Of a DNA stretch of 64,000 bases, positions 1-64,000 are shown in pieces. This DNA is from Myroides marinus (GTDB lineage: Bacteria > Bacteroidota > Bacteroidia > Flavobacteriales > Flavobacteriaceae), in the NCBI RefSeq assembly GCF_900109075.1, contig NZ_FNYS01000001.1, positions 310,001 to 374,000 of the forward strand. The letters run 5' to 3'. The notes beneath the pieces are model-generated. The model made no database searches and was not told where the DNA came from. It saw only the letters and a list, made by a program, of their open reading frames with translations. The translations under genes and the position numbers were made by a program. How positions within the stretch are numbered: the first letter of the stretch is position 1; each line of letters starts with the position of its first letter.

Positions 1-29
1 AAAAATAGTAATTAAAATTATAATTTATA

Positions 30-647
30 CTATGATTTTGATTCTAACGCATAAACCAACACGAAATTACCTAAATCAATTAGCTTATATTCAAACAGTT
101 GTTTAAATATTTCATTATTCACAATAGCTCGCTTCTCTCCAGTCAATACATTCATATCATCTTTAAAACTCAGACTACGAGATTCACACATTTTAAACAT
201 AGCTTCTTTAGCACACCACACCTCAGTTAACACCTCTATTTCGTTTTGTGCGTTTGTAGCTAACTCCAATTCTATTGTATTACAGAATTTATTAGCGATG
301 CGTTTTATCTTATCTCTTTTCATCTCCACGTCTATTCCTACATTCTCAGTTCCTATTATGATAGACGCATATTCAAAAGAGTGAGATATAGAAATATGAG
401 AACCATCTACTAATGACGGTTTACCATTCTCATCATAACACAAATCTAAATCAGAATACCCAGCAGCACTTAACAAATGTCTCACGGCCATAAAGCCTTT
501 TTGATGTACCTCTGATTTCATTTTACTGAAGCGCTCTTTTGTAGCCTCTCGCAGTACAACACCCTCTCTAAGATTATCCAGATTCTCTTCTACTCTCCAG
601 ATAAGTACTCTATAATTATCTTCTATTATCTCTTTTATTAAAGGCAT
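30..647 (-). CDS. 4'-phosphopantetheinyl transferase superfamily protein
   Basis: 205 aa. It would transfer the 4'-phosphopantetheine arm of CoA to a serine of a carrier protein. Visible family motifs are GIDVE at residues 104-108 (Mg-binding acidic residues) and WCAKEA at 144-149 (the WxxKEA motif), plus a SISHS stretch at 86-90 like the (F/W)N(I/L)SHS segment of this family. Length and motif spacing fit the Sfp/Gsp-type group rather than the short AcpS type. The carrier protein partner is not in this window. A perfect -7 box (TATCTTTG, complement of 671-678) lies 24 bases upstream of the ATG, supporting this start and an independent transcript. Confidence 0.85.
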   Translation of the reverse strand: MPLIKEIIEDNYRVLIWRVEENLDNLREGVVLREATKERFSKMKSEVHQKGFMAVRHLLSAAGYSDLDLCYDENGKPSLVDGSHISISHSFEYASIIIGTENVGIDVEMKRDKIKRIANKFCNTIELELATNAQNEIEVLTEVWCAKEAMFKMCESRSLSFKDDMNVLTGEKRAIVNNEIFKQLFEYKLIDLGNFVLVYALESKS

Positions 648-670
648 ATTCTCATCTCTAATTAATAAGG

Positions 671-678
671 CAAAGATA
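671..678 (-). promoter_or_regulatory. -7 promoter box of the phosphopantetheinyl transferase gene
   Basis: Reads TATCTTTG on the minus strand, an exact match to the Bacteroidota -7 consensus TAnnTTTG. Predicted transcription start is near 664, about 17 bases before the ATG at 647. No clear -33 TTG at ideal spacing. Confidence 0.55.
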
Positions 679-745
679 TATGAAATAAAAAACTCTTCAT
701 TACATCATTTACTCAAGGGAAGTAATCTCTACTTTATACTACAAA

Positions 746-771
746 AAAAGCCACTCAAACGAGCGGCTTTT
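746..771 (-). terminator. Rho-independent terminator after mscL
   Basis: Stem of 11 bp (one G-T pair) between 746-756 and 761-771 with the 4-nt loop at 757-760; on the minus strand it is followed by a T run. It lies 23 bases beyond the mscL stop codon. Confidence 0.75.
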
Positions 772-793
772 AAATATTAGTGATTATTCTAAT

Positions 794-1234
794 TTATTGT
801 TTCTTTAATAAATCTCTAATTTCAGCTAAAAGATCTTCTTGAGTAGGTGCTGGTGGTCCTGCTGGTGCTTCCTCTACTGCTGCAGCTTCTTTCTTCTTCA
901 ATGTGTTGATTCCTTTAACTAATAAGAACACACACAGTGCTAATAAAGTAAAGTTGATAACTTCAGTAATGAAACTACCATACGCAAATACAACGTTTCC
1001 GTCAATTCCTCTAGCTGCTGCTAATGGAGCTCCGTCAGGTGCATCTCCTTTTAACACTAAATACATATTAGAGAAGTCTGGTGTACCAATAATAGCTGAT
1101 ACGATAGGCATGATAACGTCGTTAACTACACTTGTAACGATTTTACCGAATGCTCCCCCAATGATAACCCCTACTGCAAGGTCCATTACATTCCCTTTAA
1201 CAGCGAATTCTTTAAATTCTTTTACAAATCCCAT
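794..1234 (-). CDS. mscL: Large-conductance mechanosensitive channel MscL
   Basis: 146 aa. Homopentameric inner-membrane channel that opens under membrane tension to release solutes during hypo-osmotic shock. The N-terminus [20 protein letters not shown] is the family hallmark (S1 helix and start of TM1). TM1 is at about 17-40, a periplasmic loop follows, TM2 is at about 82-106, and a charged cytoplasmic helix ends the protein. Length is normal for the family. It follows murF-alr on the same strand after 44 bases and precedes a terminator, so it may share a transcript or have its own weak promoter (TATATTTT, complement of 1265-1272). Confidence 0.97.
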
Positions 1235-1278
1235 AATCTTGATTGTTTAAGTTTTGAAGTGTTAAAAATATAACTTTT

Positions 1279-3723
1279 TTACTCTACAAAAAAAATTCTT
1301 TTAACGCGAAGTGCAATACTTGTTAAAATCTCATATGGTATAGTATTTATTTTTTCAGCTATTATAGTGACAGGCAGGTCTTTACCAAAAATAATGACTT
1401 CATCATTTTCTTCACAATTTATATTTGTTACATTAATCATTAACATATCCATACAAATCGAACCTGTTATTTCTGCTTTTTGCCCATTTACCAAGACATA
1501 GCCGACACCTGCACCCCATGATCGATGCACGCCATCAGCATAACCAATTGGTACTGTGGCTATACGAGTTCGACCTTGTGAACGGAATCTTCTACCATAT
1601 CCAACACTATCAGCATCATTTATTTCCTTTATTTGCATTATGCGAGTTTTAAGAGTGCTCACATTAGCCAATTGTTGCATTTCTTCTTTATCATTTCCTA
1701 CTCCATATAATCCAATACCCAATCTTACCATGTCAAACTGATATGCTGTAAAGTGAAAAATACCAGATGTATTTAAAATATGTCTAATAGGATTAATATC
1801 TAGCTCCTGCATTAGTTTATCCGAATTCTGTGTAAACATATCTATTTGCCCTAAAGTAAAATCAGTGTACTCGGGCATATCACTCGAAGATAAATGAGAG
1901 AATATAGACTTCACCTCTACTACATTAGTATGTCTAAGTACTTCGATTAGTTCGTCTAAGTCTCCTGTCAAGAATCCGTGTCTATGCATCCCCGTATCTA
2001 ACTTAATATGGATCGGGTACTCATAACAGTTGCGTTCTCTTGCTACCTTTAAGAAAGCATTTAACTCACGTACAGAGTACACCTCTGGTTCTAAGTCATA
2101 CGCTATCATAGCAGAGAAAGCATTAATCTCAGGATTCATCACTATAATCTTAGTATTCACACCAGCCTTTCGCAGTTCTATTCCTTCATCAGCAAAAGCA
2201 ACACCTAGATAATCTACATTCTCATGAGCTAATAACTTAGCTATCTCATAGCTACCATTACCATATCCGAACGCCTTTACCATTACCATAATCTTAGTCT
2301 CAGGTTTAAGCTTAGATCGATAAAAATTAAGATTGTGACACATAGCAGTCAGGTTGACCTCTAATACAGTCTCATGTGTCTTCTTCTCCAACATAGTCAC
2401 TATCCTATCAAAGCGAAAGCCTCTAGCCCCTTTGACCAAGATGTTCTCATCCGTAAAGTCATCTACAGAAACCTTCTGTAAGAACTCCTCTGTATCTTTA
2501 TACAGATAAGCATTACTAACGCCTACCAGGTACTTACTGATATGCTCACCGATACCGATAATACGCGTAATATGATGTGTAACCAACAATTCTTTTAGCT
2601 GACTATAAATCTCTTCTACCTCAAAGCCACTCTTAAACATATCTGATAAGATAACTGTCTTAGACGAGCTAACTTTGTGCTTCTCTAAGAAGTCAAGAGC
2701 TATAGATAACGACTGATAATCTGCATTATAAGCATCGTCTATTATAGTACAATTATTCACTCCATTCTTGACCTGCATACGCAGCTCTACAGGATAAAGA
2801 CCTTTAATACGCATAGCAATAGTATCAGCTGTATAGCCTAAATAAACCATCATACTAATACACGTCATGATATTGTGTACAGAACTATCATCTGTAAAAG
2901 GAAGTTCTACAGAAAAACAGTCTTTTTGATTAACAACAATAGATAAGGTAGATTGTGTTACTTGCCCATATACATTAGCTCTAACATCACTAAGGCTCCA
3001 AGTATATACAGATGTTATAGGAGACAGATATTTAAGTAATAACTCATTTAGCTCACAGATCACTACCTCAGCATTGACAAATAGTTTTGCCTTCTCACTT
3101 ACCTTTTGCTCCAGAGACTGAAACCCTTCTCCGTGCTCTTCTGTCAGTGCAGTAAATACACCTATAGTAGGCTTCACTACTTTAGCTAACTTCTCCATCT
3201 CTCCTATAGTAGAGATTCCTACCTCGAAAATACCTAGATTATGCTTTTCCTCCATCCCAAAGATAGATAGAGGTACACCCGTCTGAGAATTATAACTTTT
3301 AGGACTCTTGATAATCCTATATTCTTCACTTAGCAGATAGTTTAGCCATTCTTTTACGACAGTCTTTCCCTTGCTACCAGTAATTCCGATAACGGGAAAA
3401 TCAAAACTATCTTTATGAAAAATAGCTGCACTCTGAAGTGCAGCTAATGTATTATTAACTTTAAAATATAGCACACCTTGTGTAGGGTGTACTTTAGATT
3501 CGTCAGATATAACGATATATCTAACTCCTTTATTTACCAGCTCATCGACATAATCATGTCCATCGTGATTACCTCCTTTTAACGCAAAAAACAATGTGTG
3601 TTGATCGTTTTGTAACGACCTACTATCTACGGATATATTAGTAATATCTACATACTCACTCTTGTTATTTCCTATAATGTCTGCTCCAATAAAAGAACAG
3701 AACGCATCCGTATTAAATTTCAT
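1279..3723 (-). CDS. Bifunctional MurF ligase / alanine racemase fusion
   Basis: 814 aa. The N-terminal half (to about 450) is UDP-MurNAc-tripeptide:D-Ala-D-Ala ligase; the C-terminal half (about 455-814) is PLP-dependent alanine racemase, so one protein makes D-Ala and adds D-Ala-D-Ala to the peptidoglycan precursor. Seen: Mur-ligase P-loop GITGSKGKT at 113-121, DDAYNAD at 329-335, the racemase PLP lysine in MVKAFGYG (K483), and the VGYGRRF catalytic-tyrosine region near the C-terminus. The P-loop has GSKGKT where GTNGKT is usual. This fusion is characteristic of Bacteroidota. A perfect -7 box sits just upstream, giving a ~15-nt leader. Confidence 0.95.
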   Translation of the reverse strand: MKFNTDAFCSFIGADIIGNNKSEYVDITNISVDSRSLQNDQHTLFFALKGGNHDGHDYVDELVNKGVRYIVISDESKVHPTQGVLYFKVNNTLAALQSAAIFHKDSFDFPVIGITGSKGKTVVKEWLNYLLSEEYRIIKSPKSYNSQTGVPLSIFGMEEKHNLGIFEVGISTIGEMEKLAKVVKPTIGVFTALTEEHGEGFQSLEQKVSEKAKLFVNAEVVICELNELLLKYLSPITSVYTWSLSDVRANVYGQVTQSTLSIVVNQKDCFSVELPFTDDSSVHNIMTCISMMVYLGYTADTIAMRIKGLYPVELRMQVKNGVNNCTIIDDAYNADYQSLSIALDFLEKHKVSSSKTVILSDMFKSGFEVEEIYSQLKELLVTHHITRIIGIGEHISKYLVGVSNAYLYKDTEEFLQKVSVDDFTDENILVKGARGFRFDRIVTMLEKKTHETVLEVNLTAMCHNLNFYRSKLKPETKIMVMVKAFGYGNGSYEIAKLLAHENVDYLGVAFADEGIELRKAGVNTKIIVMNPEINAFSAMIAYDLEPEVYSVRELNAFLKVARERNCYEYPIHIKLDTGMHRHGFLTGDLDELIEVLRHTNVVEVKSIFSHLSSSDMPEYTDFTLGQIDMFTQNSDKLMQELDINPIRHILNTSGIFHFTAYQFDMVRLGIGLYGVGNDKEEMQQLANVSTLKTRIMQIKEINDADSVGYGRRFRSQGRTRIATVPIGYADGVHRSWGAGVGYVLVNGQKAEITGSICMDMLMINVTNINCEENDEVIIFGKDLPVTIIAEKINTIPYEILTSIALRVKRIFFVE

Positions 3724-3744
3724 TCTTTTGCACTATTTGATATA

Positions 3745-3752
3745 CAAAGGTA
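3745..3752 (-). promoter_or_regulatory. -7 promoter box of murF-alr
   Basis: Reads TACCTTTG on the minus strand (exact TAnnTTTG). Predicted start of transcription near 3738; the ATG is at 3723. Confidence 0.55.
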
Positions 3753-3787
3753 AAGAGAGTTCTACGACACTCTATCTATATAAAGTC

Positions 3788-4147
3788 TTAAAAATTACAT
3801 TTTATGTAAGACCAACCTTCTTCTTGTTTTTCGATGATATACACCAAACCAGAAGGTACGAAAGACACATTATCTAAGATATCTGCCTTATCTATCTTAC
3901 GAGCATTAATTGTATTCTCACACGCAAAGAAATGAATTCCTTTTTGCATCACAGCTTTAAGTGGCTCACCTACCATCGTCTTGCTTTTTCTCAGCATACC
4001 GATACCAGGTCCGTGTACTACTACATGAATAGTCACATCCTCATTCCAGTGATTTCTAACATTAGTAACATAAGTCATTAAAGCATTTTGTTCATTAATG
4101 TTGTCAGTGTTTAATTGAAATACAACGTTGTGTTTTGTATTTTTCAT
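3788..4147 (-). CDS. DsrE-family sulfur-relay-like protein
   Basis: 119 aa, cytoplasmic. The DsrE/DsrF fold carries sulfane sulfur on a conserved cysteine in sulfur-relay pathways; here the cysteine is C76 in HFFACENT. The GIGMLRK and PLKAVMQKGI stretches fit the family pattern. The gene is divergent from the first YeeE half-transporter, and the candidate Crp/Fnr operator at 4253-4270 lies between them, so it is probably part of the same sulfur regulon. The exact substrate or partner cannot be told from sequence. Its stop codon is 64 bases from the murF-alr start, with no obvious terminator. Confidence 0.8.
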   Translation of the reverse strand: MKNTKHNVVFQLNTDNINEQNALMTYVTNVRNHWNEDVTIHVVVHGPGIGMLRKSKTMVGEPLKAVMQKGIHFFACENTINARKIDKADILDNVSFVPSGLVYIIEKQEEGWSYIKCNF

Positions 4148-4252
4148 AAGTGTATCTATTTTTTAAGTTTTGGGTTCTATTTTTTTGGTTCTATAAAACT
4201 ACTAAAAACCACCGAAAGCGACTAATAATCTCTACTTTCTTTTTTTGCACTT

Positions 4253-4270
4253 ATGTATCCTAGGTTACAT
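4253..4270. promoter_or_regulatory. Candidate Crp/Fnr operator, site 1
   Basis: ATGTATCCTAGGTTACAT, an 18-bp palindrome with one mismatched pair, matching site 2 at 7034-7051 (shared core ATGTAACCTArG on one strand). Its centre (4261.5) is 29.5 bases before the -7-like box GAACTTTG (4291-4298), that is about -43.5 from the predicted start, close to the usual position of class II Crp/Fnr activator sites. A Crp/Fnr gene lies inside the cluster. Binding is an inference. Confidence 0.6.
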
Positions 4271-4290
4271 TTCTTGTCAGTTATAATAAG

Positions 4291-4298
4291 GAACTTTG
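4291..4298 (+). promoter_or_regulatory. -7-like promoter box of the first YeeE gene
   Basis: GAACTTTG, 7 of 8 matches to TAnnTTTG. Predicted start of transcription near 4305, 20 bases before the ATG at 4325. Its geometry relative to operator and start codon is identical to that of the box at 7072-7079. Confidence 0.5.
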
Positions 4299-4324
4299 TC
4301 TTATCAAAATTTAAAACAACAGAT

Positions 4325-4885
4325 ATGGAATGGATATATGGCCCATGGCCTTGGTACGTAGGAGGATTATTTATCGCAGCTACACTGATACTACTTTTAT
4401 TAATGGGTAAGAGCTTTGGGTTCTCCTCTAATCTACGCACGATGTGCTCTATGATGGGAGCAGGTAAAAGTTGTGATTTTTTCTGTTTCAATTGGAAAGC
4501 ACAGACGTGGAACTTGTTATTCTTAGTGGGTACTATCTTAGGAGGTTTTATAGCATATCACTTTCTTAGTGTAGAACCTGCCGCTATACCCTTAGGGCAA
4601 AACACAATAGATAAACTAAATCAATTAGGTATAGAGAGTGCTGGTAAAGCATACATCCCTACAGAGCTATTCTCTAACGAAATATTCGGATCTGTCAAGT
4701 CGATTGGTTTACTGCTATTGGCAGGATTCTTCGTAGGATTTGGATCGAGATATGCAGGAGGATGTACTTCGGGCCACGCCATCAGTGGACTAAGTAACCT
4801 ACAGTTGCCATCACTTATAGCAGTGATTGGTTTCTTTATTGGAGGATTGATTATGGTACATTTATTATTCCCTCTAATCTTCTAA
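4325..4885 (+). CDS. YeeE/YedE-family membrane protein, first half
   Basis: 186 aa. Membrane protein of the YeeE/YedE (DUF395) family, implicated in uptake of thiosulfate or other reduced sulfur. An in-frame upstream ATG exists at 4253, but it lies in the operator and upstream of the predicted promoter; MEWIYGPWPWYVGG at 4325 is the usual family N-terminus. Several hydrophobic segments are visible (about 8-30, 54-75, 118-138, 160-183). Conserved cysteines occur in CSMMGAGKSC and GGCTSGHAISG, the latter a family signature that conducts sulfur in homologues. Together with the gene at 5097 it would form a split full-length transporter, the common arrangement in Bacteroidota. Confidence 0.88.
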   Translation: MEWIYGPWPWYVGGLFIAATLILLLLMGKSFGFSSNLRTMCSMMGAGKSCDFFCFNWKAQTWNLLFLVGTILGGFIAYHFLSVEPAAIPLGQNTIDKLNQLGIESAGKAYIPTELFSNEIFGSVKSIGLLLLAGFFVGFGSRYAGGCTSGHAISGLSNLQLPSLIAVIGFFIGGLIMVHLLFPLIF

Positions 4886-4892
4886 GTTACAT
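4882..4892. promoter_or_regulatory. Candidate Crp/Fnr half-site, site 3
   Basis: CTAAGTTACAT, a perfect right half of the operator found at 4253 and 7034, overlapping the stop codon of the first YeeE gene. The left half is absent. It could weakly recruit the regulator ahead of the second YeeE gene or be chance. Confidence 0.3.
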
Positions 4893-4949
4893 ATTAGATT
4901 TAGTATGCCTTAAGTCTTGTATTGGATAAGTAAGTACTCTATCCACTAT

Positions 4950-5025
4950 ACATCCATAATGACTCCGTTAAATAATACAAAACAACGGACTCACCACAGA
5001 CTCATAACGGACTCACTACGGACTC
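4950..5025. repeat. 11-bp tandem repeat element, locus 1
   Basis: Four adjacent 11-mers on the minus strand (5015-5025, 5004-5014, 4993-5003, 4982-4992) all read GAGTC(C/T)GTnnT. On the plus strand 4961-4971 reads GACTCCGTTAA, preceded by the weaker unit ACATCCATAAT (4950-4960). The two sets converge, so 4960-4969 and 4984-4993 form a stem with one mismatch around a 14-nt loop. The same repeat family occurs at 27261-27359. It lies between the two YeeE half-genes. Function unknown. Confidence 0.75.
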
Positions 5026-5096
5026 ACCCAATACAAAACTGGATCTGCACAGATACCAATATCAAACAATACAAATAGTTATATAAACAATATACA

Positions 5097-5510
5097 ATGA
5101 AAAAATTAGCCTATTTATTAGTTGGAATGCTTTTCGGGATAGGAATGTTTAAATCAGGAGCAGCATCGTGGTTCCGCATTTATGAAATGTTTCAATTCGA
5201 CAGTTTCCACATGTATGGAATTATGGGAACAGCCTTAACCATAGCTGTAGCTGCAACCTATATCATCAAGAAAAAGAATATTAAAGATTTCTCTGGTAAT
5301 CCTATAGAGTTCACTCCTAAAGAGAAGAGCGTACCGCGCTACCTCATCGGTGGTATCTTTTTCGGATTAGGCTGGGCCTTAGGAGGCGCTTGTCCTGGAC
5401 CGATGTTTGCACTATTTGGAGCAGGTTTCTTACCTATCTTGATAGCTATTATTGGAGCTCTATTAGGAACGTGGTTCTATGGAATAATCAGAAAATGGTT
5501 ACCTCATTAA
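5097..5510 (+). CDS. YeeE/YedE-family membrane protein, second half
   Basis: 137 aa, about four hydrophobic segments. It carries the second family signature GGACPGPMF (about residues 98-106), with the cysteine expected in the sulfur-conducting path. It is the partner of the protein at 4325-4885; the two together equal one full-length YeeE/YedE transporter. The 211-base gap between the halves holds an operator half-site and the 11-bp repeat element. N-terminus MKKLAYLLVGMLFGIGMF is a membrane segment with internal symmetry to GGIFFGLGWALGGACPG. Confidence 0.88.
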   Translation: MKKLAYLLVGMLFGIGMFKSGAASWFRIYEMFQFDSFHMYGIMGTALTIAVAATYIIKKKNIKDFSGNPIEFTPKEKSVPRYLIGGIFFGLGWALGGACPGPMFALFGAGFLPILIAIIGALLGTWFYGIIRKWLPH

Positions 5511-5558
5511 TATGATATTTCTACCCTAGATTCCAATACTTTTAATATCTTGCTTCAG

Positions 5559-5575
5559 TAATGTAATTTACATTA
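5559..5575. promoter_or_regulatory. Inverted repeat ahead of the Crp/Fnr gene
   Basis: TAATGTAATTTACATTA: perfect 8-bp arms around one base, 24 bases before the regulator start codon. The arms contain ATGTAA/TTACAT, the outer part of the operator at 4253 and 7034, but with the arms 5 bases closer. It may be an autoregulatory site or an AT-rich palindrome of another kind. Confidence 0.4.
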
Positions 5576-5599
5576 TTTTAATCACTAGTTTATTCTTTT

Positions 5600-6232
5600 A
5601 TGGAGCATATTATCAGGGCTAAATACAGTCCTATCTTTGAGGAAAAGTTATTAGATGAGATCATAGAAGTCTCTACAATAAAGGACTTCAAAGAAGGCGA
5701 AAAACTTATGGAGATAGGTGAGTATATTAAGAAAATACCTCTCCTACTGGAAGGTGCTATTAAGATCATACGCGAAGACCAAAGAGAAGGTGAGATAGTA
5801 CTCTACTTTATAGAAGAAGGTGATACCTGTGCCATGACATTGACCTGCTGTTTAGGAGAGACTAAGAGTCAGGTGCGCTCTATAGCTGAACGCGATGGTA
5901 GTGTAGTGATGGTACCTGTAAGCAAGATGGACGAATGGTTAGTCAAATACAAGAGTTGGAGAAACTTCGTACTAAATAGTTATAACAATCGTATGAATGA
6001 GATGCTGACGGCTATAGACAGTTTAGCGTTTATGAATATGGAGGAACGACTGTGCAATCTACTTAGAAACAAAGCAAAAATTTACAACAGTAGATTTATC
6101 AATAATACTCATCAGGAGCTGGCAGACGAACTGAATACATCAAGGGTAGTTATCTCCAGAATATTAAAAACCTTAGAAAACGAAGGTATTATACAACTCA
6201 ATCGCAAATACATCGAGTTGCTTAAACCTTAA
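5600..6232 (+). CDS. Crp/Fnr-family transcriptional regulator of the sulfur cluster
   Basis: 210 aa. N-terminal cyclic-nucleotide-binding-type beta-roll (about 20-110), dimer helix (about 115-150), and C-terminal winged helix-turn-helix (about 169-205, recognition helix around TSRVVISRILK at 180-190). The glutamate that contacts DNA in classic Fnr (VETISR) is replaced by valine (VVISR), consistent with a non-TTGAT operator. C77, C83 and C84 sit in the effector domain (CAMTLTCC), candidates for thiol or persulfide sensing. It lacks the N-terminal Fe-S cysteine cluster of true Fnr. It lies in the middle of the sulfur genes, and three related palindromes flank those genes, so it is the likely local regulator; the signal is an inference. 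Confidence 0.88.
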   Translation: MEHIIRAKYSPIFEEKLLDEIIEVSTIKDFKEGEKLMEIGEYIKKIPLLLEGAIKIIREDQREGEIVLYFIEEGDTCAMTLTCCLGETKSQVRSIAERDGSVVMVPVSKMDEWLVKYKSWRNFVLNSYNNRMNEMLTAIDSLAFMNMEERLCNLLRNKAKIYNSRFINNTHQELADELNTSRVVISRILKTLENEGIIQLNRKYIELLKP

Positions 6233-6240
6233 TCATAGCT

Positions 6241-7032
6241 ATGGATTATACATCATTAATAGGTTATGCATTAGCCTTACTTATCGGGATATCACTTGGA
6301 CTTATCGGTAGTGGAGGTTCTATACTGACTGTCCCAATACTGGTATATATTATGAAGGTAGAACCCTTTATTGCTACAGCCTACTCACTATTTATAGTTG
6401 GCTCTACTTCACTAGTTGGTGGTATCAAAAACTATATTGACAAAAAAGTAGATCTAAAAGCAGTAGCCTTATTTGGTATACCCTCTGTGATTACTGTCTA
6501 TATTGCCAGAGCTTACTTACTCCCATTAGTTCCAGACATTATCAGTATTGGTAGTTGGAGTATCGATAAGAATATAGTATTGATGGTCTTGTTTGCATTA
6601 GTGATGTTCACTTCTGCTACGAAGATGATCAGACCTAAAAAACAAGAAGAAATACAGGATACTAAGCCCGCATTATCAGGATTGTTTATACAGGGAATCT
6701 TGATTGGGTTATTAGCTGGTACAGTAGGTGCTGGTGGAGGTTTCTTGATCATTCCTGCATTAGTATTATTCGCTAAGATGCCGATGAGACAGGCTGTAGG
6801 TACATCACTCTGCATTATAGCTATACAGTCATTAATAGGTTTTTTAGGAGACTTAGGACACACTGCTATGGACTGGGGGATGCTACTAACATTTAGTGCG
6901 ATATCTATCATAGGTATATTTATAGGCATCTACCTAACACGATTTGTCCCAGACAAAAACTTAAAAAAGGGATTTGGATATTTTGTACTAATTATGGCAA
7001 TATATATCTTAATTAAAGAAGTGTTTTTATAA
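6241..7032 (+). CDS. TauE/SafE-family permease (sulfite exporter-like)
   Basis: 263 aa, about eight hydrophobic segments in two homologous halves. The repeat signature is visible as GLIGSGGSILTVPILVY (about 20-36) and LLAGTVGAGGGFLIIPALVLF (about residues 157-177). Family members export sulfite, sulfoacetate or related organosulfur anions, or take up others. It starts 8 bases after the regulator stop codon, so it is co-transcribed. Position within the sulfur cluster supports a role in moving sulfite or thiosulfate produced by the downstream oxidase-like enzyme. Confidence 0.88.
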   Translation: MDYTSLIGYALALLIGISLGLIGSGGSILTVPILVYIMKVEPFIATAYSLFIVGSTSLVGGIKNYIDKKVDLKAVALFGIPSVITVYIARAYLLPLVPDIISIGSWSIDKNIVLMVLFALVMFTSATKMIRPKKQEEIQDTKPALSGLFIQGILIGLLAGTVGAGGGFLIIPALVLFAKMPMRQAVGTSLCIIAIQSLIGFLGDLGHTAMDWGMLLTFSAISIIGIFIGIYLTRFVPDKNLKKGFGYFVLIMAIYILIKEVFL

Positions 7033-7033
7033 T

Positions 7034-7051
7034 ATGTAACCTAAGTTACTG
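7034..7051. promoter_or_regulatory. Candidate Crp/Fnr operator, site 2
   Basis: ATGTAACCTAAGTTACTG, the second copy of the site at 4253-4270. Its centre (7042.5) is 29.5 bases ahead of the -7-like box at 7072 and 63.5 bases ahead of the start codon at 7106, the same two distances as at site 1. Confidence 0.6.
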
Positions 7052-7071
7052 TATTTTTAAAAACATATTTA

Positions 7072-7079
7072 TAATTTTA
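7072..7079 (+). promoter_or_regulatory. -7-like promoter box of the MBL-rhodanese gene
   Basis: TAATTTTA, 7 of 8 matches to TAnnTTTG. Predicted start near 7086, a 20-nt leader to the ATG at 7106. Confidence 0.5.
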
Positions 7080-7105
7080 CTACAAACAAAGAAATAAACG
7101 ACAAT

Positions 7106-8539
7106 ATGAAAATAGAACAAATTTATACAGGATGTTTAGCTCAAGGAGCTTATTATATAGAAAGTAATGGTGAAGTAGCAATCATCGATCCACTAAGAGA
7201 GGTACAACCTTACTTAGACAGAGCGGCTAAGGATAATGCTACTATTAAATACATATTCGAAACACACTTTCACGCTGACTTCGTGAGTGGACACGTAACA
7301 TTAGCTGATAAGACTAATGCTCCTATCGTATACGGACCGAATGCTAACCCTACATTTAAGGCGCATATCGCTACTGATGGAGAAGTATTTAAATTAGGTA
7401 ATATCACTATCACAGCATTACACACTCCTGGTCATACTATGGAGAGTACAACATACTTACTAAAAGACGAGAATGGTAAAGATCACGCTATCTTTAGTGG
7501 AGACACATTGTTCTTAGGAGATGTAGGACGTCCTGACTTAGCTCAAAAAGCAGCTAATCTAACACAAGAACAGTTAGCAGCTACATTATATCAAAGTTTA
7601 CGCACTAAGATTATGCCATTAGCAGATGACGTTATTGTATATCCAGCGCATGGTGCAGGGTCTGCATGTGGTAAAAACTTGAGCAAAGAGACTGTAGGTA
7701 CATTAGGTGACCAAAAACAAACTAACTACGCTCTACGTGCTGATATGACTGAAGCTGAATTTGTAAAAGAAGTAACTGATGGATTATTACCTCCACCTGC
7801 GTACTTCCCATTAAACGTAAAACTTAATAAAGAAGGTTACGAAAACGTAGAGACAATCATCGATAATAATAAAGCATTAACTCCAAGAGAGTTTCAGGTA
7901 TTAGCAGAAGAGTCAGGTGCTCTAATCTTAGATGTACGCTCTGCTGCAGACTTCGCTGCTGGTCATATACCAGGTGCTATCTTTATCGGATTAGATGGAC
8001 AATTCGCTCCTTGGGTAGGTGCATTAATTACAGATATTAAACAAGCTATCATGTTAATCACTCCTGAAGGACGTGAAGAAGAGGCTATCATTCGTCTATC
8101 ACGTGTAGGATATGACAATACGTTAGGATACTTAAAAGGTGGGTTCAATTCTTGGAAAGCAGAAGGTTTTGAGTATGACACTGTACAACAAGTAACTGCT
8201 CAAGAATTAGCTGACAAATTAGCTAGTGAAGATATTAAAGTCGTGGATGTACGTAAACCAGGTGAGTATAACTCTGCTCACTTAGAGTACAAAAACTTAA
8301 CGCATTCTCCATTAGACTTTATCAATGATAATATCGCTGACTTCCCTACTACAGGTAAGTTCTATATCCACTGTGCTGGAGGTTACCGCTCATTGATCGC
8401 TTCTTCTATTTTAAAAGCAAGAGGATATCATAATATGATTGATGTTATCGGAGGTTTTGGTGCTATTAAGAATACATCTGCTCCTATCGTAGAGGCTACG
8501 TGTAGCTCTACATGTAGTAGCACTGCTAAAGCAAACTAA
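7106..8539 (+). CDS. ETHE1-like metallo-beta-lactamase-fold hydrolase fused to two rhodanese domains
   Basis: 477 aa. N-terminal metallo-beta-lactamase fold (about 1-240) with HFHADFVSGH (H54, H56, D58, H63) and a later HTPGH, as in persulfide dioxygenases, which oxidise glutathione persulfide to sulfite. Two rhodanese domains follow: the first (about 260-355, DVRSAADFAAGHIPGA) has no catalytic cysteine in the active-site loop (LITPEGRE), so is probably structural; the second (about 368-460) has an active-type loop HCAGGYRS with C423. The C-terminus ends in an unusual serine/cysteine tail, CSSTCSSTAKAN. It is followed after one base by thioredoxin, which could reduce persulfide on C423. Substrate identity is inferred. 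Confidence 0.88.
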   Translation: MKIEQIYTGCLAQGAYYIESNGEVAIIDPLREVQPYLDRAAKDNATIKYIFETHFHADFVSGHVTLADKTNAPIVYGPNANPTFKAHIATDGEVFKLGNITITALHTPGHTMESTTYLLKDENGKDHAIFSGDTLFLGDVGRPDLAQKAANLTQEQLAATLYQSLRTKIMPLADDVIVYPAHGAGSACGKNLSKETVGTLGDQKQTNYALRADMTEAEFVKEVTDGLLPPPAYFPLNVKLNKEGYENVETIIDNNKALTPREFQVLAEESGALILDVRSAADFAAGHIPGAIFIGLDGQFAPWVGALITDIKQAIMLITPEGREEEAIIRLSRVGYDNTLGYLKGGFNSWKAEGFEYDTVQQVTAQELADKLASEDIKVVDVRKPGEYNSAHLEYKNLTHSPLDFINDNIADFPTTGKFYIHCAGGYRSLIASSILKARGYHNMIDVIGGFGAIKNTSAPIVEATCSSTCSSTAKAN

Positions 8540-8540
8540 T

Positions 8541-8858
8541 ATGAGTAATTTTCAAGAGTTAATCGATAGAGATCAGTTAACCTTAGTTGATTTCTTCGCT
8601 ACGTGGTGTGGACCATGTCAGATGCTTGCTCCAGTATTAGAAGAGGTAAAAAAAGAGTTGAAAGACGATATCTCTATTATCAAGATTGATGTAGACAAGA
8701 ATACGGCTCTTACTACTCAGTATAGTACGCAATATCAAATGAGAGGTGTACCAACGTTAATGCTGTTTAGAAAAGGAAAGCTTCTGTGGAAACAGTCAGG
8801 TTATATGGATAAGCAAACTCTGCTAAACCATATCGAACAATATAAAAATAATTACTAG
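8541..8858 (+). CDS. Thioredoxin
   Basis: 105 aa, single thioredoxin domain with the redox motif WCGPC (C23, C26) and the cis-proline region GVPTLMLF. No signal peptide, so cytoplasmic. It starts one base after the stop of the rhodanese fusion, implying translational coupling and a role in sulfur transfer or recycling of that enzyme. General thioredoxin activity is also possible. A strong terminator follows. Confidence 0.93.
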   Translation: MSNFQELIDRDQLTLVDFFATWCGPCQMLAPVLEEVKKELKDDISIIKIDVDKNTALTTQYSTQYQMRGVPTLMLFRKGKLLWKQSGYMDKQTLLNHIEQYKNNY

Positions 8859-8860
8859 AG

Positions 8861-8895
8861 AAATAGCTACTCCTTATCGAGTAGCTATTTTTTTA
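8861..8895 (+). terminator. Rho-independent terminator of the sulfur operon
   Basis: A 12-bp perfect stem (8861-8872 with 8879-8890), 6-nt loop, then a run of T. It begins 3 bases after the thioredoxin stop codon. Confidence 0.88.
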
Positions 8896-8934
8896 TATCA
8901 CTATTCAAAGACAACTCATGTCATTAATTTTCAG

Positions 8935-8968
8935 TTGGTTAATTATTAATAAAATATAATTATATTTA
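8935..8968 (+). promoter_or_regulatory. Probable promoter of the M16 protease gene
   Basis: TTG at 8935-8937 and TATATTTA at 8961-8968 (7 of 8 to TAnnTTTG), separated by 23 bases. Predicted start near 8975, 19 bases before the ATG. Confidence 0.4.
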
Positions 8969-8993
8969 ACTCATTAACCTTAAAAACTAATTT

Positions 8994-11729
8994 ATGAAAA
9001 GAATAGTGTACACACTTTTGTTTGCATTAACAATAAGTGCGGCTAATTACTCTTTTGCTCAACAGAAGTCAAAACCAACCTTCGTTACTACTGTTGAAGA
9101 CATTAAAGAATACAAGTTATCAAATGGGCTAAAAGTCCTATTACTTCCTGATGCTACTCAGAGTAACCTTATCGTAAACATCGTTTATAACGTTGGTTCT
9201 AAACATGAGGGATACGGTGAGAAAGGTATGGCTCACTTACTAGAGCACATGCTATTTAAGAGTACTAAGAACTTAGGAGATATCAAAAAGATGATCTCTG
9301 ACAAAGGAGGTCGTGCTAATGGTACTACTTGGTATGATCGTACGAACTACTACGAAATATTCGCTGCTTCAGATGAGAACTTAGCTTGGGCATTGCAAAT
9401 GGAAGCTGACCGTATGGTAAATGCTACTATCTTACAAGAAGACTTATACAAAGAGTTTTCTGTAGTGCGCAATGAATTCGAGATTGGTGAAAACAATCCT
9501 ACTGGAGTATTAATGGAAAGAACGATTAATACAGCTTATTTATGGCATAACTATGGGCTAAGTACTATCGGATCAAAAGAAGACATAGAACGTGTAAAAA
9601 CACCTCAGTTAAAACGATTTTATGAGAAATACTATCAGCCTGATAACGCTACTCTAGTAATAGCAGGTAAATTTGATGAAGCGAAGGCTTTAAAGTACAT
9701 AGAGGACTACTTCTCTGTGATACCTAAACCTACACGTGTATTAGATGAAATCTTCACTGTAGAGCCTGCTCAAGATGGTGAAAAGTATGTAGAGGTAAAA
9801 CGCGCAGGAGATTCTCAACATATTAATATGCTTTATCACGCTGCTTCATTTGCAGATAAAGACTATGCTGCACTATCAGCTCTAGAATCTATATTAACTA
9901 ATGACCCTTCAGGATATTTATACAAAGAATTAGTAGAGACTAAGAAGGTATCTAGTATTTGGGCTTTTAACCCTACTGTGAGAGACGCAGGTTTTGTGTT
10001 ATTCAACTTCGATGTTCCAAATGATAGAAACCTTGATACTACATTGAAAGATGTAAAAGTTGCGCTAGCTAAAATAGGAACTATTAACTATACTCAAGAG
10101 GATCTAGATAGAGCTAAAACTAATATTCTTAAAGGTTTAGAGAACATCAAAAACAATACTTTAGGATACACGATTAACCTTACTGAAATAATTGGTGCTG
10201 GTGATTATCGTTTAGCTAATTTATACAGAGACAATGTAGAAAACTTAAAGCTAGAAGATATCAATAGAGTAGCTAAGAAGTACTTTAGAGAGAATAATCG
10301 TACAGTAGGTATGTTTATTCCTACTAAAGGTGAGGAAAGAGTTAAGGCTGATGAGTTCCAAAATAAAGATATCAAAGCATTAGTAGAAAACTATAAAGGA
10401 CGCGAAGCTTCTGCTGAGCTTAGACCTTTTGAAGCCTCTATCGCTAATCTTCAAAAGAACTATTCTACTAACAAGCTACAGAATGGATTAAAATACGGAG
10501 TAATCGATAAAGATATTAAAGGTGAGAAGGTACAGATCAGTATGACACTGCCTGTAGGTAACCAAAAAGATTTACTGAACAAACAATACATTGGTGAAGT
10601 AGCTGCTAACTTGCTTACTGCTGGTACTACTACAATGACTAAACAACAGATAAAAGATAAGTTAGATCAACTGAAGTCTTCTGTAAGTGTTCGTTTTGGT
10701 GGACAAAGTTTTTACATTAATATTTCTTCTTATAGAAACAGTATAAACGAGACTATGGCTATCTTAAAAGATGTTCTTACTAATCCTGTATTCCCTGAAT
10801 CAGAGTTAGAGAAACTAAAATTAGAGACTATTACAGCTTTAGAAGCAGAGCTTAGTGATCCACAATCTATTGCTTTTAATAAGCTATCTCAATTAACCTC
10901 TAAAGAAGAGAAAGGTAGTATCTATTACTCTCCATCTACGCAAGAAGATATCGATGGATACAAGAATGTAAAAACAGCTGATATCAAGGCGTTCTATAAA
11001 GACTTCTTTGGTGCTAATAATGGTGTAGCTACAGTTATCGGTATGAGTGACAAAGCTGCTACAGATAAGTTATTCGAAAGTACATTCGCTAACTTTACAA
11101 GTAAAGCTAAGTACGAAAAAGCTACTCCTAACTATGTGGAGACTAAACAAGACAAACAATTGTTTGAAACTCCAGATAAAGAAAATGCTGTAGCAGTAGG
11201 TAAACTTAACTTCAAGATGAATAGATCAAACCCTGACTACGCTGCATTAACATTCGTTAATGAAGTAATGGGTGGAGGATTTATGACTGCTCGTATACCT
11301 CAACGTCTACGTGAGAAAGAAGGTATTAGCTATGGTGCAGGTACTTCTCTTAGTGTTCCTACTGATCCTAAAAGAGATGATTCTGCTTGGATGATCTATG
11401 CATTCCTAAACCCTACTAAACGTGGAGATGTGGAAAAAGCAATCAATGAAGAGTTCAATAAGTTAGTAACATCTGGTATCACTGAAGAAGAGCTAAAAGC
11501 AAACAAATCTTCATGGGTAAGTACTAGACAGACTAATCTAGGGCTAGACGGTTACTTAATGTCTTTATCATCTCAGTTCTTACAATATGACATCCCATTT
11601 AGTGAGTATGAGAAATTAAATGCTGAAATAGAGAAGTTAACTGTAAAACAGGTAAATGATGCTGCTAAGAAGTATCTACAACCTTCTAAGTTCACTACTA
11701 TCTATGCAGGTGATTTTACGAAGAAATAA
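8994..11729 (+). CDS. M16-family zinc metallopeptidase, two-domain, secreted
   Basis: 911 aa. Signal peptide at about 1-22 (ends SFAQ). The active N-terminal half carries the inverted zinc motif HLLEH (H81, E84, H85) with the downstream glutamates in the FEIGENNP segment. The C-terminal half (about 480-911) is a second M16 fold without HxxEH; it has the substrate-grip pattern with a glycine-rich GGGFMTARIPQRLRE segment. Both halves in one chain resemble pitrilysin-type or Bacteroidota periplasmic M16 proteases. Likely degrades peptides in the periplasm. Monocistronic, bounded by its own promoter and the palindromic terminator at 11750. Confidence 0.93.
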   Translation: MKRIVYTLLFALTISAANYSFAQQKSKPTFVTTVEDIKEYKLSNGLKVLLLPDATQSNLIVNIVYNVGSKHEGYGEKGMAHLLEHMLFKSTKNLGDIKKMISDKGGRANGTTWYDRTNYYEIFAASDENLAWALQMEADRMVNATILQEDLYKEFSVVRNEFEIGENNPTGVLMERTINTAYLWHNYGLSTIGSKEDIERVKTPQLKRFYEKYYQPDNATLVIAGKFDEAKALKYIEDYFSVIPKPTRVLDEIFTVEPAQDGEKYVEVKRAGDSQHINMLYHAASFADKDYAALSALESILTNDPSGYLYKELVETKKVSSIWAFNPTVRDAGFVLFNFDVPNDRNLDTTLKDVKVALAKIGTINYTQEDLDRAKTNILKGLENIKNNTLGYTINLTEIIGAGDYRLANLYRDNVENLKLEDINRVAKKYFRENNRTVGMFIPTKGEERVKADEFQNKDIKALVENYKGREASAELRPFEASIANLQKNYSTNKLQNGLKYGVIDKDIKGEKVQISMTLPVGNQKDLLNKQYIGEVAANLLTAGTTTMTKQQIKDKLDQLKSSVSVRFGGQSFYINISSYRNSINETMAILKDVLTNPVFPESELEKLKLETITALEAELSDPQSIAFNKLSQLTSKEEKGSIYYSPSTQEDIDGYKNVKTADIKAFYKDFFGANNGVATVIGMSDKAATDKLFESTFANFTSKAKYEKATPNYVETKQDKQLFETPDKENAVAVGKLNFKMNRSNPDYAALTFVNEVMGGGFMTARIPQRLREKEGISYGAGTSLSVPTDPKRDDSAWMIYAFLNPTKRGDVEKAINEEFNKLVTSGITEEELKANKSSWVSTRQTNLGLDGYLMSLSSQFLQYDIPFSEYEKLNAEIEKLTVKQVNDAAKKYLQPSKFTTIYAGDFTKK

Positions 11730-11749
11730 TTAGATTATTTTTTATAAAT

Positions 11750-11783
11750 GCGAAAGCCCATTGACTAGTCAATGGGCTTTCGC
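11750..11783. terminator. Bidirectional terminator, perfect 34-bp palindrome
   Basis: The 34 bases are exactly self-complementary (arms start GCGAAAGCCCATTG, centre GACTAGTC). It lies between the convergent M16 protease and lipoprotein genes. There is only a short T run on each side. Confidence 0.75.
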
Positions 11784-11800
11784 TCTTTTATATCAATCTA

Positions 11801-12616
11801 TTAACATGCAAAGTCTACAGAAACTTCTCCAGCTAAATAGATAAAGTGTTTTGCTCCTCGAGATAGATATACTTCTACTGTCTGAACTTCGTAATCTGCT
11901 GAAGTATCAAATACAAAGTCTAAGTTACCATCATCATCCAAGTCTCCTACAAATAACAATTTAACGAAAGTATCATTAAACTCTGGTATATCTAATACTA
12001 ACTGCTCTGCTTCACCATCTACAGACAAGTATAGCTTATAATTCTTAAACTTCTTATACTTTTTAGCTTTACCACTATCATCAGTATAATTATAAGAATC
12101 TAGTTCTTTTCCTTCTGCTCTAAGGATATATTGTTTCCCATTGAACAAGTACTCTTGTGGAGTTTCAGGCCATAGTGGTTGTTCTTTTATATTAACGGCT
12201 ACTTTAGTTCCTTTCTTAATCAATGCATTTGGCCCTAAAAAGAAAATAGGTTCAATAGGTCCTGTCGTGAATATTCCTAACTGTTCACTTTCTGTACACT
12301 CATTTACTTCTTCGCTTATAGCATAATCAGCCTTTATCACTTGAAACAAACCTTTCTTTTCTTCAAAAGCAAGCCACTTGTCATTAACCTTATTAAACTG
12401 TGCTTGATGCACATCCTTATCGTAATAACGAGGTATAAGAATGTCTAAAAGTATGTTTTCTTCTTTCTCGTAAATTGTTAATACAGGTTTCTCTTCTTCT
12501 ACCTCCTCTACCACTTCTTCTGTTGGAGTGATAGGTTCTGCAGAAACTTCTTCTTCTTTTTTGTCTTTACATGCTACTAATGCAAGCAATGCAAATACGA
12601 TTAGCGTTTTTTTCAT
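11801..12616 (-). CDS. Hypothetical lipoprotein with FG-GAP-like calcium motif
   Basis: 271 aa from the ATG at 12616; an ORF start 33 bases further up is possible but MKKTLIVFALLALVACKDKK is a classic lipoprotein signal with lipobox LVAC. A glutamate/valine-rich linker follows the cysteine (EEEVSAEPITPTEEVVEEVEEE), which may tether the domain away from the membrane. Near the C-terminus GDLDDDGNLDFVFD matches the DxDxDG calcium-binding turn of FG-GAP/VCBS-like repeats. The remaining sequence is not recognised. Probably surface or periplasmic. Convergent with the M16 protease gene. Confidence 0.75.
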   Translation of the reverse strand: MKKTLIVFALLALVACKDKKEEEVSAEPITPTEEVVEEVEEEKPVLTIYEKEENILLDILIPRYYDKDVHQAQFNKVNDKWLAFEEKKGLFQVIKADYAISEEVNECTESEQLGIFTTGPIEPIFFLGPNALIKKGTKVAVNIKEQPLWPETPQEYLFNGKQYILRAEGKELDSYNYTDDSGKAKKYKKFKNYKLYLSVDGEAEQLVLDIPEFNDTFVKLLFVGDLDDDGNLDFVFDTSADYEVQTVEVYLSRGAKHFIYLAGEVSVDFAC

Positions 12617-12652
12617 TAGGTTTTTGTTTTGTTTGTCAGTTTTAATCAAAAA

Positions 12653-12680
12653 AAAAGACTACCAAAGTTGATAGTCTTTT
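12653..12680 (-). terminator. Terminator of lepA
   Basis: A 9-bp stem (12653-12661 with 12672-12680), 10-nt loop, followed on the minus strand by a T run. It lies 22 bases beyond the lepA stop. Confidence 0.75.
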
Positions 12681-12702
12681 CATTAAATATTGTGAATAGC
12701 TG

Positions 12703-14499
12703 TTAGTCATTCAACTTTAATACAGCCATAAATGCTTCTTGTGGAATCTCTACGTTACCTACTTGACGCATACGTTTTTTACCTGCTTTTTGTTTTTCAA
12801 GTAATTTACGTTTACGAGAAATATCCCCTCCATAACACTTAGCTGTTACGTCTTTACGTAACGCTTTTACAGTTTCACGAGCGATAACTTTCACTCCGAT
12901 AGCTGCCTGGATAGGAATATCAAACTGTTGACGAGGGATTAATTCTTTCAACTTTTCACACATCTTCTTACCAATGTGGTAAGCATTGTCTGCGTGCATT
13001 AATGCTGATAAAGCATCTACTACGTTAGCGTTTAACATTACGTCAACTTTAACTAAGTTAGATGTACGCATTCCGATAGGTGAATAGTCAAAAGATGCAT
13101 ATCCTTTAGATACTGTTTTTAATCTATCATAGAAGTCAAATACAATCTCTGCTAATGGCATATCAAACATTAACTCTACTCTATCTTCTGTTAGGTAAGT
13201 TTGGTTTGTGATAACACCACGTTTATCGATACATAGACTCATTACTTGACCTACGAAGTCAGATTTAGTAATAATAGTAGCTTTAATATATGGCTCCTCT
13301 ACTCTCTCTAATTTAGATGGTTCTGGTAAGTCAGATGGGTTATTTACTACGATAGGCGTATTAGGTTCTTTCTTAGTATAAGCTAAGTACGAAACGTTAG
13401 GTACTGTAGTAATAACAGTCATATTAAACTCACGCTCTAAACGCTCTTGGATAATCTCCATGTGTAACATTCCTAAGAATCCACAACGGAAACCAAAACC
13501 TAAAGCTGCAGAACTCTCAGCTGCGAATACTAAAGAAGCATCGTTTAACTGAAGTTTCTCCATAGAGTTACGCAGTTCTTCATAATCCTCAGTGTCTACT
13601 GGATAAATACCTGCGAATACCATCGGTTTCACGTTCTCAAAACCTTCAATCATGTTCTGAGTAGGTTCTTTAGCATCAGTAAGAGTATCCCCTACTTTAA
13701 CCTCTTTTGCTTCTTTGATACCAGAGATTAGATAACCTACGTCACCTGTTTTAATCTCTTGTTTAGGCACTTGGTTTAATTTAAGAGTTCCGATCTCATC
13801 TGCGAAATACTCTTTACCAGTAGCCATAAACTTAATCTTCTGACCTTTCTTAATAGAACCATTAACCACACGGAAGATAACTTCAATACCACGGAATGGG
13901 TTATATACTGAGTCAAAAACTAAAGCTTGTAATGGTTCATCAGGATTACCTTTTGGTGCAGGTACTCTCTCGATAATAGCTGCTAAGATATCTTCTACTC
14001 CAAGACCTGTTTTACCAGATGCAGGAATAATCTCTTCGTAATCACATCCTAATAAATCAACGATATCATCACTTACCTCTTCTGGGTTAGCACTTGGTAA
14101 GTCAATTTTATTTAAAACTGGAATAATAGTCAAGTCATTCTCTAATGCTAAATATAAGTTAGAGATAGTCTGAGCCTGAATACTCTGAGCTGCATCTACA
14201 ATCAATAACGCACCTTCACACGCTGCAATAGACCTAGAAACTTCATAAGAAAAGTCTACGTGCCCTGGGGTATCGATTAAGTTAAGTATGTATTGCTCTC
14301 CTTTATAAGTATATTCCATTTGGATAGCGTGAGATTTGATAGTAATACCTCTTTCACGTTCTAAGTCCATACTATCCAAAAGCTGAGCTTGTTGCTCACG
14401 CGCAGTTACAGTCTGTGTAGCATCTAATAATCTATCTGCTAACGTACTTTTACCGTGGTCAATATGAGCAATAATACAAAAGTTTCTAATGTTCTTCAT
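12703..14499 (-). CDS. lepA: Elongation factor 4 (LepA)
   Basis: 598 aa, the usual length. Ribosomal GTPase that promotes back-translocation or assists initiation under stress. GTPase motifs are AHIDHGKST (G1, about 11-19), DTPGH (G3), NKID (G4) and SGK (G5). The C-terminal LepA-specific domain with [20 protein letters not shown] and [11 protein letters not shown] is present, distinguishing it from EF-G. Monocistronic between a long leader and its own terminator. Confidence 0.98.
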
Positions 14500-14630
14500 C
14501 TTCGTTAAATCAAAGTTATAATTACGAGTACACGCCCATTAGAAGCATTGAAATGACATTCAATAATCGTGTATCTCTATTGTAAGACTTTTGTTTTCTT
14601 CTATTTAAAAGAGACTTAGCCTATATTTTG

Positions 14631-14638
14631 CAAATATA
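14631..14638 (-). promoter_or_regulatory. -7 promoter box probably serving lepA
   Basis: Reads TATATTTG on the minus strand (exact consensus). It would give a 5' leader of about 125 nt before the lepA ATG. Confidence 0.4.
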
Positions 14639-14791
14639 CTTGAAAGTTTCAATTTTTAGGGATTTTTTTATCTATAAGCAAGGGTATTATTCTTTTAAAA
14701 GGTATTCTGTATCTATACATTCACAAATCCCTTCAGAATATATGTTTTGTATTGACACATTTAGTAACTTTATGTTTTAAAAATTCAGACT

Positions 14792-15673
14792 ATGAAATCA
14801 CTTCTAGCAGTATCTCTATTCTCGCTAACTACATTGGTTAGCTGTGGACAGAAAAGCGAAATAACTAAAGATCATATCATACTACCTAATAACTTAAAAG
14901 AAGTATCAGGATTATACTATGATACCTCATCTAACTCCTTTTGGACTTTACAAGATAGTGGAAACAAAGGTGAACTATATCAAGTAAAAGCTGATGGTAA
15001 AATAGCACATACGTTAAAGATTAAAAATCAAAAGAATATTGATTGGGAAGAGTTAACAGCTGATAGAGAAGGAAACCTATATATCGGAGATTTCGGAAAT
15101 AATAAAAATACTAGAAAAGACCTGCGTATTCTAAAGATCAATAAAGAAGACTTACAAAAAGACAAGGCAGATGTAGCAGATATCATCTCTTTTGAATATC
15201 CTGAACAAAAAGCCTTCCCTCCTAAAGACACTGAATTATTCTATGATGCAGAGGCGTTCATTCTATACAACAACAACTTCTATATCTTCACAAAGAACAG
15301 AAGTAAAGGATTTGATGGAACATCTTTAGTATATAAAGTACCAAATAAAGCTGGTCACCACAAAGCTGAGCATGTACAGACATTCAATGGATGTAATGTA
15401 TATAAACACTGTGCTATAACTGGTGCAGCTATGAGTCCTGATGAGAAGACATTTGTATTGCTTTCTCATTCTAAACTATGGATAATCGAAGGGTTTAATC
15501 CTAATGCAATTATGGATGGTAAAATAACTGAACACAAACTTCACCACGTATCTCAAAAAGAATCAGTAACATTTGGTGACAATAATACTGTCTATCTAGC
15601 TGATGAAGTAAAAGATAACACAGGTGGTAAAATCTATAAAGTGGATTTGGGTGCTTTAAAACCCAAACCCTAA
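14792..15673 (+). CDS. Lipoprotein with predicted beta-propeller fold
   Basis: 293 aa. Lipoprotein signal with lipobox LVSC (cysteine near residue 19). The body has repeats of the type seen in beta-propellers (SGLYYDTSSNSFWTLQDSG, DWEELTADREGNLYIGDFG, AMSPDEKTFVLLSHSKLWII), resembling SdiA-regulated/YjiK-like propellers; no catalytic motif is evident. Likely on the outer or inner membrane facing the periplasm. The gene overlaps the convergent phosphoesterase-barrel gene by 18 bases, so its stop codon lies inside that gene's 3' end. A weak -7-like box TATGTTTT is at 14771-14778. Confidence 0.7.
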   Translation: MKSLLAVSLFSLTTLVSCGQKSEITKDHIILPNNLKEVSGLYYDTSSNSFWTLQDSGNKGELYQVKADGKIAHTLKIKNQKNIDWEELTADREGNLYIGDFGNNKNTRKDLRILKINKEDLQKDKADVADIISFEYPEQKAFPPKDTELFYDAEAFILYNNNFYIFTKNRSKGFDGTSLVYKVPNKAGHHKAEHVQTFNGCNVYKHCAITGAAMSPDEKTFVLLSHSKLWIIEGFNPNAIMDGKITEHKLHHVSQKESVTFGDNNTVYLADEVKDNTGGKIYKVDLGALKPKP

Positions 15674-18600
15674 TCCAAATACAAAGCGACCTCCATCTGC
15701 ACTGCTAAAATAAGAGCAGTGTAGAGTCGCTTGTTCTATTGCATTAACCCACAGACCTGCACCATAAGAGTTATGCCACTTATTAGATGACTCTCCTGGT
15801 TGCCATACTCTACCATAGTCAAATCCTCCGTAGAAACCATAGCTCATAGGAATAAATCCAGCAGTAAACTGACCTGCATTAAACCTTAAATCTGTAGTCT
15901 GAACATAAGATGTCTTACCTGTAAAACGCTCTGGTCTAAATCCTCTCAGATTAGCATTTCCTCCTATCGTAGCAGCATGGTAAAAGTCATAATTATCATT
16001 TAATCTTGTCTGATACGTAAAGTTCGTAGCAAAGACTAATCTCTCTCCTCTATCAATAAAGTGAACAAAGTTTGCTTTTAAATCTAAGTAAGGGAAGTTC
16101 TGTTCTGTTTCTTTTAAGTTCATCTTCCATCCTAATTTTGATGTAAAACCAAAACCAACTGTAGGATTTGCGGGATAATTATATTGCTCATAGTGGTATT
16201 CTAACTTCAATCCACCGTAGTGCTGAACATCAAATACTCTTACATTAACTGACTCTGGATTATCTGTGATAAAACGCCCTTCTTTGTCCTGTACTTTCAG
16301 TGCATTATACTCTACATTAGCTTCAAAGCTTCCTCCTTGTTTTCCTTCATATCTATATCCAGGCGTAACAGAATAACTCTCTACTCTTACACGTTTGTAT
16401 TCATCACCTTTCTCTTCATCAAAGTAATGCGTCTCATTCCCTAGACCATAATAGTTTACAGCAAAATTAGGACTGGTAGCACGACCACCTATCGTAAACA
16501 TCCAATTATTCGTAGCATTTGGAAAGAAACCTTTATATTCTCCTTCAAACCCTTTTGTATTGAATGAATAGAACGCATTAACAACGTGCTTAGCTGTATA
16601 AGGATCCTGTATAAACTTAGAACGAGTTGAACTGTAATGTAATCCTAGTTTAACACCATCTTCAGGATTATAACCAACATTAGGCAATAACATATTTACA
16701 TTAAGTGGAACATTCTCATAGTTAAAGTTATTGATATCATACTTGTTACTCAATACTGTTCTCACTTTAGAACTACCTGCCGTTACCTCATTCGTCTTAT
16801 CTGCATAATCATATACGATGACCTTAGAAGGATTATCAATCAAGAAACTATCCTGATTCTTCCCACCTATTAGTCTTACTTTTATCTTCGCTTTTTCGTC
16901 TCCAGTTACTTTAAAAGAGTCCTCATCATTCAGGCCATATAACCAAAGTTCTTTTGTCTCATTTGCTTTATATGTCTTCTCGAAAACTAATACCTCACTA
17001 TTGTCCTTTTTAATTCGGTATTGTTTTAATAATACATCTCCTCCTGATAATCTCTCTATATTAAACAAGTCCTTCTTATCTGTTCCTGATAAAATAACAT
17101 ACTCGCGTAATTGCTTATAGTATTTAGGTAAGAACTCCCCTATCTTACTTCTTCTCGCTTTGAATATTCTCTTAATATCATCTACTTCTTTTCCTTGTAC
17201 CTCTTTAGGCAACTTACTGAAGGTTTCGTCTAATGCCTCATCATCTAATTGAGCAACAATATCTCTCGCCTCCGTTAACCAATCTTCTAATGAAGTTCCC
17301 TTCAATAAATATTGATCTAGAGGAAAAGCAGTCTTATTAATCCAACGTGGATTAGCAAACTCCTCAGTATAATTCTGCATATGTCTAAGTGGTGGTAACT
17401 TTTTTATCAGTGATAATAAAGCTCCATCAATCTTAGCAAAAGCTTGGTCTCTATCTCTTGGTACAGGTCTATAAATAACCTTATCTCCTTCTATAAACTC
17501 TGACCATCTCCACTGATCACCATGTCTGTCCCAGTCTCCAATAAGCATATCGAAAATACGTGCTCTCATAAACGCTTTCTGATCTACCTCATACTTCTCA
17601 TCTTTACGCAGTTTAGCAATAAGATCAGTAGTACTCACTATCTCCTTTGCATTACCAAAGCTTACTTCATCCTCATACCCAGCAGATGGACGCTCTTCTA
17701 TCATATATAGTTCATCACCATACTTATCATTAAAGCGTCCTAAAGCAATCTGCTTAGGAACATAGAACAACTCTGGATTAGTGTGATACAATCCTATTCT
17801 ATCAGATAATCCACCTATTATGAATGGAGTATAGGGATGCGAAGTAGTATAAAAGTCATAGATAAAACGTTCTGCCCAAGTATTCTCAAAAGAGTTCATT
17901 ACATACTGATCCTTAAACACAGCAGTCTGCACAAAGCGATTAACACTCTTTCTCACACCGCGCATTACATATTCTTTTCCATCTTTATCGACCATCCTTA
18001 AAGACATCGACTGATTACCTCCACCCGAAATAGTAGGTGTAAGTCCTCCTTTTAATGTAGTCAAGTCTGCCACAGAAGCAGTGATAGGTGTACCATATAC
18101 ATCTCTATAATGTTGTCCCCATAAGAACTTATACCAACCTGTCTTCTCTGTCCACTCTTTAGGATATACACTCGCTTCTACCTCAGCGGTATTCACTTTG
18201 TTCTCTACTGCTACAGCATTGTCTTGATTGGCAAAAGAATTTAATATAGTATTAGAATACAACTTATCGTATTTCTCTCCATCATATCCATAGAATGACA
18301 ATTTCACACTCTTATCCTTCATCACCTCTACCGTAGTATATCCATACTGTCCAGCAGAAAAGTCGCCTTTCACTATAGCCCTGGCAGGACTAAGATTACT
18401 CATCGCTCCACTAATCACCTGCTTAACACCTTCTCTCTCTACATACTGCATATTGTGCTCGTGAGCAGATACGATAATTACATTGTTATACATCTGAGCA
18501 GTAGTGCGAATACGCTTATTCAGTTCATTATATTTTTTACTCTGTAAATCTTGATTATTAAAGCCTGACATAGAACGAGTATAGTTGTAAATACTTCCTA

Positions 18601-19399
18601 CAACAGGCAAAGGAACACTCCCTCCAAAAGGAAATAAGTGATCATTTACAGAGAACTTTCCTCCGTGATTACCATTGCTATACACAGGATGATGCATAGC
18701 TAATAATACCACCTTATTCTGATTTTTATTAATCTCTCCTCTTACTTCTTCGAAGAAATCTTCTCTTGTTTTAATATCACAATCTTCATTAATGTTAGAG
18801 TGATCATCCCAATTCTCTAAATACCACTGACTATCAATAACTAATAAAACAGTCTCTTCATTTATCTTTAATCGCTCTAATCCACATACTTTACGAGGCA
18901 ACAATATTTTCTTATCACCTGTCTTTTCTACCAAGAGTTTTTCTAATCGTTTAACTCCCTCGTAACCTCCATCCCAATCAGACTCACCATTAATAAAAAC
19001 AGTATTACCCTTATTGTTTTTGACCAATTGAAGTTGTCTCTCTAAAGCCTCTTCTTCCTTCACACGCTTTTTAGAAGTCTCTTTAGACACTCCTTTCTTT
19101 GTATTATCCCCTAAGAACACAAGCGTTGATTCCTTTGTGCTTGCCTGTTTTATAATATTGTCAAAAGCTTTAAAGTGAGCTTTCTCTTCCTTGTTATTTG
19201 CCTGACTTACATTACCTATCAGATAATAAGTATGAGCTACTGAACTATTCTCATTATGTACAACTTCTACCTTTTCACCTTTTCCAATTTTATACTGAGG
19301 TTCTAATGTTGCACATGAAAACAACACTCCAACAGTACTAATCGATAGTATAACAGGGATTTTCGAAAGCTTTAACGGTATGTCAGAAAATAATTTCAT
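15656..19399 (-). CDS. Lipoprotein-type metallophosphoesterase / kinase-like / outer-membrane barrel fusion
   Basis: 1247 aa. Signal with lipobox FSC (C29). Residues about 55-400 resemble calcineurin-like phosphoesterases: FLGDNT (D98, N99), AMHHP (H236, H237) and AHEH (H313, H315) remain, but the first metal aspartate position reads YLIGN (N63) and the GNHDW position reads NGESDW (E139, S140), so metal binding is probably impaired. Residues about 440-760 include GDWDRHGDQW (near 618-627) and RDRDQAF (near 647-653), recalling the catalytic and metal-binding loops of CotH-type kinases. Residues about 900-1247 are a surface-antigen/Omp85-like beta-barrel ending in aromatic FGF. The three-module architecture is shared by Bacteroidota proteins; the role is unknown. 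Confidence 0.8.
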   Translation of the reverse strand: MKLFSDIPLKLSKIPVILSISTVGVLFSCATLEPQYKIGKGEKVEVVHNENSSVAHTYYLIGNVSQANNKEEKAHFKAFDNIIKQASTKESTLVFLGDNTKKGVSKETSKKRVKEEEALERQLQLVKNNKGNTVFINGESDWDGGYEGVKRLEKLLVEKTGDKKILLPRKVCGLERLKINEETVLLVIDSQWYLENWDDHSNINEDCDIKTREDFFEEVRGEINKNQNKVVLLAMHHPVYSNGNHGGKFSVNDHLFPFGGSVPLPVVGSIYNYTRSMSGFNNQDLQSKKYNELNKRIRTTAQMYNNVIIVSAHEHNMQYVEREGVKQVISGAMSNLSPARAIVKGDFSAGQYGYTTVEVMKDKSVKLSFYGYDGEKYDKLYSNTILNSFANQDNAVAVENKVNTAEVEASVYPKEWTEKTGWYKFLWGQHYRDVYGTPITASVADLTTLKGGLTPTISGGGNQSMSLRMVDKDGKEYVMRGVRKSVNRFVQTAVFKDQYVMNSFENTWAERFIYDFYTTSHPYTPFIIGGLSDRIGLYHTNPELFYVPKQIALGRFNDKYGDELYMIEERPSAGYEDEVSFGNAKEIVSTTDLIAKLRKDEKYEVDQKAFMRARIFDMLIGDWDRHGDQWRWSEFIEGDKVIYRPVPRDRDQAFAKIDGALLSLIKKLPPLRHMQNYTEEFANPRWINKTAFPLDQYLLKGTSLEDWLTEARDIVAQLDDEALDETFSKLPKEVQGKEVDDIKRIFKARRSKIGEFLPKYYKQLREYVILSGTDKKDLFNIERLSGGDVLLKQYRIKKDNSEVLVFEKTYKANETKELWLYGLNDEDSFKVTGDEKAKIKVRLIGGKNQDSFLIDNPSKVIVYDYADKTNEVTAGSSKVRTVLSNKYDINNFNYENVPLNVNMLLPNVGYNPEDGVKLGLHYSSTRSKFIQDPYTAKHVVNAFYSFNTKGFEGEYKGFFPNATNNWMFTIGGRATSPNFAVNYYGLGNETHYFDEEKGDEYKRVRVESYSVTPGYRYEGKQGGSFEANVEYNALKVQDKEGRFITDNPESVNVRVFDVQHYGGLKLEYHYEQYNYPANPTVGFGFTSKLGWKMNLKETEQNFPYLDLKANFVHFIDRGERLVFATNFTYQTRLNDNYDFYHAATIGGNANLRGFRPERFTGKTSYVQTTDLRFNAGQFTAGFIPMSYGFYGGFDYGRVWQPGESSNKWHNSYGAGLWVNAIEQATLHCSYFSSADGGRFVFGLGFGF

Positions 19400-19420
19400 A
19401 TTTTAGGGGTTATAAATGTT

Positions 19421-20584
19421 ATGAACATGACTATTCTACAAAAGATTGAAGAGCATATCTTTCAGATACACAAAGATACACTATCACATCAATATACGTA
19501 CCACAATTTTAACCATACTCTACGTGTAGTTAATGGTTTAGAAGAAATTTTAACACATGAGACAGTTACTTCACATGAAGCTGACTTATTGCGTTATGCT
19601 GCATGGTTTCACGATGTAGGTTACATCAACTCTTGGGAAGGTCATGAAGAAAGAGGTGCACAGATTGCACAAACTTACCTTTTAGAGAATGGTGTAGCTC
19701 ATGATGACGTCTTAACTGTAATGCAACTAATCAGGGCTACCAAGCTAGACTATACACCTGAGAATGACCTAGAATGCATTATTAAGGATGCTGACTTTGC
19801 ACACTTCTCAGACGACAACTATGTAGCGACGAGTAACCTTCTTAAAAAAGAAATCGAACAACTGTGTTGTAAAACATTTACTAAATTGGAGTGGTTAGAA
19901 CAGAATAGAGATGTGATGTTATACAGACATCGCTACTACACAGCCTACACACAACAACACTGGCAACCTAACAAACAAAAGAATCTACTAGACGTACTGT
20001 CTAACATAGACAAAATAAAGTCTAACAAGAAGAAAAAAGAAAAGGTAGAATCTAATAGAACTATCGATACGCTATTCAGAACAACTCTTAGAAATCACAC
20101 ATCATTAAGTGCTATAGCAGATAGGAAAGCGAATATTCTATTATCTGTTAATGCTATTATTATTTCTATCTGTCTATCTACACTTATACCTAAGTTAGAC
20201 AGTCCAGGTAATGCTCACTTGATTATACCGACATTTGTACTACTAATCTTTAGTGTAGCCACCATTATCTTTGCGATACAGTCAACACGTCCTAAGCTAA
20301 CTTCTGGTCAGTTTACTAAAGCTCAAGTAGAGAAAAGAGAAGTGAATCTATTATTCTTTGGAACATTCCATCAAATGCCTTTTGAAGAATATGAAGAAGC
20401 TTTAAAAGAAATCATGAAGGATAAAGATTATCTACATCATGCCTTAACAAAGGATCTTTATAGCTTAGGTATTGTCCTAAACAAGAAGTATAAGTTCTTG
20501 CGTATTACTTATGCGATCTTCACTCTAGGAATATTGTTATCTGTAATCACGTTTACACTAGCATTTAGAGGTATTGGCTTTTAA
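19421..20584 (+). CDS. HD-domain phosphohydrolase fused to Pycsar-type transmembrane effector domain
   Basis: 387 aa. N-terminal HD domain (about 1-200) with YHNFNHT (H32), FHD (H64, D65), H75 and KDADF supplying metal ligands, as in nucleotide phosphohydrolases. C-terminal about 215-387 matches the Pycsar effector membrane domain (DUF5706-like): FRTTLRNHTSLSAIADRKAN just ahead of a membrane segment (about 243-262), a second (about 274-294), and a last (about 363-384). In Pycsar defence, such domains respond to cCMP or cUMP and damage the membrane. No nucleotide cyclase gene is adjacent. Its ATG is only 21 bases from the divergent gene's ATG, and its 3' end overlaps the convergent neighbour by 20 bases. 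Defence versus housekeeping role is open. Confidence 0.82.
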   Translation: MNMTILQKIEEHIFQIHKDTLSHQYTYHNFNHTLRVVNGLEEILTHETVTSHEADLLRYAAWFHDVGYINSWEGHEERGAQIAQTYLLENGVAHDDVLTVMQLIRATKLDYTPENDLECIIKDADFAHFSDDNYVATSNLLKKEIEQLCCKTFTKLEWLEQNRDVMLYRHRYYTAYTQQHWQPNKQKNLLDVLSNIDKIKSNKKKKEKVESNRTIDTLFRTTLRNHTSLSAIADRKANILLSVNAIIISICLSTLIPKLDSPGNAHLIIPTFVLLIFSVATIIFAIQSTRPKLTSGQFTKAQVEKREVNLLFFGTFHQMPFEEYEEALKEIMKDKDYLHHALTKDLYSLGIVLNKKYKFLRITYAIFTLGILLSVITFTLAFRGIGF

Positions 20585-22931
20585 GATATCTATGCATTAA
20601 CGTATCGTAATCAAGGTCTTCTACATCGTAGTCAAGGTTAACACCTATACGTATCCCTATTAGACCTGATACGCTCTGCATATCTTCTATCAAAAACTGC
20701 TCTAGATGGCTGTCTAGTAAACCTATCTTTTGTCCAAACTCTATATAACCTAGATACTCCTCTAGATGATAATTAGACGCAAATGCTATTGTAATCTTCT
20801 TAGGTTGTACAATGCGCTCAGTAGATCCTTTAATACACGCCTTATCTAGACGCTTTTTAATAATCTCATAACGAGTATTATAAGAACCATCTATATCAAA
20901 TCGTTTCTCATCCATTCTAAACTGAATACCTAGAGAGGAGTCATATACTAAAATTAATACAGTAACGTCCATCGTCAAAGCATCCTGTATATTATTGCGA
21001 TAATGTACACACATCAGTTCACTCATCACTTGTAATTGCCACAAGCGAAGATTATGTAAATAAGTAAAGTCAAAGGACATTGTCGGACAGATAGAACTAC
21101 CTATATACAGATTATGCTCTACTCCATCCGTCTTAAATCGCTCATAATAATGTGGAAACACCTTCTGAGCAGCCTCTTGGCGATAATCTAACAAGTCAGA
21201 GAAGCTCTTATTCATCTTCCCTACTTGTGTATCATATATTTTTCTATATCTATAATAGATACCTAATTGTCTATCTATATAAGTAAAGTATTCTTCTAAG
21301 GAGTTTTTACAGAACAAGTGTTCTTCTTTGTTTAAATAAGTATGTATCTCATTTGTTACATACGTTTGAATTCTTTGCTCTAATCCACTTATAAAGTTCG
21401 CTTCTAACTGTCGTAAATAAGCCTCTAGTTTCAGAATATGTCTTTCTAATATCAAAGCATTTCCTGCTAAAGCACAATTATTAAATATAGCAATAAGCTT
21501 CTGCAACTGCTCTCTAAGATCACTTAGAATAGCCTCATTACGCAACGCTCCTGATCCTTTAATATCTATCTCACCATACAACGGATACACATTCTTAAAC
21601 GAAATAGGATTGATAAAAGAATCTTTATCTACCACACTCTCGATATAATTACGTCTAGCCTCCTCTATAAACTTCCAATAGACACTAGGATGTATAGTCG
21701 TAAACTCACGTTGTATGATAGCCTCTACATAATTTTGCATATCCGACTTCACTCGCTCAAATGTTTCAGATATAATAGGCATCAATGCATTAAGTTTCTG
21801 AGCATTTACGCTATTTAGCACACGCTTTTCAGTCGATATAATCTCTAAAACTCCCTCTACACCACTAGAGATAACAACAGGGCTAAACAGACAACTCTTA
21901 ACTCCCTTAGCTTGTAAGTTAAGACACATCTGCGCATCTTCATCATTTAATACAGCTAGGTCGACATCAGATATACTATAATATCCATGTTCGTTTACTA
22001 TCGTATTATATGCCTTCTTTGACAACACAATAGTTCCTTCTTCTTCATCTAATAAGAAACTAGACATAGCCATCATTTCATTAGTCTCCTTTTGTACAAT
22101 AATATCAGGTACTAAAGGAGTAAACCCAATCTGTAGGTTAGGCACTTTAAAGATCGAGCTAAATAAAGGTTCGATAATATCTCCGATAGGCACACACTGA
22201 AGCTCTGACTTTAAGAAATTCTCTTTAAGTAATGATAGAGCATTCTCTATAGTTACATCTACTAAATTAATAATACCAAAACCATTCAGTTGCCAACTGT
22301 GCTGAGGAAACTTCTCTACCCACAATTCAAAATTGTCGAAATTGTCTTCTAACAATTCAATGTCTTCCTTAGATAACATCACAGCATTCTCTTTAGGAAC
22401 TACCTCCACAAAGTCTGCATTATAAAGAACGCGATAGTGATGTATAATTCCTCTCTCATCAGGTAAGTCAATAAATAAAGGTCTAGTTAAGTCAAAAGAA
22501 GCTTTAAAGTAGTGATTCATAATAATACAACAACAAGCTATATAGTACTGATGTTGATTAAAATCTCGAATCTCTATATTATAATTACCCCCACTCTCCT
22601 CTATTATTTTTTTAAACCTTCTACTGTGATTAAACATCAGATTCTGAAAAGGCATACCTACAGCTTTAATTTCATTATCTGTCAGAGCTATCGGAAAGAG
22701 TATTTCTAATAATTCATTAATTAATACAGCGTTATCATGTAGTATCTTTGGTTCTACTATAGGTTCTAACAGACTAGGTACTTGACTAACTCGATCCAAT
22801 AGATCTTTAAAATAAGTTTTCTTCATCTCATTTTTCTCTGGATCATCTATAAACAGATGCATCGCATTAATCAATCGATGAAATGAAAATTTGATTTCAA
22901 AAGGAGTAAAATCGAAAGTAGCTAATCTCAT
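20565..22931 (-). CDS. Large GAF-domain-like cytoplasmic protein, conserved in flavobacteria
   Basis: 788 aa, no signal peptide or membrane segments. A central stretch (about 310-395; DLAVLNDEDAQMCLNLQAKGVKSC followed by GVEGVLEIISTEK) has the pattern of a GAF sensory domain. The N-terminal and C-terminal parts are helical and not recognised. No kinase, cyclase or nuclease motif is visible. Its 3' end overlaps the HD-Pycsar fusion gene tail to tail by 20 bases. A -7-like box TATCTTTA (complement of 22954-22961) lies 23 bases upstream of the start. The function is unknown; a signalling role is only suggested by the GAF similarity. Confidence 0.65.
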   Translation of the reverse strand: MRLATFDFTPFEIKFSFHRLINAMHLFIDDPEKNEMKKTYFKDLLDRVSQVPSLLEPIVEPKILHDNAVLINELLEILFPIALTDNEIKAVGMPFQNLMFNHSRRFKKIIEESGGNYNIEIRDFNQHQYYIACCCIIMNHYFKASFDLTRPLFIDLPDERGIIHHYRVLYNADFVEVVPKENAVMLSKEDIELLEDNFDNFELWVEKFPQHSWQLNGFGIINLVDVTIENALSLLKENFLKSELQCVPIGDIIEPLFSSIFKVPNLQIGFTPLVPDIIVQKETNEMMAMSSFLLDEEEGTIVLSKKAYNTIVNEHGYYSISDVDLAVLNDEDAQMCLNLQAKGVKSCLFSPVVISSGVEGVLEIISTEKRVLNSVNAQKLNALMPIISETFERVKSDMQNYVEAIIQREFTTIHPSVYWKFIEEARRNYIESVVDKDSFINPISFKNVYPLYGEIDIKGSGALRNEAILSDLREQLQKLIAIFNNCALAGNALILERHILKLEAYLRQLEANFISGLEQRIQTYVTNEIHTYLNKEEHLFCKNSLEEYFTYIDRQLGIYYRYRKIYDTQVGKMNKSFSDLLDYRQEAAQKVFPHYYERFKTDGVEHNLYIGSSICPTMSFDFTYLHNLRLWQLQVMSELMCVHYRNNIQDALTMDVTVLILVYDSSLGIQFRMDEKRFDIDGSYNTRYEIIKKRLDKACIKGSTERIVQPKKITIAFASNYHLEEYLGYIEFGQKIGLLDSHLEQFLIEDMQSVSGLIGIRIGVNLDYDVEDLDYDTLMHRYLKSQYL

Positions 22932-23056
22932 AATAGTGGTGTGATTTAGAATATAAAGATACGAAATAACTAAATGTGTACCTCTTGCTTAACCTTCACT
23001 TATACCATTTATAGATAACATTAACTAAACTAAAAATCTAAAATCCAAAAAAATTG

Positions 23057-23064
23057 TACTTTTG
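23057..23064 (+). promoter_or_regulatory. -7 promoter box of dusB
   Basis: TACTTTTG, exact match to TAnnTTTG, followed by GC as often seen. Predicted start near 23071, 15 bases before the ATG. Confidence 0.55.
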
Positions 23065-23085
23065 CAACAAATTTCTTGAACGAAT

Positions 23086-24078
23086 ATGATTAAAATAGGC
23101 AATATAGAACTTCCTGATCATCCATTACTTTTAGCTCCAATGGAAGACGTGAGTGACCCACCTTTTCGCCGTCTGTGCAAAAAACATGGGGCTGACTTAA
23201 TGTACTCTGAGTTCATCTCTTCTGAGGGATTAATCAGAGATGCGATGAAAAGTAAGATGAAACTAGACATCTTTGACTATGAACGCCCTGTGGGTATTCA
23301 GATATTCGGAGGTGACGAAGAGGCTATGGCACAGTCAGCTAGAATCGTAGAGACTGTACAGCCAGACTTAGTAGATATTAACTTCGGTTGTCCTGTTAAG
23401 AAAGTAGTTTCTAAAGGTGCAGGTGCAGGTGTATTAAAAGATATTGACTTAATGATACGTCTAACTAAAGCTGTAGTTAACAGTACACACCTACCTGTGA
23501 CTGTAAAGACACGTCTAGGATGGGATGAAGATTCTATCAACATAGACGAAGTAGCAGAGAGACTACAGGATGTAGGTGTACAGGCACTAACCATACACGC
23601 ACGTACTAGAGCACAGATGTATAAAGGCCACTCAGACTGGACACATATAGAGCGCATTAAGAACAATCCACGTATTCAAATCCCTATCTTTGGTAATGGA
23701 GATATAGACAGTCCTCAAAAGGCATTAGAGTACAAAGAGACTTTTGGGTTAGACGGTATGATGATTGGACGTGCAGCTATCGGTTATCCTTGGATATTCG
23801 ATGAGATTAAGCACTTCTTTAATACTGGAGAAATATTACCTCCTCCGACTATTAAAGATAGATTAGATGCAGCTAAGAATCACCTTATCTGGTCTATGGA
23901 GTGGAAAGGAGAGCGATTAGGTATCGTAGAGATGAGACGTCACTATACAAACTACTTTAAAGGAATTCATGGTTTCAAACCACACCGTTTACAGTTAGTT
24001 ACTACAGATGATCCTATCGAGCTATTAGCTCTATTTGATAAGATAGCTGATGAGTATAAAGACTACGTAATAGAATAG
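23086..24078 (+). CDS. dusB: tRNA-dihydrouridine synthase (DusB type)
   Basis: 330 aa. FMN-dependent enzyme reducing specific uridines in tRNA D-loops. TIM-barrel N-terminal domain begins with the family motif APMEDVSDPPFRRL (17-30); catalytic cysteine C102 is in NFGCPVKKV; KTRLGW (about 145) and HARTRAQMYKG (about 169) are FMN/tRNA contact segments. The C-terminal helical domain is complete. Monocistronic, with its own promoter and terminator. Confidence 0.95.
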   Translation: MIKIGNIELPDHPLLLAPMEDVSDPPFRRLCKKHGADLMYSEFISSEGLIRDAMKSKMKLDIFDYERPVGIQIFGGDEEAMAQSARIVETVQPDLVDINFGCPVKKVVSKGAGAGVLKDIDLMIRLTKAVVNSTHLPVTVKTRLGWDEDSINIDEVAERLQDVGVQALTIHARTRAQMYKGHSDWTHIERIKNNPRIQIPIFGNGDIDSPQKALEYKETFGLDGMMIGRAAIGYPWIFDEIKHFFNTGEILPPPTIKDRLDAAKNHLIWSMEWKGERLGIVEMRRHYTNYFKGIHGFKPHRLQLVTTDDPIELLALFDKIADEYKDYVIE

Positions 24079-24103
24079 AAATATCTATCTCACATCATAA
24101 AAA

Positions 24104-24133
24104 AAAATCCACCTTACAGGTGGATTTTCTTTT
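24104..24133 (+). terminator. Terminator of dusB
   Basis: An 11-bp stem (24104-24114 with 24118-24128) around a 3-nt loop, followed by a T-rich tract. Confidence 0.82.
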
Positions 24134-24261
24134 TCTAACACTTTTTTGAATAAATTCTCAGACATAAGCCTCTAACAACAACTTATGCTGTACTAACTAA
24201 ATCAAAGTTCTAACTAAGCTAGAGCAGCGATTTACTTATAAACGTTCTTTTTACAACAATA

Positions 24262-24852
24262 TTATTGAGTTGTAGGAAAAATTCCATATTTAAACAATTG
24301 ATACCATCTCTCTACATACTCAGAGTTAAACTCTAATTCCTTCATAATCTCTTTAGTGAACTCTAATGGTGCTATTCCTGATGCTGTTATAATATTAACA
24401 TCAGACACTGCAAGTTCATTACTATAGTTAACTTCTCCTCCATACGTAGAAACCAATCCTTTCAGATAAAACAAAGCATTACTAGTATGTTTGACCTGAT
24501 CTAGCATTCCTCTATGTGCTAGATATACCGTAGCTCCACATATAGCCGCTATAGGTAATTTATGAGTATATGCTCCATAGACTACTCTATCCAGATTGCT
24601 AAAGTCATTCTGATTCTCCTCCCACATCTGTCCTCCAGGAATGACAAATAACCTAATATTATCTATCTCTAAATCTTCTAAACTGATATCTACACTCACC
24701 TTTAAGCCTCCCTTAGACACTACATCAGTTCCTGTATCCGAGACAGTTAATATCTTATATCTACTATCCTCTCTTAACTCAGGCATCAGATATCCTAGTT
24801 CCCAATCTGAATATCCATCAAATAAATAAACATAAATATGATTTGCTTTCAT
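24262..24852 (-). CDS. DJ-1/PfpI-family protein
   Basis: 196 aa from the ATG at 24852; a longer reading (to 24894) is less likely because a perfect -7 box lies between the two starts. Flavodoxin-like fold with the nucleophile elbow AAICGAT (C105) and the conserved glutamate near the N-terminus (DWELG, E18). The family includes glyoxalase III/deglycase-type, protease-like and chaperone members, so the specific activity is not assignable. Similar to YdeA/type-1 glutamine amidotransferase-like proteins. Stands alone on its transcript. Confidence 0.85.
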   Translation of the reverse strand: MKANHIYVYLFDGYSDWELGYLMPELREDSRYKILTVSDTGTDVVSKGGLKVSVDISLEDLEIDNIRLFVIPGGQMWEENQNDFSNLDRVVYGAYTHKLPIAAICGATVYLAHRGMLDQVKHTSNALFYLKGLVSTYGGEVNYSNELAVSDVNIITASGIAPLEFTKEIMKELEFNSEYVERWYQLFKYGIFPTTQ

Positions 24853-24866
24853 CTTATTCTTTTTAT

Positions 24867-24874
24867 CAAATATA
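24867..24874 (-). promoter_or_regulatory. -7 promoter box of the DJ-1/PfpI gene
   Basis: Reads TATATTTG on the minus strand (exact consensus), with predicted start near 24860, just 8 bases before the preferred ATG; it argues against the upstream start at 24894. Confidence 0.5.
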
Positions 24875-24928
24875 TAGCAATTTTGTATCAACATAAATAA
24901 AACAACAGCTACAAATTATAGCAAAAAA

Positions 24929-24953
24929 AACTCCTTTCAAATTGAAAGGAGTT
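24929..24953 (-). terminator. Terminator of the MscS-type channel gene
   Basis: A 12-bp perfect stem (24929-24940 with 24942-24953; the real loop uses the inner AT pairs) followed by a T run on the minus strand, 12 bases beyond the channel's stop codon. Confidence 0.8.
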
Positions 24954-24964
24954 AAAGTAATTTA

Positions 24965-25798
24965 TTAATCTCTTATATGTTTATCTGAGATAACATGTAC
25001 ATCTCTTTGCGGAAATGGAATCTCAATATTAGCTTCATCCAAGGCATTCTTAACGATCTGCTGTATCACAAATACAGAATCCCAATAATTAGCTCTATCC
25101 ATCCATACACGTACATTTAGATTAACAGAACTATCTGCTAAACTATTTACAAATATTATAGGTTTAGGATCTTGTTTTACTAAATCAAACTTAGCTAACG
25201 CTGCTAAGATCACGTCCTGTGCAGTCTTAATATTAGCATCATACGAAATCCCTACAACGAAATCATATCTACGCGAAGTGATATCTGTATAATTTGTAAT
25301 AACAGAGTTCGCTAATGGTCCATTAGGACAATAGATCTTTAACCCAGTAGCTCCTGTTATTGTTGTATATAGTAAATCAATCTTTTCTACTGTTCCTTCT
25401 ACACCACTAGTATTAGAGATATACTCACCTACCTTAAACGGTTTAAACAATAAGATCAATACTCCTCCTGCGAAGTTAGATAAACTCCCCTGAAGTGCTA
25501 AACCAATCGCTAAACCTGCAGATGCAAACATCGCTAAGAAAGACGATGTCTGTATTCCCATAGTTGACGCAGCAGTCAATAATAATAAGATATACAATAT
25601 CGCTTGAATAATACTCAATAAGAATCCCATAAGAGACTTCTCCATTTCACGTTTTTCGAAGCGATGACGCAACCCTCTTAAAAAGGCTTTAACTATAAAA
25701 CCTCCGATAATTAATATCAGAACCCCTACACCTATCTTAGGTAGGGCTCCCATAATATTACTTATCATATTCTCTAAACCTCCAGCAAATTTTTCCAT
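24965..25798 (-). CDS. Small-conductance mechanosensitive channel (MscS family)
   Basis: 277 aa, close to the minimal MscS length. Three N-terminal membrane helices (about 20-40, 60-82, 88-118); the pore helix has the small-residue pattern ASAGLAIGLALQGSLSNFAGG typical of MscS TM3. A cytoplasmic beta domain follows with EGTVEKIDLLYTTI and the PNGPLANSVITNYT segment. It would form a heptameric tension-gated channel in the inner membrane. It lies 20 bases downstream of the C1 peptidase gene and may be co-transcribed with it. Confidence 0.93.
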   Translation of the reverse strand: MEKFAGGLENMISNIMGALPKIGVGVLILIIGGFIVKAFLRGLRHRFEKREMEKSLMGFLLSIIQAILYILLLLTAASTMGIQTSSFLAMFASAGLAIGLALQGSLSNFAGGVLILLFKPFKVGEYISNTSGVEGTVEKIDLLYTTITGATGLKIYCPNGPLANSVITNYTDITSRRYDFVVGISYDANIKTAQDVILAALAKFDLVKQDPKPIIFVNSLADSSVNLNVRVWMDRANYWDSVFVIQQIVKNALDEANIEIPFPQRDVHVISDKHIRD

Positions 25799-25818
25799 AG
25801 CAATTATTTATTTTCTTT

Positions 25819-27018
25819 TTACATTTTTAATTTCTTAGCAATACCTTTTGGTAAACCATCTTTGTGTACCATGATATCAGTAGTTTTATACTTCACGTAT
25901 TCTTTACTCATATACATATACCCTTTATAGTCATTCGTAGTTCCCCAAGAGTTTTTGATGATATAGTACTCACGACCTTTTTGATCTTTAGAGATACCTA
26001 CGATATGCATACCATGGTCATCAGTAGTAGTATAATTATCAAAAGCTTCTTGACGCATCTCAGGAGTTACCTTACGCTCAGGTTTTGGCCCATTGAACAT
26101 TTCATCTTTCTCTTCAGAAGACATATCTTCCCAATCTTTCTCCGGTACAAATGCTACACCATTTTTCCAGCTAAAGTATTTCTCACTTACATCACCTGCC
26201 CATGCAACAGTAAATCCATTATTAACAGCATTGTCAATAATCTCTGTTAATTCATTCATCTGTACATTGTACACTTGATCAAAAGCCCAGTTGTCTGGTA
26301 CTAATAGAACAAACTTCTCATACATTGGGTAGTTTAAGTCAGAACCGATCTCTAGATACTCATCTGCATTAATCCCTACTACCTCTTTAGCAAAACTCTG
26401 AGGAGTATACTTCTTTCCTTCCCAAGTGAACTCTTTAGGAGCTTCTCCTAAATAAGCATCAATCGCAGCTGTATAAGCTTTTTCCCAGTTAGGAGTCAAT
26501 TTTTTGTTAGGATTAGATACTACTGCTTTCAAGATTCCTTCTTGGATAGCAGCCATCTCTGCAAATTTATTATTAGCAGTACCATAGTTCAAACCTGAAT
26601 AAACAGATTGAGGCACAGCACCGTATTTTTTATACATATTCATTACATCGTGAAATGCTCCTCCGTCACCTAAAGTAACAGCTCCATGCATCTTCACATA
26701 CATTTTACCTTTCTCGATGTAAGCATTACGTGCAGAAAATATTTGAGAGATTTCTACAGGACGTTTTCCCATTCTCATCATCTCAGACTCTATAAATGAG
26801 TTAGCTGAGTATGACCAACATGTTCCTGATGAACCTTGATTTTTAATAGAAGTATTCTCGATGTTAACTACATCTGTGAATGTAAATAACTCTTTACTCT
26901 TAGCACTAGCATTAAGCTTTAATGAGTTAACTAAATTATCCTGAGCAAACGTAGTTACAGAATATCCGGCTGATAGCATTAAGGCTAAAACCCATGCTTT
27001 TAATTGGTTTTTATACAT
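25819..27018 (-). CDS. C1-family cysteine peptidase (bleomycin hydrolase/aminopeptidase C type), exported
   Basis: 399 aa. Signal peptide about 1-25 (ends TTFAQ). Papain-fold catalytic residues are visible: NQGSSGTCWSYS (Q61, C67), DDHGMHIVG (H338) and IKNSWG (N356). The spacing and the EISQIFSARNAYIEKG segment resemble bleomycin hydrolase/PepC rather than cathepsins. Unlike cytosolic PepC it carries a signal peptide, so it likely works in the periplasm or is lipid-free secreted. A -7-like box (TATCTTTA) is close upstream of the ATG. Confidence 0.9.
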   Translation of the reverse strand: MYKNQLKAWVLALMLSAGYSVTTFAQDNLVNSLKLNASAKSKELFTFTDVVNIENTSIKNQGSSGTCWSYSANSFIESEMMRMGKRPVEISQIFSARNAYIEKGKMYVKMHGAVTLGDGGAFHDVMNMYKKYGAVPQSVYSGLNYGTANNKFAEMAAIQEGILKAVVSNPNKKLTPNWEKAYTAAIDAYLGEAPKEFTWEGKKYTPQSFAKEVVGINADEYLEIGSDLNYPMYEKFVLLVPDNWAFDQVYNVQMNELTEIIDNAVNNGFTVAWAGDVSEKYFSWKNGVAFVPEKDWEDMSSEEKDEMFNGPKPERKVTPEMRQEAFDNYTTTDDHGMHIVGISKDQKGREYYIIKNSWGTTNDYKGYMYMSKEYVKYKTTDIMVHKDGLPKGIAKKLKM

Positions 27019-27260
27019 AATTGTTAGATTGTTAGAATCGTAAAGATAAAAAAAGTGATTTAAACAGTCCCTTATTCATATATTAAAATTAGTTTTACTA
27101 ACTTCACTCCTCTTCGAAACACTAGTTACTCCCTCTTTAAACTACTTAATAAGTGGTGATTGCCGTAGTGTTTTCTTTTGTCATCAATACACTATTAAAT
27201 ACTAGTATTTTTATAATTATACCAACACAAGAGCATTCTTATACTGATTTTGATAGGTAT

Positions 27261-27359
27261 GAGTCCATACTGACTCCATAGTGTGTGCATAGTGACTCCA
27301 TTAAAACAACAGGTTTTAATGGAGTCACAATGCTGGTACACTACTCATACTATTCTCAC
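27261..27359. repeat. 11-bp tandem repeat element, locus 2
   Basis: Nine consecutive 11-base units: four on the plus strand (27261-27304: GAGTCCATACT, GACTCCATAGT, GTGTGCATAGT, GACTCCATTAA), an 11-base centre, and four on the minus strand (27316-27359), the innermost again GACTCCATTAA, outer ones more diverged. The inner units plus centre form a perfect 16-bp stem (27292-27307 with 27313-27328) with a 5-nt loop. Same family as 4950-5025. Confidence 0.78.
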
Positions 27360-27438
27360 ATAACAATCTTATCCCAAATTATACATTCAATAAATAGATA
27401 CAGCAATAAATCTATCTAGAACTAAACACCATAAAAAA

Positions 27439-27468
27439 ACAGTGCATCCTATCTCAAGAATGCACTGT
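27439..27468 (-). terminator. Terminator of the S9 peptidase gene
   Basis: A 9-bp stem, ACAGTGCAT at 27439-27447 with ATGCACTGT at 27460-27468, followed by a T run on the minus strand, 23 bases beyond the stop codon. Confidence 0.78.
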
Positions 27469-27490
27469 CTACATATATATTATTTAAATA

Positions 27491-29392
27491 CTATAAAGTC
27501 TCTTTCAACCAACGGAAGAATTCACCTTGCCATACTTGAGCATTTTGTGGTCTTACTACCCAGTGGTTTTCGTCTGGTAAGTATAAGAATCTACTTTTGA
27601 TACCTCTTAACTGAGCAGCTTGGAAAGCTTCTTGCCCTTGTCCGATTGGCACACGGTAGTCTTTACCTCCTTGGATTACTAAGATTGGAGTATTCCATTT
27701 ATCAACGTTGTTGATTGGGTTAAAGTTTTTGATAGCGTTTTGAGCATCTTTATTGTCTTTTTCCCAGTATGCTCCTCCTGTATCAAAGTTAGGGAAGAAC
27801 ACCTCTTCTGTAGTACCATACATACTCACTAAGTCAAATACTCCACAGTGAGAAATGAATGATTTGAAACGGTTCTCGTGGATACCTGCTAAGTAGAATA
27901 CTGAATATCCTCCGTAGCTAGCTCCTACTGCTCCTAATCTTTCTTTGTCTACATACTTCTCTTTAGCTACGTCATCGATAGCAGCTAAATAATCTTGCAT
28001 TGGTTTACCTGCCCAATCTTTAGAGATTGCTTCGTTCCACTCTACACCATGACCTGGCATACCTCTACGGTTAGGAGCTACTACGATATATCCTTCTGCT
28101 GCCATTAATTGGAAATTCCAACGGAAAGAATAAAATTGAGATAATGCTGACTGTGGTCCTCCTTGAGCATAAAGTAATGTTGGATACTTTTTGTTAGGAT
28201 CAAAATTAGGTGGATATACTACCCAAGTAACCATATCTTTACCATCTACTGTCTTCACAATTCTCTTTTCACTCTTACTTAAAGCAAGTTTAGAGTAAAC
28301 ATCATTGTTTACTTTAGTGATTTGGTTCCATGTCTTCTTAGACATATTGTAAGCATATACTTCTGAAGCATGGTTAAAATCTGTACGAGTTACGATAGCT
28401 GTATCACCAGTAACATCAACAATACTATTCACGTCAAAGTTACCATCAGTGATCTGTCTAACAGTAATAGCAATACGAGTTCTTCCTGGGAAGTTAACTT
28501 CGAATAACTGTACAGTACCACCTACTGCAGCGATAAAGTAAATCTTCTTACCATCTTTACTCCATCTGTAACTATCTACAGTACCATCCCATCCAGCAGT
28601 AAGATTCATCTTAATACCGTGGTAATCTACGATGATATCATTCTTATCAGCCTCATACCCGTCACGTTTCATTTGTAACCAAGTAAGGTGTCCTTCTGGA
28701 GAATAAGTAGGGTGTGTATCGTAACCTTTATTTTCTTCTGTTAAGTTCTTAGTTTGTTTAGAAGCTAAGTCGTATAAGTATAAATCCGTATTGGTACTTG
28801 TCGCGTACTCTGTACCGAACTTCTTCTTAGAAACGTAAACAATACCTTTACCGTCAGGAGTCCAGATATAATCTTCGTCTCCTCCGAAAGGTTTCTGTGG
28901 AGCATCATAAGGTTCGTTACCCATGATGTCTACTTTTGACTCTTTATTATCTGTGTTAGCAAAGAATACGTGGTTATGCGTTCCATCATTCCAAGTATCC
29001 CAGTGTCTGTAATCTAATCCGTCATATACATAAGCATCAGATTTCTCCATAGTAGGATAAATATCTTTACCTAGTACTTTATTAATCTTAACTGCTTCGT
29101 GTGATAAGATAGTTTTTCCATCAGGAGAAATATTTTTATCACTTAATAAGTGTTTATATTCCTTAATCTCTACTGGATTACCACCAGTTACAGGAATCTG
29201 ATAAGTCTTAGAGTCAAACTTATCTTCAGCCATATTAGCATGGCTAACTTTAAAGATTAGGTTCTTACCATCTTTAGTAACTCCAATAGGACTTACTCTT
29301 CCTAATTTCCACAGAAGCTCTTTAGTCATTACTTCTTGTGAAAAAGCAGATAAACTCGCTAAGCTTAAAGCAAATAAGAATATTTTTTTCAT
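27491..29392 (-). CDS. S9-family serine peptidase (dipeptidyl/acylaminoacyl peptidase-like), exported
   Basis: 633 aa. Signal peptide about 1-18 (ends SAFSQ). N-terminal beta-propeller (about 25-385, with repeated SPDGK/SKDGKK motifs) and C-terminal alpha/beta-hydrolase domain (about 390-633). Catalytic triad: S492 in GASYGGYS, D578 in GGKDYRVP, H610 in ENHW. The domain order matches prolyl oligopeptidase/acylaminoacyl-peptidase relatives; likely trims proline-containing peptides in the periplasm. Monocistronic. Confidence 0.93.
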   Translation of the reverse strand: MKKIFLFALSLASLSAFSQEVMTKELLWKLGRVSPIGVTKDGKNLIFKVSHANMAEDKFDSKTYQIPVTGGNPVEIKEYKHLLSDKNISPDGKTILSHEAVKINKVLGKDIYPTMEKSDAYVYDGLDYRHWDTWNDGTHNHVFFANTDNKESKVDIMGNEPYDAPQKPFGGDEDYIWTPDGKGIVYVSKKKFGTEYATSTNTDLYLYDLASKQTKNLTEENKGYDTHPTYSPEGHLTWLQMKRDGYEADKNDIIVDYHGIKMNLTAGWDGTVDSYRWSKDGKKIYFIAAVGGTVQLFEVNFPGRTRIAITVRQITDGNFDVNSIVDVTGDTAIVTRTDFNHASEVYAYNMSKKTWNQITKVNNDVYSKLALSKSEKRIVKTVDGKDMVTWVVYPPNFDPNKKYPTLLYAQGGPQSALSQFYSFRWNFQLMAAEGYIVVAPNRRGMPGHGVEWNEAISKDWAGKPMQDYLAAIDDVAKEKYVDKERLGAVGASYGGYSVFYLAGIHENRFKSFISHCGVFDLVSMYGTTEEVFFPNFDTGGAYWEKDNKDAQNAIKNFNPINNVDKWNTPILVIQGGKDYRVPIGQGQEAFQAAQLRGIKSRFLYLPDENHWVVRPQNAQVWQGEFFRWLKETL

Positions 29393-29696
29393 TGTTAGAG
29401 TTTTATAAAAGCGTAAAAATAGGCTTTTCTTTTGATTTCGTCCGAAAGATAAGTAATTCTATTATTATGAAGGCCTTTTATTACATAAAGAACATTTTTA
29501 TCCAACATCTTCTACATATATTATTTAGGTATAATAAGTCAGTAGCCAAATATTCATAAATATTATCAAAAAAAGGCTATAAAAGCACGGATTCAATCAA
29601 TTATTCATACTAACTAACTCTAAGTGCGTTATTTTTTCATTAAGAACTCCATTATTGAAAAAAAAATAGGTATTTTCACGCACAAATTATTTTAAT
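29393..29696. other. 304-base divergent intergenic region
   Basis: AT-rich spacer between the divergent S9 peptidase and symporter genes. A near-consensus -7 box, TATCTTTC on the minus strand (29444-29451), may serve the peptidase. I see no gene, strong hairpin or repeat. Confidence 0.5.
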
Positions 29697-30950
29697 ATGA
29701 AAAACAACAAACTATTCATCGCTATTATTATTGCGCTAGTAATAGGTGTAGTAGCAGGAAGTATTGTTCATTATAACTTCCATGATTATGCTGAATCTTT
29801 TTCAAGTAACATTAAATTATTAGGTACTATATTCATCCGTCTTGTGCAGATGATCATTGCTCCTTTAGTATTCTGTACACTTGTGGTAGGTATCGCTAAG
29901 ATGGGAGATATGAGTATGGTAGGACGTGTTGGAGCTAAAGCAATGGGTTGGTTCCTTTCAGCTTCATTAGTTTCTCTTACGATTGGTTTACTATTAGTAA
30001 ACTGGTTTAAACCAGGTGTTGGAACAGGTCTAAATGATTCTAAAGATATTTCGGCTGATTCCGCAAGTGACTTACTTACTAAGACTAATTCACTTTCATT
30101 AGAGACCTTTATCGAGCACATGATTCCTAAGAGTATATTCGAAGCTTTTGCTCATAATGAAGTACTACAAATCGTTGTTTTCTCAGTATTCTTTGGTATT
30201 GCCCTATCAACACTAGGAAAAAAAGGAAAATCTATTATCAAATTATTTGATAGAATCTCTGAGGTAGTTTTAAAAATGGTAACATATATCATGTGGACTG
30301 CTCCACTAGGTGTACTAGGTGCTATCGCAGGTGCTGTTGCTAAATACGGATTAAGTATTTTCCTTACTTATGCTAAATATTTAGTTGCATTCGCTTCAGG
30401 TTTAGCATTATTATGGGTAGTACTAATCTTCGTTGGTTATTTAATTATCGGAAAAGACGTATGGAGATTATTAAAAGCTATAAAAGAACCTCTATTAATT
30501 GCATTTTCGACAACAAGTAGTGAGGCAGTTTTCCCAAAACTTGTAGAACAGTTAAAAGCGTATGGTTGTTCTCCTAAAATCGTTTCATTTACCTTACCTT
30601 TGGGTTACTCGTTTAATCTTGACGGAAGTATGATGTATTTGACATTTGCATCTATCTTCATTGCTCAGATTTACGATGTTCACATGAGTATAGCAGATCA
30701 GATATTGATGTTACTAGTACTTATGGTAACGAGTAAAGGAGTAGCTGGTGTACCACGTGCTTCGCTAATCGTTATTGTAGCTACTTGTGCGATGTTTAAT
30801 ATTCCACCAGAAGGTATTGCATTCATCTTGCCTATTGATCACTTCTGTGATATGGGAAGAAGTATGACTAACGTGTTAGGTAACGCTTTATCAACTGCTG
30901 CAATTGACAAATTTGAAACAAAACATGAACAACCTAGCCAAATAAGTTAG
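29697..30950 (+). CDS. Dicarboxylate/amino acid:cation symporter (DAACS family)
   Basis: 417 aa, about eight membrane helices plus two re-entrant hairpins. Family signatures are AFSTTSSEAVFPK (the serine-rich hairpin HP1 motif, near 270-282) and LDGSMMYLTFASIF with LPIDHFCDMGRSMTNVLGN near the end (substrate and Na+ binding). The family includes GltP/DctA; glutamate/aspartate or C4-dicarboxylates are the likely substrates, but D-residue usage cannot fix which. It starts 304 bases from the divergent peptidase and is 19 bases ahead of the DedA gene, so the pair may be an operon. Confidence 0.92.
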   Translation: MKNNKLFIAIIIALVIGVVAGSIVHYNFHDYAESFSSNIKLLGTIFIRLVQMIIAPLVFCTLVVGIAKMGDMSMVGRVGAKAMGWFLSASLVSLTIGLLLVNWFKPGVGTGLNDSKDISADSASDLLTKTNSLSLETFIEHMIPKSIFEAFAHNEVLQIVVFSVFFGIALSTLGKKGKSIIKLFDRISEVVLKMVTYIMWTAPLGVLGAIAGAVAKYGLSIFLTYAKYLVAFASGLALLWVVLIFVGYLIIGKDVWRLLKAIKEPLLIAFSTTSSEAVFPKLVEQLKAYGCSPKIVSFTLPLGYSFNLDGSMMYLTFASIFIAQIYDVHMSIADQILMLLVLMVTSKGVAGVPRASLIVIVATCAMFNIPPEGIAFILPIDHFCDMGRSMTNVLGNALSTAAIDKFETKHEQPSQIS

Positions 30951-30969
30951 GTTACAGAAATAAAACATA

Positions 30970-31674
30970 ATGGACGAATTTACAATTTCACAACTTATTA
31001 ACCCTGAATTCTATATAAATCTACAGATTGCAGGACACTCTATTGGTATATATGTAGTTTTATTTATTGTATTTGCTGAAACAGGTTTATTTGCAGGTTT
31101 CTTTTTACCAGGAGACAGCTTGTTATTCCTTTCAGGTATCTACAGTACAGCATTAATGGAAGAAGTACTTCCTATCGAAAGTGATTTTCTTAATGTTGCA
31201 TTACTAGCCACGTTAGTAGCCTTATCTGGTATATTGGGTAATAGTTTTGGTTATTGGTTTGGTAAGAAGAGTGGTAATTACCTCTACAACGTCAAGGACA
31301 ACTTTATCTATAAGAAGAAGTATTTATACGAATCAAAAGTATTCTTTGAAAGACATGGAGGAAGAGCTATTATCTTCGCTCGTTTCTTACCAGTAGTGAG
31401 AACATTTGCTCCTATTATTGCAGGTATTGTACACATGGATATTAAGAAATTTATGTTGTACAATGTGATTAGTTCATTCTTATGGGCAACTACTTTAATC
31501 TTCGCTGGACACTACTTACAAGTATGGTTATTGAATGATTATGGTATTGACTTAAAACACTATATTGAGTACATCATTCTATTCTTAGTTTTAGTTACTA
31601 CATTACCAGTAATTTTAAAACTAGTTAAAAGTAAAGGTGGAAAAAAAGAAGTTGACAATGTAGATCAAGCTTAA
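30970..31674 (+). CDS. DedA-family membrane protein
   Basis: 234 aa. The SNARE-associated/VTT domain with ETGLFAGFFLPGDSLLFLSG (about 37-56) and FARFLPVVRTFAPIIAG (about 136-152), both hallmark DedA motifs with the functionally needed acidic and arginine residues. Five or six hydrophobic segments. DedA proteins recycle or flip lipid carriers and help maintain proton motive force. Located 19 bases after the symporter, followed by a terminator. Confidence 0.93.
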   Translation: MDEFTISQLINPEFYINLQIAGHSIGIYVVLFIVFAETGLFAGFFLPGDSLLFLSGIYSTALMEEVLPIESDFLNVALLATLVALSGILGNSFGYWFGKKSGNYLYNVKDNFIYKKKYLYESKVFFERHGGRAIIFARFLPVVRTFAPIIAGIVHMDIKKFMLYNVISSFLWATTLIFAGHYLQVWLLNDYGIDLKHYIEYIILFLVLVTTLPVILKLVKSKGGKKEVDNVDQA

Positions 31675-31693
31675 TCTACATTTTAATATACAG

Positions 31694-31723
31694 AAGGCTG
31701 TTTCATTGAGACAGCCTTTTTTT
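31694..31723 (+). terminator. Terminator of the symporter-dedA unit
   Basis: Stem AAGGCTGT...ACAGCCTT (31694-31718, extended by one G-T pair) followed by seven or more T. Confidence 0.82.
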
Positions 31724-31741
31724 ATACACTATACCTAACAA

Positions 31742-31774
31742 AAAAGGGCTGTATCGATGTGATACAGCCCTTTT
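31742..31774 (-). terminator. Terminator of the ferredoxin gene
   Basis: A 14-bp perfect stem (31742-31755 with 31761-31774), 5-nt loop, flanked by A and T runs on both sides, so it can work in both directions. It lies 20 bases beyond the ferredoxin stop. Confidence 0.82.
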
Positions 31775-31794
31775 CTTATAATAAAGGATATTTG

Positions 31795-32133
31795 TTATGA
31801 TTCTGGTGCTAATTCCACTACTAATCCTTCCATTGAAGGCTCTATGTGTAACTGGCATCCTAGACGACTATTATCTTTCACATTAAATGCTTCAGACAAC
31901 ATAGCCTCTTCATCTGGATTCATTTCTGGCAATTCTACCTCATCACCATTTATTACATAGCACTGACAAGAAGCACACATAGCCATACCTCCACAGATAC
32001 CTATAGTACCTTCAGGAGCTAATTCGTAAGCACGTACTACTTCCATTACATTCATTTGCATATCAGTAGGAGCGTCAACTTCATGAGAAACTCCGTCTCT
32101 ATCTATAATAGTAATTTTGATATCTTCTGCCAT
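31795..32133 (-). CDS. 2Fe-2S ferredoxin (adrenodoxin/ISC type)
   Basis: 112 aa from the ATG at 32133; an in-frame ATG three codons upstream is inside the preceding gene, and 32133 is one base after that gene's stop. Cluster ligands C47, C53, C56 (Cx5Cx2C) and C93 fit the adrenodoxin/ISC ferredoxin pattern. Likely the electron carrier for the reductase encoded immediately upstream. Confidence 0.9.
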   Translation of the reverse strand: MAEDIKITIIDRDGVSHEVDAPTDMQMNVMEVVRAYELAPEGTIGICGGMAMCASCQCYVINGDEVELPEMNPDEEAMLSEAFNVKDNSRLGCQLHIEPSMEGLVVELAPES

Positions 32134-32134
32134 T

Positions 32135-33187
32135 TTAGTCAATTGATTTTACTACTGCTTTTTCAGCTTCTTTACGTGTTCCATCGAATCCGTTAATTCC
32201 TGAAACAGTAGTATATTTTAATACAAATTTCTTACCTGGGTTAAGCATGTTATAAACACTCTGACACATTAAAGTAGCCTCGTGGAATCCACACAAGATT
32301 AATTTAAGTTTACCTGGATAAGTATTCACGTCCCCGATTGCATAAATACCAGGAATATTAGTTTGATAGTCTAATGCATTATTTACTTTAATAGCATTCT
32401 TCTCTATCTCTAATCCCCAATCAGCAATAGGTCCTAATTTAGGAGTTAATCCAAATAGTGGAATGAAGTAATCACAAGCTATTTCTCGTTTCTCACCTTC
32501 GATGTCCACCACTACAGACTCTAATTTATCAGATCCTTTTAATTCAACTATCTCACCAGGAGTTAGCATATTAATCTTACCTTGATTTTTTAAAGCTTGT
32601 ACTTTTTCTACTGAATCTAGAGCTCCTCTGAACTCATTACGTCTGTGAACTAAATGCACTTCTGCAGCAACATCAGCTAAGAAAATACTCCAGTCTAAAG
32701 CAGAGTCACCACCACCAGCGATAACAATCTTTTTCCCAGCAAACATTTCTGGTTTCTTAACGAAGTATTCAACTCCTTTATCCTCATAAAATGCAAGATT
32801 CTCTAACTCTGGTTTACGCGGTTCGAATGAACCTAATCCACCAGCTATAGCTACTGCCTTACCATGATGTTTTGTCCCCTTATTAGTTGTAACTATAAAA
32901 GTACCATCTTCAAGTTTTTCCACAGTCTCAGCTACTTCATTTAATGTAAAACCAGGTTGGAACTGTTTGATTTGTTCCATTAGGTTGTCTATTAACTCTG
33001 CAGCTCCTACACTTGGATATCCAGGGATATCAAAAATAGGTTTCTTAGGGTATAACTCTGTTAGCTGACCTCCTGGTTGAGGAAGTCCGTCTATTAGATG
33101 ACATTTTAGTTTTAATAATCCTGCTTCGAATACAGCGAACAGACCAGTAGGGCCCGCTCCAATAATTATTATATCGGTCTCAATCAT
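32135..33187 (-). CDS. FAD-dependent ferredoxin/NAD(P)H reductase, thioredoxin-reductase-like
   Basis: 350 aa. FAD-binding GAGPTG near residues 10-15, a second nucleotide-binding GGGDSALDW (about 155-163) and a C-terminal AIGDVNTYPGKLKLILCG segment, which match the YumC-type ferredoxin-NADP+ reductases. No CxxC redox pair of true thioredoxin reductase is present. Its stop codon is followed after one base by the ferredoxin start, so both are made together; physiologically it would reduce that ferredoxin using NAD(P)H. A perfect -7 box overlapped by an inverted repeat is just upstream. Confidence 0.9.
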   Translation of the reverse strand: MIETDIIIIGAGPTGLFAVFEAGLLKLKCHLIDGLPQPGGQLTELYPKKPIFDIPGYPSVGAAELIDNLMEQIKQFQPGFTLNEVAETVEKLEDGTFIVTTNKGTKHHGKAVAIAGGLGSFEPRKPELENLAFYEDKGVEYFVKKPEMFAGKKIVIAGGGDSALDWSIFLADVAAEVHLVHRRNEFRGALDSVEKVQALKNQGKINMLTPGEIVELKGSDKLESVVVDIEGEKREIACDYFIPLFGLTPKLGPIADWGLEIEKNAIKVNNALDYQTNIPGIYAIGDVNTYPGKLKLILCGFHEATLMCQSVYNMLNPGKKFVLKYTTVSGINGFDGTRKEAEKAVVKSID

Positions 33188-33205
33188 GATGTAGTTTAAT
33201 TTAGT

Positions 33206-33222
33206 GCAAAGCTATACTTTGC
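33206..33222 (-). promoter_or_regulatory. Promoter and overlapping inverted repeat of the reductase-ferredoxin unit
   Basis: TAGCTTTG on the minus strand (33207-33214, exact TAnnTTTG) gives a predicted start near 33200, 13 bases before the ATG. The same bases form GCAAAG-CTATA-CTTTGC, an inverted repeat with 6-bp arms (33206-33211 and 33217-33222), a possible repressor site. Confidence 0.45.
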
Positions 33223-33306
33223 GATTTTTATTAAAAATGATAAAAGTCAATAATATGTAATAAGTACCATGATTGCACTTAATTACACATTACTGACTAT
33301 GTATTT

Positions 33307-33546
33307 TTATCCCACATTAACTACAGTTTCGATCTCTGGAGCATACTTTTTAATAGTAGTCTCAACTCCAGCACTTAGCGTCATTTGATTAACGCTACAA
33401 GCAGTACAAGCTCCTTCTAAACGAACTTTTACGTGCTTATCATCTACAATCTCGATAAGAGTAATATCTCCTCCATCTGATTGTAAGAATGGGCGAATCT
33501 CATCTAACGCCTTTTCTACATTCTGTTGTATAGTTTGTGATGCCAT
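33307..33546 (-). CDS. NifU C-terminal-domain protein (Fe-S scaffold/carrier)
   Basis: 79 aa. Consists only of the Nfu domain with the CTAC motif (C47, C50) that holds a shared Fe-S cluster, within GACTACSVNQMTLSAGVE. Typical for small Nfu carriers delivering clusters to apo-proteins. It starts 23 bases after the mrp stop codon, so the two genes are probably co-transcribed. Confidence 0.93.
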   Translation of the reverse strand: MASQTIQQNVEKALDEIRPFLQSDGGDITLIEIVDDKHVKVRLEGACTACSVNQMTLSAGVETTIKKYAPEIETVVNVG

Positions 33547-33569
33547 ATATTTTCCTATAAATTATAATC

Positions 33570-34700
33570 TTAGTTTTTCTTAACAGAAGAACATCCTGCC
33601 ATTGTTGTAATTTTAATAGCCTCAGTTGCTGGCAATGATTCATTACGCAATACAACTTGCTCTACCACATTTCTACTTAAGTCTTCAAACACTTTAGCGA
33701 TGATAGTATCGTTTTGTAACGCAGCTGGACGACCATAGTCACCTGCTTCACGAATACTCTGTACGATAGGCACTTCTCCTAAGAAAGGTACATTAAGGTC
33801 TGCAGCTAAATTTCTAGCTCCATTCTCTCCAAAAATGTAATATTTATTATTTGGTAATTCTTCTGGTGTGAAGTATGCCATATTCTCAACAATACCTAAT
33901 ACTGGCACATTGATACTCTCTGACATAAACATAGATACTCCTTTCTTAGCGTCAGCTAAAGCTACAGCTTGTGGAGTAGATACTACTACTGCACCTGTAA
34001 TCGGTAAAGACTGCATAATAGAAAGGTGAATATCTCCTGTACCAGGAGGTAAGTCTAATAATAAGAAATCTAGTTCTCCCCAGTCTGCATCAAAGATCAT
34101 TTGATTTAATGCTTTGGCAGCCATAGGTCCTCTCCAGATAATTGCTTGGTCTCCTTTAGTAAAGAATCCAATAGAAAGAATTTCTACTCCATAAGAAGAA
34201 ACTGGCTTCATTTTAGAACGTCCATCTACTTCTACAGAGATAGGTTTAGCACTCTCTACGTCAAACATAATTGGCATAGAAGGTCCATAGATATCAGCGT
34301 CTAAAACACCTACTTTGAACCCCATATTAGCTAAACTAGCAGCTAAGTTAGCTGTAACAGTAGATTTACCTACTCCTCCTTTTCCTGAAGAAACAGCTAC
34401 GATATTTTTAATACCAGGGATAGCTTTTCCTTTAATCTCAGGTTTTTCTGGAGCTTCTACTTTTATATTTACTTTTACTTTTGCTTTGTCATATACTTGA
34501 TCGTGAATTACTTTCATCACGTCAACTTCTGCTCTTTTCTTAATGTGTAAAGCTGGAGTGTTTAACACTAAATCTACCACTACTTCATCTCCGAACGTCA
34601 TTACATTACTGACTGCTCCACTCTCTACCATGTTTTTTCCTTCTCCAGCTAGAGTAATAGTCTCTAATGCCTTAAGGATTTCTTTTCTATCTAATTTCAT
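33570..34700 (-). CDS. Mrp/NBP35-family ATP-binding protein
   Basis: 376 aa. N-terminal MIP18/DUF59-like domain (about 1-85), then a deviant Walker A, SSGKGGVGKST (104-114), and the LLLDLPPGTGD Walker B region. It is an Fe-S cluster carrier ATPase. The CxxC cluster motif of E. coli ApbC is not present: the aligned stretch reads MAYFTPEELP and the only cysteine is four residues before the C-terminal lysines. This appears typical of Bacteroidota homologues. Forms a unit with the NifU-like gene. Confidence 0.93.
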   Translation of the reverse strand: MKLDRKEILKALETITLAGEGKNMVESGAVSNVMTFGDEVVVDLVLNTPALHIKKRAEVDVMKVIHDQVYDKAKVKVNIKVEAPEKPEIKGKAIPGIKNIVAVSSGKGGVGKSTVTANLAASLANMGFKVGVLDADIYGPSMPIMFDVESAKPISVEVDGRSKMKPVSSYGVEILSIGFFTKGDQAIIWRGPMAAKALNQMIFDADWGELDFLLLDLPPGTGDIHLSIMQSLPITGAVVVSTPQAVALADAKKGVSMFMSESINVPVLGIVENMAYFTPEELPNNKYYIFGENGARNLAADLNVPFLGEVPIVQSIREAGDYGRPAALQNDTIIAKVFEDLSRNVVEQVVLRNESLPATEAIKITTMAGCSSVKKN

Positions 34701-34746
34701 TATATGCGATTAGTTTTCAACAATTTAATATAAATTCTGACTATCG

Positions 34747-34754
34747 CAAATATA
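34747..34754 (-). promoter_or_regulatory. -7 promoter box of the mrp-nfu unit
   Basis: Reads TATATTTG on the minus strand (exact consensus); predicted start near 34740, 40 bases before the ATG. Confidence 0.45.
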
Positions 34755-34817
34755 GTAGTAAAATTTGAAATTTTAAAGTTAATATATTCTAAATACAAAT
34801 ACCCTGATAACCAATAT

Positions 34818-36113
34818 CTATAGTGAATTTGTATTATATAATCTCATTTTATCCCCCATGAAAGAGCGGTTATAAGCGTTCTTTATTAGAGCAAATTGTG
34901 AATTCAATAATTGATTTTTTGCAGCGTTAAAAGAGAAGATATCTACCTTCCCATTTTCGTATTTTGCTTGTGTTGTACTGAAGGATTTCTCTGACAATTC
35001 AATACTTCTATGCAGTTGTTTAGCAATATTATCTAGCTGTACAATCTCTTGTTCTAGCTCCTTTACTTGATTAGATAAGTTTACTTCACTTTCCTTTATT
35101 TTCAAGGTATTCAACCGTATTTCCTCATTCTTTACACGTAACTGTCTACGTACATTTCCTCCTTGAAAAACAGGTATACTCAACCCAAAACTAACATACT
35201 GACTCTTATTATCTCCCATTTGCTTAGAGAAGGGGTTACTGCGTACTTCTACATCACTATTAAACGGTTTTGAGAAGAAAGATCCATACTGATAATTCCC
35301 TACTAATCGAGGTAAGTTTTTCGACTTTATCAGCTTTCTATCTTGCTCTAAAAGTCGTTGCTTCACACGGTTTCGTTCCACTGTAGGATTAAACTCATAA
35401 GCTGTCAATTGTGCAATAGATTCCTCCTTTTGTACCAGACTTAAGTCAGTAGCTTCAACAGTATCCACATTCAACAGATGAAGTAACTTTAACTTCTGAT
35501 TGTACAGACTATTCTCAGTCTGCTGTATACTAATCGTTTCACTGTGATAAATATACTCTATATCATAGAAGTCACTTTTAGGTTTAGCACCAGCCTCAAC
35601 CTCTTTCTGTACACGGTCAAGATTTGCCATACTATTTACTAATTGCTGCTTCTGAATTTCCAACAAAGACTGAGAGCCGATAATTTCGTAAAACAGCTCT
35701 AGAATAGACATCTGATATTGAAACAACACTTCAGCTTCATCTAATCGCGCATAATCAACATTCAGCAAATCTCTTTTATGTTGAATAAAATTACCATAAT
35801 CAAAAAGTGTTATTCCTGCGTCTAAAGATGCTCTAGTAGATTGAATATTTGAACTAACGCGACTGTTTGTAGTAGGATCAATAGCAGAACCGAAGTTATA
35901 ACTCTGACCTCCATTAAACGTTACATCTGGCAAATAGTAAGATGCTACACTCTGTTTTTGACGTTCAGCAACTTGCGTTTGTAAAGCAGACACCATTAGT
36001 CTTAAACTATTTTCTTTCCCTTTATCCACACAATCGTCCAACGTCCATTTCTCTTGCGAAAAACAAACTGTACTAAGCAATACACCCAATAATAAACACC
36101 AACTCTTACTCAT
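34818..36113 (-). CDS. TolC-family outer-membrane efflux protein
   Basis: 431 aa. Signal peptide about 1-19 (ends VCFSQ). Two OEP repeats: heptad-rich helices with the pattern LxxARxxxxxxxxxxxS in each half (for example LNVDYARLDEAEVLFQYQM and RSIELSEKSFSTTQAKYENG). Acts as the trimeric outer-membrane exit duct. It is the last gene of the five-permease export operon and overlaps the preceding permease gene by 8 bases. Confidence 0.9.
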   Translation of the reverse strand: MSKSWCLLLGVLLSTVCFSQEKWTLDDCVDKGKENSLRLMVSALQTQVAERQKQSVASYYLPDVTFNGGQSYNFGSAIDPTTNSRVSSNIQSTRASLDAGITLFDYGNFIQHKRDLLNVDYARLDEAEVLFQYQMSILELFYEIIGSQSLLEIQKQQLVNSMANLDRVQKEVEAGAKPKSDFYDIEYIYHSETISIQQTENSLYNQKLKLLHLLNVDTVEATDLSLVQKEESIAQLTAYEFNPTVERNRVKQRLLEQDRKLIKSKNLPRLVGNYQYGSFFSKPFNSDVEVRSNPFSKQMGDNKSQYVSFGLSIPVFQGGNVRRQLRVKNEEIRLNTLKIKESEVNLSNQVKELEQEIVQLDNIAKQLHRSIELSEKSFSTTQAKYENGKVDIFSFNAAKNQLLNSQFALIKNAYNRSFMGDKMRLYNTNSL

Positions 36114-38535
36114 ACTTAATATATTTTAAAACATCAATACGTGTAGCTTTCCAAGCTTTAAACACTACGAGAACTAATGAAAACAAAGTCAACAAACTTC
36201 CTGCTAATAAAAATGCTAACCAACTTAATTCTATGTGGTATGCAAAACCAGCTAACCATACTTTCATTAAATAAACAACAGGGTATACGGATATGGCAAA
36301 CCCTAACATACAATACACAAAATACGTTCTAGTTAGCCCATAAATCAATACTCTTGTATCTGCACCTAACACCTTGCGTATCGCGATTTCTTTTAATCTA
36401 TTCTGAATACTAAATGCTACTACGGCAATCAACCCAAATAAGGCGATAAAGACGGAAACAATCGTTAATATCGTTAATAATGTACGCTGATTCAACGTCT
36501 CCCTATAGCTATTCTCAAAGTCTTTATTAGCAAAATTGTACTTAATAGGATAAGTGCTATCAACTCGTTTTTTCCAGAACTGTTCTATTCTTTCTAATGT
36601 TCCTTGAACATCTGTAGGATCAATCTTCACAGATACTGTTCTCAACAAATTGTGCAACCAACTTGCTCCATCTGTCGTAAAATAAGTACAAGGCAATACT
36701 TCTGTAGAAAAACCAAGGTTCTTCATATCCTTTACAACTCCTATAATTTTGAAATATCGATTGTTCCAATTAACCTCTTTTCCAACAATACTCTCTTTAA
36801 AATTAAATGTTCTAGCATAAGACTCATTAACTAATACACTACCCGTTCCTTCACTATTTATACGAGAGTCAAAAAAACGTCCTTCTTTAATTTCAATATC
36901 AAATACATCTTTAAAACCTGTATCAATAATAAGATTTTCACTCCTAATAGAAACATCTCCGATATGGTTGCTAGAACTACTATTAAAGCCAGGCCCAAAC
37001 AATAAAGAGTGTTCAGATACAGCTATAACTCCTTTTACTTTCTTAAAGTCATTAACTACTTTCTTAAAAAGTACATCTCTATTTTCTACATTATCAATAG
37101 CGAAGTCTATATTAATGACTTGTTCTCCTTTAAAACCTAAGTCTTGATCCAACATATAGTTGATCTGTTGATTTACAACTATAGTCACTGTTAGAAAAAA
37201 GAAAGCTATAAAGAACTGAATTACTAACAGAGTATTTCGAATAACCACACCCGATCTACTTCTCATAAAGTTTCCTTTCAGCACTTTCAGAGTATCAAAA
37301 GAAGAAATAAATAACGCTGGTAAGATTCCAGAAGCCAATATTAAGATCAACAGAATCAAGAGTAATAAGGGCAGAGTTAACAATAGATCAAAATAAATAC
37401 TCCTATTAACTAACACATTAAAATAAGGCAATACTAACTCAACTAATACCATTGCTAAGATCATACTAATCCCAACCGTTATAGCTGATTCAAAAATGTA
37501 CTGACATACTAACTGACTTCTCGTACTTCCTAATGTTTTACGTATTCCTACTTCCTTAGCTCTATTAAACCCATTTACTAAAGACAGATTAACTGTATTA
37601 AGAATAGACAATATCAATAATAAAACCGCAGCTCCAACTAACATATAAAGTACCTTAGATGCTGTAGGGCCAGCACCCAAAACTGTTGAATCAGGATTTA
37701 AATGAGCACCATCTAAAACAAAAAACAGCAGTTCTGAACTACTTATATTTTCTTTTACATATTGCTCTTTACTTACTCCCTCCTCTTTAGCTGCTCGTAT
37801 AATTAATGGATCATACATTTCTCTTATGATCTTGCTCTGCACATCTTTTAATACAACGCCTGACTTAAATTTAATCAGTAAAGTATAATTAGCATCAGAC
37901 CAATTGCTATCTACATTCTCAGCTATCATTTGTTCTGCCTCTAAAGAAGCAATTCCTTTAGGAGCAAAAGAAGAGTTCCCTTGTATTTGATAGACGAATC
38001 GAACGTAGTACGTTTTTCCACTGCTTAAAGTAATTCCTTTTCCTATTGGGTTAACTTCTTTGCCAAACAATCGTTCAGATTGTCCCAACTCCAAAGCAAT
38101 AGCATCTTCCCAATTCTCCTCATAATCTTCAGCTTTTCCATAAATAGCTTTATATGGAAAAAATCTAAAAAAAGAAGCTTGAGTTGCCTTTATATCATAT
38201 AGAAATTCCTTTTTATTATCAATCTCTACACTCGCTTGTTTCCAATCATTGTTATAACTAAAATTATATTCTTCAATTATGTCATTTAATTTATCTAACT
38301 GTTTCGCAAATGGAGCAGATACCCAAGGCATAGGTGTTCCATTATAATCGCGATAGACTTCATAAATTCTATTTTTATATGGATTCCATTGATCATAGCT
38401 TTTCTCATACTTCCAGTAAAGAATAGCCAATAGCATAGCTGTTATCCCTACAGATAATCCGAATATATTTAAAAGAGAAAAGAATTTATTCTTTCCAAAA
38501 TTCGCTAAGTATAACTTAAACCAATTACCGATCAT
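36106..38535 (-). CDS. MacB/FtsX-type ABC transporter permease, paralogue 5 of the operon
   Basis: 809 aa, twice the usual MacB permease core. Pattern: N-terminal membrane helix (about 20-40), a MacB periplasmic domain, three helices of an FtsX domain (about 290-410), another single helix near 430-455, a second periplasmic domain, and a second FtsX domain (about 690-795). Conserved REVGIRKTLG-like and EIAIRKVLGADT motifs follow the periplasmic domains in each half. It ends in YIKYE like all five paralogues. It is separated from the other four by a DUF2807 gene, and is the most divergent in its N-terminus (MIGNWFKLYLANFG). Substrate unknown. Confidence 0.9.
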   Translation of the reverse strand: MIGNWFKLYLANFGKNKFFSLLNIFGLSVGITAMLLAILYWKYEKSYDQWNPYKNRIYEVYRDYNGTPMPWVSAPFAKQLDKLNDIIEEYNFSYNNDWKQASVEIDNKKEFLYDIKATQASFFRFFPYKAIYGKAEDYEENWEDAIALELGQSERLFGKEVNPIGKGITLSSGKTYYVRFVYQIQGNSSFAPKGIASLEAEQMIAENVDSNWSDANYTLLIKFKSGVVLKDVQSKIIREMYDPLIIRAAKEEGVSKEQYVKENISSSELLFFVLDGAHLNPDSTVLGAGPTASKVLYMLVGAAVLLLILSILNTVNLSLVNGFNRAKEVGIRKTLGSTRSQLVCQYIFESAITVGISMILAMVLVELVLPYFNVLVNRSIYFDLLLTLPLLLLILLILILASGILPALFISSFDTLKVLKGNFMRSRSGVVIRNTLLVIQFFIAFFFLTVTIVVNQQINYMLDQDLGFKGEQVINIDFAIDNVENRDVLFKKVVNDFKKVKGVIAVSEHSLLFGPGFNSSSSNHIGDVSIRSENLIIDTGFKDVFDIEIKEGRFFDSRINSEGTGSVLVNESYARTFNFKESIVGKEVNWNNRYFKIIGVVKDMKNLGFSTEVLPCTYFTTDGASWLHNLLRTVSVKIDPTDVQGTLERIEQFWKKRVDSTYPIKYNFANKDFENSYRETLNQRTLLTILTIVSVFIALFGLIAVVAFSIQNRLKEIAIRKVLGADTRVLIYGLTRTYFVYCMLGFAISVYPVVYLMKVWLAGFAYHIELSWLAFLLAGSLLTLFSLVLVVFKAWKATRIDVLKYIKYE

Positions 38536-38557
38536 TGGAATCCAATATTATTTTTTA

Positions 38558-39379
38558 TTAATCTACTTTACTTACTTTTCCAGATGATGATGTATTAGAA
38601 CTAATAATTTTAGCTCCACCTGTATACGTAACTTTACCTGAAGAACTAGCTCTTCCAGATACCTCATCAGTCACATTAAACAACATAGAACCAGATGAAC
38701 TAGCCTTACCATCTAAAGTCTTAACTGTAAAATCACTTCCTTTTATACTTCCACTACTTGATGCAGACGCATCAGCTGTAGTAGCACTACCTGACACATT
38801 AATTCTTGCTGAACTACTTACTCCTAATGAAGCGCTCTTTGCTTTTAGAGAAGCCTCTACTTTAGCAGAAGAACTTGCACTTAAAGAAGCATTATTCATA
38901 ACTTCAAACTTTCCATCGATACTAGCAGAAGAACTTGCCTCCAAAGAAAGGTTATCTGCTTGTACTAATTCCCCATTATATCTAGCAGAACTACTTACCT
39001 TAACATCAAAAGACTTCGCTTTTGCCTTGTTTAAAAGGTTAAACTTAGAAGATGACGATAGTGCAACCCCCTCTAGTGTTGGGTTACTAACAGTCACTTT
39101 TACTTTACCGAAATCATTAGAATTAAAGCCCCAGTTTTTTTTCTTTTCTTGATCAATATAAATTCTCAACTGACCTCCAGACACTTCTGTCTTCACATCT
39201 TTCATATGCTCAGACTTCTCTACTTCTACTACTACACTCTTAGTTCCTCCATAAGTAAAGTTTACTTCTATACTTTGAGAAGATTTAATTGTACTAAAGT
39301 CACTCACTTGACGAGTCTCTTTTGATTGTGCGAACACACTTCCTCCTACTAATAGGAAGAACATTACTAATTTTTTCAT
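38558..39379 (-). CDS. Head GIN-domain (DUF2807) exported protein
   Basis: 273 aa. Signal peptide about 1-18 (ends GSVFAQ). The rest is a right-handed parallel beta-helix predicted from repeating short units rich in SSS/SSAS/SSG (for example LEASSSASIDG, VSSSARINVSG, GKASSSGSM), a pattern typical of DUF2807 auto-transporter-like adhesins. It sits between two permease genes of the operon, 23 bases from the next, so it is part of that export system, possibly its substrate or a periplasmic component. Confidence 0.82.
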   Translation of the reverse strand: MKKLVMFFLLVGGSVFAQSKETRQVSDFSTIKSSQSIEVNFTYGGTKSVVVEVEKSEHMKDVKTEVSGGQLRIYIDQEKKKNWGFNSNDFGKVKVTVSNPTLEGVALSSSSKFNLLNKAKAKSFDVKVSSSARYNGELVQADNLSLEASSSASIDGKFEVMNNASLSASSSAKVEASLKAKSASLGVSSSARINVSGSATTADASASSSGSIKGSDFTVKTLDGKASSSGSMLFNVTDEVSGRASSSGKVTYTGGAKIISSNTSSSGKVSKVD

Positions 39380-39407
39380 ATTTAATGTTTTAGTTTTTAT
39401 GGTTAAT

Positions 39408-41861
39408 CTATTCGTATTTAATATACTTCAACACATTAATCTTAGTTGCAGACCACGCTTTTATAAACACTACTACTCCTGTTAATATCACTATACCAAT
39501 AAAGCAAACTACAAAAGGCAAGGCACTAATTTCTATTCTAAAAGCATAGTCATTAAGCCATTTATTCAAGAAGTAATAACTTGGAAATACAGCAAAAACA
39601 AATCCTGTCACACACATTATGAAATACTGTATTGATAGCTGTTTTAAAAGGCTTCCTGCACTAGCCCCCAATACTTTTCTGATAGCCACTTCACGCAATC
39701 TATTGTTGATATTAAATGAAGCTAGGCTATACAAACCAAAAAGAGCAACAAACACAACCACAGCATTCAGTGTCATAAATACATCTCTCTCTTTCTTCAC
39801 CCCTTCAAAAGTTTCTGCAAAACGCTTATCTGCAAACTCATAACTAAAAGACGTATCTGATAAATCTCGTCTCTCCCATATCTTAGCTATCTTAGTCATG
39901 ACATTGTCTACTTCATTGCTTTTGACTTTGATTGATAATTGTCTCATATTATTTCCTACCCAAGGAATCGTCTTTAGATGAAAATAAATTAAAGGAGCAT
40001 AATCTGCCTTTAACCCATAAAGATTAAAGTCCTTTACAACACCTATGACAGTTAGTTTCTCTCCATTCCATTCTATTACTTTACCAACAGGATTAGGTTC
40101 TTTCATCTCATAAGCTGTACGCTCACTAATCATAATATTAGATATAGTATCTGTCGCATAGTCTGGAGATAATACTCTCCCTTCTTTCATTTTAATATCG
40201 AACACATCTAGATAGTTAAAATCCATCCCCACATTAATTCCCTGTATCTTATTCCTATTGTAAGTAAAACCTGTTGAACTACCATTATTACTCGCTATCA
40301 TAATAGAAGCTCCTGATACCTCTTCAACTCCATCAATATTTAAAATCTCCTCTTTTAAAGAATAATATGTTTTCACCTTCTCTGTATATGGAATTTTCAC
40401 AAAATAAGATACTAAGATTACTTGATCTCCTTTAAAACCAAGGTCTTTGTTCAACATATAATTCACTTGCTGATACACAATATAACTTCCAATCATAAAG
40501 AAACAGGCAACTGTAAACTGCACCGTTAGCATTACGTTCTTAAGCGTCTTTCCTTTTTTACTCTTATTTACCTCTCCCTTTAGTACTTCTAATGTTTTAA
40601 AACTTGAAGTAAAAAGGGCTGGTATAGTACCTACAAGCAATACAATAAGAACCATAAAAAGCAGTAACCAAGGCAGTATAAAAGTGAACTCTATCTCCAT
40701 TCTTGAATTTAAAAACACCTTTAACCAAGGTATTACAAACTCTATAATAACTAATGCTACTATACATGCCAACATTGACGTTACTAATGCTTCAAATAAT
40801 CCTTGTAATATCAGATTACCTCTTGTTGCTCCAAGTGTTTTTCTAATTCCTATTTCACGAGTACGACTAATAGCCTGTGCAGTACTTAGATTGATATAAT
40901 TAAATACTGATAAGATCAAGATCAAAAGAGATAATCCTATCATAATATACAGCCTTCCTACATTTGCTCCACCTTCAGGAGTCCCATTTAACCATATATC
41001 TTTTTGCATCCTCTGATCCGCTAAGACATGTAATTTAAAAGTCCTCTCCTCGCTATTCATAAACTCTTCTACAGTCCCTCCTTCTTCCTTCTTCACATAT
41101 TCTTCTAAACTCATTCCAGCATCTTTAGCTAAATCTGTATATACATTTCTAACTAAGATATCTTTTATCTTCTTCTCTACACTTGTTATAGAGTTAGAAC
41201 TATCTAATTTTAACCAAATTGTGGAATTATAATTCCCCCAATCATCAAAAAACTGACGCTCCATCCTATCCATCGTATTCACTAATACATTTGCCATCAC
41301 AGAGTTTCGTTCATTTCCCAGTTTATAAACAGCACTAACTACATGAGGTTTTTGTTGATAAACGACAGTCTGACCTATAGGCTCTTTATCCCCGAATAAG
41401 AACTTAGCATATTCATTAGTTACCACTATAGTATTCGGTCCACTAAATGGTTTTTTCTTATCTCCTTTTACAATCTCAAAAGGGAAGAACTCAAAGAAAT
41501 TAGAGTTAACTTCTACTATTCCTTCTATCTCTTTTTTCTCCCCATTAACAAAAAGAATATCTTCTTCATAATAATTATCCATGTATGTATAATCAATGAC
41601 ATGAGAGGACTCCTCTTTTAGTTTTGCACCGAAGGGATAGGGCAATTTCATCCAGCTCGTATCGGCATTCATCTTAGATTCTACTGTGAACATAATATCC
41701 TTATTAGGATTGTCCTGATCATAAGACGCCTCCTCTCTATAATGTACAAAAGACAGAATAACTGACGCAAATCCAATACCTAAACTAAGCAGTGTAAGAA
41801 TAAAATACACTTTACTCTTCAGCACATTAAACCAATATATTTTCAACCAGTTCTTTATCAT
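39408..41861 (-). CDS. MacB/FtsX-type ABC transporter permease, paralogue 4
   Basis: 817 aa, same double MacB-FtsX architecture as its neighbours. It has IREIGIRKTLGATRGN in the first half and REVAIRKVLGASAGSL in the second, and ends INVLKYIKYE. Closely related to the paralogues at 41863 and 44307. One base separates it from the next gene upstream, implying coupled translation. Confidence 0.92.
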   Translation of the reverse strand: MIKNWLKIYWFNVLKSKVYFILTLLSLGIGFASVILSFVHYREEASYDQDNPNKDIMFTVESKMNADTSWMKLPYPFGAKLKEESSHVIDYTYMDNYYEEDILFVNGEKKEIEGIVEVNSNFFEFFPFEIVKGDKKKPFSGPNTIVVTNEYAKFLFGDKEPIGQTVVYQQKPHVVSAVYKLGNERNSVMANVLVNTMDRMERQFFDDWGNYNSTIWLKLDSSNSITSVEKKIKDILVRNVYTDLAKDAGMSLEEYVKKEEGGTVEEFMNSEERTFKLHVLADQRMQKDIWLNGTPEGGANVGRLYIMIGLSLLILILSVFNYINLSTAQAISRTREIGIRKTLGATRGNLILQGLFEALVTSMLACIVALVIIEFVIPWLKVFLNSRMEIEFTFILPWLLLFMVLIVLLVGTIPALFTSSFKTLEVLKGEVNKSKKGKTLKNVMLTVQFTVACFFMIGSYIVYQQVNYMLNKDLGFKGDQVILVSYFVKIPYTEKVKTYYSLKEEILNIDGVEEVSGASIMIASNNGSSTGFTYNRNKIQGINVGMDFNYLDVFDIKMKEGRVLSPDYATDTISNIMISERTAYEMKEPNPVGKVIEWNGEKLTVIGVVKDFNLYGLKADYAPLIYFHLKTIPWVGNNMRQLSIKVKSNEVDNVMTKIAKIWERRDLSDTSFSYEFADKRFAETFEGVKKERDVFMTLNAVVVFVALFGLYSLASFNINNRLREVAIRKVLGASAGSLLKQLSIQYFIMCVTGFVFAVFPSYYFLNKWLNDYAFRIEISALPFVVCFIGIVILTGVVVFIKAWSATKINVLKYIKYE

Positions 41862-41862
41862 A

Positions 41863-44304
41863 CTATTCGTATTTAATGTACTTCAACACATTAATCTTAG
41901 TAGCTTTATAAGCCCTTGAAAATACTATTAACAAAGTCAAAACAACTATAATCAGAAAGCAAATAATAAAAGGTAACACCCCTATCTCTATCCTAAACGC
42001 ATAATCACTAAGCCACTTGTTTAGTAAGTAATAACTCGGAAATACAGCCAATCCAAAACCTAGCAAGCAATAAATAATATACTGCGCTGTCAACTGCTTG
42101 ATTAGACTTTCTGCACTTGCCCCTAAAACTTTGCGTATAGCTACTTCTTTTAATCTAGAATTTATCGAAAACGAAGCCAAACTAAACAATCCAAACAAAG
42201 CGATAAACACCACTAGCCCATTTAATACCATAAATACATTGCGTTCTTGGATTGTCTTGTCAAAACTCTTTGCAAAACGCTTATCTACGAATTCATAAGT
42301 AAATGGTAGGTCAGAGATATCGTGTTTTTTCCACACTTGTTCTATCGCATCCATTGTCTCCTTTGCATTCTCTGCATTTATCTTAATCGACATCTCACTC
42401 ATATTACTCCCCCATCCCTCTTCTAAATCTAAAGACAGGAATATCATTGGACGGTAATCCTCATTTAACCCAAATAGATTAAAATCTTTTACCACCCCTA
42501 CTATCGTTACTTTATTCTCATTCCAATCAAAGCTTTTACCTATAGGATCTTTAAGTCCCATCATCGAAATAGCTTTCTCATTTAGCAATACATTATTAAT
42601 ACTATCTGAAGCGAATTCTCTAGATAAAGCTCTTCCCTCTTTTAACTTAATATCAAACAAATCGAAGAAGTCATAATCCATTGCTGCCACACCTGCTTGT
42701 ATTTGATTACCTTGATAAGAATATCCTACAGAAGCATAGCTTTTACCTCCCATAGCTAATGACCAAGCACTCGCTCCTTCGACACCATTTATCTTAAGAA
42801 TATCTTCTTTTAATCGTTGATAGATTGGCAAAGTATTCTTTCTTAGATCTTTTTTAAGATTATAAGACACTCCCACTATCTGATCTGCCTTATACCCCAG
42901 ATCTTTATTCAACATATAGTTTACCTGTTGATTAACAATAAGAGAACCTATAATAAAGAAACATGCCACTACAAACTGAACAGTCAATAATGTATTCTTA
43001 AACCATATCCCCTTCTTACTTCGTTTTACCGTTCCTTTTAATACTTCTATCGTTCTAAAACTTGAGATATACAATGCCGGTATCGTACCTACTAAGAATA
43101 CCACCATCACTAAGAACAGTAACACTTGAGGTATATACTCTAAAATATTAAACAAGAGTTTCGCTTTAAAGAATACCCTAAGACTAGGAAGTGAATATTC
43201 TACTATGACAAAAGAAATTATAATAGATATCAAAACTGTAAGCCCTGACTCAAAGTAATTCTGCATCATCATTCCTCCTCTACTAGCTCCTAATGTCTTG
43301 CGCATCCCCACCTCTTTACCTCGATTCATTACCTGTACAGTAGTTATATTGATATAATTAAATACAGACAATAACATGATCATAACAGATAGGCCTAAGG
43401 CAATATAAATTCTATTGACATTTGCAATTCCTTCAGGTGTGGCATTCTTATAAGCCTCCTTCATTAATCGTTGTGTACTTAAACTATGTAAGTAAAACGT
43501 CAAATCTTCATACCCATTCTCTTTTTTAAATTCTGCTGCAGATATACCTCTACTTTTAGCCACAGGAGCAATTACTTTCTCGTTATAGATATCTAATAAT
43601 TGTTTCTCAACAATTCCTTTTGATTCAGGAGTTTTTAATTTTAACCAAAGTGCAGAACTATAATTCCCCCAACCATTACTAGCAATAGCTTCTTTTACTC
43701 GTTCATCTAAATTATTAAACACCATATTAGGATCCATAGAGCTTAGCGTCTCTGCCCCCTTATAAATCCCTTTTACAGTAAATACTTTTCCCCATAATTC
43801 AATTGTTTGACCTATAGGATCTTTATCATTAAACAAGTACTCCACATAAGTATCTTTAATAAGTACCTGATCTGGTCCATCAAAAGGCTTTTGTTTATTT
43901 CCATTTAATATTTCAAAGGGAAATATTTTAAAGAAGTCTGATTGACTATAACAAGCTCTTTCGAAGCTTTTATATTTCCCATTTACAGATAACATCCCTC
44001 CTTGATAATATCCGTCTGAATAAGCATAGTCCTCTACCTCATCAGAGATATCCATTAAAGCCGCCCCATAAGGATAAGACAATGTAGCCCAGCTATCATT
44101 ATCTGCTACAGAAAACTTAGTCTCTATCGAAAAAACACGATCACTATAAGGATGCCACTTATCGTAAGACTTCTCTTCTGCATAATACAAATACGAGATA
44201 ATCACAGCAGATAGGCCTATCGCTAACCCTAATACATTCAACAAGAAATAAAACTTATTTCTCTTTGCATTGTACCAATATATTTTCAACCAGTTCTTTA
44301 ACAT
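41863..44304 (-). CDS. MacB/FtsX-type ABC transporter permease, paralogue 3
   Basis: 813 aa. N-terminus MLKNWLKIYWYNAKRNKFYF is nearly the same as that of paralogue 2; a double MacB periplasmic/FtsX arrangement follows, with GKEVGMRKTLGASRGG and KEVAIRKVLGASAESL after each periplasmic domain, and the C-terminus INVLKYIKYE. Separated from its upstream neighbour by two bases. Confidence 0.92.
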   Translation of the reverse strand: MLKNWLKIYWYNAKRNKFYFLLNVLGLAIGLSAVIISYLYYAEEKSYDKWHPYSDRVFSIETKFSVADNDSWATLSYPYGAALMDISDEVEDYAYSDGYYQGGMLSVNGKYKSFERACYSQSDFFKIFPFEILNGNKQKPFDGPDQVLIKDTYVEYLFNDKDPIGQTIELWGKVFTVKGIYKGAETLSSMDPNMVFNNLDERVKEAIASNGWGNYSSALWLKLKTPESKGIVEKQLLDIYNEKVIAPVAKSRGISAAEFKKENGYEDLTFYLHSLSTQRLMKEAYKNATPEGIANVNRIYIALGLSVMIMLLSVFNYINITTVQVMNRGKEVGMRKTLGASRGGMMMQNYFESGLTVLISIIISFVIVEYSLPSLRVFFKAKLLFNILEYIPQVLLFLVMVVFLVGTIPALYISSFRTIEVLKGTVKRSKKGIWFKNTLLTVQFVVACFFIIGSLIVNQQVNYMLNKDLGYKADQIVGVSYNLKKDLRKNTLPIYQRLKEDILKINGVEGASAWSLAMGGKSYASVGYSYQGNQIQAGVAAMDYDFFDLFDIKLKEGRALSREFASDSINNVLLNEKAISMMGLKDPIGKSFDWNENKVTIVGVVKDFNLFGLNEDYRPMIFLSLDLEEGWGSNMSEMSIKINAENAKETMDAIEQVWKKHDISDLPFTYEFVDKRFAKSFDKTIQERNVFMVLNGLVVFIALFGLFSLASFSINSRLKEVAIRKVLGASAESLIKQLTAQYIIYCLLGFGLAVFPSYYLLNKWLSDYAFRIEIGVLPFIICFLIIVVLTLLIVFSRAYKATKINVLKYIKYE

Positions 44305-44306
44305 AT

Positions 44307-46757
44307 CTATTCGTATTTGATATACTTCAACACATCTATTTTTGTCGCTCTATATGCTCTACTCAATACTATTGATAAGGTCAATACCACTATCAACAAC
44401 AAACTATACACATATACATCCCATCCTATATCTATGCGATAAGCATAGTTAGTCAACCATTTATTTAAAAAGTAATAACTCGGAAACACAGCAATACCAA
44501 AGCCTATCAAACAATAAACAAAATACTGTATTGACAACAGCTTCAACAATCCAAAAGTATTTGCTCCCAATACCTTGCGGATAGCTACTTCTTTTAACTT
44601 CGTTCCTATTGTGAAAGACGATACTGCAAACAATCCAAATAGAGCAATGAATACAACTACAATACTTAGAATATTAAATATCCTCTTCTCCATCTGTACC
44701 TTATTAAAGGTCTCTGCGAATTGCTTATCTACAAATTTGTATTTAAACACATCTCTTTCTTCTATATTATATTTCTTCCACAGCTTTTCGATATCTACAA
44801 TAGTCTTGCTAAAATATTCTGGGGAAACCTTTATGTATATAACAGAATACATTCCATAGCTATGCTTAGTCTCAGGCATATAAGAATATACAAATGGCAA
44901 TATTTTCTCTTCAAGTCCCTCAACATTAAAGTCTTTAATTATTCCTACTATTGTTTTCTTCTTGCCGAGAAGTTCTATTGGAGTATCAAGAGGTTTAGCT
45001 AAATTCATTGTACGAACAAAAGTCTCATTCACCAGTACATTATCTAAACTATCTGAAGATAATTTAGCAGATAGCATCCTCCCTTCTTTTAATTTAATCT
45101 CTAATACATCAAAGAAATTATAGTCTATCATAGCATTATTAATCATCACATTCTCAATTCCATTATTATGATAAGTACCAAATACACCTCCTCGATTACC
45201 TACGAAACTTACATTACTAGTAGATACTAACTCTACTCCTGCTATTTTCTCTAGTTCTGATTTAAAGCTTGCATACTTAATAGCACGCTTTCCTGTATAC
45301 TTACTACTACTTAGAAACTCTATATTAATAACTTGATCTCCTTTAAAACCAAGACTTTTATTGAGCATATAGTTTACTTGTTCATTTACGATGATAGAAC
45401 CAATAATAAAGAAACAAGCTATTGTAAATTGAAGAACTAAAAATCCATTACTAAGCCATTTACCTCCTTTAGTCCCTATTATATTTCCTTTTAATAGTTT
45501 GACAGTCTCAAATCTTGAAACAAGAAAAGCAGGGATACTACCACACATCAGAATCATTAAAGCAGCAATAACGATAAGAACAGCTAAATCATTTATAAAC
45601 GAAAATGTGATATTCGTCTCTAAATACGCATTAATATAAGGTAGAATGAGTTCAATAATACAAATAGCTAATACCAGAGAAATAATAACTACAATAGCAG
45701 TTTCAAAAATATTCTGTTGATAAAAATTTTTCTTACCTGCACCAACTACTCTTCTCATTCCTATTTCTTTTCCTCTACTCACTACTTGCGTTAATGATAG
45801 ATTGACATAATTAAAAATAGAAAGCAAGAGTATCGTAATAGATAAAAAAATACTAATATTTATCATTTGTACATTGGCACTACCCACTGGGAACAACCTT
45901 TTATTCGGTAGCATACGAGAATCTGCAAGTTTATTTAATACAATATCTCCCGTATAGTATTTAAAAGGCTCTTCTTCTTTATATTGTTCTAATGTTAGAC
46001 CATCTTTCTCTGCATTAGGAATAGCAACGTATTTATCCCTAAGTTCCTCTATAGCTTTTTTAATTTTATCAGGATGTTTAGTCTTCACACATAGAATTAA
46101 TCCAAAACTCCCCCAGTCATCACTATCACTAGGCTTTATAGATAAATTATTCATAACTGCATTAGGAGCAAAAGAACTGCGTAGATCCCCTATTTTATAT
46201 ACACCTGAAATAACAAATTTGGTATTACCCTTTTCATCATATTCAGGATCAATAGCTTCTATTATCTTACCTATTGGGTTTACTCCTTCCCCGAACAATG
46301 CTTCAGATATTTTAATATCTATGGCTACATCATTAGGATTAACCAATGCTTTTTCAGCATTGCCATACACAAACTCAAATGGAAAAAATTCAAAGTAGTT
46401 ATCTTGTACAGCGTAAATCTCTTTTACAGCATCTACTTTTTTCTCATTATAAATAAAATCTAAAGAACCATTATATCCATAGTACATATAATCATCTAGT
46501 TCTTTATAATTATCCTTTAAATATCTTCCCATAGGGCGAAACTGATCAGTCATCGAAAAGTTCGGAGCAACAGTCTCAACTATATACACCTCATCCTTAT
46601 TCGGATTCCATTGATCATAGCTAGACTCTTCTAAGTAATATAATGATGCCAACACAACTGATGCAATACCTATAGCCAATCCTACTACAGTCAACAAGAA
46701 GTACATCTTGTGTTTCATCGCATTGTACCAATATATTTTCAGCCAGTTCTTAAGCAT
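44307..46757 (-). CDS. MacB/FtsX-type ABC transporter permease, paralogue 2
   Basis: 816 aa, same architecture. Motifs GKEIGMRRVVGAGKKN and KEVAIRKVLGANTFGL, C-terminus IDVLKYIKYE. N-terminal 10 residues are shared with paralogue 3. Gene starts 2 bases after the stop of paralogue 1. Confidence 0.92.
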   Translation of the reverse strand: MLKNWLKIYWYNAMKHKMYFLLTVVGLAIGIASVVLASLYYLEESSYDQWNPNKDEVYIVETVAPNFSMTDQFRPMGRYLKDNYKELDDYMYYGYNGSLDFIYNEKKVDAVKEIYAVQDNYFEFFPFEFVYGNAEKALVNPNDVAIDIKISEALFGEGVNPIGKIIEAIDPEYDEKGNTKFVISGVYKIGDLRSSFAPNAVMNNLSIKPSDSDDWGSFGLILCVKTKHPDKIKKAIEELRDKYVAIPNAEKDGLTLEQYKEEEPFKYYTGDIVLNKLADSRMLPNKRLFPVGSANVQMINISIFLSITILLLSIFNYVNLSLTQVVSRGKEIGMRRVVGAGKKNFYQQNIFETAIVVIISLVLAICIIELILPYINAYLETNITFSFINDLAVLIVIAALMILMCGSIPAFLVSRFETVKLLKGNIIGTKGGKWLSNGFLVLQFTIACFFIIGSIIVNEQVNYMLNKSLGFKGDQVINIEFLSSSKYTGKRAIKYASFKSELEKIAGVELVSTSNVSFVGNRGGVFGTYHNNGIENVMINNAMIDYNFFDVLEIKLKEGRMLSAKLSSDSLDNVLVNETFVRTMNLAKPLDTPIELLGKKKTIVGIIKDFNVEGLEEKILPFVYSYMPETKHSYGMYSVIYIKVSPEYFSKTIVDIEKLWKKYNIEERDVFKYKFVDKQFAETFNKVQMEKRIFNILSIVVVFIALFGLFAVSSFTIGTKLKEVAIRKVLGANTFGLLKLLSIQYFVYCLIGFGIAVFPSYYFLNKWLTNYAYRIDIGWDVYVYSLLLIVVLTLSIVLSRAYRATKIDVLKYIKYE

Positions 46758-46759
46758 TT

Positions 46760-49138
46760 TTATTCGTATTTGATATAATTAATAATATTGATTTGTACTG
46801 CCTTATACATCTTGTTTACTAATACTGTAAATACCAATCCTGTCAAAACGACAAAAGACAACACAAAGGGAAACACAGTTATACCCGTGTGATCTATAAA
46901 CTTCTCTAACCACTTATTCATCAACCAATAGATCGGATAGATAACTACCAAATAAGCCAATATAGTAGTCACAATAAATGGTCTAATCAGATTGACGAAC
47001 AACTCTTTATTACTTGCTCCTAATACCTTTCTGATAACAATTTCTTTAAGGCGCTGTTCTACCGCAAAAGACATCACTGCATATAACCCAAACAAGGCGA
47101 TTAATACTACAGCTCCGTTCCACAACATAAACATATTGCGTTGCGATAAAGTCTTCTGATAGGTCTGAGCAAATTGTTGTTTTGCTCCTATTACCTCAAA
47201 TGGATATTCGTAATCCACATTTACTATCCAGAAAGCCTGTAATCTCTCCAATGTTTCTTCCTTTACCTTTGGATCTATCTGCACAGATAGAGACTCTATA
47301 CCGTATGGCAAAAACTCTACATCTCTCCAGTGAAACAAAAGCATTGGCTTAACACTCTCTTCAAAACCATCTCTATTAAAATCGTCTAAAACTCCCTTAA
47401 TAATAAATGTACTCCCATCATAAGCGATAACCTCTCCTACTATATCTTCAACATTTTTACCTAGTTGATCTACAAACTTTTTATTGACATATATCGTAGG
47501 TAAGTCAGCATCTATATCGTCTTTAGATGCAAGGATATTGAACCCCATCATAGAGATATAAGATTCATCTACACCATCCATAATAAAGTCAGTAATCTTC
47601 TGCTGCTTATAATATGCTGTGTGATTTGTATTTATACTATTTCCTTTAAAGGAGATAGTCGATAGACCTACACGCTCTATACCTTTTATTTGCTCTATCT
47701 GTTCTACTATCTTCGGTGTTCTATACAGCTTACGTCTAATCTGCTGAGTATATAATTTGACTTGATATACATTCTCCCCTTTAAACCCAAGTTCCTTATT
47801 CTGCATATAATCTACCTGGTTATATACTAGCCAACCCGCGATCAAAAAGAAGAAAGCAATCACTAACTGCACCCCTACAAAAGCCATCCTCCACTTAGAT
47901 ATCTTAGTGCTAAGTTGCACCTGTCCTCCTTTTGTATTTTGTCTAGAGATAACACTAGCAAAAAGAGCTGGCAGTAATCCACCCACACAGATAATACACC
48001 CTACAACTAATAGAATAACAGTACTCATTGCTCCCCACGAGAATACAAGTCTCTGGTGTAAGAAGCTATTGTAAATCGGCAAACTCAATTCTACTAAAAC
48101 CAAGGCAATACTCAATGCTATCAATACGTTTAGCACTGTCTCAAATAGAAGCTGTAGAACCAATTGCACTCTAGAAGCACCTATTATACGTCTCAGTGTA
48201 AACTCCTTCGCTCTACTCAATACGTTAGCCTGGTTAAGACTGATATAATTCACCACAGTTAACAGGAATATCAAGAACGAACACCCTGTAATCAGTCCTA
48301 TAGTATCTTTCTTCGTATTCCCTTCTAATAAAGAAGTTTGCTTAGACTCAAAGCGCGCTTCTGCTAAAGGCACTAATCTAGAGATTACCTCATCTCCTTT
48401 GTCTTCAAAGAACTTATTGCGCTTTTTCTTTGTGTAATAAACCTCCTCTAACTGTCTTAAGACATCTAACTGAAGTGTTCCTTTATTCTTTTTAAATACT
48501 AAGCCTCCTACGTTTTCTTGCCATAGCTCACTACTATCTTCCGTATCATACTCTATATTAGCCAGTACTACATCTGGCATAATCGTAGCGCGCTTATCTA
48601 GTTCGTATACCCCGCTAATCACATATCTCTGGTGAGCTAGTGATAGTGTATCACCTACTGGATTCTTATCTCCAAAAAAACGAGTAGCCAAAGAAGAAGA
48701 TATCGCAATCGAATAATCATTTACGAAAAGCTTCTCTTTATCTCCATACTTAAAATCAAAAGCAAAGAATTGAAAGAACGTTTCCTGTGTATTCAGTATC
48801 TTATTTACGATTCCTTGTGTTGTCTTACTTTCACCATAGAAGTCTAAATATTCTAAGGCGTAGTAGCAATATTCATCTGCTAGCTTATTCTCCACTAAGT
48901 AAGGGCCAACTCCTGCAGGAATAAATATAGAATTGGCCTGTTTACCCATCTCTAGGTTTAACTCATACATCTCATCTACCTCTGGTATCCATCTGTTATA
49001 GCTATACTCACTCTTATAGTAAGTCACTGCTAAGATCACAGAAGCCATACCTATAGCCAACCCTATGATGTTCCACAAAAAGAACAACTTAGAGCTACTG
49101 ATATTTTTGATATATATTTTAAACCAATTCTTTAGCAT
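46760..49138 (-). CDS. MacB/FtsX-type ABC transporter permease, paralogue 1
   Basis: 792 aa, the shortest of the five. Motifs AKEFTLRRIIGASRVQ and KEIVIRKVLGASNKEL, C-terminus INIINYIKYE. Its N-terminus (MLKNWFKIYIKNISSSKL) is less like the others. It starts 4 bases after the stop of the DUF2807 protein at 49143, so translation is coupled to it. Confidence 0.92.
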   Translation of the reverse strand: MLKNWFKIYIKNISSSKLFFLWNIIGLAIGMASVILAVTYYKSEYSYNRWIPEVDEMYELNLEMGKQANSIFIPAGVGPYLVENKLADEYCYYALEYLDFYGESKTTQGIVNKILNTQETFFQFFAFDFKYGDKEKLFVNDYSIAISSSLATRFFGDKNPVGDTLSLAHQRYVISGVYELDKRATIMPDVVLANIEYDTEDSSELWQENVGGLVFKKNKGTLQLDVLRQLEEVYYTKKKRNKFFEDKGDEVISRLVPLAEARFESKQTSLLEGNTKKDTIGLITGCSFLIFLLTVVNYISLNQANVLSRAKEFTLRRIIGASRVQLVLQLLFETVLNVLIALSIALVLVELSLPIYNSFLHQRLVFSWGAMSTVILLVVGCIICVGGLLPALFASVISRQNTKGGQVQLSTKISKWRMAFVGVQLVIAFFFLIAGWLVYNQVDYMQNKELGFKGENVYQVKLYTQQIRRKLYRTPKIVEQIEQIKGIERVGLSTISFKGNSINTNHTAYYKQQKITDFIMDGVDESYISMMGFNILASKDDIDADLPTIYVNKKFVDQLGKNVEDIVGEVIAYDGSTFIIKGVLDDFNRDGFEESVKPMLLFHWRDVEFLPYGIESLSVQIDPKVKEETLERLQAFWIVNVDYEYPFEVIGAKQQFAQTYQKTLSQRNMFMLWNGAVVLIALFGLYAVMSFAVEQRLKEIVIRKVLGASNKELFVNLIRPFIVTTILAYLVVIYPIYWLMNKWLEKFIDHTGITVFPFVLSFVVLTGLVFTVLVNKMYKAVQINIINYIKYE

Positions 49139-49142
49139 ACTA

Positions 49143-49898
49143 CTAATTACCTGACTTTACAGAACCCATTGAGTCTGTGTATTTCTTTAATTCTTTCGGT
49201 GTGTTATAGTACACCACTTTACCCATTGAATCTGCATAAGCATTTAAACTCTCTGTCGGATATACCTCTGCTTTACCCATAGAGTCAACCTCTGCTTTTA
49301 CATTCTTTGCTTTTAATCCTTTCCCTGCAAATGATCCTGCGCTATCTACATTGACCACTAAAGATTCTACATCTCCTGTCACCTCTACTCTACCTGCAGA
49401 GTCAACATTAGCCTTCATCGTCTTCGCTGTTACGTTACCTACATATTTAGATGCTGAGTCCACATTGATATTTATCGCTGTCACAGAGAAATTAGCATTT
49501 ACAGATCCTCTACCATCAACATTAATCTTAGCTACCTCACCTGTCACTCGCCCTGTCACAACTATTTTTCCCATTGCACTTGCGTAGTAATTTAGTATTC
49601 CTTTTTGAGATACATTCACTGTGATTTTTCCTAAATTTCTTATACCTCTATTCAGTGATTTTAAGTCAACTATCAACTTACTCCCAGATTGTCTGATTTG
49701 TACAAATTCAGCAATACCATCTTTCTCTGTAGTAATCTCCACTGTATTAGAGTCCTTACTAGCATCTATATTTACGATAAGTTGTGCAGACGCCTCTATA
49801 CTCTGTACATTACCAGAGATAAATACTGATTGCTTGTCTTGTGCATGTAAGATAAAAGACAATAATGCAGCCACTAATGTTATTAAAAAGCGTATCAT
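49143..49898 (-). CDS. DUF2807-type exported protein with short beta-helix repeats
   Basis: 251 aa. Signal peptide about 1-20 (ends FILHAQ), no lipobox. After about residue 90 there are regular repeats of VDSAG/VDSMG (for example KANVDSAGRVEVTG, LVVNVDSAGSFAG, KAEVDSMGKAEVY, AYADSMGKVVYY), consistent with a narrow beta-helix. The family is called head-GIN/DUF2807. It lies between the ATPase gene and the first permease gene, in the same operon as its relative at 38558. Confidence 0.8.
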   Translation of the reverse strand: MIRFLITLVAALLSFILHAQDKQSVFISGNVQSIEASAQLIVNIDASKDSNTVEITTEKDGIAEFVQIRQSGSKLIVDLKSLNRGIRNLGKITVNVSQKGILNYYASAMGKIVVTGRVTGEVAKINVDGRGSVNANFSVTAININVDSASKYVGNVTAKTMKANVDSAGRVEVTGDVESLVVNVDSAGSFAGKGLKAKNVKAEVDSMGKAEVYPTESLNAYADSMGKVVYYNTPKELKKYTDSMGSVKSGN

Positions 49899-49910
49899 AA
49901 TTTTGTGTTT

Positions 49911-50615
49911 TTATTCTGCAAAAACATCCACGATTTTAGTATTTATCTTCTCTGATAAGATCATACCATCCTTCATTAATATCGTGCGTTCTGAGTACGA
50001 TGCATCGTGATTCGAGTGAGTCACCATAATAATCGTAGCTCCTTGTTGATGCAGTTCTGTTAATAATTCCATTACTTCATTTCCATTCTTACTATCTAAG
50101 TTACCAGTAGGCTCATCGGCTAAGATAATCTTAGGATTAGTCACTAACGCACGCCCTACAGCTACACGTTGTTGTTGCCCTCCTGATAGTTGTTGTGGAT
50201 AATGTTTCAGTCTGTGTACGATATTTAATCGTTCTGCGATTTCCATCACACGCTTTTTGCGTTCGCTACTTGGCACTTTGTTATAGATAAGAGGCAATTC
50301 TATATTATCATATACTGACAACTCATCTATAAGATTAAAGTTCTGGAAGATAAATCCGATATTTTCTTTTCTAATTTGTGCACGTTGACTCTCCGTTAGC
50401 CCTACCATCTCTTTCTCTAATAATAGGTAACTACCACTACTAGCATTATCTAGCAGTCCGATGATATTAAGTAATGTGGACTTTCCACATCCTGAAGGCC
50501 CCATCACTGAAATAAACTCTCCTTTCTTCACATTTAACGAAACTTGATTTAAAGCCGTTGTCTCTATTTCCTCTGTCTGAAACACACGAGACATTTGATT
50601 GATTGCTATTACCAT
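49911..50615 (-). CDS. MacB/LolD-type ABC transporter ATP-binding protein
   Basis: 234 aa. Walker [10 protein letters not shown] (39-47), signature [15 protein letters not shown], Walker [14 protein letters not shown]-loop [10 protein letters not shown]. The DEPTGNLD and NPKIILAD pattern is typical of the LolD/MacB/FtsE ATPases that drive MacB-type permeases. It is the only ATPase in the operon and must serve all five permeases if they are all active. It lies 3 bases from the adaptor gene. Confidence 0.96.
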
Positions 50616-50617
50616 AA

Positions 50618-51859
50618 TTATTCCTCTATGTTTAAATGTTCTACTCTTAAATAATCTTTATAACTCGACACGATCACCTGTTCTCCTACTTCTAATCCTG
50701 AGATAATCTCATAGTAAGCTGGGTTCTCACGTCCTATTTCTACATTTCTTCTTACTGCTTTATTATTCTTCACTACATACACCCATTCTCCTTTAGTATC
50801 TTGGTAGAAGTTTCCTTTAGGCAGTAGTAATGCTTTCTCTTTACCTGATAAGAACAACTTCACACCGTATGTAGTTCCTTCTTGTAGTTTTAACTCTTCC
50901 TCTGTATCAAAGGCTAAGTGCACTTCAAATCTTCCACTCTTTACCTCTGGCAAAACTTTGATTACTTCTACATTCACTATTTTTCCTTTCATATCGATCT
51001 GTCCTCTTTGCTTTAGTAAGATCTTATCTAGATAAAACTCATCTACCTGAGCGACTAACTTATATCCCTCCATCACATCTAGCTTACCGATACTCTCTCC
51101 AGCATTATACGTCTTACCTAATATTGCCTCAAAAGAAGACAATCGGCCAGACACAGGAGCTTTAAGTAAGAAGTTTTGCTTGTTCTCTCTCAGTTGTTCA
51201 AGGCTTCTGTTGATTACAGCTAGCGACTGATCTATTTGTTTCACTTGTAAAGCATTGCTCTGTTTTTCCTTTTGGATACTCTCTTCCATCAATGCTTTTC
51301 TCTTTTTTTGATAAGCTAAAGCCTCTTTCGTCTTGTTCCAATCACTCTCTGATAATATCTCTTGATCGTGTAACTTCTTATTTAGATCGTATTGTAACTC
51401 TGCATTCTTATAGTCGTATTCTATACTAATCAAATCCTTCGTTAAATTTAGTTCTTGATTGCGAATATTCATCTTATTCACGTTCAAATTATTCATTTGT
51501 TCTATCAAAGAAGCTTCTTGTGACATAAAGCTAAACTCAGTACTCGGATTATAAAGTCTTACTAGCGGTTGCCCTTTCTCTACTATACTACCATTCTCTA
51601 CTAATCGCTCTAATACCGCTCCTCCTTCTGTAATATTTACTAATAGAGAATGCAGTGGCTCTACCTGAGACTGAAATGAAATATACTCTTCAAAATAGTT
51701 CTCTTCAACAGCTCTAATTCTAATCTCTTTCTTCGAAACATTTAAAGCAATATTCTGAAAAAAGGTAAAATAACTAATGAAGCCCAAAGCGATAATACCT
51801 ACTGATATGAGTATTATCTTAACTTTTTTTCTATTTTTACGAGGTATAGTACGATCCAT
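50618..51859 (-). CDS. HlyD/MacA-type periplasmic adaptor of the export operon
   Basis: 413 aa from the ATG at 51859; a longer reading to 51913 lies upstream of the candidate sigma-54 transcription start, so it is disfavoured. One N-terminal membrane helix after the basic RKNRKKVK stretch, a lipoyl half-motif, a long coiled-coil hairpin (about 85-215, rich in K/E/Q/L heptads), and beta-barrel and membrane-proximal domains. It bridges the permease and TolC. First gene of the operon. Confidence 0.88.
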   Translation of the reverse strand: MDRTIPRKNRKKVKIILISVGIIALGFISYFTFFQNIALNVSKKEIRIRAVEENYFEEYISFQSQVEPLHSLLVNITEGGAVLERLVENGSIVEKGQPLVRLYNPSTEFSFMSQEASLIEQMNNLNVNKMNIRNQELNLTKDLISIEYDYKNAELQYDLNKKLHDQEILSESDWNKTKEALAYQKKRKALMEESIQKEKQSNALQVKQIDQSLAVINRSLEQLRENKQNFLLKAPVSGRLSSFEAILGKTYNAGESIGKLDVMEGYKLVAQVDEFYLDKILLKQRGQIDMKGKIVNVEVIKVLPEVKSGRFEVHLAFDTEEELKLQEGTTYGVKLFLSGKEKALLLPKGNFYQDTKGEWVYVVKNNKAVRRNVEIGRENPAYYEIISGLEVGEQVIVSSYKDYLRVEHLNIEE

Positions 51860-51883
51860 TACTGACTGTTTTATAGATAGAAT

Positions 51884-51899
51884 AACAATAATGTGCCAA
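51884..51899 (-). promoter_or_regulatory. Candidate sigma-54 -24 element ahead of the export operon
   Basis: On the minus strand TTGGCAC (51893-51899) matches the -24 consensus exactly; the -12 region reads TTGTT one base too close, so the GC of the -12 box is missing. Predicted start near 51872, about 13 bases before the ATG. The divergent gene encodes an NtrC-type sigma-54 activator, which makes the site more credible, but the poor -12 lowers confidence. Confidence 0.35.
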
Positions 51900-51960
51900 T
51901 CATTAATAAACACATTACCATCTACAAATCAACAACTTAATAATCTGCTATAAAAATAAC

Positions 51961-51976
51961 TGTTCAGTTTCGGACA
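51961..51976. promoter_or_regulatory. Candidate upstream activator site
   Basis: TGTTC-AGTTTC-GGACA, imperfect inverted repeat with 5-bp arms, about 95 bases upstream of the predicted sigma-54 start and in the intergenic region shared with the NtrC-type regulator gene. Position suits an enhancer-binding protein; identity is a guess. Confidence 0.3.
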
Positions 51977-52011
51977 CTAAATCGTTCGCTTTTGAAATAA
52001 ACCCTTACACA

Positions 52012-53358
52012 ATGAGAAAAACTAACGCTACCATTCTTGTATTAGACGACAATTCTGAAGTACTTATTGCTGCAAAAATGCTTCTAAAAAGACACTTCGA
52101 AAACATATTTACGAATAATAACCCAAAAAAGTTAGCTGAAATACTTTCTCAACAGGAAGTAGATGTTATTATTTTAGACATGAACTTCCGAGTAGGTTTT
52201 GAGGATGGTAAAGAAGGTATATTCTGGTTTAAAGAGATCAAAAAGATATCTCCTAATACACAAATCATCTTAATGACCTCGTATGGTAATGTAGAGACTG
52301 CTGTAGAGGGTATCAAACTCGGAGCCGTAGACTATATCCTAAAGCCATGGAATAATGAATCCCTTATCGAAACAGTAAAAGGCGTAGTCAAACAACTTCG
52401 TAAAAAAGAAACTGTAGCTGACAGACCACAGAAAGAAGACAATGTATTCATCGGTCAGGCTCCTAGCATACAGAAGGTATATACGATGGCAAGCCGCGTA
52501 GCTAAGACTGATGTAAACGCATTAATCCTAGGAGAGAATGGTACAGGTAAATATGTATTAGCTAAACATATCCATGACAACTCTCCTCGAAAAGACCAAC
52601 CGTTTATACATGTAGACTTAGGGTCTCTTAACGAGAATTTATTTGAAAGTGAGTTATTCGGTTATGCCAAAGGAGCATTTACTGATGCAAAACAAGATAC
52701 AGAAGGTCGCTTCGAAGCTGCTAATGGTGGAACTATATTCTTAGACGAGATAGGTAATGTACCACTTCATCTACAGGCGAAGTTGCTACAGGTGATCCAA
52801 TCTAAAAGTGTTATCCGATTAGGAGAATCTAAGTCACGTCCTGTGGATATCCGTATTATCACTGCGACTAACGCTAATATAGAACAAGAGGTAAACGATA
52901 AGCTATTTAGAGAAGACCTTTACTACCGTATCAACACAGTGACATTACAGCTACCTCCACTTAGAGAACGTCAAGAAGATATCTTACCTCTATTACATTT
53001 CTTTATCGAAGAGTATGCAGATAAGTATGAGCGCTCTGCTCCTACTATCAGTTCGTCTACCCAACAATCATTAACGTGTTATGACTGGAAGGGTAATATA
53101 CGTGAGATGCAAAATAGAGTAGAACGTGCACTAATTCTAACAGAAGAAGATGAGCTAAACCTGAGTGACTTCGGAATATCTCCAACGATGATTAATGACA
53201 ATGTTACTGAGGAGAATACACTACAAGACATGGAGCGCAACTCTATCCTAAAAGCATTAGAGAAATACGATGGTAATATCTCTCAAACTGCAGAAGAGCT
53301 AGGACTATCTAGAGCTGCACTATACAGAAGATTAGAAAAATACAATATTAAAAACTAA
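52012..53358 (+). CDS. Sigma-54-dependent NtrC-type response regulator
   Basis: 448 aa. Receiver domain (about 8-125, phosphoacceptor D56 in ILDMNF), AAA+ domain (about 145-380) with Walker A GENGTGKY (174-181), the sigma-54 contact loop GAFTDA (221-226, usually GAFTGA), GGTIFLDEIG Walker B, and a C-terminal Fis-type helix-turn-helix (about 410-448, SQTAEELGLSRAALYRRLEKY). It is divergent from the export operon and is followed after 10 bases by its kinase gene. Confidence 0.95.
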   Translation: MRKTNATILVLDDNSEVLIAAKMLLKRHFENIFTNNNPKKLAEILSQQEVDVIILDMNFRVGFEDGKEGIFWFKEIKKISPNTQIILMTSYGNVETAVEGIKLGAVDYILKPWNNESLIETVKGVVKQLRKKETVADRPQKEDNVFIGQAPSIQKVYTMASRVAKTDVNALILGENGTGKYVLAKHIHDNSPRKDQPFIHVDLGSLNENLFESELFGYAKGAFTDAKQDTEGRFEAANGGTIFLDEIGNVPLHLQAKLLQVIQSKSVIRLGESKSRPVDIRIITATNANIEQEVNDKLFREDLYYRINTVTLQLPPLRERQEDILPLLHFFIEEYADKYERSAPTISSSTQQSLTCYDWKGNIREMQNRVERALILTEEDELNLSDFGISPTMINDNVTEENTLQDMERNSILKALEKYDGNISQTAEELGLSRAALYRRLEKYNIKN

Positions 53359-53368
53359 GTTATATCAG

Positions 53369-54697
53369 ATGCAATCATTTCACTTTAAAGCCTTTCTGCG
53401 CATTTTAGTTATCCTTGCATTAGGATTACTAGCGATGTACTTAATAAAACATGAGTTAACGTACTCGTTTCTGTTAGTGTGTTTATTAGTTGTGGCTTTA
53501 TTCTTTGAGTTATACTTTTTTCAGAAGGCTCATTATTCGGCTATTGACCGCATCGTATTAGCGATGATGTATGATGATTACTCTCTAAAAACAACTAAGG
53601 TACAGGCCAATGAGACAATGAATAACTTACAACGCCTATACCAAAAACTACAGACACAACAACAACAAAACGAAATACGAGAACTCGTATATCTCAATAT
53701 CTTAAACAATATAGAGACTGGTATTCTGATCTTAGAGAAGAAAGGCACTACATGGGAGATATTCTTTATCAATGATTATTTCTCCGGGCTATTTGACATT
53801 CCTAAGATCAAGTCTTGGACGAACCTAGAACGCTTATTACCTTCTCTGACACACCATCTAGAGGTACTAAACTTTAAAGAGTCAAAAGAATCTATAGATA
53901 TCAAGATAGAAGAGGAAGAGAAACAGACTTTCATCCTTCAGACTTCTAACACCATTAGTCAAAATCAAGAGTACTTCATTGTACTGCTAGACTCTATACA
54001 GAAGGTATTAGACAAAAAAGAAAAGGATACTTGGGAAAATCTAATGAAGATTATCTCTCACGAGATTATGAATTCTCTAACTCCTATCCACTCTCTAGCT
54101 CATAATACACAACAAATCCTAGAGGAAGAAGAACACCTGTCAGAAGAAGATATCGATGATATTAAACTTAGTATTAACACCATCGTTAATCGTACAGATC
54201 ACTTACAGCAGTTTATAGACAACTATAGAAAACTGACTATGTTAGCTTCTCCTAAAAAACAGGTAGTAGCCCCAGAGCGCATACTTCAGTTAAGCGTGGA
54301 GACATTAATGCCTCTCTTTAAACAGAACAAAATCACTGTGCACACAGATTTCTCTCTACAGACTACTGTAGAATGGGATGCTAAACAAATGGAACAGGTA
54401 TTTATCAATCTACTGACTAATGCAATACACGCTACTGCTAAACAAGAAATAAGAGAGATTAATATCAATCTATACGAAAAGAATAACCGTATCTGTATAG
54501 ATGTAGAAGATAGTGGAGCTGGTATCTTACCTGAGATTAAAGAAAAGATATTTATCCCATTTTACACCACTCGAGAAGAAGGTGCAGGTATTGGACTACC
54601 CTTATCTAAGAACATCGTGGAGATGCATAACGGATATCTGACATACCACAGACGAGAAGACAAGACTGTGTTCAGTCTTAACTTTCCAATGTATTAG
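53369..54697 (+). CDS. NtrY-like sensor histidine kinase
   Basis: 442 aa. Two N-terminal membrane helices (about 7-26 and 32-51), a PAS-like region (about 105-215), phosphoacceptor box SHEIMNSLTPI (H231) and ATPase motifs N-box (NLLTNAIHAT), DSGAGI and GIGLPLSKNI. The SHE-(I/L)-x-NSLTPI H-box is the NtrY type, fitting an NtrC-class partner, which is encoded just upstream. Signal unknown; given the divergent export operon, it may sense envelope stress or a substrate. Confidence 0.93.
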   Translation: MQSFHFKAFLRILVILALGLLAMYLIKHELTYSFLLVCLLVVALFFELYFFQKAHYSAIDRIVLAMMYDDYSLKTTKVQANETMNNLQRLYQKLQTQQQQNEIRELVYLNILNNIETGILILEKKGTTWEIFFINDYFSGLFDIPKIKSWTNLERLLPSLTHHLEVLNFKESKESIDIKIEEEEKQTFILQTSNTISQNQEYFIVLLDSIQKVLDKKEKDTWENLMKIISHEIMNSLTPIHSLAHNTQQILEEEEHLSEEDIDDIKLSINTIVNRTDHLQQFIDNYRKLTMLASPKKQVVAPERILQLSVETLMPLFKQNKITVHTDFSLQTTVEWDAKQMEQVFINLLTNAIHATAKQEIREININLYEKNNRICIDVEDSGAGILPEIKEKIFIPFYTTREEGAGIGLPLSKNIVEMHNGYLTYHRREDKTVFSLNFPMY

Positions 54698-54730
54698 ATT
54701 GGTTAACAGTTTACAGTATATCGGCAATTA

Positions 54731-54830
54731 ACATCAAAGTACAGACGCAATACCTTGCGTGTCAAACTATAGATAGTACAGGTGTAATACTTTACACCCA
54801 TAACACAACTGACATCAGAGTACAGACGCA
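54731..54830. repeat. REP-like intergenic repeats at the convergent gene ends
   Basis: ACATCAAAGTACAGACGCA (54731-54749) and ACATCAGAGTACAGACGCA (54812-54830) are near-identical, and a third related copy starts AGTACA at 54775. Copy 1 has ACGCAA/TTGCGT arms (54745-54750 and 54755-54760) around a 4-nt loop; the middle copy has GGTGTAA/TTACACC arms (54781-54787 and 54792-54798). A diverged copy lies at 56092-56110. The last copy encodes the final residues of the adjacent gene. Confidence 0.65.
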
Positions 54831-55375
54831 CCTTTTTCTTTTGCAATATTAATCATAAAAGCATACACTGCCCTTAACTCATTCTTAGATATAAATCTAT
54901 TATCGAGAAACACACTATTATCTCTACTGAACAAATTAATAACCATCTTTAACATTAAAGATAGTTTGGTCCTATTATCATGAGGTTCAAATAATACAAT
55001 TCTAATCTCTTCTGATTTAGTCATTGAAGAATAAGCGATTCTAAGGCTCTTTATATCCTCCCACTTTACTAGTACACCGTATGTCTCATTCACACATCTC
55101 ACATCATCTATTTCTGCCAAAGCATGATTTCCTAAATATCTACTCAACGCCTTAATGGATTCGACTAGATAAAGAACCCCATATACAGTAAACATATTGA
55201 GAAAAATAAAAACAAACAGTAAGGGCACACTCTTTCTTATCTCAGACCAAGGAGTATCTCCTTTAATAAAAAAGGTATAGTCAAAATATCCTCCTATCCA
55301 CAGAAACACGATACTAGCTAGCAATAGCTTAATAATCTTACCTAAGCTGTAATATACTATCTTCTTTATAGCCAT
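54815..55375 (-). CDS. Two-TM membrane protein with PH-like domain (STM3941-like)
   Basis: 186 aa. Two N-terminal membrane segments (about 13-33 and 46-70) followed by a soluble domain (about 85-186) with the pattern of STM3941-like PH-fold proteins (GVLVKWEDIKSLRIAY, then IVLFEPHDNR). No catalytic motif. The final five residues and the stop codon fall inside a REP-like repeat, so the true C-terminus may have been altered by the repeat. A related gene lies at 56479. Function unknown. Confidence 0.6.
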   Translation of the reverse strand: MAIKKIVYYSLGKIIKLLLASIVFLWIGGYFDYTFFIKGDTPWSEIRKSVPLLFVFIFLNMFTVYGVLYLVESIKALSRYLGNHALAEIDDVRCVNETYGVLVKWEDIKSLRIAYSSMTKSEEIRIVLFEPHDNRTKLSLMLKMVINLFSRDNSVFLDNRFISKNELRAVYAFMINIAKEKGASVL

Positions 55376-55427
55376 ATCGACGTCTTTATATTATTAAATA
55401 CTCCTCTTTACTACAAAATCATCAATT

Positions 55428-56015
55428 CTATTTATTGGTATAAACAATAAACATTACATCAGCTTGATGAAAAGATTTTTTCTTATCTCTCTTATTAAAG
55501 TTATGCTCTTCAAAAAAAGTGCATAAATCCAACATCAGATTATAAGCCCCTTTCATCACCTCTATCTTATGTGCTACTCCTTTTTTATCTCTAAAGAATC
55601 CCAGCCTAATCCTTACTGATTTATCACCAGCACTTATCGCTATATCTCTAATCATAGTATTACCTACTAATTTAACTCTACGAATCTCACTAGGAGACAA
55701 ATTTATCACACGATCTTTATAACTTATCCTCAAATTATCTCCCATAATACTCACTTCCCAAAAGTCGCAATACTTCTTCTTAAATAAGTAATAGCTAAGT
55801 ACCAATCCTCCAATAGTCAAAGCAACGGCAAAGAATATGAACATTTCATCCAACTTATCAATTGTCTTAGCAAAACCGCCAAACAATAAACAGAAAACAA
55901 TAAAAGCTACTATACCTATAGCTAAACCAATAAAGTTGATCAACAGCTCTTCTTTAAAAGTTTGTCCGTAGATTCTATAATTCTTTTCTTCCATAATCAT
56001 CTGTTTTTTTAACAT
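55428..56015 (-). CDS. Two-TM membrane protein with PH-like domain
   Basis: 195 aa; the ATG codons for residues 6 and 8 (55994-56000) are alternative starts. Two membrane helices (about 28-50 and 58-80) followed by a soluble domain (about 90-195) with FWEVSIMGDNLRISYKDRVINLSPSEIRRVKLV, resembling a PH-like fold. Similar in plan to 54815 and 56479 but sequences are clearly divergent. Function unknown. Confidence 0.55.
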   Translation of the reverse strand: MLKKQMIMEEKNYRIYGQTFKEELLINFIGLAIGIVAFIVFCLLFGGFAKTIDKLDEMFIFFAVALTIGGLVLSYYLFKKKYCDFWEVSIMGDNLRISYKDRVINLSPSEIRRVKLVGNTMIRDIAISAGDKSVRIRLGFFRDKKGVAHKIEVMKGAYNLMLDLCTFFEEHNFNKRDKKKSFHQADVMFIVYTNK

Positions 56016-56091
56016 TAAAGTTAATGTATTTTATTCAAAACAAGTCTATTAACAAAAAACATATATAATTAACACCACATATATTCAATAA

Positions 56092-56110
56092 ACATCAATG
56101 TACAGACACA
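56092..56110. repeat. Diverged copy of the REP-like repeat
   Basis: ACATCAATGTACAGACACA, 3 mismatches to the copy at 54731-54749; lies upstream of the 55428-56015 gene start. Confidence 0.55.
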
Positions 56111-56219
56111 TTATCATAAAAGCAATCTACTTCACTCTCTTATACCCTAATCCTACATACTTAACTGTATTTTGTTCTCCTCAACAGGGTTAGGTAGTGT
56201 AGTCATAACTACTAATTCC

Positions 56220-56441
56220 TCATCGCTTAAACTCGTAATAAGCATTCCTTCCTCTACACTCATAATCATCTGTAGGCACAATATCTTCAAGGAATTTCAC
56301 TTCTCTGTCGTAAGTCTTCGTCCAAGCGAGCTCCCTTGTTCCAATTAAATTGTCAGTGGTGTACACTTTTTTCGCTTTTCCTTTCTCATTACAACTATAC
56401 ATTCCGATCACAAACACAGATAATAGGACAAACAAAAACAT
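56220..56441 (-). CDS. Small lipoprotein, possibly frameshifted
   Basis: 73 aa. Signal with lipobox MYSC (cysteine near residue 17) and a soluble tail with no known domain. A coherent reading continues in a different frame from 56263 to 56153 (36 codons, MSVEEGMLITSL...), overlapping the 3' end of this gene, so a single-base indel may have split a longer protein; alternatively they are separate small ORFs. No upstream ATG in this frame is available. Confidence 0.5.
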   Translation of the reverse strand: MFLFVLLSVFVIGMYSCNEKGKAKKVYTTDNLIGTRELAWTKTYDREVKFLEDIVPTDDYECRGRNAYYEFKR

Positions 56442-56478
56442 ACTTTTCTGACATCAAAAACAACTACTAACACGGTGC

Positions 56479-57009
56479 TTATTTAGTCTGCTCGTGGTAA
56501 TCCTTTATTTCTTGTTGTACCAATTTTCCGTTTCCTTCAATATATTCACCAGAAAGAACATCTAATAATCCAAGTCCAAAAATGCGATAAAATACTCTCT
56601 TATGTATAGGAAGCTGATTAAACAACATTTCTTCATTAATCATCTTAACACCTATACCGTGTTTATTGCGAAATCCAATATAGACTATATCTTCAATATC
56701 AATCCACTTTAGGATAATATTGCGTTCATAATTTATTATACTGTCAGGTGTCAACCGAAGTAATACAACCTTGTTTTTATATTTCTTAAACAGAATACTC
56801 CCTGAATAAATTAATTTAATGCCCATGCCGATAAATAGCAATAGAAGTAACGACATCTGCCAAAACTCTATTAACAACTCAATACTAAGCGAAACATCTC
56901 TAAGGATAAAATAACTCAGTAATAAGCCCATAATTACACTTATACTTCCGACTATAAGTGTACTTCTCCCCATGCTAGCCCCGTAATAGTATAGCTTCGC
57001 TTCTTTCAT
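56479..57009 (-). CDS. Two-TM membrane protein with PH-like domain (STM3941-like)
   Basis: 176 aa. Two hydrophobic segments (about 17-37 and 48-73) then a domain beginning VLLRLTPDSIINYERNIILKWIDIEDI, a good fit to STM3941-like PH domains. Similar in plan to 54815-55375. The three proteins are perhaps one paralogous set in an accessory patch. Function unknown. Confidence 0.6.
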   Translation of the reverse strand: MKEAKLYYYGASMGRSTLIVGSISVIMGLLLSYFILRDVSLSIELLIEFWQMSLLLLLFIGMGIKLIYSGSILFKKYKNKVVLLRLTPDSIINYERNIILKWIDIEDIVYIGFRNKHGIGVKMINEEMLFNQLPIHKRVFYRIFGLGLLDVLSGEYIEGNGKLVQQEIKDYHEQTK

Positions 57010-57619
57010 TCCATTAATTTAATAAGTAAATATACCAATATAGTTATGATCTATTTTATAAAACACGAAACAAGCTCTCCTTAATAAAAACTAAAAGCCT
57101 CAATAGTAATCGACTATAGAAGTATACATACCACTATAAAGGACAATGAGAGGAGTATACAAGGAGATTCCTTCGACAAAACACCACTTTTACCAACTAA
57201 TCTCTAAGTATTGTCCTTGAATTGTCGAACAAACCTAATGCAATGCCCATACTTACTAGCATAAGAGTACATATAAAGCTATTACCGAAACAAAACACCA
57301 ACAACACAAGTGACTATTTATCAATACATTAAATACTAAAAATCGCACTATGAAACGAAAAAAACAGTTTACTTTTTTATAAAAAGAGGGTAAAAAGAAA
57401 GGAAAACAGGTATAAATCAAAAAAAATGATCCTATAAAAGAGCTTAATGGGCACTAAATAGAACTAAAAAGGAAGAAAAAAAGAAAAAAAGTCTCTACTT
57501 TTTTAGAATAAAAAGAGATTTGAGCTTTATTCAACAAATGAACTGTATCTAAAACAAATAAGAGATACAAATATTACTAATTGAGAAATGTAGTACTGAA
57601 AAAATAAGAAAATAGATAA
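57010..57619. other. 610-base gene-free region with interleaved inverted repeats and a purine-rich tract
   Basis: No credible ORF. 57139-57147 pairs with 57210-57218 and 57172-57179 pairs with 57222-57229, giving an interleaved (A-B-A'-B') arrangement, and AGTATAC is repeated at 57121 and 57154. From about 57350 to 57510 the plus strand is mostly A/G, with long A and G runs. No promoter for 56479 or terminator for 57620 is obvious. Confidence 0.55.
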
Positions 57620-57955
57620 TTACTCCCCTTCTTGAATTGTAGGTTCCCAAAGAAGCTCTTTAAAGTTGACTATTTTATTATCAACAACCTCTATTCCCTC
57701 ATTCTCTAAGAGTTGTTGCATCAAATTAGTTCCGTCAAAGTGAAACTTACCAGTCAATAATCCATTGCGATTAACCACGCGATGAGCAGGTACAGTATCG
57801 TCGTCATGAGAAGCATTCATAGCATAACCTACCATACGAGCAGAACGAGCTGCTCCTATAGCTCTAGCGATAGCCCCATAAGTAGTCACCCTACCTTCAG
57901 GTATCTGCTTCACTACAGCGTATACTCTCTCAAAGAAGTTATCCTGAAGAGCCAT
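57620..57955 (-). CDS. Alkyltransferase-like (ATL) protein, MGMT fold without catalytic cysteine
   Basis: 111 aa, just the MGMT C-terminal domain. The active-site motif reads PAHRV (56-60) where methyltransferases have PCHRV, so it can bind but not repair O6-alkylguanine, as in ATL proteins that flag such lesions for nucleotide excision repair. The DNA-binding helix-turn-helix and arginine finger region (TYGAIARAIGAARSARMVG) are intact. Its ATG overlaps the stop of the upstream LysE-type gene by one base. Confidence 0.9.
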   Translation of the reverse strand: MALQDNFFERVYAVVKQIPEGRVTTYGAIARAIGAARSARMVGYAMNASHDDDTVPAHRVVNRNGLLTGKFHFDGTNLMQQLLENEGIEVVDNKIVNFKELLWEPTIQEGE

Positions 57956-58581
57956 TATGACAACAGTTTATAAATAGTAATTAAACAGATAATACCTGTG
58001 ATAGATCCTATCACATAGTTAATATTGCGGAGAATAAAAGCATCCTCTCTCGAAGGTTTCTTAAACAACGCTACATAGATGTAAAACATCATCCCTGAGC
58101 CTAATACTACTCCTAAAGAAAATGAGGTAGTGTTTAATATCTCGAAGATAGGATAGTCATAAGAGGCTAATGTAATACTTAAGAATACGTAATAAGGTAT
58201 TAAGAATACATTAATCGCTGCTAATAAACAGCCATATATAAAAGGTGAAGTTTCTTTGCCTGAATTATTCTTTTTTTTCTTCTCTTTTTTCTTCGCAAAA
58301 AAGAAAAAATAGATGGTTAGAATAGAGAATATAGCTAGTCCTATCTCATGTAGTATTTCCGTAATACCTGGGCTAGAATCTATAAGTTTAGCAAAAAAAA
58401 TAGCGACGAATGTCTGTATAAAAATAACTGTCAAAGCACCAAAGGTATACGAAATAGCATCTCGCTTACTTCGTTCCTTAGATATTTTGACAGCTGTCAT
58501 ATTAAGCAGCCCTGGAAGAGAAACTCCCAAGGTAGCTGCTACAAAACCGAAAAATAAAAGTGTGATAACTTCTACTCCCAT
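57955..58581 (-). CDS. LysE-type amino acid/solute exporter
   Basis: 208 aa, about six membrane helices. N-terminus VEVITLLFFGFVAATLGVSLPGLLNMTAVKISKERS matches the LysE/RhtB family pattern (GxxxG and PGP-like region; here LPGLLN). A lysine/serine-rich cytoplasmic loop (KKKEKKKKNNSGK) is in the middle. Likely exports an amino acid or related small molecule. One-base gap or overlap with both neighbours suggests translation coupling to trmB upstream and the ATL gene downstream. Confidence 0.8.
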   Translation of the reverse strand: MGVEVITLLFFGFVAATLGVSLPGLLNMTAVKISKERSKRDAISYTFGALTVIFIQTFVAIFFAKLIDSSPGITEILHEIGLAIFSILTIYFFFFAKKKEKKKKNNSGKETSPFIYGCLLAAINVFLIPYYVFLSITLASYDYPIFEILNTTSFSLGVVLGSGMMFYIYVALFKKPSREDAFILRNINYVIGSITGIICLITIYKLLS

Positions 58582-58582
58582 A

Positions 58583-59254
58583 CTACTTAATTCTAAATTG
58601 AATGTAAGTTATAGGTTTATTTTGTTCTAAATACTGTGATTCGTAAAAAGTTTGGATCTCTGTTACTACAGCAGGTGCACCTTCATTCTTATAGATATGG
58701 TGATTAGCATAGATTACTTCATGTCCTTCTCCATGTAGAAGTCCTAAGGTATAACCGTGCATAAACTCGCTATCTGTCTTTAGGTTCATCACTCCATCAG
58801 CAGCTAGAATGTTCTTATAACGTTTTAAGAATTCGCTATTCGTAAGGCGGTGTTTAGTACGCTTATACTTAATCTGAGGGTCTGGGAAAGTAATCCATAT
58901 TTCGTTTACCTCACCTGATGCAAAAGCATACTCGATAAGTTCGATCTGTGTACGTAAGAAAGCCACATTAGTCATTCCTGACTCTACAGCCGTCTTCGCA
59001 CCACGCCAAAAACGTGCTCCTTTAATATCAATACCGATAAAGTTTTTCTCTGGAAAACGCTTCGCTAGTTCTACTGTGTATTCTCCTTTTCCACATCCAA
59101 GTTCTAAAACGATAGGATTGTCATTCTTAAACACATCTTTTCTCCAATTACCTTTTTGTGGTAATTCTCCTATCATATCTTCTCTAGTCGGCTGATATAC
59201 AATATCAAAAGTTTCGTTCTCTCTAAAACGCTTTAATTTATTTTTACTTCCCAC
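58583..59254 (-). CDS. trmB: tRNA (guanine-N7-)-methyltransferase TrmB
   Basis: 223 aa. SAM-dependent enzyme making m7G46 in tRNA. Motif I LELGCGKGEY (50-59) and the family segment ITFPDPQIKYKRTKHRLTNSEFL are present. The start codon is GTG (59252-59254); a perfect -7 box lies 27 bases upstream and no better start is available. First gene of a three-gene unit with the LysE-type and ATL genes. Confidence 0.95.
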   Translation of the reverse strand: MGSKNKLKRFRENETFDIVYQPTREDMIGELPQKGNWRKDVFKNDNPIVLELGCGKGEYTVELAKRFPEKNFIGIDIKGARFWRGAKTAVESGMTNVAFLRTQIELIEYAFASGEVNEIWITFPDPQIKYKRTKHRLTNSEFLKRYKNILAADGVMNLKTDSEFMHGYTLGLLHGEGHEVIYANHHIYKNEGAPAVVTEIQTFYESQYLEQNKPITYIQFRIK

Positions 59255-59280
59255 GTGATATACTTCATTATAAATTTGGG

Positions 59281-59288
59281 CAAAATTA
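59281..59288 (-). promoter_or_regulatory. -7 promoter box of the trmB unit
   Basis: Reads TAATTTTG on the minus strand (exact TAnnTTTG); predicted start near 59274, 20 bases before the GTG. Confidence 0.5.
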
Positions 59289-59354
59289 AGTAATTATAGT
59301 GAAACTATCCTATTTAATTTCGCATTGAGTATATACTATGGGATTGGTTGATAA

Positions 59355-60416
59355 TTAATTATCTAATGGTTCTACTAATGCTTTCTCTAAAGTAAACGAA
59401 AACTCAGAACCATAACCGAAGCTACTTTCTACATAAATATGTTCTTCGTGTGCCTCTACAATGTGCTTCACGATAGATAAACCTAATCCTGAACCACCTA
59501 CTGTACGAGCGCCACTCTTATCTATACGATAAAAACGTTCAAATAGACGAGATACATTTTCCTTTTGAATCCCCAATCCATTATCTGTAACACGGATAAT
59601 CAATTTATTATTCACTAGGTCTTCTATACTTACCTCTGTAGTTCCTTTCTCCTTACCATACTTAATAGAGTTATCAATAAGGTTAGTGATTACCTGTCCT
59701 ATGCGTTCTTTATCTCCTACTACATAGATAGGCTTATTATAATTAAGGTCAAATATAAGAGAGATGTTTCTCTTCTTCGCTTTATAATCTAGGAAGTCAA
59801 ATGCGTGTCTAATTGTCTCTACAATATCGAAGGTAACAATATTAAGGTGCAAATCTCCAGACTCTAACTTAGTGATCATGTCTAAGTCATTCACTATATA
59901 TATCAAGCGGTCTACACTCTGTGCCGCTCTCTCTATATATCTGTCTCTTACCTTCAGATCATCGATAGCCCCATCCTGTAATGTCTCTAAATAACTCTGG
60001 ATAGTAAATAATGGAGTCTTTAATTCATGTGAGATGTTGCCTAGAAACTCACGTCTGTACTCCTCTCTAACTTGTAGTGATTCAATCTCTATTTTCTTGT
60101 TCTTAGCGAATTTTTGGATTTCTTCAGTCAAGGTTTGCATATCTGTAGTCACCGCTTTACTTCTAAGATCAGCGTGCTCTAGCAGAGATACATTGTCATA
60201 AATCTTCTTGATACGACGGTAGATAAAGTGCTCTACTCTATACTGAAGAATAAAGAATGATATAGTGTATAAAAAAATAAGGTTGCTTAGTAAAATCCAT
60301 ACTGGTATCTTAAAGTAAAATATACCCATAGGAAATGTAGCAATAAAACTAATCAGCGTAATCGCTAAAGAAGATTTTACTGCGAACTTATAAGAATTCT
60401 TAAACTTTGTAGCCAT
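59355..60416 (-). CDS. PhoR-like sensor histidine kinase
   Basis: 353 aa. Two N-terminal membrane helices (about 13-34 and 38-58), short linker without PAS, phosphoacceptor box GNISHELKTPLFTI (H130) and full ATPase motifs (NLIDNSIKYG, DNGLGI, GGSGLGLSIVKHI). SHELKTPL is the PhoR/HPK1 type. It follows its response regulator after 3 bases. Signal unknown. Confidence 0.94.
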   Translation of the reverse strand: MATKFKNSYKFAVKSSLAITLISFIATFPMGIFYFKIPVWILLSNLIFLYTISFFILQYRVEHFIYRRIKKIYDNVSLLEHADLRSKAVTTDMQTLTEEIQKFAKNKKIEIESLQVREEYRREFLGNISHELKTPLFTIQSYLETLQDGAIDDLKVRDRYIERAAQSVDRLIYIVNDLDMITKLESGDLHLNIVTFDIVETIRHAFDFLDYKAKKRNISLIFDLNYNKPIYVVGDKERIGQVITNLIDNSIKYGKEKGTTEVSIEDLVNNKLIIRVTDNGLGIQKENVSRLFERFYRIDKSGARTVGGSGLGLSIVKHIVEAHEEHIYVESSFGYGSEFSFTLEKALVEPLDN

Positions 60417-60419
60417 TTA

Positions 60420-61109
60420 TTATTCGTGGTCGAATTTATATCCTACTCCTTTTATTGTTTTAAAATAGCTATCTCCTATCTTCTCTCTTAACTTACGAAT
60501 GTGAACGTCTATAGTTCTTCCTCCTACTACTACCTCATTACCCCATACAGCATCAAGGATTTCATCTCGTGTAAATACTTTACCAGGTTTGGCAGCTAAT
60601 AAATATAATAGTTCGAATTCTTTGCGTGGAAAAAGTATCTCTTCTTTGCGAACGAATACTCTATATTCATCTCTATCAATCTTGATATCTCCTACTTCGA
60701 TAATATCTGCATTAGTTTCATCAGAGAAACGTGCTCTTCTAAGTAATGCTTTCACTTTACTCATTAACACTTTTGGTTTGATAGGTTTAGTGATATAATC
60801 ATCTGCTCCTGCTTCGAATCCTGCTACTTGAGAATAGTCTTCTCCACGTGCTGTTAAGAAAGTAATCACGCTATTCGATAATCCTTCTTTTTTTCTTATT
60901 ACTTCACACGCCTCGATACCATCCATCTCAGGCATCATAACATCTAGAATAATAAGGTGAGGTTTATTAGTAACTGCAGACTCTACAGCCTGTTTACCAT
61001 TGCTAGCAGTGAATAGTTGGTATCCTTCTTGCTCCAAATTATATCCGATGATATCGATAATATCTTGTTCATCGTCTGCTAAAAGGACTTTAATTTCAGA
61101 ATTTTTCAT
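60420..61109 (-). CDS. OmpR/PhoB-family response regulator
   Basis: 229 aa. Receiver domain (D56 in LIILDVMMP, with K105-type lysine in DYITKPIKP) and C-terminal winged helix (about 130-229, FPRKEFELLYLLAAKPGKVFTRDEILDAVWG). First gene of the two-component operon. It is divergent from the TonB-dependent receptor gene, and the two are separated by 183 bases, so it may control that receptor. Confidence 0.95.
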   Translation of the reverse strand: MKNSEIKVLLADDEQDIIDIIGYNLEQEGYQLFTASNGKQAVESAVTNKPHLIILDVMMPEMDGIEACEVIRKKEGLSNSVITFLTARGEDYSQVAGFEAGADDYITKPIKPKVLMSKVKALLRRARFSDETNADIIEVGDIKIDRDEYRVFVRKEEILFPRKEFELLYLLAAKPGKVFTRDEILDAVWGNEVVVGGRTIDVHIRKLREKIGDSYFKTIKGVGYKFDHE

Positions 61110-61134
61110 GTTTAAGTTGTGTGTTTTGACTGTT

Positions 61135-61142
61135 CAAAGATA
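61135..61142 (-). promoter_or_regulatory. -7 promoter box of the two-component operon
   Basis: Reads TATCTTTG on the minus strand (exact consensus); predicted start near 61128, 19 bases before the ATG. Confidence 0.55.
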
Positions 61143-61292
61143 AAATTTAATACATAAGTAAATATACACTTTACAATTATTTAATCTATTAACAATTTGG
61201 TAACCTAAAGTAAACAAAAAATTAAACTTTGAATAACATCTAGAATACATTGTACTTGGTTCTTTGCATCAATAATACAACACACTTATTCT

Positions 61293-64000
61293 ATGAAAAA
61301 TTATTTAATCATCATGTTCCTTTTTGTATCGGCCTCATTTTATGGACAGAAAGCTGAAATCAAAGGTAAATTAACTGATGAGACTACACTTGACCCATTA
61401 GCTTATGCCACTGTGGTAATTAAGAATTCTACTAATGGAGTTAACACTGACCTAGATGGGAATTATAGTATCTCTGTCGAAGCTGGCACTTACACAATAC
61501 AGTTTCAATACATGGGGTACATCACTCAAGAAAAAACAATTACTCTAGCTAAAAAAGAAACAAAAACAATCAATGTAGCTCTAGCTTCTGAGCACATCGA
61601 ACTAGAAGGAGTAGTAGTAGAAGCTACGCGTTCTAAATCTAGAGAGTCTGCTCTGCTTATAGAACAACAACGCTCTAGTGAAATCAAACAACAAATCGGT
61701 TCTCAAGAATTATCTCGTAAAGGAGTAAGCGACGTAGCCTCTGCTGTAGCTAAGACAACTGGGGTGTCAAAACAAGAGGGTACAGGAACTATATTCGTAC
61801 GTGGATTAGGAGACAGATATAATAGTACTTCTCTTAATGGTCTGCCATTAGCGTCTAATGACCCTGAGAAAAAGAATATTGACTTAAACCTATTCTCTAC
61901 AGATATCGTAGAGTATATCTCTATCGACAAAACGTACAACGCTAGAAATTCAGGTGACTTCGCTGGAGGTAATATCGATATCATCTCTAAGAAACACAGC
62001 GGTGAGGGATTCTTCAATGTGTCTGTAGGTTCTAATATTAACTCAAATGCGGTAGGTGAAGATAAATTCAGAGCTTTATCTGATAGAAGCTTCTTAGGTT
62101 TCTCAGAAACAAAACAACCTAGTAACGCTTTAAATAGCTTTAGCTTTAAAAACTCTACACAAACTAAGAACAAGTCTCCTTATGGAATGAGCTTAGGATT
62201 AAATGGTGGTAAATCATTCTACTTCGGAAAAGAATCTTCTTTAAACTTATTCGCTACATTGTCTTTTGATAATAACTATAAATTCAAAGAAGGTGTTAAT
62301 CGTACTGCTCAAGCTCAAAACAGCTTTACTAAGGACTTATACATGAAGTCTTATGAGTACAATACGAACACTACTGCAATGTTAAATGCTGATTATAATA
62401 TCAACTCTAAAAACAGCATTAAATACAATGTGTTATTAATCAATGGTTCTCAAGAGAAATTTGATGAATATACTGGATATATCAGAGATATTACTGATAG
62501 AAAAGATTACTACGAAAACTCTTTAGTGACAAGACAAAACTATAAACAAGATCGTTTATTAGTAAACCAATTATTAGGAGATCACAAGCTTAATGATCAA
62601 TTAGATCTTAACTGGGGATTAGCACTTAACAACATCTCTGCTCAGACTCCTGACAGACAGATGTACACTTTAAACAAAGTAAAAGGTTCGGATGGCTACG
62701 AGTTTTCGACTAACTCTAGATCTGATAACAATAGATACTTCGAAGACTTAATCGAAAATGAAGTGGGAGCTAATATCGCTGCTTCTTATAAATTCGGTAA
62801 AAACAGTGAGAACTTATACAATGGTAAATTAACTGTTGGGTATAACTTACGCCAAAAGAAAAGAGAATTTAAAGCTACTCAGTATGTGTTCCAAATCAAT
62901 GCTGACTACAATAAAGATATTAATCCTTATGCTTTAGATAATTTCTTTAACCAACAGAACTTTAGCAATGGATACTTCGAAACATATACGTTTAGAGGTG
63001 GAGCTAATACTCCAGATGCTTTATTGCCACAAACGTATGACGGTGATATGACTATCCATTCTGGATTCGCTAATGTAGAATATCAGTTCTCAGACAGATT
63101 CTCTGCTACTTTTGGAGCTAGATTTGAAACTATCAGTCAAAAAGTAACTTGGCAAACACAGTTAGATTCAGAAAAGACATCTAACACTTTAGAAAAGAAT
63201 GCTTTCTTACCTAGTTTGTCCTTAAAGTATGCAGTTAATGACAGAAACAACTTGCGTTTCGCTGCTTCTAAAACATATACTTTACCTCAATTCAAAGAGA
63301 GAGCTAGATTTATCTACGAAGATGTAACAGAGATTAAGGTTGGTAACCCAGATTTATATGCTTCTGATGATTATAACGCTGACTTAAAATGGGAGTTTTT
63401 CCCTACGAATGACGAGGTAGTATCTGCTTCTGTTTTTGGTAAATACATCAAAAACCCAATCAACGAAATTGTAACCGCTTCTTCATCTAATGATATCGGA
63501 TATGTAAACACAGGTGATTATGGATATGCTGCAGGATTAGAGATTGAATTACGTAAAAACTTAATCAGTTTTGATGATGTTAATACGAACAAGATTACTG
63601 GAGGATTAAATGCTTCTATTATGAAGACTTACCAAAAGCTAGATAATGAAAAAGTAAAAAGAGAAAATAAATATATCTCTTCTGCTTTTACACATGAAAA
63701 CTCAAGCTTCACAGGTGCATCTGACTTCTTATTAAATGCTGACTTATCGTACATCAAAGAATGGGGAGAAAAGAACTTAATGGCAACATTATCTTATGCT
63801 CATTTCTCTGATAAGCTTTATTCTATCGGTACAGAACAAAGTGGAGATTTAGTAGATAAAGCATTCGGTATGTTAGACTTCACTTTTAAATTGAAGTTCA
63901 ACAAAAACTTCGGAATAGGAGTAAATGCTAAAAACTTACTAGATCCAAAAATCGAAAGAATGCAAGAGAACTTAACTCAAGACGTTCTAGTGAGATCTTA
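61293..64000 (+). CDS. TonB-dependent outer-membrane receptor, truncated by the window end
   Basis: At least 902 codons, open to the window edge with no stop in frame; probably close to complete. Signal peptide about 1-19 (MKNYLIIMFLFVSASFYGQ). Residues about 22-105 form a CarboxypepD_reg-like domain (KGKLTDETTLDPLAYATVVI). The plug domain follows (about 125-245, with SDVASAVAKTTGVSKQ and IFVRGLGDRYNSTSLNGLPL), then the 22-stranded barrel, with a TonB-box-like stretch not identified. No SusD partner is seen in the window. Typically imports siderophores, cobalamin or other large nutrients; substrate cannot be told here. Confidence 0.92.
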   Translation, partial: MKNYLIIMFLFVSASFYGQKAEIKGKLTDETTLDPLAYATVVIKNSTNGVNTDLDGNYSISVEAGTYTIQFQYMGYITQEKTITLAKKETKTINVALASEHIELEGVVVEATRSKSRESALLIEQQRSSEIKQQIGSQELSRKGVSDVASAVAKTTGVSKQEGTGTIFVRGLGDRYNSTSLNGLPLASNDPEKKNIDLNLFSTDIVEYISIDKTYNARNSGDFAGGNIDIISKKHSGEGFFNVSVGSNINSNAVGEDKFRALSDRSFLGFSETKQPSNALNSFSFKNSTQTKNKSPYGMSLGLNGGKSFYFGKESSLNLFATLSFDNNYKFKEGVNRTAQAQNSFTKDLYMKSYEYNTNTTAMLNADYNINSKNSIKYNVLLINGSQEKFDEYTGYIRDITDRKDYYENSLVTRQNYKQDRLLVNQLLGDHKLNDQLDLNWGLALNNISAQTPDRQMYTLNKVKGSDGYEFSTNSRSDNNRYFEDLIENEVGANIAASYKFGKNSENLYNGKLTVGYNLRQKKREFKATQYVFQINADYNKDINPYALDNFFNQQNFSNGYFETYTFRGGANTPDALLPQTYDGDMTIHSGFANVEYQFSDRFSATFGARFETISQKVTWQTQLDSEKTSNTLEKNAFLPSLSLKYAVNDRNNLRFAASKTYTLPQFKERARFIYEDVTEIKVGNPDLYASDDYNADLKWEFFPTNDEVVSASVFGKYIKNPINEIVTASSSNDIGYVNTGDYGYAAGLEIELRKNLISFDDVNTNKITGGLNASIMKTYQKLDNEKVKRENKYISSAFTHENSSFTGASDFLLNADLSYIKEWGEKNLMATLSYAHFSDKLYSIGTEQSGDLVDKAFGMLDFTFKLKFNKNFGIGVNAKNLLDPKIERMQENLTQDVLVRS

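Follow-up and report, generated by a model that had tools for sequence, protein, structure and literature searches.

A Myroides marinus operon encoding five duplicated MacB-type permeases and one ATPase belongs to a widespread, variable locus type

The window, a stretch of 64,000 nucleotides from Myroides marinus, contains a long operon on the minus strand that encodes transporter components, with genes for a response regulator and a histidine kinase on the plus strand beside it. The features are listed below in the order of transcription, followed by the divergent region and the regulatory genes.

51859 to 34818, minus strand: operon of ten open reading frames, about 17 kb
50618..51859, minus strand: periplasmic adaptor of the HlyD/MacA type, 413 aa; HlyD_3 and RND_mfp above cut-off
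49911..50615, minus strand: ATPase of the MacB/LolD/DarD type, 234 aa; the sole ATPase found in the locus
49143..49898, minus strand: GIN1, DUF2807 protein with a signal-peptide-like N-terminus; predicted beta-helix
46760..49138, minus strand: permease P1, 792 aa; duplicated MacB/FtsX unit
44307..46757, minus strand: permease P2, 816 aa
41863..44304, minus strand: permease P3, 813 aa
39408..41861, minus strand: permease P4, 817 aa; structure modelled
38558..39379, minus strand: GIN2, second DUF2807 protein; directly before P5 in 6/6 Myroides-type loci examined
36106..38535, minus strand: permease P5, 809 aa; final permease in 6/6 Myroides-type loci examined
34818..36113, minus strand: TolC-type outer membrane factor, 431 aa; Pfam OEP
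51860..52011: divergent intergenic region between the operon and the regulator gene
52012..53358, plus strand: NtrC-type response regulator with receiver, sigma-54 interaction domain and Fis-type HTH; divergent from the operon
53369..54697, plus strand: histidine kinase; two predicted TM helices joined by about 8 linker residues

The order adaptor, ATPase, DUF2807 protein, permeases 1 to 4, DUF2807 protein, permease 5 and TolC, claimed in an earlier note on this DNA, was reproduced exactly by the open reading frames and their Pfam matches (HlyD_3, ABC_tran, DUF2807 twice and OEP, with two MacB_PCD and two FtsX stretches in each of the 792 to 817-residue permeases). All ten genes lie on a single strand, and the gaps, given in that note as 1 to 28 bases or a small overlap, measured 2, 12, 4, 2, 2, 1, 28 and 22 bases, followed by one overlap of 8 bases. 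Internal promoters were counted at 73 versus 75.6 expected, and terminators at 6 versus 5.1 expected. The adaptor frame has a GTG upstream at 51913; its ATG at 51859 matches the start in the nearest relative. The two DUF2807 proteins scored 79.1 and 120.2 bits against a gathering cut-off of 24.2 (PF10988), and one further DUF2807 protein is encoded outside the operon. Across the genome, 10 of the 14 MacB_PCD matches and 10 of the 15 FtsX matches fell in this operon; the remainder were single-unit frames of 319 to 464 aa, and no duplicated permease was found elsewhere in the genome. The regulator and kinase genes (52012-54697), absent from the earlier note, are part of the conserved locus.

The model of P4 (pLDDT 86.9) has eight TM helices and two coupling helices (alignment with 49 other permeases), arranged as TM1, a periplasmic domain, TM2, a coupling helix, TM3 and TM4, after which the whole series is repeated. 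Eight hydrophobic segments were also seen by hydropathy in each of P1 to P5. In a Foldseek comparison of the model with the PDB, the YbbP chain of YbbAP ranked top (two entries, full length), MacB second, and LolCDE and BceAB lower; the modest TM-scores (0.41-0.44) and an rmsd near 12 of the YbbP alignments indicate a likeness of layout, not of state. Each permease therefore looks, on the model, like a single-chain fusion of two MacB units, a pseudo-dimer. Such a protein should need two ATPase copies only and no partner permease. At one other locus (L045:5647-8072), two half-size permeases replace one duplicated permease, possibly an ancestral or split form.

These proteins have the hallmarks of type VII (MacB-type) ABC systems, namely an FtsX/MacB unit with a coupling helix and with a large periplasmic domain separating TM1 from TM2. 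They share with Escherichia coli YbbAP the single-chain duplicated permease, the two periplasmic domains, the separate ATPase and a full-length fold match; however, YbbP has ten TM helices, of which two serve as links (PMC12646458), whereas the permeases here have eight, and the locus adds several permeases, an adaptor, TolC and a kinase-regulator pair. Two ATPases per YbbP have been resolved structurally (PMC12646458), and according to a review a double permease fused into one chain always comes with its ATPase as a separate protein (PMC5985334). The operon resembles MacAB-TolC in combining an adaptor, a MacB-type unit and TolC, but MacB proper is a dimerising protein in which one four-TM unit is fused to the ATPase (PMC5985334); in the present operon a separate gene encodes the ATPase, and the permease is both doubled and multiplied. 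The duplicated ADOP permeases (TIGR03434) were the best NCBIfam match by E-value for P1 to P5, far below the cut-off at 160-225 against 622.3 bits, and here the ATPase adjoins the permeases. The C-terminal KYE tail is striking in P1 to P5 and in one permease alignment; as a universal permease feature it was rejected, since this ending occurs in only 56 of the 476 family permeases.

The five permeases of the window are 29-49% identical to one another, and this identity is unevenly distributed. Means among P1 to P5 were 82% for coupling helix 2, 54% for coupling helix 1 and 34-49% for the TM regions, versus 27-28% for the periplasmic domains. The coupling motif [KR]E-xxx-R[KR] is kept in both halves of all five. 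When searched as a fixed motif in the 476 family permeases, it was present in the first half of 330, the second half of 451 and both halves of 310, compared with 0 and 4 occurrences in two control stretches.

The claim that one ATPase serves five permeases held as far as sequence tells: both ATPase-contact motifs are present in P1 to P5 and no second ATPase was found within the window. The earlier note had also asked if ATPases encoded elsewhere pair with individual permeases. The next-best ATPase of the genome, 46% identical to that of the operon, scored highest against the MacB and LolD models, below their cut-offs, and no gene resembling P1 to P5 was found in the surrounding 16 kb. A single ATPase gene need not imply a shortage, because each permease offers two sites to two ATPase copies. 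Sharing of an ATPase has precedents in MsmK and MsmX, whose partner genes are scattered. As is proposed for the present operon, MsmK (PMC4519317) and MsmX (PMC5730181) each serve several ABC systems, although these are sugar importers.

The nearest relatives of the locus are in Myroides, where the ATPase is 90-94% identical. Six Myroides-type loci are built alike, as adaptor, ATPase, DUF2807 protein, permeases, DUF2807 protein, P5 and TolC, and the survey of permease number among related strains that had been proposed gave a range of two to six: five in the window, six in WP-1, five in NP-2, three in 1354, two in M. pelagicus and four in G020. The ends of these arrays are alike and the middle is variable; P5 orthologs were present in 6/6 loci and P1 orthologs in 5/6, while the middle permeases formed one clade (UFBoot 99) in which some duplications are shared and others are confined to the WP-1/NP-2/1354 group. 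Support for the whole Myroides permease set as one clade was weak (UFBoot 71; 0.858 in a wider tree). In part at least, the middle permeases originated inside the Myroides lineage, and an ancient fixed set of five was not supported for Myroides by the permease tree. In G020, a close relative, the P2 counterpart (L031:8812-11232) is cut by an in-frame stop; relatives hold intact copies.

Across the Myroides-type genomes, identity was 88-98% for the ATPase, 48-81% for P5, 45-83% for P1 and 42-78% for GIN1. Membrane parts were more alike than periplasmic parts in 8/9 ortholog pairs, two of these by one point; the exception was P1 of the window against G020 (membrane part 48%, periplasmic part 54%).

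An ATPase ortholog was detected in 127 of 397 genomes of the taxonomic family (E 1e-85 or better, the window's own genome counted) and in 89 of 296 genomes of the phylum (E 1e-80). The locus survey comprised 116 loci, the window and 115 others; 100 of the latter were taken, mostly from the best downward, from 143 family-search matches, of which 43 were left out, and 15 came from a separate search. Three loci were excluded: L041, with no ATPase detected, and L047 and L048, which represent other ATPases. Permeases longer than 600 aa were counted per locus, the counts being lower bounds where a stretch ended. There were 0 permeases at 3 loci, 1 at 35, 2 at 17, 3 at 4, 4 at 14, 5 at 13, 6 at 7, 7 at 5, 8 at 3, 9 at 1, 10 at 2, 11 at 4, 12 at 7 and 13 at 1; the number thus spans 0 to at least 13, with two or more at 78 of the 116. 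Among the 103 loci judged complete, 34 had one permease and 67 had two or more, with a maximum of 12. The operon belongs to a widespread and variable locus type. A word search of titles and abstracts in the open-access literature found no description of tandem duplicated-permease arrays in Bacteroidota; for two Dyadobacter genomes, 28 and 33 copies of such permeases are given by automatic annotation (PMC11573002).

In a permease tree of 471 sequences there were only eight single-locus clades, of two permeases each, so the other large sets are mostly older. Permease frames of at least 700 aa numbered 476, as against six loci with shorter pieces, two of which lie near contig ends and one of which is the half-size pair, maybe natural. 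The adaptor was present at 111 of the 116 loci. A further set of 80 loci overlaps the 116 in part, so that the counts are not additive; in it, adaptor and TolC were both absent from 15 loci that have the regulator. Together with L037, L039, L040 and L053, these 15 loci encode kinase, regulator, ATPase and permease but neither adaptor nor TolC, and the core unit thus need not be a tripartite pump.

At 45 of the 116 loci the operon also contains a second, divergent ATPase, usually at its end. All five sequence patterns tested were kept in 42 of 44 such proteins; the test is rough, as it passes only 64 of the 116 main ATPases, with failures mostly at one position. Complete loci with at least five permeases numbered 35, and 29 of these contained a second ATPase. 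In the long arrays L099 and L134 one is found some 2 kb outside the run that was counted, and the L097 stretch ends within the array, which leaves the window, L084 and L108 as long complete arrays without one; Myroides WP-1, with six permeases, and NP-2, with five, have one ATPase each. Sharing of one ATPase is therefore not general among long arrays. Given pseudo-dimeric permeases, the second ATPases at array 3' ends, such as L080:1286-1960, could be one half of an ATPase heterodimer.

The regulator was detected upstream at 99/116 loci and at 77/80 in the overlapping set, stretch edges having cost some. Of 100 kinases adjoining such regulators, a sample that contains some loci twice, 94 had exactly two TM helices as predicted by simple hydropathy, and 97 had fewer than 15 residues linking the first two helices. 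By the same simple hydropathy, this is the topology of Bce-type kinases, with two TM helices and a very short extracytoplasmic loop. Bce-type modules use an OmpR-type regulator, whereas the regulator here is of the NtrC type. In common with BceRSAB-type modules, the locus has an ATPase, a duplicated permease and an intramembrane-sensing kind of kinase (PMC3023708); it differs in having two periplasmic domains per permease rather than a single large extracytoplasmic domain, eight TM helices and Gram-negative exit parts. Bce modules have been called specific to Firmicutes (PMC3023708), and their kinases are described as needing the transporter for sensing (PMC5985334, PMC3023708).

A sigma-54 factor is encoded in the genome, and a regulon study inferred sigma-54 control of FtsX-like permeases, calling this the first evidence (PMC12316311). 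When the divergent regions were scanned with a -24/-12 consensus, 13 of 67 reached 9/11 matches, with a mean best score of 4.7 versus 2.9 in shuffles. Before the operon of the window there was no strong candidate. A stretch like a -24 element, TTGGCAC, stands at about 51899-51893, but its -12 partner is one base out of position and is not kept in the nearest relative, whose best candidate lies inside the gene.

The DUF2807 proteins had been described as adhesin-like beta-helix proteins. The beta-helix stood, since the GIN1 model (pLDDT 92.8) is a predicted beta-helix that matches solved DUF2807 proteins of Parabacteroides and Bacteroides, and the proteins look secreted; the adhesin label comes from a Pfam name. 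In the Myroides GIN1 (49143-49898), repeated DSAG/DSMG motifs take the place of the SSSG of other DUF2807 proteins and might form a ladder for a ligand or metal. In other genera, ten array proteins all scored above the DUF2807 cut-off. Such proteins were encoded at 24/116 loci, comprising 22/80 with several permeases and 2/36 others; the contrast was weaker in the 80-locus set (15/80; 9/31 with several permeases and 6/49 others). The arrays contain 77 non-core frames of at least 120 aa, 39 of them DUF2807. By a simple hydropathy rule, and over overlapping locus sets, 74 of these 77 look secreted versus 354 of 1265 other frames of the same loci. The accessories scanned against Pfam included one hydrolase, one esterase and one S41 peptidase. 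These observations point to possible periplasmic partners rather than adhesins. The alpha/beta hydrolase (L092:8946-9773), esterase (L123:14695-15558) and S41 peptidase (L189:8539-9978) lie inside or beside their arrays and may be compared with TesA, a hydrolase partner of YbbAP; TesA bound to YbbAP is a precedent for a secreted partner (PMC12646458). The solved Legionella Dot/Icm secretion complex (7muc) includes a DUF2807 protein, so the fold can be a structural part of envelope machines.

The operon is best read, with a probability of about 60%, as encoding five alternative machines, each of two ATPases and one permease, that draw on shared parts. In such a scheme, alternative type VII ABC machines would share one motor; each permease would use its two coupling helices to bind the shared ATPase in two copies, a 2:1 stoichiometry suggested by analogy with YbbAP, and permeases may exchange on that ATPase. 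ATP-driven motion would be passed to the periplasmic domains by mechanotransmission, and as these domains differ among the permeases they probably determine which molecules a given machine picks up from membrane or periplasm. Where present, the adaptor and TolC would provide a common exit, and secreted partners such as the DUF2807 proteins may act on the periplasmic side. With its sensor loop all but absent, the kinase probably monitors the transporters' state and acts through the sigma-54-dependent regulator. The weakest step concerns the substrate; most likely the machines would protect or maintain the envelope in the face of changing toxic amphiphiles or peptides.

Swappable permeases were one of two readings offered by the earlier note, and that idea fits permeases that each look like a complete pseudo-dimer and whose number varies from two to six in close relatives. 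The other, in which several permeases are assembled into one large complex on a single adaptor-TolC conduit, would suit the adjacent and nearly gapless genes; it is disfavoured by the pseudo-dimeric look of each permease, by the 34 of 103 complete loci at which one permease suffices, by the differing numbers among close relatives and by the 15 of 80 loci that have the regulator but lack both adaptor and TolC, and is very improbable. It is also unlikely that the permeases are mostly redundant recent duplicates, several of them functionless. Although one permease of a close relative has a premature stop and the middle permeases are at least partly of Myroides-lineage origin, the paralogs of the window are only 29-49% identical, and the 476 long frames stand against just six loci with shorter pieces.

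The remaining alternatives concern what the permeases do. They may be mainly receptors that inform the loop-less kinase of the compound encountered, with transport secondary, as proposed for Bce-type modules. The predicted kinase topology and the regulator adjoining the operon at most loci agree with this, and the BceS response is reported to depend on BceB and active BceA (PMC5985334); nevertheless, the regulator is of the NtrC type and an adaptor at 111/116 loci argues for export, which makes a primarily sensory array somewhat unlikely. Dedicated export, either of a product made by the cell itself or of the DUF2807 proteins, in the manner of the darobactin exporter, was considered because DarD and DarC are the best NCBIfam matches by E-value of the ATPase and adaptor, though both fall below their cut-offs (DarD 288.6/375, DarC 163.5/450; DarB at most 108.6/700). 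However, no biosynthesis gene was recognised by eye among the frames of 30000-56000, part of which were family-scanned, the DUF2807 proteins carry signal-like N-termini of their own and they occur at only 24/116 and 15/80 loci; such an exporter is a poor prospect.

With the set of alternative machines on a shared motor retained as the preferred reading, a more tentative proposal, and on balance a doubtful one, is that these loci form an envelope-defence platform of the Bacteroidota. One motor would serve a lineage-specific array of fast-changing complete permeases with exchangeable secreted partners (beta-helix DUF2807 proteins, hydrolases and peptidases) and a kinase that senses through the transporters, and new specificities would come from tandem duplications in mid-array, with the motor unchanged. 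If right, the reading of a shared motor would show how a mechanotransmission ABC machine can gain diversity when permeases are added and the motor is kept, and the loci would offer a natural series, from 1 to 12 permeases, for probing permease recognition in type VII systems. It would also suggest that transporter-sensing kinases have a Gram-negative counterpart, and what the DUF2807 proteins of Bacteroidota may do. The locus looks like an expandable toolkit for handling molecules of the cell envelope.
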